Assembly (NCBI GenBank): GCA_947179485.1
Contig: OX359247.1
Span: forward strand, 57,013,131 to 57,077,130
Source: Allacma fusca
Taxonomy: Eukaryota > Arthropoda > Collembola > Symphypleona > Sminthuridae
DNA length: 64,000 nucleotides
Reading direction: 5' to 3'
Position numbers and translations under genes: made by a program. Position 1 is the first letter of the stretch. Every line of letters starts with the position of its first letter. Shown here in pieces: positions 1 to 64,000 of the stretch. The notes below the pieces were generated by a model that made no database searches, was not told the origin of the DNA, and saw nothing but the letters and a program-made list of their open reading frames with translations.

Positions 1-330
1 AATACTCCACTATATGGGAACAAATCGGTGACCAAATTCTCACGAGTCCACATCAAGTGGCTCACGGAGGTTATTTCCGGTCATGGCAGATTTCAAAAAC
101 ATCTCCATAGAATTGGGAAGGCATCCTGCCCCTTGTGCACATATTGTGGCATAGAGGATGAGGACGCCTTTCACTTCTTGGCGACGTGCCCTGCCTTCTG
201 CATCATTAGAAATATATATCTTAAGGCATGTACTCTAGACCTAAGTCTCCTTAAACAGGCGAACGCGAGCGACCTGTTGTATTACTCAATTGCAACTGGC
301 CGCTTCGTAACCCGCCCAAAGTAAAGTGTA
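1..330 (+). pseudogene. 3' end of a non-LTR retrotransposon reverse transcriptase
   Basis: The reading frame at 28-324 (98 residues) is the C-terminal tail typical of Jockey/I/R1-group non-LTR retrotransposon polymerases. It starts with a GHGRFQKHLHRIG segment and then has a Cys/His cluster (CPLCTYC, then HFLATCP), the zinc-finger-like region that follows the RT and RNase H domains in these proteins. The family assignment rests on this tail only, because the RT core would lie upstream of the window. The frame ends at a TAA near 322 and an untranslated stretch follows. It is probably a 5'-truncated or cut-off copy rather than a host gene. Confidence 0.7.
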
Positions 331-444
331 CAGGGCAATCTGCAATGGGCCCACCTGATGGCCCGAGCAGTATCTCTCTCCAACTAGGTGAGAGAGAACC
401 CCTAAAATACATACATAGGCTGATTGTTAACTTTATCTCTCATA

Positions 445-760
445 AACTCGGCTCACAATCAGCGAGCCGAAGCAGTACATTTTCTTCCCCGAATTATATA
501 CACTAGCGTCAAATGAGGGTGAATACCCGTTTGTTTTAAGAAGGAGGCAATTTCCTGTCAAGCTTAACTTCTCCATGACCATAAACAAGTCCCAGGGCCA
601 AAGTTTTAGCAAAGTAGGCATTTGGTTATCAAAACCCGTTTTTACTCATGGTCAACTCATGTAGCATTTTCTAGAGCCACTTCTCAAGACAATGTTAAAG
701 TATTTGTGGACAAAACTGGGGATCAGGGGTTACTACGGGGTGAAGTTAATGGTACTTATA
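445..760 (+). pseudogene. Helitron Pif1-type helicase C-terminal fragment
   Basis: Read in the plus frame this stretch gives a helicase segment containing RRRQFPVKLNFSMTINKSQG, then QSFSKVGIWLSKPVFTHGQL. This is the conserved C-terminal block (motif with TINKSQGQ and the xHGQLYVAxSR segment) of the Pif1-like helicase domain in Helitron Rep/Hel proteins. After HGQL the frame is lost by a one-base change near 657-662, and the continuation (VAFSRATSQDNVKVF) is in another frame. An in-frame stop lies upstream near 443. It is therefore a dead, truncated fragment. No Helitron 3' hairpin with CTRR was identified. Confidence 0.72.
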
Positions 761-1637
761 CAGTTAATTGCGTGTACCCTGAAATTTTATAATTTAACAT
801 TTACCGGGCGTTAAGCATAACTCGCACTGCACAGTCAGCTATTGCGTACAACTATTTACTGCCTTCGATACTTACATTTGCCTTCCGGAGCTAGCAATAG
901 CTGGCTGTGCAGTGCTAGTGAAAATATAAGTTCTCATAATCTAAATTTCCTTACTTCTGCGCAAATGTTTTTCAGAATATTTGTTGTCACTTTATTTGAG
1001 CAACTTTCATGGAATATGAGGAAACCTATTACAGAGCTCCTTGCGGTGACAATGGCGGGCACGAAACACGAAGTCAATTATTACTCTTCTCAACCGATTC
1101 AATTATTTATTTCCCGTCTGAATAATGAATATATGAGATTTCCTACTGAAACCTTTATAGGTGACAAAATTTCTGAGAATAATTTATTATACAGTATATA
1201 GATGCATACTCTCTCTGTTTACAAAAATACCAAAATTTGATTCTGAAATTGAGATACCTTGATGTAGAGAAAAATACGAATTGTTTGATGAAAATGTTCA
1301 CGTTTTTACCCCTAGAGAAAATGCTTTTAAAATGGGGCTGCTATGGTGTGATTATACTGTATGTAAATATGTTAATCCCTGCTGCTTCTGCAAAATTCCC
1401 TTTGTAAATTATTTATTTTTTGCTTGCGTTGATCAATCAACACCTTTAATAATTGGGAAAATGTCTAAAATCAAATATATCGTGCGCCTGCTTTAGCACA
1501 GCAATTAGGTTTAGGTGGTCCTACTAAAAGCGATACCTAATGATGAGACTGAGACCGTACTGTACATAATCCAGTCGCTGCCGCTTCTGCACTTCTGCAG
1601 AACCCAAGGTTACAACCTGCAGTTGAAACCCAGTTTC
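761..1637. other. anonymous AT-rich stretch
   Basis: An open frame at 842-1201 (119 residues) shows no domain I recognise, no signal peptide and no splice-linked partner. I see no gene here. The stretch may be further retrotransposon or host intergenic DNA. Confidence 0.4.
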
Positions 1638-1826
1638 CGTACTTCAGTACTTTCCCGGCCACAAAACTACCTACCACCACCCTTGGCTTGGTGGTAGTAA
1701 TGGTGGTAGGGCATATTGGATCAGTATGGCGGTGGATTGGTGGTAATAACTTATGTAATATATTGTTCTTTATGGGGTCGCAGTTGGTGGTAGGTAGATT
1801 TGTGGCCGGGAAAGTAAAACTCACAA
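1638..1826. mobile_element. short TIR element (CCCGGCCACA family, MITE-like)
   Basis: The inverted ends are clear. The left end contains ACTTTCCCGGCCACAAAAC (about 1647-1667) and the right end contains TTTGTGGCCGGGAAAGT (about 1799-1816), with the flanking TAGGTAGGTGGTGG-type sequence also mirrored. The same terminal motif bounds the 7.8-kb insertion at 55687-63488, so this is a small non-autonomous member of that family. No convincing target duplication was found for this copy. Confidence 0.6.
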
Positions 1827-4436
1827 TCAGTCGAAGTTTGTGAAGGTTGCTGCTGCGATTCGTGAGTGCTACGTTTCAAATTTAAACTTTTTGGTGACCC
1901 TACCAAATCAATGGAATGGCTAGAAACACACTCCTCTGAACACTGAAGCTCTTCTACAACCGAAGTCATTATGCAGCTCAATGTAAGTTTTTATTCGTTC
2001 TACTGAGGATTCTCACAGCCCTCCAAGCCATTTCTCGGGTCGAATTGACCTGCAAAATATTTCATTGAAAAATCATATCCTTTAATTCATAATTTAAGCA
2101 TGTGTATATTCGTGTGTCTGTAAGTATAAAAGCGGTAAAATAATTTTTACCACATGTCTTTCCATTATTTAATAGCTCTTTACCGTTTTATTTACAGAAC
2201 ATAAGGCAAGGATGGATTAAATGATTGTTTTGGAACCTTCCATAGTTTCGTAGATTTGTGGTCCAATAGTTTGTATGCGAAGTGTGCATCATGACAGTTC
2301 CGAGGCCACCATTGGTTAGCCTGAGGTCGTGGGACTACTTGCGACCACTGAGTTCTATATGAGGTCTTGTAACCAACTATGATGCGTTAAGGTCTAATTA
2401 CCCTGGGTCTGAGACTCATTTGGGTTCGCCCCCACATTATTGCACCCATGGACCAAAGAAATGCTGAATTGAAAATATTTTCCCGATTGGTGACCTCGTA
2501 ATCAACGTTGTGTGACCTCACATGATAATTGCTAACGCTGCATATTTGTGAAGATTTGTGTTCTGGGACACGAAAGCTTGCATGTTATTTATTTTCGTGT
2601 GCGTTAAAAGGAATCGCAAGTCACGGTGATAATTGGTACGAGTTAATTATTGTATTGACTCGAGTAGTCATTCTATGATTTCCCTTCAACCAATAACCTA
2701 GGATTTTAGGATGTTTAGGATGGGTCCTAAACAACCGGAAATAGTACAATGAGCGTTTTGATCTTCCGTAGGAGCAGTGGTTCAAAACACATGTACGCAA
2801 TATCTTCTAAAAGTAAATAAAACAGAGAACTTGGACAACCTAAGTTTGATTTGAGGTCATGGGACTACATGCGACTTGTAACCCACTGTGATGTGTTCAG
2901 ATCAATGGGAGGTCTTGGGACATTTTTGTGTCATCATGGGTAGCAAAAAGGACTGAAAACATTTGGAGCCGTTCTGAGTAACTTCTGATCCACGTGAGCC
3001 ATGCCCTCAATTTCTCGAACAGATTTTACGTACTCGGAGATGTCGACTAATTAATTATGATCTGCCTATATAATCACCCACCCTTTTCAGGGACGTATTG
3101 AAACAAAGGTCCTTATTTTGGTCTTCCTGATGTCCACTTGACTGTTGTAACGAAGACTGCCGAACCAATACACCACCAGTCAATTCAAGTTTTCTACTGC
3201 GGCTTCAATAATCGGTCAAACGTTCATTTATTTTCTAATAGATTGGGTGATGTGTTTGGCCTAACTCTTACGAACTATTACGTACTGGAATTCAGTGTAT
3301 CATTTCAACCCTTTCTGACTTTCCAGTTTAGCACCAGTCACCGCTGATTTAGTTAGAAATGTTCACATTATTCACATTTTGTCATTACACATAATTTTTC
3401 CCAGAAATGGAAATCCTGAGGTTTATTGACGGGAACTACGACAACTCAACCCCTCGAATCATCGTGTACCGTGATTTAGTTGAGTCGTCCAAACGAAAGC
3501 CATCTAAAAGATTCTGAATGAGGTAAAACATTAGACTCTGCCGTGGTCAGTAACGACAACGATAAATACTTTCATGAGTACCAGGTTTTGAAATCAATGT
3601 GCGGCTGGATTTGAAATTTTTTATAATGTGTCCCAGAAGGAACACCACTGGAAGATTTACGAACGCCAGAAGTCTCTGCAATTCCACGATACTAACAATA
3701 AGTGAAAAGCCTAGATTCCTTCAGGAGGCTGCTGATTATTCGCTCAGGGTGTCCAGTTTGAACACTGATTCAGGTGAAAAATTATTTAATGGGTATTACG
3801 GCGTAAATATGGTTAAATGTTTAGAAACCTAAGCGAATTAAATCAATTTTAAGTATTAAAGTTCGAGTGTTGTTGGAGATTCACATTTTTTAAATAAAAT
3901 GTGCAATAAGATTTTTTGAACCAATTAGATTGTCTGTCTGCACAGATGATGTGCTTACACTCAACGGGATCCGGTCCCACCTTGGAAATTGAAGATTTTA
4001 GCCGAAATCGGGCAAAAAAATATTCAGTTGATTCACAGTTTACTTGTAAGGTAATGTGAACATGTTGTAAAAATTCGACGACTTTTGGAAGACTAAATCA
4101 GGACACATGTACAACACGGTATATGGTGAACGGCAATTTTCGGTTTTGTCGGAGAAAACAAAATATAGGGAGAACGATACAACCGATTTTAGTTGTTTCT
4201 TCAATCATGCATGGTTAGCATTCCTTGTTTGTATATTTGAGTAATTTTGTAACATTTTTAAAATTCACTCAAAATTTTCGAAAAAGTTTCAAAATATCGA
4301 AAAAATCATAAAAATTTTCTTTCTGTTGGGCACATTGTCATCATGCTTTCACTCATCACACTCAGGCTGCTTTTCGTATTGGACTGTGCAAAGCAACAAT
4401 TAAGTTTAATAAGGAACCTCCGCAGTGTATTCCAGT
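1827..4436. other. long stretch without recognisable gene
   Basis: There are only short open frames (for example 3138-3347 and 3599-3832) with no recognisable domains. Two imperfect direct repeats sit at about 2320-2400 and 2850-2935, both containing GAGGTCRTGGGACTAC followed by TGTAACC, so this is probably an old unclassified repeat. Otherwise I see nothing. Confidence 0.4.
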
Positions 4437-5343
4437 TAGTGCTGCAACCGTTTCGTTCCTGAAACGAAAATTTTCGTTTTGTTTCATTTCATTTCAGTTT
4501 GTTTCACCAAAATTTCATTTCAGTTTCAGTTTGGGGCGAAACGAACGTTTCAGTTCGGCTTCTAAAACAAAGCAAAACCGCCCTAATGAAACGCGTTTCA
4601 AGCGTTTCAATGCACACGTCATCTCATATTCTCAAAGGAAATTTCTCGTGGGATTTGTGTAATACTACTGCATTTTTGGCTTCGCATATTCAATCGCTAG
4701 CTATCAAAATAAATACAGAACCGCATGCTTCGGTATTCTTAAGCTCTTATTTTGTCGAACATATTTTCTACAAATAATTTTAAACTCAATTCGTTCCTTA
4801 GGGAGTGAATAACTGAACCAAGCTAAATGTTTTGTAGTTAACACCCCAAGCTTAGAACAAAATACATGTGCCTAAAGAGCAGGATTAAAAGAAAGTCGTC
4901 AACATTTTGTTTCCAGCAAAGAGCTTCAACCTTTTTTTCAGTTTGATCTATTTGGCAAGTGGCAACGAAATTACCGATAAAATTTGTTACGATATACTGT
5001 ATAGAGCTGCAAATCATTATCCATAATTAATGATTTTTTTCGTGAACTATTAATCAATTATAAGAAGTTACAATTAATCAGTATCTCACAAAGCTTAAAG
5101 GGATACGATGTAAAGTATACCACTGCTAAAACATTTATCCCATTTTTTTACAATATTAGTACTTTAATAATTGGGTGCGCCTGAAACAATCGTTTTATGT
5201 TTCGTTTCAGTTCATTGAAAAAAATGAAACGTAAAGAAACACATTTTTTCGAACTGAAACGAAACCTGAAATTCGTTCCATTCCAGTATGCAAACTGCCA
5301 TGAAACGAAGTTTTTGAAACAAACTGAAACACTTGCAACACTA
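4437..5343. mobile_element. hAT-like element with GAAACGAAA-type subterminal repeats
   Basis: The ends are inverted: the left begins TAGTGCTGCAACCGTTTC and the right ends GAAACACTTGCAACACTA, both with the TAGTG-type terminus seen in other hAT copies of the window. Both subterminal regions (4447-4615 and 5190-5335) are runs of GAAACGAAA/TTTCGTTTC words. The interior codes for nothing I recognise. No matching 8-bp target duplication could be found, so this copy is older or its ends have decayed. Confidence 0.55.
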
Positions 5344-6748
5344 ACACAGACTCTTTATGTAATTAATGACAAATTACTACACTATAAAGACGTACAAAAC
5401 GTTGAATCCTGTTCTCCACTATTATTTTGTTATTATTCCTCGTCTGTTTATTTATTTATTAATCCTAAATCATGTTTCTCCAAAAGCATATATTTTATCT
5501 ACAGTCTGAAATACATTTACTGTATATTGTACGGTATTAAGACTTGGACTTTGACCAATCGTCATCAAAATCAGATCGATAATGGTTGTCGTCATATTGA
5601 GGTTTCGTTTAAGTTTCATGGAAGAGCATTCCCATGCAGTAAGAGGCTCTGAAAAATACAGTCAAAGTTTTCGAAAAGTGAAAACCTTATTGCACTTCTG
5701 CATGTGAATCTCCAATGTTAGCGGGTCATGTCTGTAGGTGCCATAGTGTAAACGTTTTTCAAGCTCTGCCTAGCTTACCCCTGATACGGTTTCATTATAT
5801 CGCTTCGCTCATAAAAAGAGCTAAGATAAATCGGTGTGAAAAAACATGAGTTTTAAACGAATTGTGTACCACATACAGTAAAACAAACGGTTCTTTCCCT
5901 GTAAAACACTTGTTCAGACCGAAGAAAACGAAGATCAGAATGACTTGACCAGATATAAATGACTTATGAAAGACGTTCTGTGTTAACCCGGCTACTAGTG
6001 TAAGGGCTGGAACCTTACAGGTCGAAAGCTTGCAGGTCAACACATTGCAGTTCTGCTCCTTGCAGATACTGTAGTTACATTTTTTATATTGATCATCTTC
6101 AACAACAAACTTCTTGAGGACTAACTTTTTTTTGTTTGCTTCTAAAACTGAGACCTACCTGATTGTCATTTTGACCCTATCAATATCTATATATATTTTT
6201 ACCGGTGACTCCCACCCATTTAACCCGGAAATGAGGTTAACCCTGTATGGAGATTTGAGGAGCAAATACTGTCGGTGTAATACTCAGCAACTCAGCACAG
6301 CTTATAAACATATGTTCAAACGAATTAGCGGCAACCATATTACAACACTTGCACAACTAACTCGTGTACGTAGAAATTTGGGAATTTATACACTAACACT
6401 GTAATGAAAAAAAATTTGCTCCGTTCATTGGACTGCCGTGAGCTAATTTGTTGCCATTGGTCATTTTTTTCTCTTGAAGCATAGACACGAAAATTACCAT
6501 CAACTCTTGCTTGTATACATAATATTTGTAGGTATGTATTTCCTGTATGTAATTCATTCACACCACTGTCATCACTGTGGATGAGGTGGTTTCTAGTCCC
6601 CGCGGAACTAAACTAGTAACAATTACTAAACTAATATTATCAATTTACCCATAGCAATTAGTTACTATAGTTGCTCTTTTGTAAGGTTGCGCAAGTTACG
6701 TTCACCTGAAAAATGCTTTGCTCAGTAAAAGTATCCTATATTGATTTG
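5344..6748. other. no recognisable gene
   Basis: Short open frames at 5795-6043, 6114-6404 and 6340-6561 have no domain signature. I see no RNA gene or element boundary that I can defend. Confidence 0.4.
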
Positions 6749-6854
6749 AAAGTGCCGAAAATGCCAAAAATATTCACTTGTTCCTGGATTTGAAAACTCC
6801 CAGAATGCCAGGGAATTTTGGTCTGGAATTTTGGGCATAATGCCTTGGCACTTT
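6749..6854. mobile_element. small palindromic MITE-like element
   Basis: About 105 bp is bounded by inverted ends: AAAGTGCCGAAAATGCC on the left and GGCATAATGCCTTGGCACTTT on the right. The inner CCAAAA/TTTTGG blocks are also mirrored, so the whole unit could fold into one hairpin. There is no coding content and no clear target duplication. Confidence 0.4.
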
Positions 6855-6889
6855 AACTTACACAACCCTGCGTACAATGACTAATTGTA

Positions 6890-8339
6890 AGTATAGCAAA
6901 CATTACGCAATCTAGAGAATTGAATTATTTGTGTTTTTAATAAAGCAGCATATCCAAAGAGCCACATATAAACTTACTTAAAGATAATCATGATTAATAA
7001 ATAATTTTACCCGACACTTTTCTTGAAACTGAAGAACCGTCTGAAAAAAGTGCATTTATTTTCCATAATCATGTACATGAGAATAAAAATTGTCTGACCT
7101 TACATATAAATAATTATGCAATTGTAAGTTTATACAGAGATCTAACATTATCTTTCCCGAATAGATGAAAACATGAAATGATGCAATAGTTGTCTTATTA
7201 AACCAAACTCTTCACTGCATCCATTATATATTGTGACCCTGAAAAGTGAAAAGACTTCACACGCTGCTTAAATAGTTTTTACCTTCCTACTAATGTACTG
7301 TATATGCGTATGCGTGTTATTGGCTGCAGCAACAGGTAATCAACTGACAAATGATTCATATGTATATGGGGATATATATTTATCCGCTAATTTACACTTC
7401 AAAATATAATCATTATTATCTTTGGAAGACTGGACCTTGATGCAAAAACATAGATTCTTTATAGGCGACTTTTTCAAGCCGTGTGCTGAACTTTGTTCAT
7501 TGTGATTATAACGTATTAGACAAGGTATACATATGTTAGGTTATACACAGTTGCGTAGGTTTCTAGGGATTGTGTCGTTGTTGTCCATACGTCCGTTTGT
7601 CCGCACACCCACCGGCACGATTAAGGAAATACTAGTGAACAATTTTCCCCACTTGGTCTTCGACTAAAATCTCGAATGAGTTCAATTTGAAATCGGTGCG
7701 GCAGTTTTCGATAAACAAAATTGTTTATTCCCAAAGACGCTACGGAAAGGCACGAAAGACATGTCTGGGGTGCATTGATACATTAATTCATGCCCATTTG
7801 CGGGGCGCTACTAGAATTACTGTATAACATACGTATGTACCTATTCAAGGGTAATTATCATTACAAAGAACGGCTGCAGACAACGAGTACACACATGTCG
7901 ATTAACACGTATAATAACCACAAGTGCTTTAGATTTTTTTTCATTATCAAAAGTGTTCAAAAGATCCGGAAAAATATTTCAAAAATTTTACAAAACTTAC
8001 GAAAATAATGCAAAAATTATGACAAATTTCCAAAAATATTTCAATATTTCAAAAATTCGAAAAATATGTCAAAGATTAAACAAAAAGTATTCTTAAAATT
8101 ATGAAAATGGTTTCTAAATTTCGGAAAAATATTCCAACAGGCAGCATAGGCCTTTAAAATTATGAAATGAAGCTACACGTTAATTCATGTCGACGGCCAT
8201 ACCGTTTTTTGGAATGCTAATTGCCACCCAACAGAGATGTGCCCAAAATCGTTGCAAACTGTCGATTTTTAAGTATACAGTAGCATAATATGTGCACTGT
8301 GTTGGAAGATAGTTAAATAAAATATGGTAAAACAGCTCC
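6890..8339 (+). repeat. duplicated 5' flank module of the P450 genes (copy A)
   Basis: Several blocks here recur upstream of P450 copies B and D: the block around 6920-6965 (TTTTTAATAAAGC), the block around 7225-7310 (TGTGACCCTGAAA followed by CTGCTTAAATA and CTTCCTACTAAT), and the block around 7430-7560. Their order matches 19990-20700 and 46960-49050, so the P450 duplication included more than 1.5 kb of upstream DNA. The part 7920-8130 is a low-complexity AAAATTT-type run absent from the other copies. No separate gene is seen. Confidence 0.65.
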
Positions 8340-8485
8340 CCTTGGCTACACCTTCTCATTTCATTCCGTGAACTTGTCTCCCACACAAGTACAGACGTAA
8401 AGCTACTGAGTGGAGATTTGGTGTTTATAGACCAGTCCAGGTCTTCAATTGTTTTTAAGGCTAGCTACATCAGAATAGGATCATC
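8340..8485 (+). promoter_or_regulatory. conserved proximal promoter / 5' UTR of P450 copy A
   Basis: A block with the core GTGAACTTGTCTCCCACACA about 115 bp before the ATG is conserved upstream of copies A, B (20776-) and D (49125-). In B and D it is preceded by the arthropod initiator pentamer TCAGT (CACTCAGTGAACTTG), whereas copy A has TTCCGTG, a degraded initiator. A GACGT downstream, near +28 in copy A, could be a downstream promoter element. Conservation across three copies suggests a functional core promoter. The transcription start itself is inferred. Confidence 0.5.
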
Positions 8486-11400
8486 ATGATTTCTCTAACT
8501 GGAGCGTTGGTTCTATGTGCGATAAGTATAATCGTTTATAACATTTTCTTTAAAAATGATGGAAAAAACTACCCGAAAGGTAAAGTATACATATTATAAA
8601 TACGTTAAAATTGAATTTTTATATAATTATATTTAATTTTAATAGTCACTGCTCTTGTTATAAGACCCCGGTTATGCTTTCACTGAAGAAACAAACATTT
8701 CCGTTTAACACAGTGTTAATTCTCACCCTTATTTGGAGCGTACCTTTATAATATTTCCTTCATGATTTTTGATCCTGCAGGAGTGAACTTAGAGCGAGAG
8801 CTGATTTCGACACTGTATTTTTAAAACTGTAAATTTTGACAAATTCTTTCCAAATATCCAGCAAGACGAGCTAGTTTGTCCAAGGATGTCACCAAAATAA
8901 AAAAAATATTCGAATAAGACTTACCTTACAAAATTTCCAACGTTTGATTATTCGAGATCAAAATTTGAAAAACAGATTTTGGGGCCATACAGGATTCTTG
9001 AAAAACCATTTGACTGGACCATGTCAACCAGTGCTCGGACTGGGTACGGGTAATACTCGGGTAAATGGGTGCGGGTACAGGTATGGGTACTACCCGGGTA
9101 CAGAAGTTGCGTACTCGCAAGTACGCGGGTACTACCCGGGTACTCTTGATTTTAGGCAATAAAGTGGGTACAGGTACGGGTACGGGTATGGGTACTCACT
9201 CAGTGGCATTCGGGTAGTACCCAATGGGTACGGGTATCACTATGTAAAATTCCTGTACCCGTGGGTGCTGTACCCGAGTATTTTTGGGTACTTGAAGGAT
9301 TCCTGATGGGATGGATTACTATGGCTAACAATAAGACCTACCAACCGTGGAGTTGCTTATTTCGTAGTATACAGATGCTTGCGTTAGTGACAGAGCCAAG
9401 TGGCTTCGTCTCATTTATGATTACGTGGTAGTTGCAATCTAACGCTTCTAATAATTCATCCAAGGAATCTAATAAAGAAATAGAGCGTAGAGTCAGTGAA
9501 ATCATCTGTTTATCGACTTAAATAGTGAAGCTCATCAACGAAGAATTTCAAGAGGGAAGTTCTTGGGATTCGATTTAATTAGCTTCATTGGGAGCGTAAC
9601 ATTACAATTATTTGAAGACGTATTACGAGATAAGATCGGAATAAATATACATTTATTAGCAGATCCACTTGTAGCATTCTTAACGTTACAAGTACCCAAG
9701 GTTGCCCATTTGAAAACGCCATGGCATTTTATACAGGCAATTTGAGCATTTTCAATTCTGGGTATTTATGACACTTTGAGTATTCATTGAGGTGAATATT
9801 TATAACATTTTAGAATGAAAAATATCATTCCTTGCACGCAATATTTATATTTCAGTCCCTTTGATTAATTTTGATAATTTTGATGTTAAAAGAACTTGAC
9901 AGACATCTGAACTTGGCGTTCAAAACTTCCACGGGGTTGCATTTTAGTCCTATTTTGCCTGCATTTTTCGAAAATCTCCGTCTCGTGCTTCATAAATTTG
10001 AGAGACAGTTTACGAATGTTTGTTTTATAAAGCTGTAATATAAAATGAATATTCAATATTGCCTCCCACATTTATTTCCTGAAACCGCAATATTTGACTT
10101 GGAAAAATTATGATCAACTCAATTTTCCCGTATAACATTTGCGAGTTCGATTAGCCGGAAAAAAAATTGTTTCTTGTTCTCCAAGTTAAAAAGCAAGTTA
10201 TGGAGAGTTTAGTATTAAAGAATCCGTCCCAATTCCAATTAGCGAGAACACATTTCATTTCATTCAGCAAGTTATTATTTTGGGGTAGTAGGATTTGAAT
10301 TTCGTCAGTGTTTATTAAAAAATCCCAAAATGCCTTAAATAATTTTTTCAAAAAAGTCAAATAGAATGTCTTTAACGCCTAAGGAAAATTCCCAAAATCC
10401 CGGACACTTTTAATGGAGGTCAACAAATTGACAACTTAAAATTTTTCAGCTGGGCAGGCTAATGTCGTCGGGGATTTTAAATCGGCCAAACTTCCAGTAT
10501 CCGAGTAATACCCGGGTACTCACAATAGATACTCGGGTACGGGTACAGGTTTTGGGTACATTACGGGTACGGGTAAATTGTGGGTACAGGTACTACATTG
10601 TATTTTCAGGTACGGGTACGGGTACTGAAATAATTCACTCGGGTATGGGTACGGGTATAGGTACAGCATTTTGTAGTACCCGATATTCGGGTACGGGTAT
10701 GGGTACGGGTACACGGTTTCTGTACCCAGTCCGAGCACTGATGTCAACTCGGTCGTTAAGTATTGATTCGTAAGCTATTTTAGTTTCCTCGCAAAAATCT
10801 ATCCCGACCAAAATTTTCAAATCATTGACATTATTTTGGCGAATAATCAAAACTACGGATTTTTCTCCCTACATGTAAGGATTCATGAAAGAGCTAGTCC
10901 TTCCTCAGGAGGAAATTTTCTATGATACAGGTTTTAAATATATGAACGTCATATTTAGCAGGGTTCCGATTTCAGAAGTCACCATGAATTTTGCAGACCG
11001 CATTGAAAAACATGAATATATTTTGATGACTCGGTTAAAATTTCCAAATATTCTTGGGCTAGAATAGTAAAGTGGGATCGAATTATTTTTGGTCTTGTAA
11101 TTTAAATATTCATAATTGTGCATTATAATTATGCCGTGTCTATTAGTAGCTAAGCCGTAAGAAAGGAAGCAATTTACAACACCATTGGGCTATAAAACAA
11201 GAAATCTGAAATCTGAAATAAAACAAGAAATTGTTGAACAAAATGTAGCTGGTACAAATAAACTGTAAAATAATTATGATTTGTTCTTTAGGTCCTATGG
11301 CTTTGCCTGTGATTGGTAATATGCTGGAATTAGGAGGATTTATACACGTGAAACTGGCCAAATGGGCCGACAAATACGGGGATGTTTTTCAAATTTGGTT

Positions 11401-14400
11401 CGCTGGCAATCGGTAGGTTATTTGTTTTCCCCCCCAAGCACGAAGAAAGGATAAAGGTCAAAATCATTCAGTTCCCTCACAGTTTGTAGCAAATATTCTT
11501 CTAGATCATTTAAAATTTGTTCCATCCCCATAGTTAAAATACAGATACAGCGCTCATTGAAAGTGGAGAAAAGTTTTAAGAATTTTTACTCGAATTATAA
11601 AATTCTTTAAATACATAGAACAATTTAACGCTTGTTTCTGTCAAATTTAAACCACCACAGGAGATCCCTAAATTGAAAAGTTTAGACAGATGACGCGTGA
11701 CTCATATTGGTATAAATAACAACGTTCATAAAAGTTTTATGCTGGGACCTTTGTACCTGGGACAGTTACTTGGAGATGTTTGTATGAGCATGTATTTACA
11801 CGTGACCTATTTTAATTTCCTGAGGTCAAATGGATTATTCGATAATCAGTAGGGTTCTGACTTAGTATGCAATGTGTCACTGTTAAAAGTTTGAATTGCC
11901 TGGTGAAATCACAATGTCAATAAAATTCGGTCATTATCTTGCGGACGGACAGCCAGACATCAGGACGCTAACAATAGGGAACTCCGTTTCATTTCACCTC
12001 TAACACTAACATTGGAATACATCCATTCCCAAATATTTAATCCATGAACACATCTTCTCCTATAAGTAATGGTCTGTTGTAGCAAGTACACAGGCAGTAT
12101 TTACAAATGCAGTGCACTCTCATTACAAGAGACCGCTTGGAAGATGCAAATTTTGAAATTTTCTTTGAGGAATAAAATGTCAGGTATAATATTGGCTGCA
12201 ATATTTTAATGCGTATAAAGAAAAGACTCTTGTAAGTATTTCGCATTTGCTAATCTAAAGGTCATGTGCTAAAATATAAACAGGATATATGTAAGCTCTA
12301 ATATTCTATTTAGATGCTACGTTGTGAATGACTTAAAATTGATGAAGGAAGTCTTTAACGATCCTGCTTTCGCTGGACGAATCCAGGAAGAATCGTTTAC
12401 TCTTATTTCTGATGGGCCACACGGTACTTGATCTAAGAAAATTTGTAAAACATATTGACAATGAAACATCAAAATAAGCAACATACATTCTTAGTAAAAT
12501 CTACATGCAATTTCAATAGCACAAAATGGATAAGTCGATTCAGAAATTAGATTTCAAAAGAACTAATTTGAATTTATGCTACAAGCAAAATATGTGTTTC
12601 AAAACTGTTGCCCATTTTGGTTTTGTGTTAAAATTGCATGTAGTTTATTTTGTACTTCAACAGTTGTTGCACCTCGTTTGCTTTGCTTGTGTTAAAGAGC
12701 CTGGATGAAGTAAACTAAAGCATTCGTATCATTTTGTTTTCGTAGGAGTACTGAGCTCCTCCGGTCAGGAGTGGGTTGATCAACGGCGGTTTACGCTCCG
12801 TCACCTTCGGGACTTCGGTTTTGGGAAGAACGTCAGCGAGGAATTGATTATGAACGAAGTGAATGAATTCTTAGGGAAATTTTCCAAGCAGGTAGGCCAG
12901 CCCGTGATGCTAAACAGAACCTTCCAAATGGCAGTGTTGAATACATTGTGGGAAATTATGGCAGGAGTGCGTTATGAGCAAGATGACCCACGACTATGGT
13001 CAATTTTCAATAAGAACAAAGAGTAAGAAGAAGGCACCAACGCTACATTCTTAACTACGGATATATTTGTTGATGTTATTTTATGTTAACATTTGACTTT
13101 GTATTTCAAACAGATTATCGGAGAAGATCGGCAGAAACTTAGCAGTTATCTTCATGCCTAGATTGGCGAAGTTAATCCCGAAATTGTCCGGTTGGGGAGA
13201 GCTCATGGAAATGGTGAAGGATATGAGGGGCATAACATTAGGTCACATAGATCAGCACAAACAAACTTTCCCTGAGAATGGAGTACCCCGGGATTTTATT
13301 GATGCTTACCTCAAAGAAATTGAGGCCACAAAAGATCCTGCTTCTAGTTTTTACAAGGATAATGGGAGTAAGAAGTTTTTTACCTGAAAAAACTTACGAA
13401 ACAAATATATGTACATACGTACTTCTACTGAATCAATCACAATTGCTCCTAAATTTAACGCATGCTGGGTGGCATAAATAATTCCCTCCCCTCTATGGTT
13501 CTTATTAAGTATGCGTCAATTAGTGCCCCTCATGTGTACAGGTTTTACCCGGGTATTTGGGTACAGGTTCAGGTACAGGTACGTATCAGGTACATACTTT
13601 TTGTACCCATCCAATTTGGGTACAGGTTCAGGTTCAGTCGTTAGATACCTGAAAATTCAGGTTCAGGTTGAGGTATGGGTACAGGTTCAAAAACCAATCT
13701 TTTGGGTATAAACCCATCAGGTACGGGTACTCACTGGGTAAATACCTGAACCTGAATGTAAAATACCTGAACTTTGAGGTACTTCTCAGTCAATCATAAT
13801 TTTCAAGTAAAGCCTGTAAATGTGTTGTTGAGCTTTAAAAACTTATCCGAATTTTTTACCTTAAAACATGTTATATTAAAATTTATATGTATAACCTCAG
13901 TCATGAAAACTTATTCCACAATATAGGAACACGTGGATAGTTACCCAGCATTAGCTGGAATTAGAGCTTCTGCCGGGGACAGGGACGTCCCGTCGGGACA
14001 CTGGACCCGGGGACAAAATAATTGTCCCCATGTCGTATTCGGGATGGGACGGGGACAAAAAAATTTTCTCCATTATATTCGGGACGGGACGGGGACAAAA
14101 AAGTTGTCTCCATTATATTCGGGAAGGGAGATGCTTTTTGGTCGTGAATATAACGGGACGAGACGAGCAAGCAAAGCTGAAAAAGGATAACGTTTCAGCT
14201 TTAATGCCCATGAGTAAACTATTCTGTGAGCACTATTTCACCGAATGTAAGACATTCGATTTTATTTTGTAGAAAATGAAGCTTGTTGCTCAAAAAGTTA
14301 AGCAAGAATCTTGGAGCTACGATTCTATTAATGTTTTTTTTATGTTTTTAGTACACATGTTTTTTGTACGAAATTTTCCTCATGTTCCGATTTTCGGTAT

Positions 14401-16693
14401 GAGAATGTCTACAATTTGTTTTTAGTAATTATCGGGACGGTACAGGAATTTTGTTCACATGCCCCGATTTTCGGGACCGGGGACAATGTTTCTTAAAAAT
14501 GTTGGGGACGGTACGGGGACAAGGTTTTTGTCCCCATGTCCCGACTTTCTGGACGGGACCGGGGACAACGTTTTTATAAATCTTTGGGACGGGACGGGGA
14601 CATGGTTTTTGTCACCGTGTCCCGATTGTCGGGACGGGACTGGGGACAAAGGTTTTTAAAAAATATCGGGACGGGGACGGGACAAGAATTTTGTCCCCAA
14701 CAGAAGCTCTAGCTGGAATGATCAGAGATTTTTTAGCAGTTCCTGGAACTGGAGTACAGATAGAGCGAGCCTTCTCCGATGGCCCAGTTTTTCTGACGCA
14801 TAAACTAGTGATGCCAATGGTCTGATCTGATCCATGATTTATGAAACTGGTCTGGTCCAAATGTACGACCAAACTATTGGTCTGGTCCAGTTTTTCGGAC
14901 CATACCAGATCAAAGACCATGGTCCAGAATACCATTAAGAGTAATTAAATAATCAAGTTTTATTAAGTGAAATTTTGTTTTTATCTCTAAAAATGACAAT
15001 TTTAAACATTACATTGGATTTCGTGAATCCATAAATTTGTCATTTTGCGAAAGGTTAAGACCATGGTCCGTCTGGTCTGGTCTGGTCCTTATACTGGACC
15101 AGTTGTATCTGGTCTGGTCCAAGTGTTGGACCAGACCTGACCAGACCAATAACGGACCATTATAAATGGTCCGGACCAGAGCATTGGCATCCCAGCATAA
15201 ACGTTTATATAAGAGTGGAGATACGGTTGGAAATGTTTTTTTCTACAAGCTTGGCTGAAGTTAAAATCTGGGGAGTTTGAATCTAAAAAAATGTTTTCCA
15301 TTGCGAAAGCAGTTTCATGTTGCAAAACAAATTCTTAGTCGTTTAAATTCTCGGCATTTTTGAAAGTTTAGAAAATATTACACTGCATTTGTATTGTTGC
15401 ATTGAACTTATTCATATCGTAGATTTTGCTATCTGTTACCTTTTCAACCTTTATGCAATCATTTATAGCTACTGATAATTCCAGTACTTACAATTAGTCA
15501 TGCTTTCGAAGAATAAAAAATAAAATAAAATCTAATATGATAAATAAATTTATGAAGTCAAAATGTTTTGGTGGCAGATATTTTAATTTTTTATTTCGTG
15601 TAATGTCTTAGGTAATCCTTTAAATTAGTACAATCGAAAATACCCGGGTAGGTACAGGTACTTTTAAAATATATTCGGGTACAGGTACTTTTTTGGGTAC
15701 TTTTTGGGTACAGGTACTTTTCAGGTACAGGTACTTCTGATTGAGTTTGAGTACAGGTACAGGTTCAGGAAAATTGAACCCAGGTATTCAGGTACAGGTA
15801 CGGGTATAGGTTCAAAAAATCCATGTACCCATGATTCAGGTACAGGTTCAGGTCCAGGTACAACATTTTTGTACCCATGCGGAGCACTAGCGTCAATTTA
15901 ATATAAGCGACCTTGTAAGAGTTTGTACCGACTTTGGAATTGATATTTGAAATGCGCCTTCATTCTGTGTTCTAATTGTTTCCCTGAATAGTTCGGTCTT
16001 TGGCAGCTGTTGTTGGAGATTTGTTTGGTGCAGGATTTGAAACTGTCACTTTGACCTTATCGTGGGCTGTACTGTATTTATCAACATTCCTGGAAGTGCA
16101 GAAGAAACTCCAAGAGGAGCTGGACAGTGTTGTTGGTCGAAATCGTTACCCTGCTCTGGCTGATCGTCCATTGTAATACCATGCATAATATTTTATGGCA
16201 GTATTTGGGATAATTACAAGCATGGAACTCATGTCGCGTTTGATTGAATAGGTTGCCGTATGTGGAGGCCACCATCACAGAAACTCTGCGTTATTCTACC
16301 ATTGTCCCATTCAATGTATTTCACACTGCAACTGAAGATGCCAAAATTAACGGTTATGACGTTCCCAAAGGAACATGGATCATTAGCACCAACCATCGCG
16401 TTCATTTTGACGAACGGCACTTCCCTAACCCCACCAAATTCGATCCTGGCAGATTCATTTCTAAAGATGGAAAATTCCAAAAACCTGATGCCCTGATGGC
16501 CTTCGGATTCGGCAAGCGAGTTTGTCTGGGAGAAACATTGGCCAGAGATGAGGTATTTCTTTTCCTGACTAACATGTTCCACCGGTTCAGTATTCGACTC
16601 GCCGATGAAAATCCCAACGCTACCTTCGAATCTAACCCTGGATTCACACTTTCACCTAAGGATTTCAAAGTTGTCATGACTGAGAGAAACTAG
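8486..16693 (+). CDS. cytochrome P450, CYP2 clan, copy A (7 exons, intact)
   Basis: Exons are 8486-8579, 11292-11412, 12314-12423, 12746-13022, 13114-13367, 15992-16172 and 16252-16693. All introns are GT-AG. The total is 1479 nt, 492 residues, normal for the family. A haem-thiolate monooxygenase on the ER membrane is expected. The N-terminal anchor (residues 1-24) is followed by [13 protein letters not shown], a variant of the proline hinge. Visible motifs are helix C W118-x3-R122 (WVDQRRF), I-helix A299-G-F-E-T303, ExxR E356-T-L-R359, PxxFDPGRF near 409-414, and the haem loop F430-GFGKRVC437-LG. WxxxRR with LRDFGFGK is typical of the CYP2 clan. The substrate is unknown; related arthropod enzymes act on hormones or xenobiotics. 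hAT elements occupy introns 1 and 5 without touching splice sites. I saw no frameshift or stop. The start is the only ATG preceding a membrane anchor and is conserved in copies B and D. Confidence 0.9.
9029..10740. mobile_element. hAT element, GTACGGGTAC family, in intron 1 of P450 copy A
   Basis: It has perfect terminal inverted repeats CAGTGCTCGGACTGGGTAC / GTACCCAGTCCGAGCACTG and a perfect 8-bp target duplication, ATGTCAAC, at 9021-9028 and 10741-10748. The 8-bp duplication and CAGTG terminus fit the hAT superfamily. Subterminal regions 9040-9300 and 10500-10735 consist of GGGTACGGGTAC words. The interior (9300-10490) has only short frames that I do not recognise, so the copy is probably non-autonomous. 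Confidence 0.85.
13962..14711. mobile_element. hAT element, GGGACGGGGACA family (nested)
   Basis: Perfect short terminal repeats TAGAGCTTCTG / CAGAAGCTCTA are flanked by the 8-bp duplication GCTGGAAT (13954-13961, 14712-14719). Subterminal arrays of GGGACGGGGACAA lie at 13975-14140 and 14430-14700. The element (750 bp) is non-coding and sits inside the transposase relic of the element at 13521-15889, so it is younger than that element. Confidence 0.88.
14806..15194. mobile_element. hAT element, GGTCTGGTCC family (nested)
   Basis: The element is 389 bp with ends TAGTGATGCCAATGG / GCATTGGCATCCCA, flanked by the perfect 8-bp duplication GCATAAAC (14798-14805, 15195-15202). Both halves are dominated by GGTCTGGTCC / GGACCAGACC words. 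It is non-coding and also splits the transposase relic. Confidence 0.85.
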
Positions 16694-18006
16694 AGGTAGT
16701 CAATCTACTCTTCGAATTGTGTGAACATGATTAGTTATCAATCGTTTATTATCGATGGCTTGCTAACTCATGATACTGTATTATTATTAAAGCCCACGAT
16801 ACAAATTAAAATTCAAAACTTGATTAAAAGGATTTCTTATTACTACTTTTTTGTTAACTGCACGAGACTTAAACATAGATATTTGCGAGAGTTCTATCGT
16901 ATCTACTGATATACATACATAGAAGGCATGGCGGGCGGATTAATAAAATAATAATTGTAGATTAGAGCATTTTCCCGTTTAACAGTTTAGGTCCGCGGCT
17001 GCCCGTGGAAATGTTCCCCCGTACACGCCCGGCACGAATTTCAAGTTCAACGACAAGGCCCGGCACGGCCCCCGCAAAATTTAAAAATGCGCGTAACCCG
17101 ACCGTAAATACTACCATTTTGGCTTGCAAATCATTAGCTAGACCTAGAACAATTTGCTCATTCAATTTTGCTCTGTCGCAATCTTGTATTTTTCGACTTT
17201 TTTAATGAAATCGGTATTAGCTGGGGTCGTTTTCACTGCAGAATTCTTACAAGTTGATAAGTTTGGCCAGAGTTGATGTCCCTCCTTGGCCTGATTGCCA
17301 GCTAAAAATATGCCAGCACTCAGTACACTTCACATAATTTACGGATACCTAGTCAACTAGTATCTGTTTAAATGTTTTCCAAACTTACGATTTTGCGGAT
17401 ATTTCCTCTAATGCACTTCGTTGTCTTTGAATGTTAACTAACGATTTAGTTTCGGCTTTGGTAAGCACTTCTGGCGATTTTCCTGAATTTTTTGCAATAC
17501 TAATTTCTGGATTCTCATTAAGCCAATACGTGGATTATTAGCGGAATTCATCTTTCAGACAAAATGAAATTTTCCCCAGCAATGAAGAACGAAATTAAAC
17601 TAGTACTAGAGAATAACAAAGGCAGGCATGAAATAAAATAATAATTTCTACAAGTCCCGCACACTAATGGTGCTGGTAGAGTACTCAGTTTCAGGTTCAT
17701 GTTTTTCTAAGGTCTTACTTCAGAATTCATGTTTATACTTCAGGTTAAATTTTAGTTTCAGGTTCATAATTTTCTGAAACCTTTTAAACTTATATGTGCA
17801 ATCACAACATGATCCTACATGCTCCACTCATTGCATTTTACACCGGATTTTACGGGCTTTCACGGTCTTGTTTATCCGATTTGAAAAGACCGTACCCGCT
17901 CATAACTCGTCAAGGGTAATAATGTTTACCAGTAACCACCCAAAGCCGGTGCGGGCCGGGCTTATTACGGGCTTACCCGCAAATTTCAGTCCACCCAAGA
18001 TGCTCT
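16694..18006. other. 3' flank of P450 copy A with GC-rich GCCCGG repeats
   Basis: ATTAAA at about 16788 and AATAAA at 16941 are possible poly(A) signals for copy A. From about 16963 to 17100 and from 17830 to 18000 there are CCCGGCACGG / GCGGGCCGGGC-type words. They lie about 1 kb apart like the two subterminal arrays of a hAT element, but I could not fix its ends or a target duplication. The region between them (17100-17800) has no recognisable gene. CAGGTTCA words near 17690-17780 suggest a further degraded repeat. Confidence 0.4.
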
Positions 18007-18480
18007 ATTATCGGCTATAGTTTCCTTTCTGGTACACGACACCAGAAATATTCCTGATTTACAAGGTCTGGTTCGAACTACACTGCACCATGAAAAATAC
18101 CTGGTATCAGTCACTTACTGCAAAAGATGTAATCTAGTGCTTCTTCCTTTCCCTAAAACCTAGCCCCAAACCAAAGAACCAATCTTTCTAACGTGCCCTT
18201 TAACTTACTTTTTTCCTGGTGTAGCAAAAATGCCTGGTACAATTGTATTGTGCCATGGTACACGCTATTATAGCTTACATTACTTGCTCCAGGTATTTTG
18301 CCCATTACAATCCATTAACAACTTCCACATATGTATTGCGCCAGATATAATCTCCATGTAAAATCCCTATGTACCAGGTAAGAAAGTGAGTGCTCCCTTG
18401 AGATAGCGGAAGTTGTTCTTGGTATCTGCCATTCTGGGCGCAATTCTTTGCGGCACTTCACTCTAACAACTCAAATTGGC
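18007..18480. repeat. fragment of the GGTATA/ACCAGG palindromic element family
   Basis: This segment matches 44749-44860 plus 45200-45440, and the reverse complement of 22130-22220, including a shared block with ACGTGCCCTTTAAC. It is a partial, non-coding copy of the family whose longest copy lies at 21940-23760. Confidence 0.55.
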
Positions 18481-20749
18481 ACTGGTTCACACCACTTACG
18501 CTCGAAGGACCAATGTTTTGCCTGATGTGTGGCTATGGGTGGATGTACCGTGAGATGAGTTCATAAGAATAAAATGCGAATGTGGGGAAACTGAGACGGT
18601 TATATTGAACCAAAAATATAAGATTTTAATAATGAAAATAGTGGAACTGGAAAAAGAGTCAGTAGTTTTGTTCTTATAAATTATTGTCTCTAGCTTTAGT
18701 TTTTACAATAAAGCCATAGAAATATTCACATTACTAAAAGTAAGTTAACTAAGTAAAAATAGACGTAGGGGTTTCCCCACTGATAGCGCAGGTGTAGAGT
18801 AGGTTATTCTGATAAGATGGCTTGAGTTCGGTACATTACCGTAGCTGGTCAGTTAAGTAAATATACATACATAAACACAGACCCCTAACATCCTACAATC
18901 CTACTTGCTTCACACCAATGGTTGAAAACATGCAATTCTACGATAGTCATCTTATGAAGCCCAGCTTTTGGCTGCAATCACTATTCTGTGACCCTGAAGC
19001 TCTTTTCTCTCTCTGCTTAAATAGTTACTGCCTTCCTACTGATATTATGCTCACTGCAGCTCTCGACTACGTCTATTCATCCATTATGCATATGGAAACA
19101 TGAACAGGAATCCCGTCATTCTCTGCTTAAATATAATTGCTATCTTCCTACTAATATTATAGTGCCTGTTGCTGGCTAGTAAAAACTTTGAACTTTTACC
19201 TAAAAGCACATTTTCTCGACAGCAAATGTCATAATTGAAATACAGTTATGTCATTGAAATGAGTAGATACTTTATGGACCCTAAATGACGACTATTTTGG
19301 CTACAGCGCAGTTGTTGTAAAGTTGGCCGGAGCCTGCAGTGAACATGTCCAAAATTAGTGGTTAAAAAGTGCTAGCACGATTTAGTTCTAACCTCTAGTT
19401 TTTAACGATGTGTCTTAAATTTGAAGTCCATTTTGTTTTTCATAAATATACCTGGTGACTTCGAGGATTATACTACCCGCCACACGAACTTCGGATGTTT
19501 CAACAATTCCTCTCCTCTTTAGTTTTGAGGTGGTAGTAGCCAGATGATGGATTTAAACAGAATTTCAATCTTTTTCACCAATTCCAAACTCAATTAATGC
19601 GTTACAAATAAATAATAATTTATCCCGGTAAGTTCCAAATTGAAGTTGGATTGTAAAATCATTGCATACTGAAGTTTTATGGGGTAAGCTTTATGTAGAA
19701 CGAATTGTTATGAGACAAATATAATGTTTTTTGGAAAACTTTATGCGTCTCAAGCTTATTAATTATTACATATGCTATCGAGAAAACAAGATATTCCATT
19801 TTGTTTTACGTTCGTGAAACCTGTACCCCCAAAATAATGTTCTAGATCAGTGAAATCATTTTTTTAAATCTAGTATCATATTTGCTACAAACTAAGGAGA
19901 TCAATTCTGTTGCGAATCAACCCCGTATGTAGGCTAGACTACTCTGAAAATAATTTAAATCTGTATAATGTGAGTATGTGCACAACGATGTTAAACAAAT
20001 ATTGCACAATTGATTTAATTTAATTGTTTTGTTTTTAATAAAGCGGCACATCCTGAATAGCCAAAGATAAATTAAATTTTCAAGATAAGATTGAAGGATA
20101 ATCATTATTACAAAATAATAACGCTACAGATGTACATACCTCCAGACTGAAGACGTGTCTGAATAGTGGCTCTAATATTTAGTACTACTTAAATGACAGC
20201 AAAAAATATGTGACTGTACTTACATATGAATAATAATGTAGTTGTATGTAATTATGTGTATAACTCTTATGATATCGTACACCAATAGATGAAAACATGC
20301 AATTATGCGATAGTTATCTTATTAAGCCCAGCTTTCGACTTTAACCATTATTATGTGACCCTGAAATGTGAAAAGGCTCGAAGCTCTTTTCACTCTCTGC
20401 TTAAATAAATAATTACAGTACTTACTATCTTCCTACTGATATTATGCTGACTGCAGCTAGATCTATTCAATGGACAAGTGGTTTATATATGTGCATATAT
20501 ATTTGTCAACTTATCTGTATTCACACATCATAATCATTGTTACCCTTTAGTGACTGGACCTTTATGTAAAATTTGTTTTTGTACCCGACTTTTTCAAACC
20601 ATACAGTGAACTTTGTTCACTAATAATAGCTTATTTTACATTATATACATATGTAGGTGTGCCCTTGTGTTCTATGTAAAGCGAATCAATTATGAGTAAG
20701 CTTGATGTACGTTGAAGTTTACTGAGTAAAAAATGGTAAAATACATCTG
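18481..20749 (+). repeat. duplicated 5' flank of P450 copy B
   Basis: This block is collinear with 45470-47100 plus 48525-49100 upstream of copy D, and its right part is collinear with 6890-8340 upstream of copy A. Internally it carries the module TGTGACCCTGAA...CTCTGCTTAAATA...CTTCCTACTGATATTATG twice (about 18990-19060 and 20355-20465). No gene is recognised. The repeated module could hold regulatory sites, but that is inference. Confidence 0.65.
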
Positions 20750-20894
20750 CTAGGCTATTCTTTCTCATTTCACTCAGTGAACTTGTCTCCCACACAAGTG
20801 CATACGCAACGCTATAGAGTGGATATTTGTTATTTACGGACTAGCTCAGATCCAATTTGTTTTTTAAGGCTTAATAAATCAAAATAAGATCATC
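20750..20894 (+). promoter_or_regulatory. conserved proximal promoter / 5' UTR of P450 copy B
   Basis: It contains the arthropod initiator pentamer TCAGT at 20774-20778, inside CACTCAGTGAACTTGTCTCC. The block is near-identical to that of copy D (49123-49127) and similar to copy A. The ATG follows about 120 bp downstream after a conserved AAATAAGATCATCATG. Start-site placement is inferred. Confidence 0.5.
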
Positions 20895-23800
20895 ATGATT
20901 TCTCTAACTGGAGCTTTGGTTCTATGTGCAATAAGTATAATAGTTTATAACATTTTCTTCAAAAACGATGGAAAAAACTATCCGAAAGGTAACGTATATA
21001 TATTTTGTAAATATATTTACATTCACCTTTTTATTTAACAATAGCCGATTTTGATAATACATTTTTTTACTATTTTGCTGGTACTCTCATTATAAGAGCC
21101 CGACACATACTTTCACTGAGGTATCAAAACCATTGGAAGCGTTTCCGTTTTACACATGTTAATCCTGGCCCTTTTTTGGAGAGTACATTTATAATGTTTC
21201 CCTCACGATAAATATTTCGGCTGATATGGTTCTATTATACAGTAGGGCAGTTTATTACCACTGCTATTGCTAAAAACTCGATACCTCCAGAAGTATTGAG
21301 CTTAGAACCAAATAAGGACTGACTCAGAATAATGTTTTGATTTTGTTCGACGGTTGCTCAATATTTCTGCTGCGTCTTTTTGTTAAGCTAACAATCTTTG
21401 GCAAATTCTTTGTGAAAAATTCAATATGATAAGCTAGTGAGTTTAGGGATTGCATGAAATCCATGCGAAGTATAATATTAGATTATTTTTATTTGTCACA
21501 AAAATGTTTACCTGTTTTCAAAATTTTGAAAACTGTTTTTGGGGTTACGCCAAAATTTTAAGAATTGTAAAAGCTTTCCGGGATAAACCACTCGATGGCT
21601 AAGAGTTTTTTCAAAAGCTATAGTCCTACAGCCGTATGTAAAAGTGGTAAAAGGGAATTTATATGTACACGTAACCGAATACTGTAATATGTATACCTAT
21701 ACATATTATATGTGAACTTAAACTATCAGCCCTTCTTCCTGGAGATGGTAATTAGGGATCAACGCTATTGTAGGCTAATTGTTAGTCTATGATAAAGTAT
21801 ATGAATACTCTGCTGAGTATATAAAGAAGAGAACCACAGTGGTTCAGGGTTCAATTGTTATTCTTCCGCACTAAAACTCTGTCAAATAAATATTCGAAGT
21901 CCATAAAACTATTATTTATTATTTACATTTTTATTTCTCATATATAACCTGGAATTATGGTTATTCTTTCCTATCTGGTATATAGGGTTTTAACGTGGGA
22001 TTTTTTCTGGTGTATTATATGGAATTTCCACTGGGACGCACCAGGAAAATATCTGGTACAAGTTATGGAATTTGTATTAGGTGTATACCACGGTATCAAT
22101 CGATTATACCAGTCATTTACTGAACCACAAAATGTCAATGTTAAAGGGCACGTCAGAAAGATTGGTCCTTTGGTTTGGGGCGGGGTTTTGGGCGAAAGGA
22201 AGAAGTACCAGGAATATAGTTGGTATTAATTTTTCTGGAATTGGTACTGGCTGTGATCATTCCCGTAACGGAAACCAGGTATATTTTCACTACAACCGAG
22301 AATATACTTGGTATTAATTTTTGTGAAACTGGTGTTGACTATGAGCATTCCCGTAAGGGAAACCAGGTATATTTTCACTCCACCCAGAATATACTTGGTA
22401 TTAATTTTTCTCAAACTGGTGTTGACTATGAGGATTCCCGTTAGAGAAACCATGTATATTTTCACTCCACCGAGAATAAAGTTGGTATTAATTTTTGTGA
22501 AACTGGTGCTGACTGTGAGGATTCACCCAAGGTAACCCAAGTCTATTTTCACTTCACCGACAACATGAAACTGGTGCAGGCAATAAGGAATCATCAAGGT
22601 TTTACCAAGTTTATTTTGTGTTTTTGTTGAACAAACATGGTATTAATTGGACAAAACACTTTTTCGGGGGAATCAGAATTTGGGGAATTGGAAACCTAAC
22701 CCGTCGTTTCGGACGTTCAGGTTAGGTTAGTTCGAGTGGAAAGGCGCGCTATTGCCACCACGATGGCCCCTTCGGGCCCATCGCAGTGCCAGCGCTCCTT
22801 TCCACTCGAACTAACCTAACCCTCACTGTCCGAAACGACCACCAACACGAAACAGACCCTCGGAGGGTGATATCTTAATGTAATGGAATAATAGGGTAGA
22901 TGATAGAGTATGTTCTCGACGAGGAATTTAATCTGTGGAAGAAATAGGTTATATAGGAAGAATTTATGGAAGAAGCAGAGGGCACACGTGGTAGCTCTTT
23001 GCAAGAATTAACAAGTTGTGGGTTCACACGACAAATTATCTATTAACTTGGCACTACGTGCCAAGTACGCCGAATTACTTTTTTGGGGAAGGTTACCTTA
23101 GAATGTGTTTTGGGCTTCGGGACGGCCACTGCAGAATAAGTTTTCGGCTATGTCATCTACTGTCTTGTTTAGTATTTGTGTAAATTTAATTGTTACATGT
23201 TGAAACGCCCCTGCCATTTTGCTTGGGTACTTCTCCATTGATCTTATTGGTTGAAATGTACTTTGCGGTTATTTTTGGCCTACATAGCTACAATCGGAAG
23301 CCATGTTTTCTTGTCAATCCTCACTGTTACTAGCAGTTTTATACTTGGTGGAAGTTACGTGATTCCTCATTGTCAGCACCAAGTTTTCTTCAAGTAGTAC
23401 CAACTATATTCTCGGTGGAGTGAAAATGTACCTGGTTTCCCTTACGGGAATGATTACAGTCAGCACCAGTTTCAAAAAAATTAATACCAAGTATATTCTT
23501 GGTGGAGTGAAAATATACCTGGTTTCCCTTACGGGAATCCTGATATTCAACACCAGTTTCAGAAAAATTAATACCAACTATATTCCTGGTTCAGTAAGTT
23601 TCTGGTATAATTGTAATGTACCAGGTATTTTTCCTGGTAGTAGAAACGGATCTTGATGTAGAGTGAACCAGCATAATTATACCAGGTATGTAATTGGTTC
23701 CGTCTACCAGATAGGAAAGTATATCCGGAATTATTGTAAAGGTTAAGGGACAGTACCAAAATCCTTTACAAAAGCCGTACACAAAAAACAGTATGACCGA

Positions 23801-26800
23801 TATTTCGAAATCGCTGTTAAAATTTTGGTGGGATATCCAAAAGCACCACAGATTTTACTATCAACATGTTAGCGATAATTTTCTCCAAGTAGGATATGAC
23901 CCTCCTAAGGATGAATTTCTCTCTGATGAAATTTTTAAACTCATGAATATTATCAAAATTATGTTGACGATAATTCAGAACTAAGTATTTAAACAGAAGA
24001 TTAGGCTAAAAGCTCCAATCTTCTTGCGCTAGAACAGCAAAAAAGGAACGACGCGATGTACATATGTATGCCGTGAACACGCACGCACATATGCCGTGTT
24101 CATTGGCAGCGTACATCGTGATAAATAAAGCATTACAATTTACATTGTAAATAGCATACTGTACTGATTGTTGGAACAAAATTACAAAATGATATAGTTA
24201 AATAATCCAGTAATAATTTCAAAATAATGATGATTTGTTAATTGAGGTCCCATGTCTTTACCCTTGATTGGTAATATGCTGGAATTAAGAGGATTCATCC
24301 ACCTGAAGCTTGCAAAATGGGCAGACCAGTATGGTGATATTTTTCAAATTTGGTTCGCCCGTAATCGGTAAGTTAATTGTTCCCATTTTGTTATCCATAT
24401 TAATGCTATTTCACTTCCATTAAATCAGCAAACTACACAATATTTTAATTGAATTCAAATTACCAACAGTATAGCGTAAGACGTATACATACAGCACATG
24501 TGTCTGCTACAAAGGTGTCCAAATGACTCAGCCTATCCTATATCCTTCTTATTTATAAAATTTGAACCGAGCCTACATATATGCCTACATTTTAACCGCC
24601 GAATAGATCAGCCTATCCTACATCCTTCCTATATGGGGTCCAGCAAGCCTACATATTAGCCTACATTTCACTAAAAAAATAGCTCAACGAATTCTATACC
24701 CTTCCTAAATCTTATGTGCTTTTCATAACTGACAGATTATTTAAGACCATTGACCATTCTACTCTAATAAATTAAAAATACTGTCTCAAGTAAATGGGGT
24801 TGAAATAAAATAGTTTAAGTTTAGACACCTTCACCAAAGCCCTAAGAGCAAAATAGTATGGATCTTGATTTGGTTTACGCCGGAAATAGTATGCAAATTT
24901 TACAACATTGGTCAAAAGGGATGTCACACTTAAGATTTCCTTAAATTCCCACTTTACCGAATATTTAGAAGTTTGATTTCCGTGAGGTTTCAGCGCATAT
25001 CAAGGCGAGATAGCACGTACTTTTCACGCTTGAACCACTCCATAAAACAATTTGGAGGTACCCGGCGCCGACTATTCTTTAATTATTTTCATTTTGTCCA
25101 TTCCATATACCATTGAATGAAAATGATGTGCTTCAATAGTCTACATGTGTATATGCCTATAATTCTATGACGGCTGAGCCTACCTATTTTGTAGGCTAGG
25201 TTTTAAGTGTATAATCTTGCACCCTATTTTGCCTACAAGCCTCTTTAATAAAATCCTCGCACCCTATAAATAGCCTACAAATAGGCCTATATGTAGGATA
25301 GGCGGACACCTTTGGTCTGCTAATGAATTGAGTATTACTACTTCATACCTGATAATTAGGGGCCATTCAAGTAATTCATAACGCAGGGGTAGTGGGTGGC
25401 CTAACAAACTAACGTTATGGTTTGTTACTTGCATCGGGTGGTCGTAAATCACCTTGGTACGTAACGCAATGTTTTGATGATCCTTCTTACCTCTGAAAAT
25501 TAAATGACTCGCCTTTAAAGCTTCGAAGCTTACGACGAGTTGGCGGTCTCGTATAGATACACGCAACGTAAATTTCATACATATACGATTTTGCACATTT
25601 ATCCTTAGCCAAATTAACCTTAAAGATTTCAAGTATTGTGCATCATTTATTGAATTAATTAGAACATTTTAAATGGCACAATGTATTGCATGTGGAGCAT
25701 GTTTCGAACCACTTCGGGTTACCCCGGAGGAGGATCAAGGAAGTGATTATCACGCTGTAGCTTTAAGCTGTGGAAATTTACTTAATAAATTCTGCCTGAC
25801 TTCATTTGTTCAAGCAATTGAAAGTATAAACGCAGGACATTATTGAATGTGTTGTACAAGGGTTTGCAGACAGTGATGATGAAGACAGTGACATTGAAGT
25901 TATTGAAAGTATTCCTGAACGGTTAAAAAGTCCATTTGTTAAATATGACGCTGAAGCCACAAATTGAATAAACCAAAGATGCATTTCCGTCCTACAAGGA
26001 TCCTATAAATAGGCGTATTTATAGGATAGGAACGGACTTTTCAAGAATTTATATGTAGGAAAAGGAAGGCATGAAAAATCTAATAATTAAAAGTAGGGAT
26101 ATTATAGGAAGCCTCCTTCCGAGAAAAAGTACAAATAAGAAGGGCATAAGAGTTGGCTGGTAGAGCATAAAATACGTATGTAGGAAATACGAAAGGCTAT
26201 GAGAAAGCCCTAAATTGACTTTTTAATGAAGATATCGTCGGCTAAATTTTAAAAGGTACCATTTTCATGTCATAACACGTGCTTTTTAATTGGGATCTCC
26301 ATTGAAAATGGTACTTTTTAGAATTTAGCCAGCGATATATGCAATTCCAACGTTTCTTTGAGGGATACTGTAAGCATGCGTGTTGTATGCCAAAGGAACC
26401 TATATAGGAAATAGGAATATAAAGGAAGGCAGAGTTGTCCATAATTTTAAAATATATGCATATAGGTAGGGCTCGAGACTGGCATTTGTACTATATATAG
26501 GAAAATGTAGGACAATACTTTGATATCATTTAAAGGAAGGATATATGCGTACTGTGATTCAATTATGCATCTTTGGAATAAACCTAGATTTACCGGATGA
26601 ATCGTATACTTTAAGTAGTCATACATATATTTAATCTAATGTATTTCCTAAAGCAGCATTTAAAAAACATGTAACGCGTTATGTCGGGTAGGTGGTAGTT
26701 TAGTCAGCGTTACCCTAGCGTTACACCATGTGGGTGGGGGTGAAATTTTTACCAATTTTGCGTTATGAATTACTTGAATGACCCCTTATAAAGTGAATTT

Positions 26801-29016
26801 TGCATATTTTATGCTACAGAAAAACTACTCCTATAAGTATGGTAACAAGAGTTCACGGAGTACTTATACATATGTAATTACACGTGGAGCACTCTCTTTA
26901 TAAGAGATGATTGGAAAGGAGCAAATTTTGACTTAAAATGACATACAGGATCCTTTAGGAAACAAAATTAGCAAGTTATACATGTACTAACATTTTTACC
27001 TTGTAAGTCGGTCTCTGCTAGAAAGAATAAAATCCAATGGCTAGGCTATAATGATCAACAAGAAATATAATCTGAACTCTAATGATTATATTGTATGTCT
27101 ACAGATGCTACGTTATAAACGACTTAAAATTAATTAAGGAAGTGTACAATGATCCTGCTTTCGCTGGGCGAATTGATGAAGAATCATTTACCGTTTTTTC
27201 GGATGGGCCACACGGTATGTGAAACTAATTATATATGAAATTATAATAACTAATTATAAATGAACTAAATGCACTTTCAATTGGGAGAATATTCTACACG
27301 GAGGCTCACAATTGTGCAAAATGAAGAAATCGCTTCAAGAAATTAGAAATAAAGTGAACCAATTAGTATTTATGCTGAAATGCTGCAAGGAAAATTTGTT
27401 CATTTTGTTTTTTTTTCTCAAAACCTTTCGTATCATTTTGCATTCTTAGGAGTGCTGAACTCCTCTGGTCAGGAGTGGGTTGATCAACGGCGGTTTACGC
27501 TCCGTCACCTTCGGGACTTCGGATTTGGGAAGAACGTCAGCGAGGAATTGATTATGAACGAAGTGAATGAATTCTTGGGAGGGTTTACGAAGCAGGTGGG
27601 CCAGCCCGTGATGCTAAACAGAACCTTCCAGATGGCAGTGTTGAATACATTGTGGGAAATTATGGCAGGAGTGCGTTATGAGCAAGATGACCCACGACTT
27701 TGGTCCGTTTTCAATAAGAACAAAGAGTAAGAAGATACCAACACCTCTAATTACAACTAAATACATACATATGTGTATTTGTTGAAGCAAGTTTATGTTG
27801 TAATTTTGCACTGCATTGTTAACAGATTATCGGAGAAGCTCGCCAGCAACATTTCAATTATATTCATGCCGAGATTGGCAAAGTTAATCCCAAAATTGTC
27901 CGGTTGGGGAGAGCTAATGGATTTGGTGAAGGATATGAGGAGCATAACATTAGGGCACGTAGATCAGCACAAAAAGTCCTTCCCAGAGAATGGAGTACCC
28001 CGGGATTTTATGGATGCTTACATCAAAGAAATTGAAGCCACGACAGATCCAGATTCCAGTTTTTACAAGGATAATGGGAGTAAGAATTGTATTACCTCAG
28101 ACAACTTTTTTTCTGAAATTATATGCATACCTGTTTACTTCTACGGAATCAACCACCTATGCCCCTATAATTAGTGGATGGAGGGTGGCGGAAAGAATGA
28201 ATACTATCTAGTTCTTATTAAGCGTGGGTCAAATGATATAAGCCGTCCTACACAAGTATGTACTGAATTTAGAATTAATATTATAAATGTTCTAATAATT
28301 TTTTCCTTGAATAGTTCGGTCTTTGGCAGCTGTTGTTGGAGATTTATTTGCTGCAGGATTTGAAACTGTCACTTTGACCTTATCGTGGGCTGTACTGTAT
28401 TTATCAACATTCCCGGAAGTGCAGAGGAAACTCCAAGAGGAGCTGGACAGTGTTGTTGGTCGCAACCGTTACCCTGCTCTGGCTGATCGTCCATTGTAAT
28501 ACCATGCATAATATTTTTTGGCGGTATTTGGGATAATTACAAGCATGGAACTCATGTCGCTTTTGATTTAATAGGTTGCCATATGTGGAGGCCACCATCA
28601 CAGAAACTCTACGTTATTCTACCATTGTCCCATTCAATGTATTTCACACTGCAACTGAAGATGCCAAAATTAACGGTTATGACGTTCCCAAAGGAACATG
28701 GATCATTAGCACCAACCATCGCGTTCATTTTGACGAGCAGTACTTCCCTAACCCCACAAAATTCGATCCTGCAAGATTTATTTCTAAAGGTGGAAAATTC
28801 CAAAAACCGGATGCCCTATTAGCCTTCGGATTCGGTAAACGCGTTTGTCTGGGAGAAACGTTGGCAAGAGATGAGGTCTTTCTTTTCCTGACGAACATGT
28901 TCCACCGGTTCAGTATTCGACTCGCAGATGAAAATCCCAATGCTACCTTCGAACCTAACCCTGGATTTTTGCTTTCACCTAAGGATTTTAAAGTTGTCAT
29001 GACCGAGAGGAACTAG
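20895..29016 (+). CDS. cytochrome P450, CYP2 clan, copy B (7 exons, intact)
   Basis: Exons are 20895-20988, 24247-24367, 27105-27214, 27450-27726, 27826-28079, 28315-28495 and 28575-29016. Every exon has exactly the length of its copy-A counterpart (492 residues). The motifs agree: membrane anchor, YPKGP hinge, WVDQRR, I-helix AGFET, ETLR, FDPARF and [11 protein letters not shown] with haem Cys437. Differences from copy A are few and conservative in the parts compared (for example [10 protein letters not shown] against [10 protein letters not shown] in exon 2), so this is a recent tandem duplicate. Introns 1 and 2 are long because of insertions (21645-23775, 24510-25314 and 25359-26785). Splice sites are intact. 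The last 49 bp of the gene and everything downstream are present again, inverted, at 34815-39454. Substrate unknown. Confidence 0.9.
21940..23760. repeat. 1.8-kb imperfect palindrome with ~88-bp internal tandem repeats
   Basis: The left arm (about 21950-22690) and right arm (about 23060-23745) are reverse complements of each other. The outer part shares CTTTCCTATCTGGTA. Within the left arm a unit starting TGGTATTAATTTTT recurs at 22221, 22309, 22396 and 22483, a period of 87-88 bp. Each unit contains GATTCCCGTAAGGGAAACC, itself a mini-palindrome. Open frames through these units are only a by-product of the repeat. Fragments of the family occur at 18007-18480 and 44749-45440. The superfamily is unknown; it behaves like a foldback element. 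Confidence 0.65.
22700..22842. repeat. inner hairpin at the centre of the palindrome
   Basis: The left arm 22702-22749 (starting GTCGTTTCGGACGTTCAGG) and the right arm 22793-22839 (ending CTGTCCGAAACGAC) are nearly perfect inverted copies enclosing a GC-rich loop of about 43 bp. A related short sequence (CGAAGCGACGGGTTAGG) lies at about 45108-45125, so it is part of, or inserted into, the same family. Confidence 0.6.
24510..25314. mobile_element. hAT element, CCTATCCTA family, in intron 2 of copy B
   Basis: Terminal repeats CAAAGGTGTCC / GGACACCTTTG are flanked by the perfect 8-bp duplication GTCTGCTA (24502-24509, 25315-25322). Subterminal regions are made of CCTATCCTA, AGCCTACATA and TAGGCTA words. 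It has no coding capacity. A partial second copy starts at 56068 with the same terminus and shares the interior (24865-25010 against 56410-56585). Confidence 0.88.
25674..25960 (+). pseudogene. possible RING-finger-like fragment inside the Harbinger-like element
   Basis: From an ATG at 25674 the frame gives a short peptide with a [11 protein letters not shown] start (C-x2-C) and [17 protein letters not shown], spaced like the C-x2-C ... CGxxxxxxC part of a RING finger. It stops at TGA near 25845 and an acidic segment follows in other frames. Only part of the zinc ligands are present. It may be a captured host fragment or chance; I give it as a weak call. Confidence 0.25.
25974..26575. mobile_element. 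hAT element, ATAGGAAGG family, nested in the Harbinger-like element
   Basis: Terminal repeats CAAAGATGCAT / ATGCATCTTTG are flanked by the perfect 8-bp duplication GAATAAAC (25966-25973, 26576-26583). Subterminal words (TCCTATAAATAGG, TATAGGAAGG) resemble those of the CCTATCCTA family, and the CAAAG terminus is shared with it, so the two are probably related. It also contains an inner inverted pair around GGTACCATTTTCA (about 26254-26320). Non-coding. Confidence 0.82.
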
Positions 29017-29345
29017 AGGTGTGCAATCTACTGTCCAATTTAACTGAACATGATTAGCCATTACTTGGTTCTTATTAATGACTTACTAACTAATGGTAGA
29101 ATTATATTAGCCCCTGATTCACATTAAAGTGTAAAATACGATTAAACTTAAAATGCATAACCTGATTAAAATTATTTTTTTATTCCTGTGTATCACAAGC
29201 TTTTTCAGATAATCTGATACAACTAACAAGAATTGTAATTCCAATAATTATGGAAGTCTAATACGTTCAGAGCCGAAGAGTTAATCATTCAACCTGGTAG
29301 TACGTGCACCCAATAAAAAATGTAATGCTCGCCCTGTGTTTTTGT

Positions 29346-29885
29346 GAATTCAATTTTTCTCCTGGTTTACGTAGTCTATACGGATTACTTAAAAAAAAAT
29401 CATTTCGATCATTACTAGGAGGCTACTGAGTCTTATTGTACTCTTGGACGGATAACAATTTACGCTGAAAACTTTTGAGTTGGATTTCCTGATTGTGAAC
29501 ACAAATTGACCAAATATTTTAGTATTCTGGCTATTTTGTGCAATCCCTGATTAAGTACGAAGCATTGTTCTCATAAATCAAAAGTTAAAACTTCAAAGGA
29601 CTTTATACCTTCCTAAATTCAATTTTTCTCTTGGGTTACGTAGTCTATACGGATTACTTTAAATAAAATCTTTTCGAGCATGACTAGGGGGCTACTGAGT
29701 CTTAATGTCTTATTGTTCTGTTGGATGGATAACAATTTACGCTGAAAACTTTTGAGTTGGGTTTACTGATTTTGAAAACAAATTGATCAAATATTTTAGT
29801 AATCGGGCTATTTTGTGCAATCCTAGATTAAGTACGAAGCATTGTTCTTCTAATTCAAAGGTTAAAACTTCAGAAGACTTATAAA
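29346..29885. repeat. tandem duplication of a ~270-bp unit
   Basis: Two head-to-tail copies begin at about 29346 and 29615. Each starts AATTCAATTTTTCTC and contains TTACGTAGTCTATACGGATT, GATAACAATTTACGCTGAAA and ATTAAGTACGAAGCATTGTTC. I judge them to be close to 90% identical. They are non-coding and lie between P450 copy B and the carboxypeptidase gene. The same pair is mirrored at 38537-39076 in the other arm. Function unknown. Confidence 0.75.
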
Positions 29886-30028
29886 TTTGGGTGTGTAAGC
29901 ATTTTAAAAATTGTGCACTCATGTTTGTGAATATATTAGGTAGCCATAGTAACTATTAAATGTCAGATAAAATACCTATCCCAATTTATACCGAATAATG
30001 TTTCATAATTAGCTTATACAATCAAGCA

Positions 30029-32782
30029 TTAAAACTCTTTGTTGTACAGAAATCTTTCCACTAAATCCAATGCCCATTCTGGCTGATCTCGAATGGCATA
30101 ATTTCCAGCATTACGAATCATGGCATAGACAAAGTTGTCAGTCGCTTTAATGTAACCTGCCACGTCTCCATTGACTCTCCAGATTTTTCTCGTGGCTTTA
30201 GAGTAATCGTCCTTTCCCTTCCATTTAAGGTTGTTGATCAATCTTGTCAAGCTCTGTTGTACGGTACCCATGTCAAATTGTGCCGCATAAAAGAGTACGC
30301 GGTAGCCCCGGTCGAGCATTTCCTGAATCAAGTCCTCATGAGCACCAGCAAATTCCTTCGTAAAGCGAGTGTAGATATTTGGGTCCCCATTGATGAATTT
30401 GTGGAGCCCCACATGAAGATAGTTATGGATTTCTTTTGAGTCGATGAACTTCAGGAATTTGCTATCATCAAGTGGAGGTTTGTCCATCAATGCATTTCTA
30501 TAGTCCAGGAACCCAGTGGTGTTTTCAAAGAGAGAGCCTGGACCGGTTATTGTAGTCAAGAAAAGCTGTGAATTCCATTTTAAGCACGCAAATTTTAAAA
30601 TTCAGGAAGTTTAACTATTTAAAGTATATGCGCACATGTATTCAACTCATAACAAATTAAGTATTGACATGGCCTTGTAATTTGGTCGGCGATTTCAGAA
30701 TGTCAAAGCAAAATTTCTAGTTTTTCCTGTAGTCACATAAAAGTGAGTTTAAAAACACTTTGATATTTTAACTTCGCAGGCAATTTTGGTGGGAATTTTT
30801 CGTACACATTTCCATCACAGACCTAACTTGGGTGGTGCGAATAATCCAAGAAGGGAATGACAAACATGTTTTTGACTTGACCATGTCATTGTCTGTGTAG
30901 ATAGATATACGTAACGGTGAGAAAGGAAAAGTGACTTGATTCTTCTGTTGACACCCCGTAATGCTAGAAAGAAACAAAACTGAACATACCTCTGATGCTT
31001 CTTGAATGTTTCCCTTGTTAAACTCTACCAATCCTTTACTCATGACATCATCAAACTTCTTCTTTTGCTCTTCATCAATCAACCCAAAGTTGTACAAGGT
31101 TTGTGGCCGATCGAGTTCTTGCTGAAGGTCAAAATATGGAGAGCCTATGACAACTCCCTTTAAATTTATCTTAACATCACTTTTTGAATTTTCCAAATCA
31201 ATGTGTCTAACGACGTATGGAATCAATGTTGCTATAAACATAAATACATACAAATTATTCTGAAAAAAATATTTAGAGGCAATAGTTATTCGGGTTTTCA
31301 AGACCATTTCTTTTACCAGCATAAGTTTCTCCGGCTAAATAGAAATCTCGTGGCTGAAATTCGTTGAATAGTATAAAAAATTGCTTTAACGCCTCGTAAA
31401 TTTCGATCGCTTCTTCGTCCGAATTATTTGCAAACGCTTTTTCATTGTTAGCAAAACTGAAACCTTCAGAAATAATTGAGAACCAGCAGGTCAAGTAGGG
31501 AAAACATGATAAGGAAGGATTTGAAAATTAATTGTACTTTGTCCTTAAATAAATGCATTTAAGCTTACCAGATCCCACAGGGGCGTCAATATATAACATT
31601 GAATGTGTTTTTGTCCATGTCACATTTCTATCCTTCACAACGTTGTTTTCCTTCAGTTCGAAGGGACCCGTTTCTAAGAATATGCCTTCCAGAGAACTAA
31701 ACCCAGGAAAATCGTTCACCCATAGTATGACTGGGGCTTTGTCAGGATTTTCCTGTTCAATACAAGGACGATCATTAAAAAGCTGGAGCTGTATAAGATG
31801 GTCTTTATAATGGTCTGTTCTAGCCCCAGAAATGCTTTAGGATTTGAAATTGCAGTATACTAAATGATCTGTATCTTTGAAATTGTTCTCACTTTACAGG
31901 TCAAAATTGGTTGCTTCAAAATAAAGAACGCTCACTAGTAATACTTTAAATTTCAAGCCTGTTATGTGTATATAACAAAAATTAGTAATATATTGTAAAT
32001 TGTAAGCAATAATGTCACAGAATATGCAGAACACTAATTTGGAAGAACACTCGCATAAAACGGTTTTAATGTTATTGGTTTTCTTGCCGTCTTTATTGCT
32101 ATGTTTGACATGTGACCTTTATTGTTGTCATTCACTTTACTTCTGTCAGTTCAAAAGGTGTATTTTACGGTTAATAGTGCTTTTATATGTGTAAGTTACA
32201 AGTGACTTTCTTAATAGCACCAAAAAATATTTAGACATTCCTGCTGCTAAGAACGCTAGTTTTTCTCATTATATGTGTATAGAATTGCAACAATAAAAGA
32301 TTTTAGGCTTTAAGGGGTAGTACTTTAAAAATCTTCTCTACAAATGTTCGGGACATTTTTAAGTGATTTTATCCAAAAGCAAAGAGCTTTTAAATGAACT
32401 AAATAAAAACAACAGACGCATACATTTCCTAATGTAACACAGCGCCCCAAAGGCAATTTAGGACGTCATAAATGTAAATTGTACTTACATTTCTATGCTA
32501 TATGCTTATTTTAGTCAACATTTTTATTACCTGAGCAGGAAAGAACCAAAAAAATAGATTTGAATTGGTACTTTCGTCGATTGTGAAGAATCCGCTGTAG
32601 CTCTTTAGATCCTTTCCAGTTCGAATTAATTTGGTACTGTCTTCAGCGCTAGCTCGAGCCTTGACCAAATCGCCGCTTTTGATTAAAGGTGTCAAAAATA
32701 AATCACCTTCAGTCGCTGAAGCGAAGAATGGTAGTGAGCATAGCCATAAAAGAATGGCCACCAAAAATGAGCGTTTCCCCAT
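30029..32782 (-). CDS. serine carboxypeptidase-like protein (S10 fold) lacking catalytic Ser and His, left copy
   Basis: Five exons on the minus strand: 32782-32531, 31752-31569, 31463-31317, 31231-30990 and 30565-30029 (453 residues, usual for CPVL-type S10 proteins). A signal peptide occupies residues 1 to about 23 (hydrophobic LVAILLWLCSLPFF, then ASA), so the product should enter the secretory pathway. Family landmarks are LFFWFFPAQ at the end of exon 1, PVILWVNDFPGFSSLEG (family WLNGGPGCSS), GETYA at 190-194 and VLFYAAQFD with Asp373 kept. The nucleophile position is Thr192 instead of Ser, and the His of AGHxVPxDQP is Asn430 (AGNYAIRDQP). The oxyanion-loop glycines are also changed. It should not be an active peptidase; a binding or scaffolding role is possible. 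All frames are open and splice sites normal. The sequence is identical to the copy at 35640-38393. Confidence 0.88.
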
Positions 32783-32941
32783 TTTCCGAGTTATGTCGCA
32801 AAATCACCAGATAAGCTGACAATGAGAATGTGATGTCACATAGACAACCGTTGTTTTTTACTTTTCAGAGTGTAATTGAGAAATGCTGATTGCAAACCTC
32901 AAATTGTGAATGAGTGAAAACCTGAAGAAGCACAACAAAAC

Positions 32942-33636
32942 TAGTGCATCGCATGGGTTCAAAACAGTCGAACCTGTACCTGAACCTGGACCCAAACTTT
33001 GGGTACCTCAAAAGCGTGAACCTGTACCTGAAAATGTACCCATTTCACAGGTTCAAATTTTTCGATCCTGAACCTGACCCAATTGCGTTTTTGTAGTACC
33101 CGCACCTGATTAGTACCTGAACCCGAAAAAGTACCCAAAAGACGACCTGAACCCGGGTATTTTTGGACCGGACCTGAATATGTTTGGGTACTTGAGAATC
33201 CAAACTTTTTTAAATTTTATCTTGTATTAAAAGTACAATTGGGTATTTGTAGTACAAAATATATTTAAAATGCATAAGAATGAAAGTTCACTGGTTCCTG
33301 GGACACCCTGCCATTGCTTTTGCGATGGAAATCATTTGGGAAGCTTGAATTCTCCGGCCTTTAACTTTCAATCAATGAACCCAAACATTTCAGGTCTTTT
33401 GCGATCAGGTTCAGGTCTTTTATGTGTTGCACCTGGTCCTGACAGGTAAAATCAAACCGGGTTTTTCTCTGTACCTGGTCCTGAACCTGAACCTGTACCC
33501 AATTTTACGGGTATAAAATATTGTACCCAGAAAGGACCCAAAATTATTGGGTCCAAAATAAATGAACCCATACTGAACCTGAACCTGGACCTGAACCCAA
33601 ATACCCGGGTGCGACCTGAACCCATGCGATGCACTA
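32942..33636. mobile_element. hAT element, CAGGTTCAGG family, upstream of the left carboxypeptidase-like gene
   Basis: The element is 695 bp with ends TAGTGCATCGCATGGGTTC / GAACCCATGCGATGCACTA (perfect inverted repeats) and the 8-bp duplication AACAAAAC (32934-32941, 33637-33644). Nearly its whole length is CCTGAACCTG / GGGTACC words. It lacks coding capacity. The left arm of the large inverted duplication ends inside it, 27-29 bp before its terminus. Confidence 0.88.
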
Positions 33637-33644
33637 AACAAAAC

Positions 33645-34435
33645 ATTCAGTATTTATGTGATGAAACTGTAGTGTCATGTGTATGCTTAAGCTAATTTCT
33701 TGAAATGAAATGGCATCAAATCCGGTTTATTTAGTAGTAAAAACCGGAAAGAGCTAAATGTCAAACCAAGGTTTTAGCAGTACTAAAGTAGGAAATAAAT
33801 TGATAGATTCACTTCAATGCGCCTAAACCCATAGAGATACATATATACAAACCTTAAATGGCACTAGTAGAAATGCTGTAAATTATTATCATTGGCTACA
33901 AAGCTTTAAGCATGACTGGTGTCATAACCACATGTACAGATATACAGACTTAGACGGATTAAATTGTAGTCAACGTTAAGAGATATATCTCAAAAAATAA
34001 GAGGTACTGTGGGAACGAGGCTTACATATTTCTCAGGTCAACTGATGAGGATGGATCTGGCTGCTATGTTTGTCACTTAAAAAGCAACTTTGCACTTAAT
34101 TTTTTTCAGAATGTGAAGTACAAACGTGTGAAGGTACAGAAGGTTCAATTAACTAGTTAATTTCCATTCTTAGAATGCTTATATTGGTATAATTATGATT
34201 ACATGATAATCTCGATTACGCCGGTGACGAGACAAGCCGGTTTAGAAGCATTTTTGATGAAAAGCAAAATACTTTACATTTAGACTAAAAAGCACCACAG
34301 CTCGGACTGGCCTCATCATCAGCCAGGAATCCTAGACTGATTTACTGGATTCTTTCACTTTAAAATTTCACTCCAATTTTGAGTACAAAAATATACCCTT
34401 AATCTATACATTTAGGGATCACAATGGCTTATAAT
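33645..34435. other. single-copy centre of the inverted duplication (left of the gap)
   Basis: This DNA has no counterpart on the other side of the gap within the window. I see no gene, RNA or element ends; it is AT-rich intergenic sequence. Confidence 0.5.
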
Positions 34436-34612
34436 TAAGGTTCTCAACGGATCGGATATATCCGAACGGATACGGATCGGATACGGTTAGGATAAAACCA
34501 GGGATAGGAATTCGAATTCGAATCGGAATTAGAATCGGAATTATATTCAAAAAATTCGGGTATCCGAATCGATATTAGAATCGGAAAACAATTCACCACG
34601 GTATTTGTATCC
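34436..34612. mobile_element. two stacked hAT-like left ends running into the gap
   Basis: At 34440-34498 there is an array of GGATCGGATACGGATC words, looking like the subterminal part of one family. At 34499 a second element begins with CAGGGATAGGAATTCG and continues with GAATCGGAATTAGAATCGG. This second part matches the reverse complement of 52060-52176, the end of the complete element at 51214-52176, base for base over most of its length. The element is cut by the N run. Confidence 0.65.
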
Positions 34613-34812
34613 NNNNNNNNNNNNNNNNNNNNNNNNNNNNNNNNNNNNNNNNNNNNNNNNNNNNNNNNNNNNNNNNNNNNNNNNNNNNNNNNNNNNNNNN
34701 NNNNNNNNNNNNNNNNNNNNNNNNNNNNNNNNNNNNNNNNNNNNNNNNNNNNNNNNNNNNNNNNNNNNNNNNNNNNNNNNNNNNNNNNNNNNNNNNNNNN
34801 NNNNNNNNNNNN
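34613..34812. other. assembly gap, 200 N
   Basis: There are exactly 200 undetermined bases. The round length suggests a scaffolding placeholder rather than a measured distance. It lies at the centre of the large inverted duplication and cuts a hAT element on each side. Confidence 0.99.
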
Positions 34813-35480
34813 CTCGGGTATTTGGGTTCAGGTCCAGGTTCAGGTTCAGTATGGGTTCATTTATTTTGGACCCAATAATTTTGGGTCCTTTCTGGGTACA
34901 ATATTTTATACCCGTAAAATTGGGTACAGGTTCAGGTTCAGGACCAGGTACAGAGAAAAACCCGGTTTGATTTTACCTGTCAGGACCAGGTGCAACACAT
35001 AAAAGACCTGAACCTGATCGCAAAAGACCTGAAATGTTTGGGTTCATTGATTGAAAGTTAAAGGCCGGAGAATTCAAGCTTCCCAAATGATTTCCATCGC
35101 AAAAGCAATGGCAGGGTGTCCCAGGAACCAGTGAACTTTCATTCTTATGCATTTTAAATATATTTTGTACTACAAATACCCAATTGTACTTTTAATACAA
35201 GATAAAATTTAAAAAAGTTTGGATTCTCAAGTACCCAAACATATTCAGGTCCGGTCCAAAAATACCCGGGTTCAGGTCGTCTTTTGGGTACTTTTTCGGG
35301 TTCAGGTACTAATCAGGTGCGGGTACTACAAAAACGCAATTGGGTCAGGTTCAGGATCGAAAAATTTGAACCTGTGAAATGGGTACATTTTCAGGTACAG
35401 GTTCACGCTTTTGAGGTACCCAAAGTTTGGGTCCAGGTTCAGGTACAGGTTCGACTGTTTTGAACCCATGCGATGCACTA
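34813..35480. mobile_element. hAT element, CAGGTTCAGG family, right (mirror) copy, truncated by the gap
   Basis: It is the reverse complement of 32942-33609. The terminus GATGCACTA ends at 35480 and is followed by GTTTTGTT (35481-35488), the mirrored target duplication. About 27 bp of the other terminus would lie in the N run. There is one mismatch to the left copy at the very edge of the gap (34814). Non-coding. Confidence 0.85.
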
Positions 35481-35639
35481 GTTTTGTTGTGCTTCTTCAG
35501 GTTTTCACTCATTCACAATTTGAGGTTTGCAATCAGCATTTCTCAATTACACTCTGAAAAGTAAAAAACAACGGTTGTCTATGTGACATCACATTCTCAT
35601 TGTCAGCTTATCTGGTGATTTTGCGACATAACTCGGAAA

Positions 35640-38393
35640 ATGGGGAAACGCTCATTTTTGGTGGCCATTCTTTTATGGCTATGCTCACTACCATTCTTCG
35701 CTTCAGCGACTGAAGGTGATTTATTTTTGACACCTTTAATCAAAAGCGGCGATTTGGTCAAGGCTCGAGCTAGCGCTGAAGACAGTACCAAATTAATTCG
35801 AACTGGAAAGGATCTAAAGAGCTACAGCGGATTCTTCACAATCGACGAAAGTACCAATTCAAATCTATTTTTTTGGTTCTTTCCTGCTCAGGTAATAAAA
35901 ATGTTGACTAAAATAAGCATATAGCATAGAAATGTAAGTACAATTTACATTTATGACGTCCTAAATTGCCTTTGGGGCGCTGTGTTACATTAGGAAATGT
36001 ATGCGTCTGTTGTTTTTATTTAGTTCATTTAAAAGCTCTTTGCTTTTGGATAAAATCACTTAAAAATGTCCCGAACATTTGTAGAGAAGATTTTTAAAGT
36101 ACTACCCCTTAAAGCCTAAAATCTTTTATTGTTGCAATTCTATACACATATAATGAGAAAAACTAGCGTTCTTAGCAGCAGGAATGTCTAAATATTTTTT
36201 GGTGCTATTAAGAAAGTCACTTGTAACTTACACATATAAAAGCACTATTAACCGTAAAATACACCTTTTGAACTGACAGAAGTAAAGTGAATGACAACAA
36301 TAAAGGTCACATGTCAAACATAGCAATAAAGACGGCAAGAAAACCAATAACATTAAAACCGTTTTATGCGAGTGTTCTTCCAAATTAGTGTTCTGCATAT
36401 TCTGTGACATTATTGCTTACAATTTACAATATATTACTAATTTTTGTTATATACACATAACAGGCTTGAAATTTAAAGTATTACTAGTGAGCGTTCTTTA
36501 TTTTGAAGCAACCAATTTTGACCTGTAAAGTGAGAACAATTTCAAAGATACAGATCATTTAGTATACTGCAATTTCAAATCCTAAAGCATTTCTGGGGCT
36601 AGAACAGACCATTATAAAGACCATCTTATACAGCTCCAGCTTTTTAATGATCGTCCTTGTATTGAACAGGAAAATCCTGACAAAGCCCCAGTCATACTAT
36701 GGGTGAACGATTTTCCTGGGTTTAGTTCTCTGGAAGGCATATTCTTAGAAACGGGTCCCTTCGAACTGAAGGAAAACAACGTTGTGAAGGATAGAAATGT
36801 GACATGGACAAAAACACATTCAATGTTATATATTGACGCCCCTGTGGGATCTGGTAAGCTTAAATGCATTTATTTAAGGACAAAGTACAATTAATTTTCA
36901 AATCCTTCCTTATCATGTTTTCCCTACTTGACCTGCTGGTTCTCAATTATTTCTGAAGGTTTCAGTTTTGCTAACAATGAAAAAGCGTTTGCAAATAATT
37001 CGGACGAAGAAGCGATCGAAATTTACGAGGCGTTAAAGCAATTTTTTATACTATTCAACGAATTTCAGCCACGAGATTTCTATTTAGCCGGAGAAACTTA
37101 TGCTGGTAAAAGAAATGGTCTTGAAAACCCGAATAACTATTGCCTCTAAATATTTTTTTCAGAATAATTTGTATGTATTTATGTTTATAGCAACATTGAT
37201 TCCATACGTCGTTAGACACATTGATTTGGAAAATTCAAAAAGTGATGTTAAGATAAATTTAAAGGGAGTTGTCATAGGCTCTCCATATTTTGACCTTCAG
37301 CAAGAACTCGATCGGCCACAAACCTTGTACAACTTTGGGTTGATTGATGAAGAGCAAAAGAAGAAGTTTGATGATGTCATGAGTAAAGGATTGGTAGAGT
37401 TTAACAAGGGAAACATTCAAGAAGCATCAGAGGTATGTTCAGTTTTGTTTCTTTCTAGCATTACGGGGTGTCAACAGAAGAATCAAGTCACTTTTCCTTT
37501 CTCACCGTTACGTATATCTATCTACACAGACAATGACATGGTCAAGTCAAAAACATGTTTGTCATTCCCTTCTTGGATTATTCGCACCACCCAAGTTAGG
37601 TCTGTGATGGAAATGTGTACGAAAAATTCCCACCAAAATTGCCTGCGAAGTTAAAATATCAAAGTGTTTTTAAACTCACTTTTATGTGACTACAGGAAAA
37701 ACTAGAAATTTTGCTTTGACATTCTGAAATCGCCGACCAAATTACAAGGCCATGTCAATACTTAATTTGTTATGAGTTGAATACATGTGCGCATATACTT
37801 TAAATAGTTAAACTTCCTGAATTTTAAAATTTGCGTGCTTAAAATGGAATTCACAGCTTTTCTTGACTACAATAACCGGTCCAGGCTCTCTCTTTGAAAA
37901 CACCACTGGGTTCCTGGACTATAGAAATGCATTGATGGACAAACCTCCACTTGATGATAGCAAATTCCTGAAGTTCATCGACTCAAAAGAAATCCATAAC
38001 TATCTTCATGTGGGGCTCCACAAATTCATCAATGGGGACCCAAATATCTACACTCGCTTTACGAAGGAATTTGCTGGTGCTCATGAGGACTTGATTCAGG
38101 AAATGCTCGACCGGGGCTACCGCGTACTCTTTTATGCGGCACAATTTGACATGGGTACCGTACAACAGAGCTTGACAAGATTGATCAACAACCTTAAATG
38201 GAAGGGAAAGGACGATTACTCTAAAGCCACGAGAAAAATCTGGAGAGTCAATGGAGACGTGGCAGGTTACATTAAAGCGACTGACAACTTTGTCTATGCC
38301 ATGATTCGTAATGCTGGAAATTATGCCATTCGAGATCAGCCAGAATGGGCATTGGATTTAGTGGAAAGATTTCTGTACAACAAAGAGTTTTAA
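35640..38393 (+). CDS. serine carboxypeptidase-like protein (S10 fold) lacking catalytic Ser and His, right copy
   Basis: Exons are 35640-35891, 36670-36853, 36959-37105, 37191-37432 and 37857-38393, all GT-AG, 453 residues. The mirror image of 30029-32782 has the same translation, so it has the same signal peptide, Thr192 for the nucleophilic Ser, conserved Asp373 and Asn430 for the His. If the inverted duplication is real, the two copies diverge from each other like a head-to-head gene pair with about 2.86 kb between their ATGs, and both promoters flank the palindrome centre. If it is an assembly artefact, this and the left copy are one gene. The start is supported by the signal peptide that follows it. 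Confidence 0.85.
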
Positions 38394-39405
38394 TGCTTGA
38401 TTGTATAAGCTAATTATGAAACATTATTCGGTATAAATTGGGATAGGTATTTTATCTGACATTTAATAGTTACTATGGCTACCTAATATATTCACAAACA
38501 TGAGTGCACAATTTTTAAAATGCTTACACACCCAAATTTATAAGTCTTCTGAAGTTTTAACCTTTGAATTAGAAGAACAATGCTTCGTACTTAATCTAGG
38601 ATTGCACAAAATAGCCCGATTACTAAAATATTTGATCAATTTGTTTTCAAAATCAGTAAACCCAACTCAAAAGTTTTCAGCGTAAATTGTTATCCATCCA
38701 ACAGAACAATAAGACATTAAGACTCAGTAGCCCCCTAGTCATGCTCGAAAAGATTTTATTTAAAGTAATCCGTATAGACTACGTAACCCAAGAGAAAAAT
38801 TGAATTTAGGAAGGTATAAAGTCCTTTGAAGTTTTAACTTTTGATTTATGAGAACAATGCTTCGTACTTAATCAGGGATTGCACAAAATAGCCAGAATAC
38901 TAAAATATTTGGTCAATTTGTGTTCACAATCAGGAAATCCAACTCAAAAGTTTTCAGCGTAAATTGTTATCCGTCCAAGAGTACAATAAGACTCAGTAGC
39001 CTCCTAGTAATGATCGAAATGATTTTTTTTTAAGTAATCCGTATAGACTACGTAAACCAGGAGAAAAATTGAATTCACAAAAACACAGGGCGAGCATTAC
39101 ATTTTTTATTGGGTGCACGTACTACCAGGTTGAATGATTAACTCTTCGGCTCTGAACGTATTAGACTTCCATAATTATTGGAATTACAATTCTTGTTAGT
39201 TGTATCAGATTATCTGAAAAAGCTTGTGATACACAGGAATAAAAAAATAATTTTAATCAGGTTATGCATTTTAAGTTTAATCGTATTTTACACTTTAATG
39301 TGAATCAGGGGCTATTATAATTCTACCATTAGTTAGTAAGTCATTAATAAGAACCAAGTAATGGCTAATCATGTTCAGTTAAATTGGACAGTAGATTGCA
39401 CACCT

Positions 39406-40654
39406 CTAGTTCCTCTCGGTCATGACAACTTTAAAATCCTTAGGTGAAAGCAAACATCCAGGGTTAGATTCGAAGGTAGCATTGGGATTTTCATCGGCGA
39501 GTCGAAAACTGAAACGGTGGAGCATGTTAGCCAGGAAAAAAAAGACCTCATCTCTTGCCAACGTTTCTCCCAGACAAACGCGTTTACCGAATCCGAAGGC
39601 TAAGAGGGCATCCGGTTTTTGGTATGCATATAATTTCAGAAAAATTGTGTTGTGCGACGTAATAAAATTCTTACTCCCATTATCCTTGTAAAGACTGGAA
39701 TTTAGATCTGTCGTGGCCTCAATTTCCTTGATATAAGCATCCATAGAATCCCTGGGTACTCCATTCTCTGGGAAGGATTTTTTGTGCTGGTCTACGTGCC
39801 CTAACGTTATGCTCCTCATAGCCTTCACCAAATCCATTAGCTCTCCCCAACCGGACAATTTTAGGATTAACTTTGCCAATCTCGGCATGAATATAATTGA
39901 AATGTTGCTGGCGAGCTTCTCCGATAATCTGTTAACAATGCAGTGCAAAATTACAACATAAACTTGCTTCAACAAATACACATATGTATTTATTTAGTTG
40001 TATTTAGAGGTGTTGGTATCTTCTTACTCTTTGTTTTAATTGAAAACGGACCAAAGTCGTTGGTCGTCTTGCTCATAACGAACTCCTGCCATAATTTCCC
40101 ACAATGTATTCAACACTGCCATCTGGAAGGTTCTGTTTAGCTTCACGGGCTGGCCCACCTGCTTCGTAAACCCTCCCAAGAATTCATTCATTTCGTTCAT
40201 AACCAATTCCTCGCTGACGTTCTTCCCAAATCCGAAGTCCCGAAGGTGACGGCGCGTATGCCGCCGTTGATCAACCCACTCCTGACCAGAGGAGTTCAGC
40301 ACTCCTAAGAAAGCAAAATGATACGAAAGGTTTTGAAAAAAACAAAATGAATAATATTTTTGAAACAAATTTTCCTTGCAGCATTTTAGCATAAATACTA
40401 ATTGGTTCACTTTATTTTTGATTTCTCGAAGCCATTATTTCATTTTGCAATATTGTGAGCCTCCGTGTAGAATATTCTCCCAATTGAAAGTGCATTTAGT
40501 TCATTTATAATTAGTTATTATAATTTCATATATAATTAGTTTCACATACCGTGTGGCCCATCCGAAAAAGGGTAAACGATTCTTCATCAATTCGCCCAGC
40601 GAAAGCAGGATCGTTGTACACTTAATTAATTTTAAGTCGTTTATAACGTAGCAT
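39406..40654 (-). pseudogene. cytochrome P450 copy C, broken
   Basis: Minus-strand remnants of exons 3 (40654-40550), 4 (40304-40028), 5 (39928-39675) and the last part of exon 7 (39622-39406). Exon 3 has lost about 5 nt (AATTAAGTGTAC where copy B has AATTAAGGAAGTGTAC, and one T fewer near 40567), shifting the frame. Exon 4 gains a TAA at its end (TTCAATTAAAAC where B has TTCAATAAGAAC). A deletion of about 0.66 kb joins intron 5 at ATGCATACC to the AAAAACCGGATGCC of exon 7, removing all of exon 6, the I-helix and the ExxR segment, with a CC shared at the junction. The haem loop [11 protein letters not shown] survives. Exons 1 and 2 are absent; homology ends at about 40660 where the copia-type element begins. 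The final 49 bp are identical to copy B because they lie in the inverted-repeat arm. Confidence 0.88.
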
Positions 40655-40664
40655 CTGTAGACAT

Positions 40665-42360
40665 CTCTACATAATAACGGCCACTTGATGGAGTCTGTGG
40701 CTATTTAAATTGCGCGCTCTTCTACTGGTTTGACAAGAAATTTACCGCGTCAATCACATTTTTATAGGTGAAGTTCTTGGTGCTCTGGTAGTAGACTTGT
40801 CTAAATGAGGACTCTTCGTCCTTTACAAGTAGGTAGTACTTGCTACCTCTAAATGATTCTGTTACTGCATGAACCAGATCTGCGTGCAGACATTCTCCAG
40901 GCTTATAGTGTACAGTTTTTACAACTGACTTATACGGCGTTTTCTTTGACTTTACAAGGGAGCATGACTTACATGCTGTGTCTTCTAGCTGCATATCTTC
41001 AAGTCCATATACAGCTTGCTTGTCCTTGGTTGCTCTCAAAACATTAACATTGATGTGAGCAAGGCGCTCATGCCAAGTAATTGGTTTGACACAAACTAGG
41101 ATTCTGTGCTCAATGGGCCTGAACTGCTTAATGTGAAGCCCATTCTTCCTTACTGCTTGAACATGTGCTTGTCCGTCATTATAAAAGGTAAAGACATTGC
41201 TCTTCCCTTTGGTTACTTCAAAACCTGTCTAGTAGAAGATTTTCGGAGAATAAATTTGCCGATCCAGGAGAATAGAATACGTTAATTAATTCTATTTCGG
41301 TCCAAGTACCACTGATCAGTGCTTGGAGCTTGATTTTCACAACACCTTCCGCAAGCATGTACGTGCCGTTGGCAATTTCAATTTTAGATGGTGTTAAAAA
41401 TTTTACATAGTCAGTGTACCAATCTAATCGTCCGCAACAATGGCTGGTAGCACCTGAGTCGTTTACCCACGCATTATTGGATTCTCCGACCATGTAGGCC
41501 TTTGTTAACTGTTGACTGGCATGTTGCTGTTTGCTCTGATTTGCATTAGAATTCTGCCCGTTAGAGGCGTTCTGATGTTTCTTCTTGTCGGGGCATTCCC
41601 GACTCAAGTGTCCAATGTTTTGGCAATTGTGGTACTTGGTTGTCTTCTTAAGCTGTGCTATTTCTTCTTTGGTTTTTCGTGGTTTGTTTCCACCGTTTTG
41701 GTTTGCTGAGAAAGCTTTTGAGCTTTTAGTTTTCTTCTTAGAGCCATTAGACTCCTCATGTTCTAATTCCCATGTTTTTAAACGGGAGAGAAGTAGAGCA
41801 GAGGTCTGTTGCGTTGAGTCGACGGACCTCCAAGCTTCGCGAAATTGTCTAAATCTTTCAGACATTAAGCTCGATATAACTCTGGCAATGATTGCATCAT
41901 CATCAATTTTCGTGCCCACACTTCCAAGTTGGGCTGCTAAGTTCTGAATTTCACACATCGTGCGAACGGGAGAATTGCAGTGATCTTCCATCACTCCGTA
42001 AAACTTCTGAAACAGTACTTGTTTCGATTCTCCAGACGTACTCTGATGCTATTGTGCAGCTTGAGATCTTCTCAACTTCGCTATCTGACATAGTTAATAA
42101 CATGGAGGTAAATGCGTCTTAATTAGAGTCTCGAGTCCCATTTGTCTTTGGGTGCTACCAGTTGTGGTGGGCCTGGATTTTGAACCATTCAATATGTCCA
42201 TAATATTCATTGAGGTGAAACGACTGGTCATCCGCATTCTCCAAACTCGGTAGTTTTCATCCCCAGTTAGTTTGGAGATAGCTGCGGTGTCAAACTTCTT
42301 TGTAGAATTTACAAAAGTATTATTTACCCTTGATGCTCTACTTGTGGTTGTCATTTTGAT
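40665..42360 (-). pseudogene. Ty1/copia-type Gag-protease-integrase fragment
   Basis: Read on the minus strand from 42354. The Gag N-terminus (42354-42094) has the copia hallmark KLTGDENYRVWRMRM and a VNG-like ILNG block. After a frame break near 42040 comes the Gag C-terminus with a zinc knuckle (41630-41570; NCQNIGHLSREC, the first Cys replaced by Tyr). The protease motif NDSGATSH follows (about 41475-41450; Asp-Ser-Gly). A second break near 41218 precedes the Gag-pre-integrase zinc region (ACKSCSLVKSKKTP) and the start of the integrase core (ECLHADL with its first Asp), ending at about 40722. The rest of integrase, RT and RNase H are missing. Known copia order is Gag-PR-IN-RT-RH, so this is a 3'-truncated copy. 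Confidence 0.85.
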
Positions 42361-43150
42361 AACTTTTTTTAACTTGCACAGGATAAAAAATAATACTTAA
42401 AAGTTTAACTACTGTCTCTCTGTAAAAACAGAGCTAAGGCACAAATTTTGTATGCACAAAACTTAGTTATTGCTACTAGAGTCACGTCTTGAACTGCTAT
42501 CCTTTTACAGGATTATTGAAGCACACTTTCAGTTTTTGTAGGCACAAAACGAAATTCAATTCTGTTAAGAGAAAATGAATTCTTCACTTGTGTGCTTGCG
42601 CTTACAAGTTTTTTACTTTTGCATTTGCAGCTTCGTGCTTTATAACGTTTAAAAGTAAAATACTTTGCTACACAGGTTCGAGTTAAGTTTATTCGGTTAA
42701 GCACACGTATTTATACCAGATAATGTTTACAGATTATTGCTTAATCTAAAGAAACAATTGATCAAAGATGAAGAAATTAACAGGAAATTGGGCAAGAGTC
42801 CTGAAGTGACAAATTCCTATAGAATTGAGATACTATAAGAACGAGCGAGAAAAAGAGAGGCTCTTGGACTTTTATGACCCTGTCATAAATACCCATAAAT
42901 GCTGCATTGACAAATACCAATGTCATTGCAGCTTGATAGTTCGAGGCTTAACCTATGCGGAGAGTTTGCTTCAAGTGTGTTCCAGCTTACGCTGCATTTT
43001 CTCCATCTTCATTTTTGCTATTCATATTGCTCAATGATAAACATGACACAAATACTTCTGACTTTTAATGTATGTTTGTATCTCTATTGTATCTCTATTT
43101 TTAACACCCTCTTTAATCTATATATTTTTTATATCTAGATTACATTACAT
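42361..43150 (-). mobile_element. LTR-like region and leader between the envelope-like gene and gag
   Basis: On the minus strand this 0.8-kb stretch has LTR-type signals: a TATAAATAC box at about 42714-42706, an AATAAA about 25 bases further on (GAATAAACTTAAC), then a leader running to the Gag ATG at 42354. It lies downstream of the envelope-like gene and upstream of gag, as expected where two tandem copies share one LTR. The exact LTR ends and a primer-binding site could not be assigned. Confidence 0.5.
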
Positions 43151-44745
43151 CATTCGGTTTTAACAAAATAGTTGTTCATCGTGGAATTTCTTCCTGCTTC
43201 TTGACAGAATTTACTTCTGTTTTTCTGGTCTTGATCTTGAACCAGGTTTTCCTGAATGCATTTTTCATTACGCATAATAACATAGCTATTGCTAACAACG
43301 TTACACTTATTATTAGACAAATTTCTGTAAATGACCACTGCTCATTATGAAATTCAAATACACGTAAGTTTTTCACTTCAGTCTGAATTTCGTTTTCGTT
43401 GCGTGTCCATTATTGATCAAACTCGGCTGTTAAGTTGCTCCATTTCATGTTGGGATTTAACTGCCAGTTAACTTGCTCTGTCAGCAGAGGATCTTGTTTC
43501 TCTCTCCAGACAGTCTTCAGTATTGAACCCTTGTATTCGATCTCATTAAGAGTGAATGTAGCTGAGAGTGGGAGAGTAAAACCCTCTTCTGGACAGTTGA
43601 TTTTCTTCTTTCCTACTGTGTACTGACTTCCAGCGCAATAAATGAAATACTTGTTTTAAAATACTTTCACTTGGATAAACTCCTTTTCATCACCAGTTTA
43701 CGCGACTTTACATCGTTCTACTTGAAAGAGTTTCATTTATCCAAATGAGAGATTGTGGTTGCAGTTCATTGACATTCCAAGAGTCATTTTTTCGGATTGT
43801 GCTCTGTTGAAAGTGTTATACACAGTCTTCAGTTGTAGATAATGTTGCTAGTGCTGGACATTTATACACTAGTCTGCATGTTTCATTTCCTTTGATGAGA
43901 CGAAGTCCAAATGGATCAGCCTTAACTTGTAACAGGCTTCTATTGACTATCGGTACTGAAAATTCCAGTGTGACATCAGTTCTCTCGGATCCCATAGTGC
44001 ATTTGTGGAATATACCAAATTCAATAGGACATTCTTCTGTGCATGGCAAAGTAATATTGAGAAATTCAAATAGATAGGATTTTATTTCCTGTATTTTCCA
44101 ATTTTTATCAGTGTCTCGGATTATGCGTTTTCCTTCTAGTAGATTTCCTATTAGGTCTGAAATCACATAGTGCAGTTCCATGGTCTTTAACTTGAAAATG
44201 TCCACTTCCATCAAAAGTTGGTCCAGCTGAGAGGTTATTTTCCGGATTTCCATTTGCAAGAGTTTTAACCTCTTATTTGAAGTGTACACAAGTTGATCTA
44301 CTGCTTGTTTCAGTTCTTCTTGTTTAGTTTCCAGTGCATGTTCTTGACACTGCAAAACCTGCTAGTCCTACTCCAGCGCTTACTACTGCTACAATAACAA
44401 TGAGACCGGCTGTGAAAACAAATTGTTTTTGTCTTCTAAAGGTGATCTTGTCTTTAGGACAGATTTTCTCTACCTGCTTTCGGAAAAGTTCTTCATATTT
44501 GTCTTCACACTCCTTTGTCATGTTTCTGTAGATCTGTACTTCTATGCCTTCTGCTGGCAACATGGAACAAGGAGATACTAGCTGTAACTTCATTGTAAAG
44601 GCGTTAAACCCTACAATCACTGGTTGATGACGTTTTCTCCAAATGATAGGGCTAGTGCTTGTAGCTCCACTTATTGTGATTAGGAACCATAGTATTGCTA
44701 ATGTCCAAAGAAGATTATTATCCGAAGAATCCCGAGATGTTCTAT
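43151..44745 (-). pseudogene. envelope-like membrane glycoprotein gene of a retroelement (locus 1), broken
   Basis: Minus strand. The N-terminal segment (to 44324) begins with a hydrophobic signal-like stretch (LLWTLAILWFLI) and ends with RRQK followed by a glycine/alanine-rich hydrophobic segment (about 44455-44350), like a furin-type site plus fusion peptide. Next comes a heptad-rich region (44340-44100), a CTEECPIEFG cysteine block and N-glycosylation sequons (about 43816), then frames interrupted by stops (43380-43810). The last segment (43376-43176) has a transmembrane anchor and a basic tail. Layout is that of a class-I-like fusion glycoprotein; it is collinear with 60920-62293. Breaks are a frame change at 44324-44355 and several stops in the ectodomain. 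The virus family it came from is not recognised. The first about 30 codons of the longest frame (44746-44839) belong to a neighbouring repeat, not to this gene. Confidence 0.7.
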
Positions 44746-45440
44746 TGTCGGCTATAGTTTCCTTTCTGGAACACGACACCAGATATATTCTTGGTTTACA
44801 AGGTCTGGTTCGAACTACACTAATTGTCGTTTGTTGCACCAGGAAAAATCCTGGTACCAGACACTTAGCGCAAAAGATTGTACATAAATTGGTATCAATT
44901 CAGGCTAAACCGGTACTGGTTATGGAAATTCTCTTAAGATTGACAACTGACAATCTAACAATTGTGATTACACTGGTACTAGCATTGAGAAGTCCTCGTA
45001 AAGTGTATATACCAGATATTAAAATCTTCATATTTAACGTACTTCTTCCACAGATTGTATTCCTCGTCTACGACACGCTTGTCCAGTAGAATTAACATAA
45101 CATGAACGCCCGAAGCGACGGGTTAGGTTTTCAAACCCGTAAATTCGGACTGTGCACAGAACTTGTCAATATCTAATCATTGACCTTACCGGATTCTTCT
45201 TCCATAAAACCTAGCCCCAAAACAAAGAACCAATTTTTATAACGTGCCCTTTAACATACTTTTTTCCTGGTGTAGCAAATGTCTGGTACAATTGTATTGC
45301 ACCACGGTACACGCTATTATAGCTTACATTACTTGCTCCAGGTATTTTCCCCAGTACAAGCCATTAACAACGTTCACATATACTGTATTGCGCCAGATAT
45401 AATCTCCATGTAAAATCCCTATGTACCAGGTAAGAACGTG
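44746..45440. repeat. fragment of the GGTATA/ACCAGG palindromic element family
   Basis: Homologous to 18007-18300 and, inverted, to parts of 21940-23760. It includes CGAAGCGACGGGTTAGG near 45108 and ACGTGCCCTTTAAC near 45241. The open frame at 44643-45089 on the plus strand crosses this repeat and the envelope relic and is not a gene. Confidence 0.55.
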
Positions 45441-48400
45441 AGGGCTCCCTTGGGACCACGGAAGCTGTTCTTGGGATATGCCATTCTGCGCGCAATTCTT
45501 TGCAGCACTTCACTTGAACAACTCGAATTGGCACTGGTTCACACCATTTACGCTCGAAGGACCAATGTTTTGCTTGATGTATGGCTATGGGTGGATGTAC
45601 CATGAGATGAGTTTGTGAAACTAATATGCGAATGTAGGAAACTGAGATGGTTTTACTGAACCAAAAATATAAGATTTCAATAATGAAAATATTGGAACTG
45701 GAAAAAGAGTCAGTAGTTTTGTTTTTATAAATTATAGTCCCTAGCTTTAGTTTTTGCAATAGGTCATAGAAATATTCACATTACTAAGAGTAGGTTAATT
45801 AAGTATAAATAGACGTAGGGTAGGGGTTTCCCCACTGATAGTGCTGGTTTAGAGTAGGTCATTTTGATAAGATGGCTTGAGTTCGCTACATTACCATAGC
45901 TTGTCCGTTAAATAAATGTACGTAAATAAACACCGACCCCTAACATCCTACAATCCTACTTGTTTGACACCAATGGTTGAAGACATGCAATTCTACGATA
46001 GTCATCTTATTAAGCCCAGCTTTCGGCTGCAACCACTATTATGTGACCCTGAAGCTCTTTTCTCTCTCTGCTTAAATAGTTGCTATCTTCCTATTGATAT
46101 TATGCTGACTGCAGCTCTCGGCTACCTCAATTCATCCATTATATAACGTGACCCGGAAATATGAACAGAAATATCGTCACTCTCTGTTTAAATATACACT
46201 TAACATACTTTTTATCCTTAAATTGCTTGACTATATTGGTTACAGCGCAGTTGTTGTAAAGTTGGCCGGAGCCTCAAGTGAATATGTCCAAAAAGCCAGC
46301 GGTTCAAACGTGTTAGCACGATTTAGTTCTATTTACATAATTTGTTTTTTGTAGTATCTTTAAAGAGATGTCTTAAATTTGAATCCCAAGTTGTAAATAT
46401 ACCGGATGACTTCGGGGATTATAATACCCGCCACCCGAACTTCGGATGTTTTAACAATTCCTCTCCTCTTTAGTTTTGGGGTCGTAGTAGCCAGTAAAAG
46501 AAATTTAAACAGAATTTCAATCTTTTTCACCAATTCTGATCTCAATTAATACGTTACAAATAAATAATAATTTATCCCGGTAAGTTCCAAATTGAAGTTG
46601 GATTGTAAAATCATTGCATGCTAAAGTTTATGGTGTGTTTTATATAGAACGAATTGGTATGAACCAAATACAATGTTTTTTGAAATATGTAAAACTGTAT
46701 GTATCTCAAGCTTATTAATTATTACACATGCTATCGAGAAAACAAGATATTCCATTTTGTTTTATGTTAGTGAAACTTGTAACCACAAAATAATGTTTCA
46801 CTAAATCAGTGAAGTAATTTTTTAAAATCGCAGATCAAATTTGCTACACACTTAGGAGATCAATTCTGCTGCGAATCAACCCCTTACGTAGGCTAGACTA
46901 CTCTGAAAATACTTTATATCCGTATAAAGCACAACGATGTTAAACAAATATTGCACAATTTTTTAAATTAAATTGTTTTGTTTTTAGTAAATCGGCACAT
47001 CCTGAATATCAAAAGATGAAATTTCAAGATAACATTGAAGGATAATCTTTAAAATAAAATAATTTTAGTCCAACAGATGTAAAGATACCTCCGGTCTAGT
47101 ATAGCGGATGTAAGAGATAGATAGAAATTTATTTATTTCACTGACACTTCAACAGTGCTTAGCTAAAGACACAGTATATTCAGTTCTAATATTGTAACTA
47201 CAATTAGTTCACATTTTATAGCATTAACTTTATATATTTATATTATACAAGTGATTATGAGCTCCTAAGCTAATTATAAGATCCTCTAATAACACATATT
47301 ATTGTTTCTTCCAAAAATTCTTTCCTTATACCAAATCTATTCCGAAAATCTTCAAAATGTTTAGTTATCGTACCACGAGCCACAATCATCAATCCAATGA
47401 CTTCAATTGTTTTCACACCATATTTTTGTTGAAAATATGGAATACAGGGTTCATAAATAGATTTTTTCTCTTGATCAACATCGTTAGGCTGGTGATTGTT
47501 GGATCTATAATTAAACATGTCTTATTCCTCTTATCAATGTAAAAGATGTCAACTCTTCTGGTTGATCCATTTGTTTCCAATTGCAGGAATGATAAAATCA
47601 TTGCTAATTTGTACTGGTTGATTAACTGACATTCCGTTGCTAATTACAATAGCCTTACATTTACTTGGGTTTGAGTTATACCCGACTTTGTTCACATTAA
47701 ACAACGCTATTCGACCCAGCTCAGTAGCTTCTTCTATTGAATCCGATGCTACTGCTAAATCATCTGCAAATCCCGCATTGGTAAATTTCATGACATCAGG
47801 ATGTATTTCAAAACCGTATCGATTTGCTACTTCTATTTCTGAAAGCACTTTATGAACATGATTAGTTGAGATGTTAAATTGTAAAGGTGAACATGGTAAG
47901 CCTTGATGAGTCATTATCTGGGTTTGATTACCTTGCATCAAATCGATAGACATGTTCCTCAAATTTGTCGGCATTATTGCATGTTTCATTGAAAGTATCA
48001 TATGATCATGAGATGATTCTTCAAAAGCTTTATCAACATCAAAAAATAAAATGCAACAGCTACCCCTCTGACGTTTTGCCTTTCGGAGAATTCCAGCTAT
48101 AATGGATGAATTAATTTGACATATGGGTGTATGAACAAATCCTCGTTGATTTTCATTAATTGTAACAAATTGACGTAGTATCTTGTCTACTACTCTTTCA
48201 ATGATTCTTCGCATTACGGAACAAATAGATATTGGTCTCCAATTTCTTATATAATTTTTATCACCCTTCTTCTTATAAATCAAAACAGTATGATCTTTTC
48301 TGAATGATGTTGGGACAATATTCCATTTTTGCATTATGGATGCAATTGATGCTATTACATTTTCAGATTTAAGCCTTTTGACACTTCTGATAGTTACTTG

Positions 48401-49099
48401 GTCCAAACCAGCTCCAGTATCAATGTTTATTCCTTTCAAAGCATCCAAAATTTCATCCGGTGAAATAATTGAAGTATATCTATCATCAATACTATTTTGT
48501 AATGTGAGATAGCAATTTGTAAGTGATTTAGTACAGTTTAAATGACAGCAAAAAAATTTGTGGCTGTATGATACGAATAATACTGTAGTTGTGTATACTT
48601 GTTTGTATGTATATAGCTCTTAATATATCTAACACCAATAGATGAAAACATCAAATTATGCGATAGTTATCTTATCCCAGCTTTCGGCTGCAACCATTAT
48701 TATGTGACCCTGAAATGTGAAAAGGCTCGAAGCTCTTTTCACTCTCTGCTTAAATAAATACGTACTATCTTCCTACTGATATTATGCTGACTGCAGCTAG
48801 ATCTATTCAATGGACAAGTAGTTTATATATGTGCGTATATATTTGTCGACTTATCTGCATTCACACTTCAAAGCAGAATCATTGTTACCCTTGAGTGACT
48901 GGACCTAAATGCAAAATTTGTATTTGTACCCGACTTTTTCAAGCCGTACAGTGAACTTTACTCACTTATAATAGCTTATTATACATTATATGCATAAGTA
49001 GGTGTGCCCTTGTGTTCTATGTAATTAAAGCGAATCAATTATGAGTAAGCTTAATGTACGTTGAAGTCTACTGAGTAAGAAATGGTAAAATGCATCTCC
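45441..49099 (+). repeat. duplicated 5' flank of P450 copy D
   Basis: Collinear with 18380-20750 upstream of copy B, apart from the R2-like insertion at about 47105-48525. The TGTGACCCTGAA...CTCTGCTTAAATA module occurs at about 46041 and 48705. No host gene is recognised. It shows that copies B and D arose by duplication of a segment starting more than 2.8 kb upstream of the gene. Confidence 0.65.
47105..48525 (-). pseudogene. R2-like non-LTR retrotransposon, 5'-truncated
   Basis: Minus strand. The frame 48448-47549 (and upstream to about 48500 with a SPDEILDAL start) is a reverse transcriptase of non-LTR type: GLDQVTIRSVKRL, NWRPISICSVMRR, FFDVDKAFE, QGLPCSPLQFN and FADDLAVAS (catalytic DD). 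After a frame break the tail has RRVDIFYIDKRNKTCLIID, which fits the RPD-x(12-14)-D core of the restriction-like endonuclease of R2/NeSL/Hero elements. The end (47518-47270) has VIGLMIVARGTITKHFEDF and a final EETIICVIRGSY helix seen at the C-terminus of R2-type proteins. The N-terminal zinc fingers are missing. The insertion is defined by its absence from 20090-20190. Confidence 0.8.
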
Positions 49100-49244
49100 T
49101 AGGCTATTCCATCTAATTTCACTCAGTGAACTTGTCTCCCACACAAGTGCATACGTAAAGCTACAGATTGGGTGTTTGTTGTTTATGGACCAGCCCAGGT
49201 CCAATTTGTTTGTTTAAGGCTTACTAAATCAAAATAAGATTATT
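49100..49244 (+). promoter_or_regulatory. conserved proximal promoter / 5' UTR of P450 copy D
   Basis: The TCAGT initiator at 49123-49127, inside ACTCAGTGAACTTGTCTCCC, is preserved as in copy B, and the ATG follows about 120 bp later. The promoter may still fire although the gene behind it is broken. Confidence 0.45.
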
Positions 49245-50887
49245 ATGATTTCACTAACTGGAGCTTCGGTTCTATATGCAATGAGTATAATCGTTTACAA
49301 CATTTTGTTCAAAAATGATGGAAACAAATATCCGAAAGGTGAAGTATACACAAATATGTTGTAAATACATTTGAATTTATTCACCTTTTTATTTAACAAT
49401 AGTAGATTTTAATATCCAATTCATGCTCTCAATTTAAGTGCCCGATACATACTTTCACTGAGGTATCAAAAATATTGTAAAATCGGCAATATTTCCGTTT
49501 AGCAAATGTTAATTCTGATCCGGTTTTGAAGCGTACATTTATAATATTTCTTCCATGATAAATAATTCCCCTGATATGCTGCCCTTATAGGGAAGTTTAT
49601 TATCACTGCTATGGCTAAAAACTCGACATATCTCCTGGCGTATTGAATTAGAACCAAACAAGGACGGTCGGGCTGACTCAGAATTATTTTTTGATTTTGT
49701 TCGACGGTTTTTTTAAATGTTGGCTGCGTCTTTTTGTTAAACTAACAATGTCGGCAAATTCTTTGAGAAAAATTCACCATTATTCACCTGTTGTCAAAAT
49801 TCGGAAAACTGTTTTTGGGGTTACGCCAGAATTTTAAGAATTGGAAAAACATTTGACTTGGATATATCACTCGATGGCTAAGAGTTTGTTCAAAATCTTT
49901 AGTCCCACAGCCGTATTTAAAAGCCCTACACAAAAAAACCAGTATGACCGAAATTTCGAAATTGCTGTTAACATTTTGGTGGGTTATCCAAAAGCACCAC
50001 AGATTTTACTATCAACGTGTTAGCGATAATTTTCTCCAAGTAGTATATGGCCCTCGTAAGGATGAATTTGTCTCTGATGGAATTTTTAAACTCATGAATA
50101 TTATCAAAATTATGTTGACCTAGATTCAGAATTTAGTAAATATAGCCAATTCAAGAGCACTCGTGAATTTTGAAACTGCACAACTTTTGACCGGGATGCT
50201 GCAGCTAGGCGACTGCCATCTCATTTTAAATCTATTAACTTTCTATACAAAAGTAATGCAAATTTCAAAAACTAAACAAAATTTTGGCAACAAGTACATA
50301 GATACTTAAACGGAAGATTAGGCTAAAATCTGCAATCTTCTTGCGCTGGAAAAGCATAAAAGAAACGAGGTGATGTATGTATGTACATATGTATTTATTT
50401 TATGCCTTGTTCGTTAGCAGCACAATAAAGCATTACAATTTAAATTGTAATTAGAACACTGTATTGATTGTTGGAACAAAATTACAAAATGATATAGTTA
50501 TATAATCCAGTAATTTTAAAATAATGAGAATTTGTTGGTTGAGGTCCCATGTCTTTACTTCTGATTTGTATTATGCTGGAATTAAGAGGATTCATCCACC
50601 GGAAACTTGCAAAATGGTCAGACCAGTATGGTGATATTTTTCAAATTTGGTTCGCCCGTAATCGGTAAAATATTTGTTCCCACATTCTTACCCATGTTAA
50701 TGCTATTTCTCTTCCGTTAAATCAGTGAACTACATACACATATTATTTTAATTGAATTCAAATTACCAACAGTATAGCGTAAGCCGTACATATGTATACT
50801 ACAGCACATGTGTCTGCTAATGAATTGAGAATGATAACAGATAATTATCACTACTTCATTCCTGATAATTATAAAGTGAGTTCTGCA

Positions 50888-53163
50888 TAGTGCCCCTCAT
50901 GGGTACAGGTAGTACCCGGGTATTTGGGTACAGGTACATGTCCAGGTACAAAATGGGTACACAAATTTTGTACCCAAACATTTTGGGTACTTTCTGGGTA
51001 CACATAATTTGCACCCGCAAAGTTGGGTACAGGTACGGGTATGGGAACGGGTACGGGGGAATACCTATTTGAGCCGATTAGATCAGGTACAGGTACGAGT
51101 GTTTGAAATACCTGTACCTGATCTCCAAATACCTGAAATATTTGGGTACTTTTATGAAAACGTAAAATCATAAAATCAGCCTACTTTACAACATTTGCTG
51201 AGTTGAGCACAACCAGGGACGGGATATCGGAAAAATACGGATTTAAATTCGGATTCGAATACTTTCTAGTTTCGATTTCAATTTTAATTATTTTTAATAA
51301 TACTTAAAAATTTGAATTCCGATACAGATTCCAATATATTTGAATACTTGCTGAATTTGAATTCCGATTCAAATACTTTTTGGATATTCGTACAATTTAC
51401 GGGAATTTATTTAAAAGAACAATTTAATCGCAAAAAAATAAGCAATACATAACACATTAAGCGTTTTTGCATCTATACATTACCACGTAATCATTTAATA
51501 TAAATTTAAGCGCAGAAAACACACACTCAACTGAAATTTCAGTAACTAGAAAAGCAAGGATTGATCCAATAACATTTTTAAAAAATTCGGAGTAATCTGT
51601 TAAGCTGTCTAACTACTTTTCCGGTTAGTTTTTTCTGACAGTATATATTTGCAAATCGATTTGTTTGATAACACATGGTAACTAAAATGCACTTCAACGG
51701 AATTAGTTTTACGCATCCCATGATGAGAACAAGATTTAAGAAAGAAGAAACTTGATTCACTTGATCGTCCTGTAAGACCTGCACCATGCGGCTATCTCAT
51801 CCTATTGTAGGAATTTTTACTAAAAGGGCTTTAATTCTTTGCCCATTACCAACCATACACTTTTCGTTTACCAAACGTTCGTTATTTGCCCTTTGGGTTT
51901 TATAATTGCATGTGCGGCTTTCAAAAAATGCTACCTATGAACATTTTCTCGCACGTGACAGTATAAAACCCAATGAAATCGATACTTTATTGGAATCGGA
52001 ATTCGTTAAAAAACATTCGAATACCGATTCGAATACCCTTGTTTTTATTCTAATCCAATTTCGGATACAAATACCGTGGTGACTTGTTTTCCGATTCTAA
52101 TATCGATTCGGATACCCGAATTTTTTGAATATAATTCCGATTCTAATTCCGATTCGAATTCGAATTCCCGTCCCTGAGCACAACACAAATTTAATATTTC
52201 ATGAACCTCATTTGAATTTTTTCTTGGGTGCAGTCTTCTTTTATTTTATAATGCCCCATGGGTCGTAGATTCTTCATTCTCGTAGATATTGTTTATGCCT
52301 TTGTTTTACGGGAATTCGAACAAATTTACTTGCCAAGCTATTCCAAACTTTTGATAAAATTTAATGGGAAAATAATATTGACTATTTCAAGAATCCAAAG
52401 TTACTTTGTTTAGGAGGAAGTGGTAATATCGGAAATATAAAGTGTCAATAATCAACAGTATAACACGTATTGCAAATATTGTATTATAAAAACCTGATAC
52501 GAATTTTGCTACAAAATTAGGGAATCAAATATTTTATTCAGTAACTTATTTGTATGGGCTAATGTGACAGCTGCCGCATACATTGCACAAATTAATAACC
52601 ACTCAGTATTGGTCAACAAAAAAAGGCCACAAATGCAATTTAATTTAGGATTTCGCCACCTTATAAATCCAACCTAACCAAAATAGAATAAGCTTGCATG
52701 TGTGCGTTATAAAATATGTAAAATTAATCATTAACAAATAAGATGGTTGTAATGGAATCCTTTAGGAGTACTTGAACAGTACTACAATACTTGACAGTTG
52801 AACATAAAAGAGTGCATAAAGAAGAGCTGCAAGTTATGAAGTTTGATTTCAACGAAAAAGTTTCTTACAAATTGAAATATTAGTTACAACAAATTCTGAG
52901 AACCTTAAAAGAAGGACCTGGGTACAGGTCCAGGTACAGCCAGATACATGTACCCATGGGTCCAGTATTTGGGTTGTTTTGGGTACAGGTACATTTCAGG
53001 TACAGGTACAATGATTTAAATTGAGATCAGGTACGGGTACAAAAAATGTGGACCTGTTAATATGGGTACAGGTTCGGGTAAAGGTACATAATTTTGAAGT
53101 ACCTGTTATATGGGTTCAGGAACAGGTCCAGGTACAAGATTTTTGTACACATGAGGGGCAATA
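50888..53163. mobile_element. hAT element, GTACAGGTACAGG family, in intron 2 of copy D
   Basis: The left end TAGTGCCCCTCATGGGTACAGG-like and the right end CATGAGGGGCAATA are inverted. The 8-bp duplication GTTCTGCA is perfect (50880-50887, 53164-53171). Subterminal GGTACAGGTAC arrays lie at 50903-51140 and 52915-53150. The interior is disrupted by the nested element 51214-52176 and no transposase segment was recognised. Same family as the element at 13521-15889. Confidence 0.88.
51214..52176. mobile_element. hAT element, GATTCCGATTCGAAT family (nested)
   Basis: Ends CAGGGACGGGATATCGG and AATTCCCGTCCCTG, with the perfect 8-bp duplication AGCACAAC (51206-51213, 52177-52184). Subterminal arrays of ATTCGGATTCGAATAC-type words lie at 51235-51400 and 51975-52165. 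The interior is AT-rich with no convincing transposase. Relatives are at 34499-34612 and 55738-58024. Confidence 0.88.
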
Positions 53164-53864
53164 GTTCTGCATATTTGATCCTACAGAAAAACTGCTATAA
53201 GTATGGTAACATGAGTTCACGGAGTACTTATACATACATATGTAATTACATGTAGAGCACTCTCTTTATAAGAGATGATTTGAAAGGAGCAAATTTTGAA
53301 TTAAAATGACATACAGGATCCTGTAGGAAACAGAATTAGCAAGTTATACATGTACTAACATTTTTACCTTGTAAGTCGGTCTCTGCTAGAAAGAATAAAA
53401 TCCAATGGCTGTGCTATAATAATCAACAAGAAATATAATGTGAACTCAAATGATTATGTTGTATGTCTACAGATGCTACGTTATAAACGACTTAAAATTA
53501 ATTAAGGAAGTGTTCAACGATCCTGCTTTCGCTGGGAATTGATGAAGAATCGTTTACCCTTTTTTTGGATGGGCCACACGGTATGTGAAACTAATAATAC
53601 ATGAAATTATATTGTTGGTGAAGAGGCAAAATGAACTAAATGCACTTTCAATTGGAAGCATAATCTACACGGAGCCTCACAATATTGCAAAATGAAGCAA
53701 AGGCTTCGAGAAATTAAAAATAAAATGAACTAATTAATATTTCTGCTAAAATCCTGCAAGGAAAATTTGTTTAAAAAATATTATTCTTTTCGATATTTTA
53801 TCAAAACCTTTCGATCATTTTGTTTTCTTAGGCGTGCTGAACTCCTCTGGTCGGGAGTGGGTTG

Positions 53865-55525
53865 GGGAGCATACACAAATTACGTCACTCAAAAAGGCCG
53901 AATTTTCAGACCGTCCCACCCCACCATTACCATTTGTCATTTATTGCTGAATCCACCCACCCTGTACACAGATGATGTCACTACATAGACAAACATGCTG
54001 TCGCGCCAAAATCACTCTTATAATACAAACGTTTGGTTCTGCGCTTTGAATTCAAGAGCAAGAAGAAATATCAATACGCACATCGCCTCATTCGTTTTAA
54101 CGCGCAACCGGCCTAATGATCAGAGCTGCGCTCAAGTCAAGTAAATCCCAAACTTGACCCTGAACTTGACTTGACCCTGACAGTCAAGTAGGTTTTTCAG
54201 ACGGTCTTGAACTTGACGGTTCATGGTCAGACAATTACTTGAAAATTCAGGGTCAAGTATTCAAGTACTTTCCGCGTAACTTGAACCTGGTCAAGTATAG
54301 CAGGGACAACTCTTGACTTGACCATGACTTGACCATGACCCGAACTTGAACTTGACTTGAACTGTCAAGTTTTTAAAAAAATAGAAATAGAAAAATAGTA
54401 TTCACACTTAAAATACACCAAGTACACCATTTATGGTTAAAACTTAGCAAATAACAATATTATTCACAATTGTCAAGCTTCTCCAAGTAAATTTTGAGTT
54501 GCTGCTTCAGTTGGATATTTTAATGTCTTGTGTTTTAGTTTTAGCCAACCTTCAATCACGAGAAACTACGAATAGTCTCTGCTAATTGTAAGGTAAACAG
54601 TCTTTTAGAAGTAAGTAAATCATTTCCCATTGAATTTTCCTGTTAATAATAATTACTTACGCTAACATTCAAGTTTGGGTTGTGCTTCACTGAAAATATC
54701 TACAGTTCAGCGTCCACCCTGTTAATGAAACAAACTGGCTTATGTGGTAGTGTTTAACGTTTTACAGATGTTAAATTGTTCAGAATGAAAAGAGTACTTG
54801 GATTTAAGTAACTTGATTGATTAACAACGCGTTTATTTTATACAACAATCGAACATTGAACACTGTTGCTTTCATAGGTGCTGCTCCAAAGTTTTTATAT
54901 TCGTTTTCTTTCGTTCACTATTACAGCTGTGGCTTTCCAATATCTAGAGATATTGAATCGTAACCCAAAAATATGTAGTTTAGAAGAACATGTATGGATA
55001 CGGAGTCTCGGAGTAACGATAACATTATGAAAGAAAACCTATTGAAATATATAGTGCCACAACTTCGATATGCGTAACGTTTCGTTACTTGAATAAGTAC
55101 TTGAAATACTCATGGTTCATGGTCAAGGATTTATAAATTTTTACTTGACCATGAACATGACTTGACTCTCAAGTAGAATTTTTTGTCTTGACCATGATAA
55201 CTACTTGATTTCAAATCCCAGGGTCAAGTAGAATAAATAACTTGACCATGCCTTGAATGTTCAAGTATCCATTATATTTTACTTGACCATGACCCGAACT
55301 TGACCATGACTTGAAATACTCATGGTCTACTTGAACTTGAGCGCAGCTCTGCTAATGATCTATCTTCGGTTTTTAATCAGCTGCAGAGAATATTAAAAGT
55401 GATTCCAAAAAAATGTTGGTATATTAATCTTTGCATATCTGAACCCCACTACTATGTCATCAATGGTCACTAGTTACTGGAACTACCTACGCACTCTGTG
55501 GGTGACGTAATTTGTGTACGCTCCC
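53865..55525. mobile_element. PIF/Harbinger-like element in exon 4 of copy D
   Basis: Inverted ends GGGAGCATACACAAATTACG / CGTAATTTGTGTACGCTCCC extend to about 24 bp. The flanking 3-bp duplication is TTG (53862-53864, 55526-55528), and the uninterrupted site GGGTTGATCAAC is seen in copies A and B. A 3-bp duplication and GGG ends point to PIF/Harbinger, although TTG differs from the usual TWA. It contains no transposase; a 1.2-kb hAT element is nested within it. Confidence 0.7.
54121..55351. mobile_element. hAT element, CAAGTCAAGT/CTTGACC family (nested)
   Basis: Terminal repeats CAGAGCTGCGCTCAAGT / ACTTGAGCGCAGCTCTG are perfect. The 8-bp duplication CTAATGAT (54113-54120, 55352-55359) is perfect. 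Subterminal regions 54135-54370 and 55095-55345 are made of CTTGACCATGACTTGAAC words. No coding capacity is recognised in the interior. Confidence 0.9.
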
Positions 55526-56067
55526 TTGATCAACGGCGGTTTACGCCCAGTCACCTTCGGGACTTCGGAATTGGGAAGAACGTCAGCGAGGAATTGATTA
55601 TGAACGAAGTGAATGAATTCTTAAGAGGTTTACGAAGTAGGTGGGCCAGCCAGTGAAGCTAAACATAACCTTCCAGATGGAAGTGTGGCTGAGTTCTACT
55701 TTCCCGGCCACAGAATTACCGTCCACCTTCCACTCACCAGGGATGAAATATCGGAAAAATAAAAATTCCGATTCCAATTACAATACCTGCTAAAATATAT
55801 TTCCGATTTGGATTCCGATTCCGATGTATCCAAATAATTAATTTTGAATTCCGATACCAATTAATTCAAATACTTTCAAATAATTCCGATTCCAATTCAG
55901 ATTCTATTCATTTAACCTATAATTTATAATTTTTGTCATACGACCACGTCATTTAATGTTTAAACTGTTTGTTTACTCGAACAAACAACGTTATGCAGGG
56001 ATTACTCGGATAGTCGACCTAGGTTATAGTTTTAAATTAAACGTAATGCAGAGAAAAGTCTTCCCAC

Positions 56068-56693
56068 CAAAGGTGTCCAAATGACTCAGCCTATCCTATA
56101 TCCTTCATATTTATAAAATTTGAACCGAGCCTACATATATGAATACATTTTAACCGCCGAATAGATCAGCCTATCCTACAACCTTCCTATATGGGGACCA
56201 CCAAGCCTACATATTAGCCTACACTGACAAATTAGATCAAAGAATTCTACACCATTCCTAAATCTGATGTACTTTTCGTAACTGGCAGACTTTTTAAGAG
56301 CATTCTACTCTATTAAATTAAAAATACTTTTTCAAGTAAATTGGGTTGAAATAAAATAGCTTAAGTTTAGTCACCTTGGCCAAAGCCCTAAGAGCAAAAT
56401 AATATGAATATTAATTTGGTTTACGCCGGAAATAGTTCCAAAATTTTAACATTGGTCAAAAGGGATGTCGCACTTAAGATTTCCTTAAGTTCCCACTTTA
56501 CCGAATATTTAGAAGTTTTAATTTCACTGAGGTTTCAGCACATATCAAGGCAAGATAGCACGTATTTTTTACACTTGAACCCCCTATAACACAATCTGCA
56601 AGTACCGGGTGCGGATTATTCTTTAATTTTAATTTTGTCCATTCAATATGCCATTAAATGAAGATGACATGTTTCAATAGCCTACATATATGC
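56068..56693. mobile_element. partial hAT element, CCTATCCTA family
   Basis: Starts with the CAAAGGTGTCC terminus seen at 24510 and follows that copy closely (AATGACTCAGCCTATCC, then the interior shared with 24865-25010). The right end is missing where the CCCGAACCC element begins. Confidence 0.75.
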
Positions 56694-57705
56694 TAGTGGT
56701 GGGATTCGGGCTTGACTTCAGGCCCGAACCCGTATGATACCCTATTACTCTATTAGCCCGACCCGGCCCGCCAACGGGCTAAATATGTGATATTCAACCC
56801 GGCCCGTTTTATGCGCCTTAAATTTTGTGAAGCCCGAACCCGCTAAAAACCCGGTCTCCAAAATTTTTTACAACCCGAACCCTCTAAAACCCGGTCTCCA
56901 AATTTTTTTACAACCCGAACCCTCTAAAACCCGATCTTTAAATGGTTTTAAAACCCGATGAAAACCCGGATTTTTCGTAACAATTGAATCCGATGTGAAA
57001 CATTTGTTTACAGATTTTATTACGAGCACTACACAGCCAGCATTTGCTGGCTCAGAAAGGCAAATGTAAATAGCGAAGGCAGTAAGTAGTTGTATGCAAA
57101 AGCTAGCTGCACAGCGCTATGGTCGTCGATACGCGATACATCTAGCGAGCGCGAAATTTGATTCTTACCATCACGGTCACTATCAACTCTTTCAACTTAG
57201 AAGAGAGGATATTTACATTATACATACACTATCCAATCCTACTCAACACATTCAATATGCGAGCACGAGCACTTAAGGAGCAAAACTCATTTTTGGCTCT
57301 GAAAATTTTTCAACATAAACAATCAAGCGGAAGGGGTCGTTTCAAAATGCTTAAGCATGTGTACGTATAAAATACAATGAACTATTATTTATCATAAATA
57401 TACATACGTGAAAGCAATGATTGAACTCTGCGCAACGTCAAATATGTACACCATCTATCTGTACTAAATTCTATTCTAGTAGGATTGTCGGGTCATTTGT
57501 GTAATTTTTGGCCCGCCCGAAACCCGAACTGAAAATAAATAGAGGCCCAAGCTCGATCTTAACCCGGTTTCATTGTTTTAGTGCAGCCCGAACACGCTCG
57601 GAACCCGACGTAAGTTCGTATTTACAGCCCGAACCCGGCCAAAAACCCTGCCGGGCCGGGTTCGGGCCGGCCCGAATCCAAAAACCCGCATCCGGGCCCA
57701 TGTAG
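56694..57705. mobile_element. hAT-like element, CCCGAACCCG family
   Basis: The left end TAGTGGTGGGATTCGGGC resembles the TAGTG termini of other hAT copies. Both subterminal regions (56710-56960 and 57510-57695) are dense arrays of CCCGAACCCG / GGCCCGGCCC words, unusually GC-rich for the window. The right end seems to be truncated after GGGCCCATG and no target duplication is found. The interior frames are not recognised. Confidence 0.6.
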
Positions 57706-58452
57706 AAAAAATAAACCATATAGCCAAACCAAATAAACCATGTAGAAGTGTAAAATGTAAAGGTACTATATAAAAGGGCATAAAGGTATGACATAATGTA
57801 TATAATGTATATAATGTATGGCTGTGTAATGCAATATCAGAAATGGAATCGGAATTCATTGGAATATCATTAAATTCTAATACCAATACCGATACTTACT
57901 TTCCAATTCCGATTAGAATTCCAGTAAGTAATTTTACAGTATTTTTAATTCCGATTCCGATTTTAATACTTGAAATTTTCGGATTCTTTTCCGATTCCAA
58001 TTCCGATTCCAATTTTCAACCCTGCCACTCACCCGTATTTTAACACAATGTAGTATCCATCTGTTGGCTTGCACCACAACTTTTTAAAGCTTTTTACAAT
58101 GCTCAAATACACCCAACGGCTACAGCTTCATCGTTCTTTTTAAAGTACCATTGACCGGTTTGCAACTTGGGAGAAAATATATTTTGCTTTGCGAATTATT
58201 TTGGGAAGGGTGGGTGTCATATATTTGGACGAGTCTGCTCATATAATTATGATTAAACTACAAGGTAAGTTTGGTTTAATCAATTAATTATATTTCGCGA
58301 CTCGTCCTCTATATGACACAATGTAGCTGTTTAAAGCTTGCAAATCGTCTTACTATTTTTCTAAAATGAATTTGCCGAGTGTATTTCCATGTAAGAATTT
58401 TTATTGAACCAATCAAGTTTAACCTAACCCTTTCCACATCATCTGCCAGAAA

Positions 58453-58805
58453 TTAATTTATAATTACTGCGTCAGAAAATTTTGAATGATCTTGTACGGG
58501 TTGGTTGTAATATTTTGCAAAACATGACGAAGCAGAAGTCCATCCTGCCGCCTTTCGTATAGTCTCCACATTTATCCCCTTCCTTGCTGCTGCTGATGTT
58601 GATGCGTGACGTGTACTGTGGGCATAAAATATATTTGTATCAACACCACTACAACGGAGAACTTTCTTAATCCACCTTGCAACTGTTTGAGCTTTTACTG
58701 ATCTATGAGGTTTGGTCAATGAAATCAGTAGTCTTACAGTCCTCTCTCATCGTTTCGGTACGTTTTAAGTATTCTTTGAGAACAGTGCTCGCGCATAAGT
58801 CAGGA
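58453..58805 (-). pseudogene. tyrosine recombinase, C-terminal catalytic part (DIRS-like)
   Basis: The minus-strand frame (open 58719-58453, with recognisable homologous sequence back to about 58800 in another frame) contains HSTRHAS, the His-x-x-Arg catalytic motif, then RKAAGWTSASS with Trp at the His/Trp position and FAKYYNQPV with the nucleophilic Tyr. The spacing is that of YR proteins of DIRS elements. In DIRS elements the enzyme joins the circular cDNA to the genome. The catalytic Arg of the first box lies in the part lost or frame-shifted, so this copy should be inactive. Confidence 0.8.
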
Positions 58806-58869
58806 CTCCTTGTATAAACCGGGAGATGAAGACACGGCTGCGGCCGGGAGACCTTGATGATCGGAGATA

Positions 58870-59980
58870 CTAATATTTTTGTCTTTCTGTAAGAGGCTTT
58901 TGAGTTTGAACTCCAGGTGGTTTGTCCTTTCGGAGTTCTTTCCCAGCCTTTGAAACAGATTTGGCTGTCTCAATTTTTTCCTTAAAATCGGAACCATAGA
59001 GCAGCGTATCAACAGGATTTTGATCAGCAATACCCTTCATCATGAAGTTTAGCGTAGGTGTGATGTGTGCCCGTCGAGCTATGGACAATCGGAACTGCAG
59101 GTTCAGACGACCAGCATCATTCATAGCTTTCACAGCATGAAGCTTTGCCTTAGCACTATCCTCATCCTGAGCCTTTACTTTTAGCGTGTGTGTTAATGCT
59201 CTTCCTAGAGCTGACACCCCGGCAGCAAGCTGCTGTGGGTGGGAAACCATGTACCCCTCTTTACGGAGCAGTTTCGTGTTCCTGGTTATGCTAGATAGCA
59301 CTTCCGGGTTAAGAAGTGGTGGAGCTAAATTGAGGCAATTTTGTGGCACTGTATATGACTCCGTTAGTTTCTGGCATCTCTCCGTCTGAAGACCTGATTT
59401 GAGAATAGACTCCAATCCATTCCAGACTGGAACCAGAGGTTCTGGGATGTTTTCACCGAGTTTGTCCTCTGGTTTTTCAGCAGTGCCCAGTATTGATATC
59501 ATATCCGGATCTACGGGAGCATGAATATCGATTTCCGTCACCGAAGGTGAACGGATAGAATCTCGAGGATGCGAACACGACTTGGATTTACTTCGCCTGC
59601 CTTTTTCCCTAACTTCTGCCCGTTGTTGGAGACCGTGAGCAACTAAGTGAAAACGAACGCGTCATGCTTCGTCTACCTGAGAACGATAGTCGTCGAGTCC
59701 GTGACCTTCCCCGAGATTCCTCCTTGGAATAATGCGATTCGGAACGGAGGGAGCTGTCTCGATTCGTGCTATGCCTTTGAGACCCTCCAACCTTTCCCGG
59801 CTTCGAGCCTCTCGGGCTGCGATAGCGGTGATGAGATCTTGACCTCTTTTGCTTTTTTATTTTCCTCTCCAGCATCTTCACCTTTCGCTTCAAGTGACTC
59901 ATTGGATCATCTTCTGATGAGCTGGAGGATGATCGAGGTCGTTTTTCCTTACCTTTGCCCATTGTCTGAGTATAACACAA
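58870..59980 (-). pseudogene. DIRS-type Gag-like protein (ORF1), frameshifted
   Basis: The N-terminal segment (59980 to about 59610) starts MGKGKEKRPRSSSSSSEDD, followed by a basic coiled-coil-like part (LKRKVKMLERKIKKQK) and an Arg/Ser-rich tail. A frameshift near 59610-59640 leads into the second segment (59541-58870) with EPLVPVWNGLESILKSGL, a SYTVPQNCLNLAPPLLNPEV block and a helical region (QQLAAGVSALGRALTHTL). This two-part layout and the NCxxLxxPxLNxE block are typical of ORF1 of DIRS/PAT/Ngaro retrotransposons, thought to be the capsid-like protein. The end runs directly towards the YR part, showing the internal deletion. Confidence 0.7.
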
Positions 59981-60633
59981 TCTCGGTAAAATCAGAAAGT
60001 CAAAATTTTATCCTTGTATAAGCCGTTACACAAAGCTGTTGACACGAGGCACAACAAAAATGGAATGATGAAGATGTAGCCGTTGGGTGTATATGAGCAT
60101 TGTAAAAAGCTTTAAAAAGTTGTGGCGCAAGCCCACAGATGGATACTACATTGTGTCATATAGAGGACGAGTCGCGAAATATAATCAATATTCACCATAC
60201 GTTATCTAGCACGAATGCTAAAACCAAACTCACTGCAAAAGTGATTGGGAAGATTGTTTTCCGCCGTGAAAATTTTCAAGCTAATTTTAAAGACTCCGGA
60301 GAGGTTTTTCTTTGAAATTACAGAGTGCAAAACTCTTGTGCGATTTTTGTTTTCAAAGAGAAGAAAAATATCAAGTTTCATTTTACGAAAATTGTTGACG
60401 TACAACATTGAAGATTAAAAGTGATAAACTTATAGACAGTTCCAGAATCACTTTTCCCCGGTACAAAATAGTGCAAAACTATTTTACCCACAACTACGAA
60501 TCCCGACGTTTGATTAAGTTGAAACTTTCTGTGACTACAGAAGAAAGTGTGTACTACAAGTTTAAGTGCATAGAGAGTGACCAAAAATTCCGCAAACGAA
60601 TTTATACCCAAGAAGATTATAGTTGACACGCAA

Positions 60634-60915
60634 AATGTCCACTACCACCAACAATCACTCGGAGATTCGAAACTGCCTCTTTTACAAAGCTGAATGGGGA
60701 TAATTACCTGATCCGGAAGACAAGGCGGATGAGTGTATTTACTGCACACAAGATTATGGATGTCGTGGATGGATCTTTGACCAAACCATCTACATCTGGA
60801 GACAGCCGTGACAAGTGGGACCAAGCCAACTCGAAGGCTTTAACAAGTACGTATCTTTCTATGCATGATGATGAGGAGGTAGATAGAGTTTCGGGGTACA
60901 AAACCTCAAATGAAG
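60634..60915 (+). pseudogene. copia-type Gag N-terminal fragment (locus 2)
   Basis: ATG at 60634 (MSTTTNNHS). A frame change near 60660-60680 leads to SFTKLNGDNYLIRKTRR, then MDVVDG and SGDSRDKWDQANSKALT, SMHDDEEVDRVSGYKTS. These are the ordered landmarks of the UBN2/Gag domain of Ty1/copia retrotransposons; the otherwise conserved Trp after NY is changed. The frame joins directly to envelope-like sequence near 60915, so about 4 kb of pol is missing. Confidence 0.8.
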
Positions 60916-62293
60916 TTTTGAAACCTATGATAAATTATTCACAAGGAACATTGAAAGAATTTGTCCCAGTGAGAAAACTCTCCACAAAAGAGAGAAGAGA
61001 TCAATATTTATTGCAGGGTTCATAATTGTAGCAGTTTTAGCGAGCGCAGGCCTTGGTATAGGAACCTTTGCCCTGACCAAAACTTACCGATTGGAGACCC
61101 GTCAATCAGAGCTATTGGCAGCTCTAGATGAATTAGAACGAGATGTCTTTGCAGCTAACAAAAGGATGAAGACATTCCAAATGGAGATACGCAAAGTAAC
61201 CTCCCTATTTGAAACATTGGAAGCAGATCTGATGTCATTCAAGCAAAAGGTAATTGAGTCACAATATGTAATCTCATACCTCACAGGACGACTATTAGAG
61301 GGCAAAACAATTTTACAACTTACGGAGAAAACCTGGCGAAAAAAGGAATTGTCCACTGAGTTGGTCAATTACCTCAACATATCTTTACCGTGTGGAGAGT
61401 ACTGCCCTGCAGAATATGGAACATTCCAAAGTTGTGTAATGGACGAGAACAAAAAGGCTATAACATTGGACGTTACCATTCCAATCGTCAACAGGAGCCT
61501 TATCAGAGTTCAAGCAGATGCCTTGGATATTATGACGAAAAGAAATAATGTAACTTGCAGATTAAAATACGCCAGTCTCATTTTGGCGACCATCTCAGCA
61601 GAGGAAGATTGTGTCTATAATGCCAAATTCCAGGAGGAACCTAGACAATTGTCACTAGACATGTCATTGAATTGTACGAACAGTTCCATATTTGAAGATG
61701 GAACGCACTACAAAACTGAGAGATGCAAAATCTCCAGAGAAGCAGATGAAAAGGAGTTTATACAAATTAAACTCTTCAACAACCTATATTATATATACTG
61801 TCCTGGAAGTAGTTATGTAATTGGAAGGAGAAGTATTTTGTATCCACTCCATGTGTTCACACTGCTCCTATCGGCTACGTTCACTTGGAATGGCGTAGAA
61901 TACAAAGAATGTATTCTGAAGGTCATTTACCGAGAAAAAGAAGATCCGCTGTTAAATGAGCAAATCAATTATCATCTGAACCCAAACATCAACTGGACGA
62001 ATCTCTCAACCGAGATTAATAAGGATTGGAAGAAGAGCGAGCTAGAAATTGAAAGAGAAGTGCAAAACCTGTCTGTATTTCAGTATTCAAACAGCTCATG
62101 GACTACAACAGAAGTTGGACTAACTATAAGTGCATCCATATGTGGAATCATTGCACTTTTGATTGCAACATGAAAATGCATCAAGAAGTTCAAGTCACAG
62201 AGACAAGGACGAAATGCAGCAGCAGATGATGGAGAAAAGAAGGAAGAAGCAATTCCTCTTCAAGACATCGTTGAAAATAGTTTTTACAACTGA
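60916..62293 (+). pseudogene. envelope-like membrane glycoprotein gene (locus 2)
   Basis: A short lead-in contains a basic REKR site followed by a hydrophobic alanine/glycine-rich stretch (about 61000-61075), as in furin-cleaved class I fusion proteins. A long open frame then runs to a TGA at 62171-62173. It has a heptad-rich helical region (61095-61270), a CGEYCPAEYG cysteine block (about 61390), several N-x-S/T sequons, a YYIYCPGS block (about 61790), a second helical stretch before the membrane, and a transmembrane segment (62110-62170). After the TGA the same frame continues with a basic, then acidic, cytoplasmic tail to TGA... TAA-type end near 62293. The surface-subunit part upstream of the cleavage site is almost entirely deleted. 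The same layout occurs at 43151-44745. The parent viral family is not recognised. Confidence 0.72.
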
Positions 62294-62850
62294 AAGATGC
62301 GTAATAATAGGATTATTATATTAGAAAATTGATTAAGTAAGATGTTCAAATTATTTAGGTAAAACATTAGGAAATAGGATTGACTAATTGTAAGTATGAT
62401 TTGTATCATTATAGAATTTATCATGTATGAATGTCATGAAGTAAAAAGAGGAACTGAATGTGCCAACTAAGGGATAACACACTCACAGCAGAGTTTCAAG
62501 AGAAGGAAACTTGACCGCGAGGATGCAACGCATTGGACTATGCTGACACAACACATTGATAGTTTTATGATGGTAATAAAACTCTCGGGACTGAAGACCA
62601 ACTCAAGACTCAAGACCAGCTCAAGTTTATAGTTTTAAGAGCCTATAAGATTTGTGACACAGTATTTCCCAGATAAAACTTCCTCTTGTCATTTGTACTT
62701 TATTTAGATCCTAAATTCAATTTGATGTAAACTTGGGCTACTTAATTTGTATTTAAAATCCGTGACTTTCGCAGAATAAACACAGACGATCGATTATTTT
62801 ATTCAGAAGAATATAGAGATTATTGCATATAATCAATATTCACAATAGAT

Positions 62851-63440
62851 GTGAAAGCACTTGAGTGTTTTAAGTTAAAACTAACTCGTGTAATTAACCA
62901 TAAAAATGCAGGGTACCTTTGAGGAAAGAAGTTACTAACTAGAACTTTTAGAAAGATGTTACAAAATCATTATATGTACAAGTATGATGGTCAGATTTCG
63001 ATGGTTTTGTGTAGAATTATGTCAAACTACTGATAAAAATCAACCAATGGAAAACCATGTGATTCGAAAGAGCTCAGTTGTCGAACTTACCCGTGAACAG
63101 ATGTTTAACCAAATTTTTAGAAGTTTTTAGCAAATTCCGTAACAACTAACGATAATGGTAAGACGCAAACGTTTTAGCGTTGCGACTTACTTTTCCTAAT
63201 AAATTAAAGCGCTGAATGACGGTTTGAAAAGTCGCACACAGGATGCAACGCATTAACTATTTCCAGTTCGCAATTTGTGTTTCACCCACCAGAACACATA
63301 TGGATATGTTAATTAGCACAGGGAACCAGGTAGAAGGGCCTTCCATGTGGTCAAATTTAGGTGAAAGACCTGGAAGGTAAAAAATCTGTAAAATTTTGGT
63401 GGAATGTCAAAAGAAAGGTCAAGTAGAAGGTAGCAATCCT
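62851..63440. other. non-coding right part of the composite insertion
   Basis: No gene is seen. AGGATGCAACGCATT occurs here at 63240 and also at 62520 inside the LTR-like region, which may mark another small repeat. From about 63320 GGTAGAAGG / GGTGGAAGG words lead into the right terminus of the 55687-63488 element. Confidence 0.4.
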
Positions 63441-63568
63441 GGTGGAAGGTGGATTGTAATTTTGTGGCCGGGAAAGTAGAACTCAGACGGAAGTGTTGAA
63501 TACATTGTGAAAAATTATGGCAGGAGTTCGTTACGAGCAAGATGACCCACGACTTTGGTCCGTTTTCA

Positions 63569-64000
63569 ATAATAATAATAATAATAATAATTTATTCTTG
63601 GTCGATTCAAAATGGCCTCAGCCTTTACAACCATTCATACAATACTTCAAAAGTTAGAAAGTTCACGACTTGAGTAAACTCGAGGTTATATTCATATTAA
63701 ATAATCTGTCAAAATTAGCATACATTGATATAAACATTCGTCACCATAGTAATTACAAAAACGCATTCAATTTGTAGTAAGTTTGTATTTTATGTGCAGT
63801 CACACTCGTTGAGGAAGTTTTTAACTTTACGTACACCACACCAGAAGTAGTAAATATTCATATATTGTTCATAACTTAATTTTTGATGGAACAGGAGGGT
63901 AATGTAGTCTTTTCTATTCGTTGCTTCTTGTACCATTTCAGGGAGTAGCTGTTTTCTATATACTTTGTACAACGGGCATTCCACCATCACATGATAGATA
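63569..64000 (-). pseudogene. non-LTR retrotransposon 3' end inserted in P450 copy D exon 4
   Basis: The P450 exon runs to CCGTTTTCAATAA and then becomes (AAT)n at 63570-63592, the simple-repeat tail of a non-LTR element lying on the minus strand. The minus-strand frame 63990-63790 has the cysteine-containing tail ECPLYKVYRKQLLPEM followed by a helical stretch with FLNECDC, characteristic of the region after RT in Jockey/I-group proteins. The coding part continues past the window end. It is a different family from the fragment at 1-330. Confidence 0.72.

What the first reader, a model, noticed from the sequence alone, without database searches (positions are those of the whole stretch)
40665..44745. 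Copia-type Gag/protease/integrase adjacent to an envelope-like fusion glycoprotein gene (locus 1)
Seen: on the minus strand, a broken envelope-like gene (signal-like start, basic cleavage-like site, hydrophobic segment, heptad region, cysteine block, membrane anchor) is followed by an LTR-like stretch and then by a Ty1/copia Gag with NDSGATSH protease and the integrase start. Known: metazoan retrotransposons with env genes are mostly Gypsy/errantivirus or BEL/Pao, whereas env-bearing copia elements are described mainly from plants (Sirevirus type). Inference: this is one end of a tandem pair env-LTR-gag of a copia lineage that acquired an envelope, i.e. a candidate undescribed infectious-type retroelement family in an arthropod.
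Basis: partly seen in the sequence, partly recalled or inferred. Interest (0 to 1): 0.85.

Follow-up and report, generated by a model that had tools for sequence, protein, structure and literature searches.

The report
Springtail copia elements carrying envelope genes
The finding is a decayed remnant of a family of springtail mobile elements that combine a copia-type copying machine with a virus-like membrane-fusion envelope protein, so it marks a probable separate route by which a jumping gene became virus-like.

Summary
Locus 1 is a broken env-LTR-gag-protease-integrase remnant on the minus strand; locus 2 (60.2-62.8 kb) is a deleted sister with gag joined to env. The window lies in the springtail Allacma fusca. 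I fetched 20 of 150 copia-RT places: in 20 of 20, one LTR pair with a 5-bp target duplication encloses copia coding sequence and an env-homologous segment, and in 17 one uninterrupted frame (1,910-2,215 codons) runs from within gag past the env membrane anchor. All 101 scored env matches lie beside copia sequence. The env has a signal-like segment, R-X-K-R site, fusion peptide, heptad helix, conserved cysteines and anchor; its predicted fold resembles F-type class I fusion proteins (pneumo-/paramyxovirus F, baculovirus F, arthropod lispivirus glycoproteins). RT and env distances agree (Mantel r 0.91); 27 env-bearing RTs fall in one clade of 29 (support 0.99) that includes Folsomia and Orchesella; env is under purifying selection between families; 11 of 20 LTR pairs are identical. 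Best reading: one ancient capture of an F-type env by animal Copia elements, a probably infectious lineage. Expression, fusion and infectivity were not tested; the donor is open; print novelty was checked only in open-access PMC.

The parts
44324..44899 (-). Locus 1 env, N-terminal piece: signal-like segment (about 44719-44666), short F2-like part, degenerate basic site RRQKQ (44437-44423), hydrophobic fusion-peptide-like segment (44422-44348)
   Evidence: 45% identical to L019/L027 env over 110 aa. Part of it (44731-44821) also matches window 17994-18084, so the outermost 5' bases may not be env
43816..44361 (-). Locus 1 env: heptad region and cysteine block
   Evidence: 52-53% to L019/L027 over 177 aa
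43410..43655 (-). Locus 1 env: C-terminal ectodomain piece
   Evidence: 65-68% to L019/L027 over 81 aa
43176..43409 (-). Locus 1 env: stem, membrane anchor, tail
   Evidence: 40% to L019 over 81 aa
42514..43106 (-). Locus 1 LTR-like stretch after a purine tract
   Evidence: read from sequence; no blastn match among the 20 fetched copies
42094..42354 (-). Locus 1 gag, N-terminal piece
   Evidence: 40-47% to L019/L027
41218..42048 (-). Locus 1 gag C-terminal part, CCHC knuckle, NDSGATSH protease
   Evidence: Pol_BBD 4.5e-13; 55% to L019/L027
40722..41228 (-). Locus 1 pre-integrase and integrase start; truncated, host P450 paralogue sequence from about 40664
   Evidence: gag_pre-integrs 2e-5, below cut-off; 51-52% to L019/L027; host sequence
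60183..60199 (+). Locus 2: last bases of a truncated 5' LTR, followed by primer-binding-like CGTTATCTAGCACG (60200-60213)
   Evidence: aligned to the L019/L027 LTR end and leader
60635..60912 (+). Locus 2 gag N-terminal part, frame broken
   Evidence: Retrotran_gag_2 3.8e-4, below cut-off; 82% nt to L019/L027
60914..62173 (+). Locus 2 env frame, without signal and start of F2: KREKR, fusion peptide, heptads, cysteines, start of anchor
   Evidence: 87-89% aa to L019/L027; found 101 genome matches
62343..62847 (+). Locus 2 3' LTR
   Evidence: 80-81% to the LTRs of L019/L027

Best explanation
Locus 1 (and locus 2) are decayed members of a large, partly young lineage of Ty1/copia LTR retroelements of springtails that captured, once and long ago, an F-type class I viral fusion glycoprotein and carries it in the same reading frame downstream of RNase H. 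Proposed mechanism: Gag and Pol assemble and copy the element as in other copia elements; the Env part enters the secretory pathway by its own signal peptide (from a spliced env RNA or from the long polyprotein), is cut by a furin-like protease at R-X-K-R, trimerises through the heptad helix and fuses membranes with the exposed fusion peptide, so that particles can pass between cells (soma to germ line) or animals. Shown: anatomy, LTR pairs, target duplications, linkage, RT clade, co-divergence, purifying selection, fold resemblance. Inferred: expression route, cleavage, fusion, infectivity, number of captures beyond the sample.
For: 20 of 20 fetched copies (of 150 RT places) have LTR pair, 5-bp duplication (mismatched-copy control 5 of 380) and env segment; copia domain order in L016, L019, L023 pieces; 60 of 150 RT places lie in stop-free frames of 1,910-2,216 codons; 90 of 101 env matches have copia RT 952-2,535 bp upstream on the same strand, 0 on the opposite strand, 10 more have copia IN/RT/RNase H upstream, the last is locus 2; R-X-K-R invariant in 12 aligned env, motif, fusion-peptide segment and anchor in 17 of 17 copies; fold; env in Folsomia, Orchesella and metagenome copia proteins, 13 of 120 listed RT hits; clade of 29 with 27 env tips, support 0.99; Mantel r 0.91, 0 of 9,999; env dN/dS 0.07-0.12 in three family pairs.
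Confidence: 0.9

Rival explanations
1. Chance adjacency: an env from a Gypsy or BEL element or another virus happens to lie next to a copia element at locus 1.
For: Locus 1 alone is broken and holds no complete element.
Against: Whole elements with both between one LTR pair, 20 of 20 fetched; 101 of 101 env matches beside copia sequence.
Confidence: 0.01
2. Several independent env captures (or env swapping) by different copia families in springtails, not one capture.
For: Env identity falls to 24% between families; two primer-binding types occur; P0127 and P0021 in the clade lack env by HMM.
Against: One RT clade with support 0.99; Mantel r 0.91 and near-identical deep branching over 18 taxa; env begins at the same place after RNase H.
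Confidence: 0.08
3. The C-terminal domain is a membrane protein kept for an intracellular task (as with doubtful plant env-like ORFs), not for entry into cells.
For: No expression or infection data; the whole product is encoded in one frame, which is unusual for an env.
Against: Conserved R-X-K-R followed within a few residues by a hydrophobic A/G-rich segment, heptads, cysteines, anchor and F-type fold matches with Foldseek probability 1.00.
Confidence: 0.08

Closest known systems
Ty1/copia elements (Pseudoviridae), e.g. Drosophila copia
   Same: Gag with CCHC, PR, IN, RT, RNase H in copia order, RVT_2 RT, LTRs, 5-bp duplications
   Different: Extra C-terminal F-type env in the same frame; frames of 1,910-2,216 codons. 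Drosophila copia as comparison is recalled
Sireviruses (plant copia with envelope-like ORF, SIRE1)
   Same: Copia pol plus an env-like coding region downstream (passages)
   Different: Plant-specific and called the only Pseudoviridae genus with an envelope-like gene, a role called unclear; here the host is an animal, the env has furin site, fusion peptide and F-type fold
Errantiviruses (Gypsy, insect endogenous retroviruses)
   Same: LTR element with an F-type env, thought to come from baculovirus (passages)
   Different: Gypsy pol; here copia pol and one frame
Rotifer TelKA clade with paramyxovirus F-like env
   Same: Same class of fusion protein, same anatomy (passages)
   Different: Retrovirus-like/Gypsy-type lineage; there the env matches Pfam fusion glycoprotein, here no sequence match
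Anakin elements with chuvirus glycoprotein
   Same: Arthropod LTR element with an env taken from a negative-strand RNA virus (passage)
   Different: BEL/Pao pol (recalled) and a chuvirus glycoprotein
Lispivirus/arlivirus, baculovirus and paramyxo-/pneumovirus F-type glycoproteins
   Same: Predicted fold, Foldseek probability 1.00; lispivirus 1 and two related glycoproteins have the highest TM-scores to the query shown (0.36-0.37)
   Different: Not retroelements; 9-13% identity in the structural alignments, so donor relation is only a lead. Family names of the arliviruses are recalled

Membership tests
Ty1/copia (Pseudoviridae) | IN encoded before RT; copia-type gag, RVT_2, CCHC | tested here: met
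   on pieces of L016, L019, L023; window pieces
Ty1/copia (Pseudoviridae) | LTR pair, 5-bp target duplication | tested here: met
   20 of 20 copies; control 5 of 380. One group ends its LTRs in CAATA, not CA
Sirevirus | Plant host | tested here: not met
Sirevirus | Place of RT inside the Sirevirus clade | not tested
   no named Sirevirus was put in the tree; plant hits fell outside the env clade
Errantivirus / Metaviridae (Gypsy) | Gypsy-type pol with IN after RT | tested here: not met
   IN lies before RT
F-type class I fusion glycoprotein | Signal peptide, furin site next to fusion peptide, heptad helix, anchor | tested here: met
   (signal-like segment by hydropathy in 15 of 17; in L019 and L027 only by reading the alignment)
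F-type class I fusion glycoprotein | F fold | tested here: inconclusive
F-type class I fusion glycoprotein | Sequence match to Pfam Fusion_gly or Baculo_F | tested here: inconclusive
   neither appears among the 25 of 32 families shown at E<=1 for 12 env sequences
Retrovirus-like infectious agent | Enveloped particles that enter cells | not testable with these tools
   needs experiments

The most novel reading that the evidence does not exclude
A whole lineage of Pseudoviridae became enveloped, infectious retroviruses of springtails by a single ancient capture of an F-type glycoprotein, encoded as one Gag-Pol-Env frame, and has stayed active up to the present: an origin of animal retroviruses from Copia, independent of those from Gypsy and BEL.
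Probability: 0.6. Interest if true: 0.92.

Novelty: new variant of a known kind. Interest (0 to 1): 0.86.

Why it matters
In the passages that I saw, captured envelopes of animal LTR elements are described for Gypsy-type elements and Anakin, while in Copia an envelope-like gene was described for plants only, with an unclear role. A conserved, selected F-type env in animal Copia gives an independent case for the question of what turns a retrotransposon into a retrovirus, with many young copies, an env-less neighbour group in the RT tree, and a single-frame layout that needs its own way of making Env.

Tried and rejected
Locus 2 env as a single query against 5.8 billion proteins: no hit; the 12-row profile found 7. 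Env against PDB sequences: coiled-coil and other unconvincing matches only. Env profile in IMG/VR: none of 28 pattern stretches encodes a relative. Splicing as origin of the gag-env joint of locus 2: rejected, since the joint lies at a GAAG microhomology with a few further bases and env would lack its signal peptide; a deletion is likelier. Gypsy integrase (PF17921) in the own genome: not completed; BEL was not asked. In the fold searches other class I proteins also appeared lower down (SARS-CoV-2 and torovirus spikes, a filovirus-like and a walleye retrovirus envelope), so the F assignment rests on rank, not exclusivity.

Literature: ten searches used (one search was an invalid request). No title or abstract start that was listed describes an env-bearing animal Copia. 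The library is open-access PMC only; Repbase and most subscription journals were not searched, so novelty in print is not proven. Seen by passages only: PMC10427803, PMC12440569, PMC12992720, PMC3599292, PMC13172572, PMC12693562, PMC11952523, PMC8220671, PMC5408684.

Full report
What was claimed.

What is in the window. Env pieces lie at 44899-44324, 44361-43816, 43655-43410 and 43409-43176, then a purine tract and an LTR-like stretch (about 43106-42514), then gag, CCHC knuckle, protease and the start of integrase to about 40722. From about 40664 downward cytochrome P450 paralogue sequence resumes. Locus 2 at 60.2-62.8 kb has the end of a 5' LTR, a primer-binding-like site, the N-terminal part of gag, then env without its start, then a 3' LTR; pol is gone. 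Compared with the related copy L019 the joint lies at a GAAG microhomology and fits a deletion, not a splice. In both loci gag and env, and in locus 1 the integrase start, have the same nearest family among the 20 fetched copies, L019/L027.

Which organism. The window is G000:C10:57013131-57077130 in an assembly of 392,743,791 bases in 91 contigs. Lengths of C1, C8, C10 and C12 agree with chromosomes 1-4 of the springtail Allacma fusca in passages of PMC10427803 (81.9, 75.61, 66.08, 58.81 Mb). C10 equals the printed scaffold N50 to the base; C1 is about 4 kb shorter than printed, and the paper gives 392,786,974 bp in 95 scaffolds.

Whole elements. A search for copia RT (RVT_2) scored 150 of 221 candidates. 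Of these 150, 60 lie in frames of 1,910-2,216 codons with no stop in the RT match (recounted); most env-less copia hits are about 1,200-1,400 aa. I fetched 20 of the 150, chosen by me to span the frame-length classes and so biased to long frames. All 20 have an LTR pair (97.6-100% identical; 11 identical, 18 at least 99%) and a 5-bp duplication (20 of 20; the same test with the right flank of another copy succeeded in 5 of 380). Elements are about 6.6-8.0 kb. In pieces of L016, L019 and L023 the order is gag, CCHC (sub-threshold in L019), Pol_BBD, gag_pre-integrs, rve, SH3, RVT_2. Downstream of RNase H, in the same frame as RT, lies an env-homologous segment in all 20; in 17 the frame runs on past the membrane anchor (1,910-2,215 codons; L018 starts inside gag), in L012, L013 and L025 the env frame is cut short, and in L012 the frame upstream is broken too. 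Two kinds of primer-binding-like sequence (TGGTAGC... and CGTTATC...) divide the copies as the RT identities do; in L022 and L027 the site could not be read at the reported LTR end. Which tRNAs they fit was not tested.

Linkage. The env of locus 2 found 101 matches (100 of 263 candidates were scored; two of the 101 are pieces of one place). 90 of 101 have a copia RT 952-2,535 bp upstream on the same strand; 0 have one on the opposite strand within 3 kb. For 10 of the other 11 I fetched 2.7 kb upstream, and 10 of 10 hold copia IN, RT or RNase H on the matching strand; in L032, L033 and L035 it is a single domain. The last is locus 2 itself. 61 of 150 RT matches have no partner in the env list, but these include L009-L013, L015-L017 and L026, which do carry divergent env, so this is no count of env-less elements. 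I did not test the rest of the 61. A search for Gypsy pol did not complete.

Relatives. The env profile found 7 proteins, one with copia RT in the same frame (P0001). A search with the RT-RNase H part of L023 listed 120 of 4,615 hits. An env HMM finds env in 13 of these 120 at E < 1e-10, among them Folsomia candida (P0010, part of the profile only), Orchesella dallaii (P0019, P0025) and A. fusca (P0013); the other nine are unnamed or 'hypothetical' proteins of metagenome-type sources. None of the named plant, alga or fungus hits in the list has it, and the second Folsomia protein, P0021, has not either. The other 4,495 hits were not seen. In an RT-RNase H tree of 133 tips (P0044 dropped as too short; sample limited to neighbours of L023 plus 13 Allacma copies; midpoint root) the 27 env-bearing tips fall in a clade of 29 with support 0.99; the two others, P0127 and P0021, end soon after RNase H in a short hydrophobic or unrelated tail. 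RT and env distances over 18 taxa correlate at r = 0.91 (0 of 9,999 permutations as high). Both deep branches hold Orchesella and Allacma members, so the capture is older than the split of the branches; whether the elements were inherited or moved between hosts is open.

Selection. dN/dS (Nei-Gojobori, own script) of env is 0.116 (L019/L027), 0.068 (L021/L023) and 0.078 (L018/L023), beside 0.15, 0.025 and 0.028 for RT; dS is above 1 in the last two pairs. L009/L010 (0.39) and L015/L016 (0.90) differ by few changes; three further pairs were saturated.

How it most likely works. Shown: elements with this layout have inserted recently (identical LTRs, duplications) and env is kept under constraint between families. 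Inferred: Gag-Pol make copia particles; Env is made from a spliced RNA or cut from the long product; a host furin cuts it; the trimer fuses membranes and carries particles into other cells. In 8 of 17 copies no Met lies between RNase H and the first env Trp, which favours a spliced RNA starting upstream, but no RNA was seen.

Known or new. Passages read say that an envelope-like gene in Pseudoviridae is a Sirevirus (plant) trait and that it is unclear whether such plant ORFs code for envelopes; env captures are described for errantiviruses and Anakin and a rotifer lineage. None of ten searches listed an env-bearing animal Copia. I call it a new variant of a known kind: env capture, but in a superfamily and with a single-frame layout that I did not find described for animals.

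Noticed in passing
window 28800-33607 and 34815-39622: A 4.8-kb inverted repeat (99.8% identical, 3.6 kb of it perfect) lies around the 200-base N run at 34613-34812: a palindromic join or assembly artefact.
   Followed up: no
window 58043-60189: Inverted-repeat element with a serine/arginine-rich, gag-like pair of frames on the minus strand, abutting the truncated 5' LTR of locus 2; it looks DIRS-like (recalled resemblance).
   Followed up: partly
window 12312-16810, 27095-29128, 39324-40664, 53165-55733: Tandem or segmentally duplicated cytochrome P450 exons, some broken, with serine carboxypeptidase pieces at 37821-38393.
   Followed up: no
window 47549-48619: RVT_1 reverse transcriptase frame (4.6e-24), probably a LINE.
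   Followed up: no
L009-L028: Two primer-binding-site types split the env-bearing elements into the same two groups as RT identity; one group has LTRs ending mostly in CAATA, not CA.
   Followed up: partly
L009, L016, L017; G000:C8:50.65-51.20 Mb: Some copies sit in minisatellite or satellite arrays (many repeat pairs in the flanks), and nine RT matches of stop-free frames of 1,951-1,958 codons cluster within about 0.55 Mb of C8: insertion preference or array amplification.
   Followed up: no
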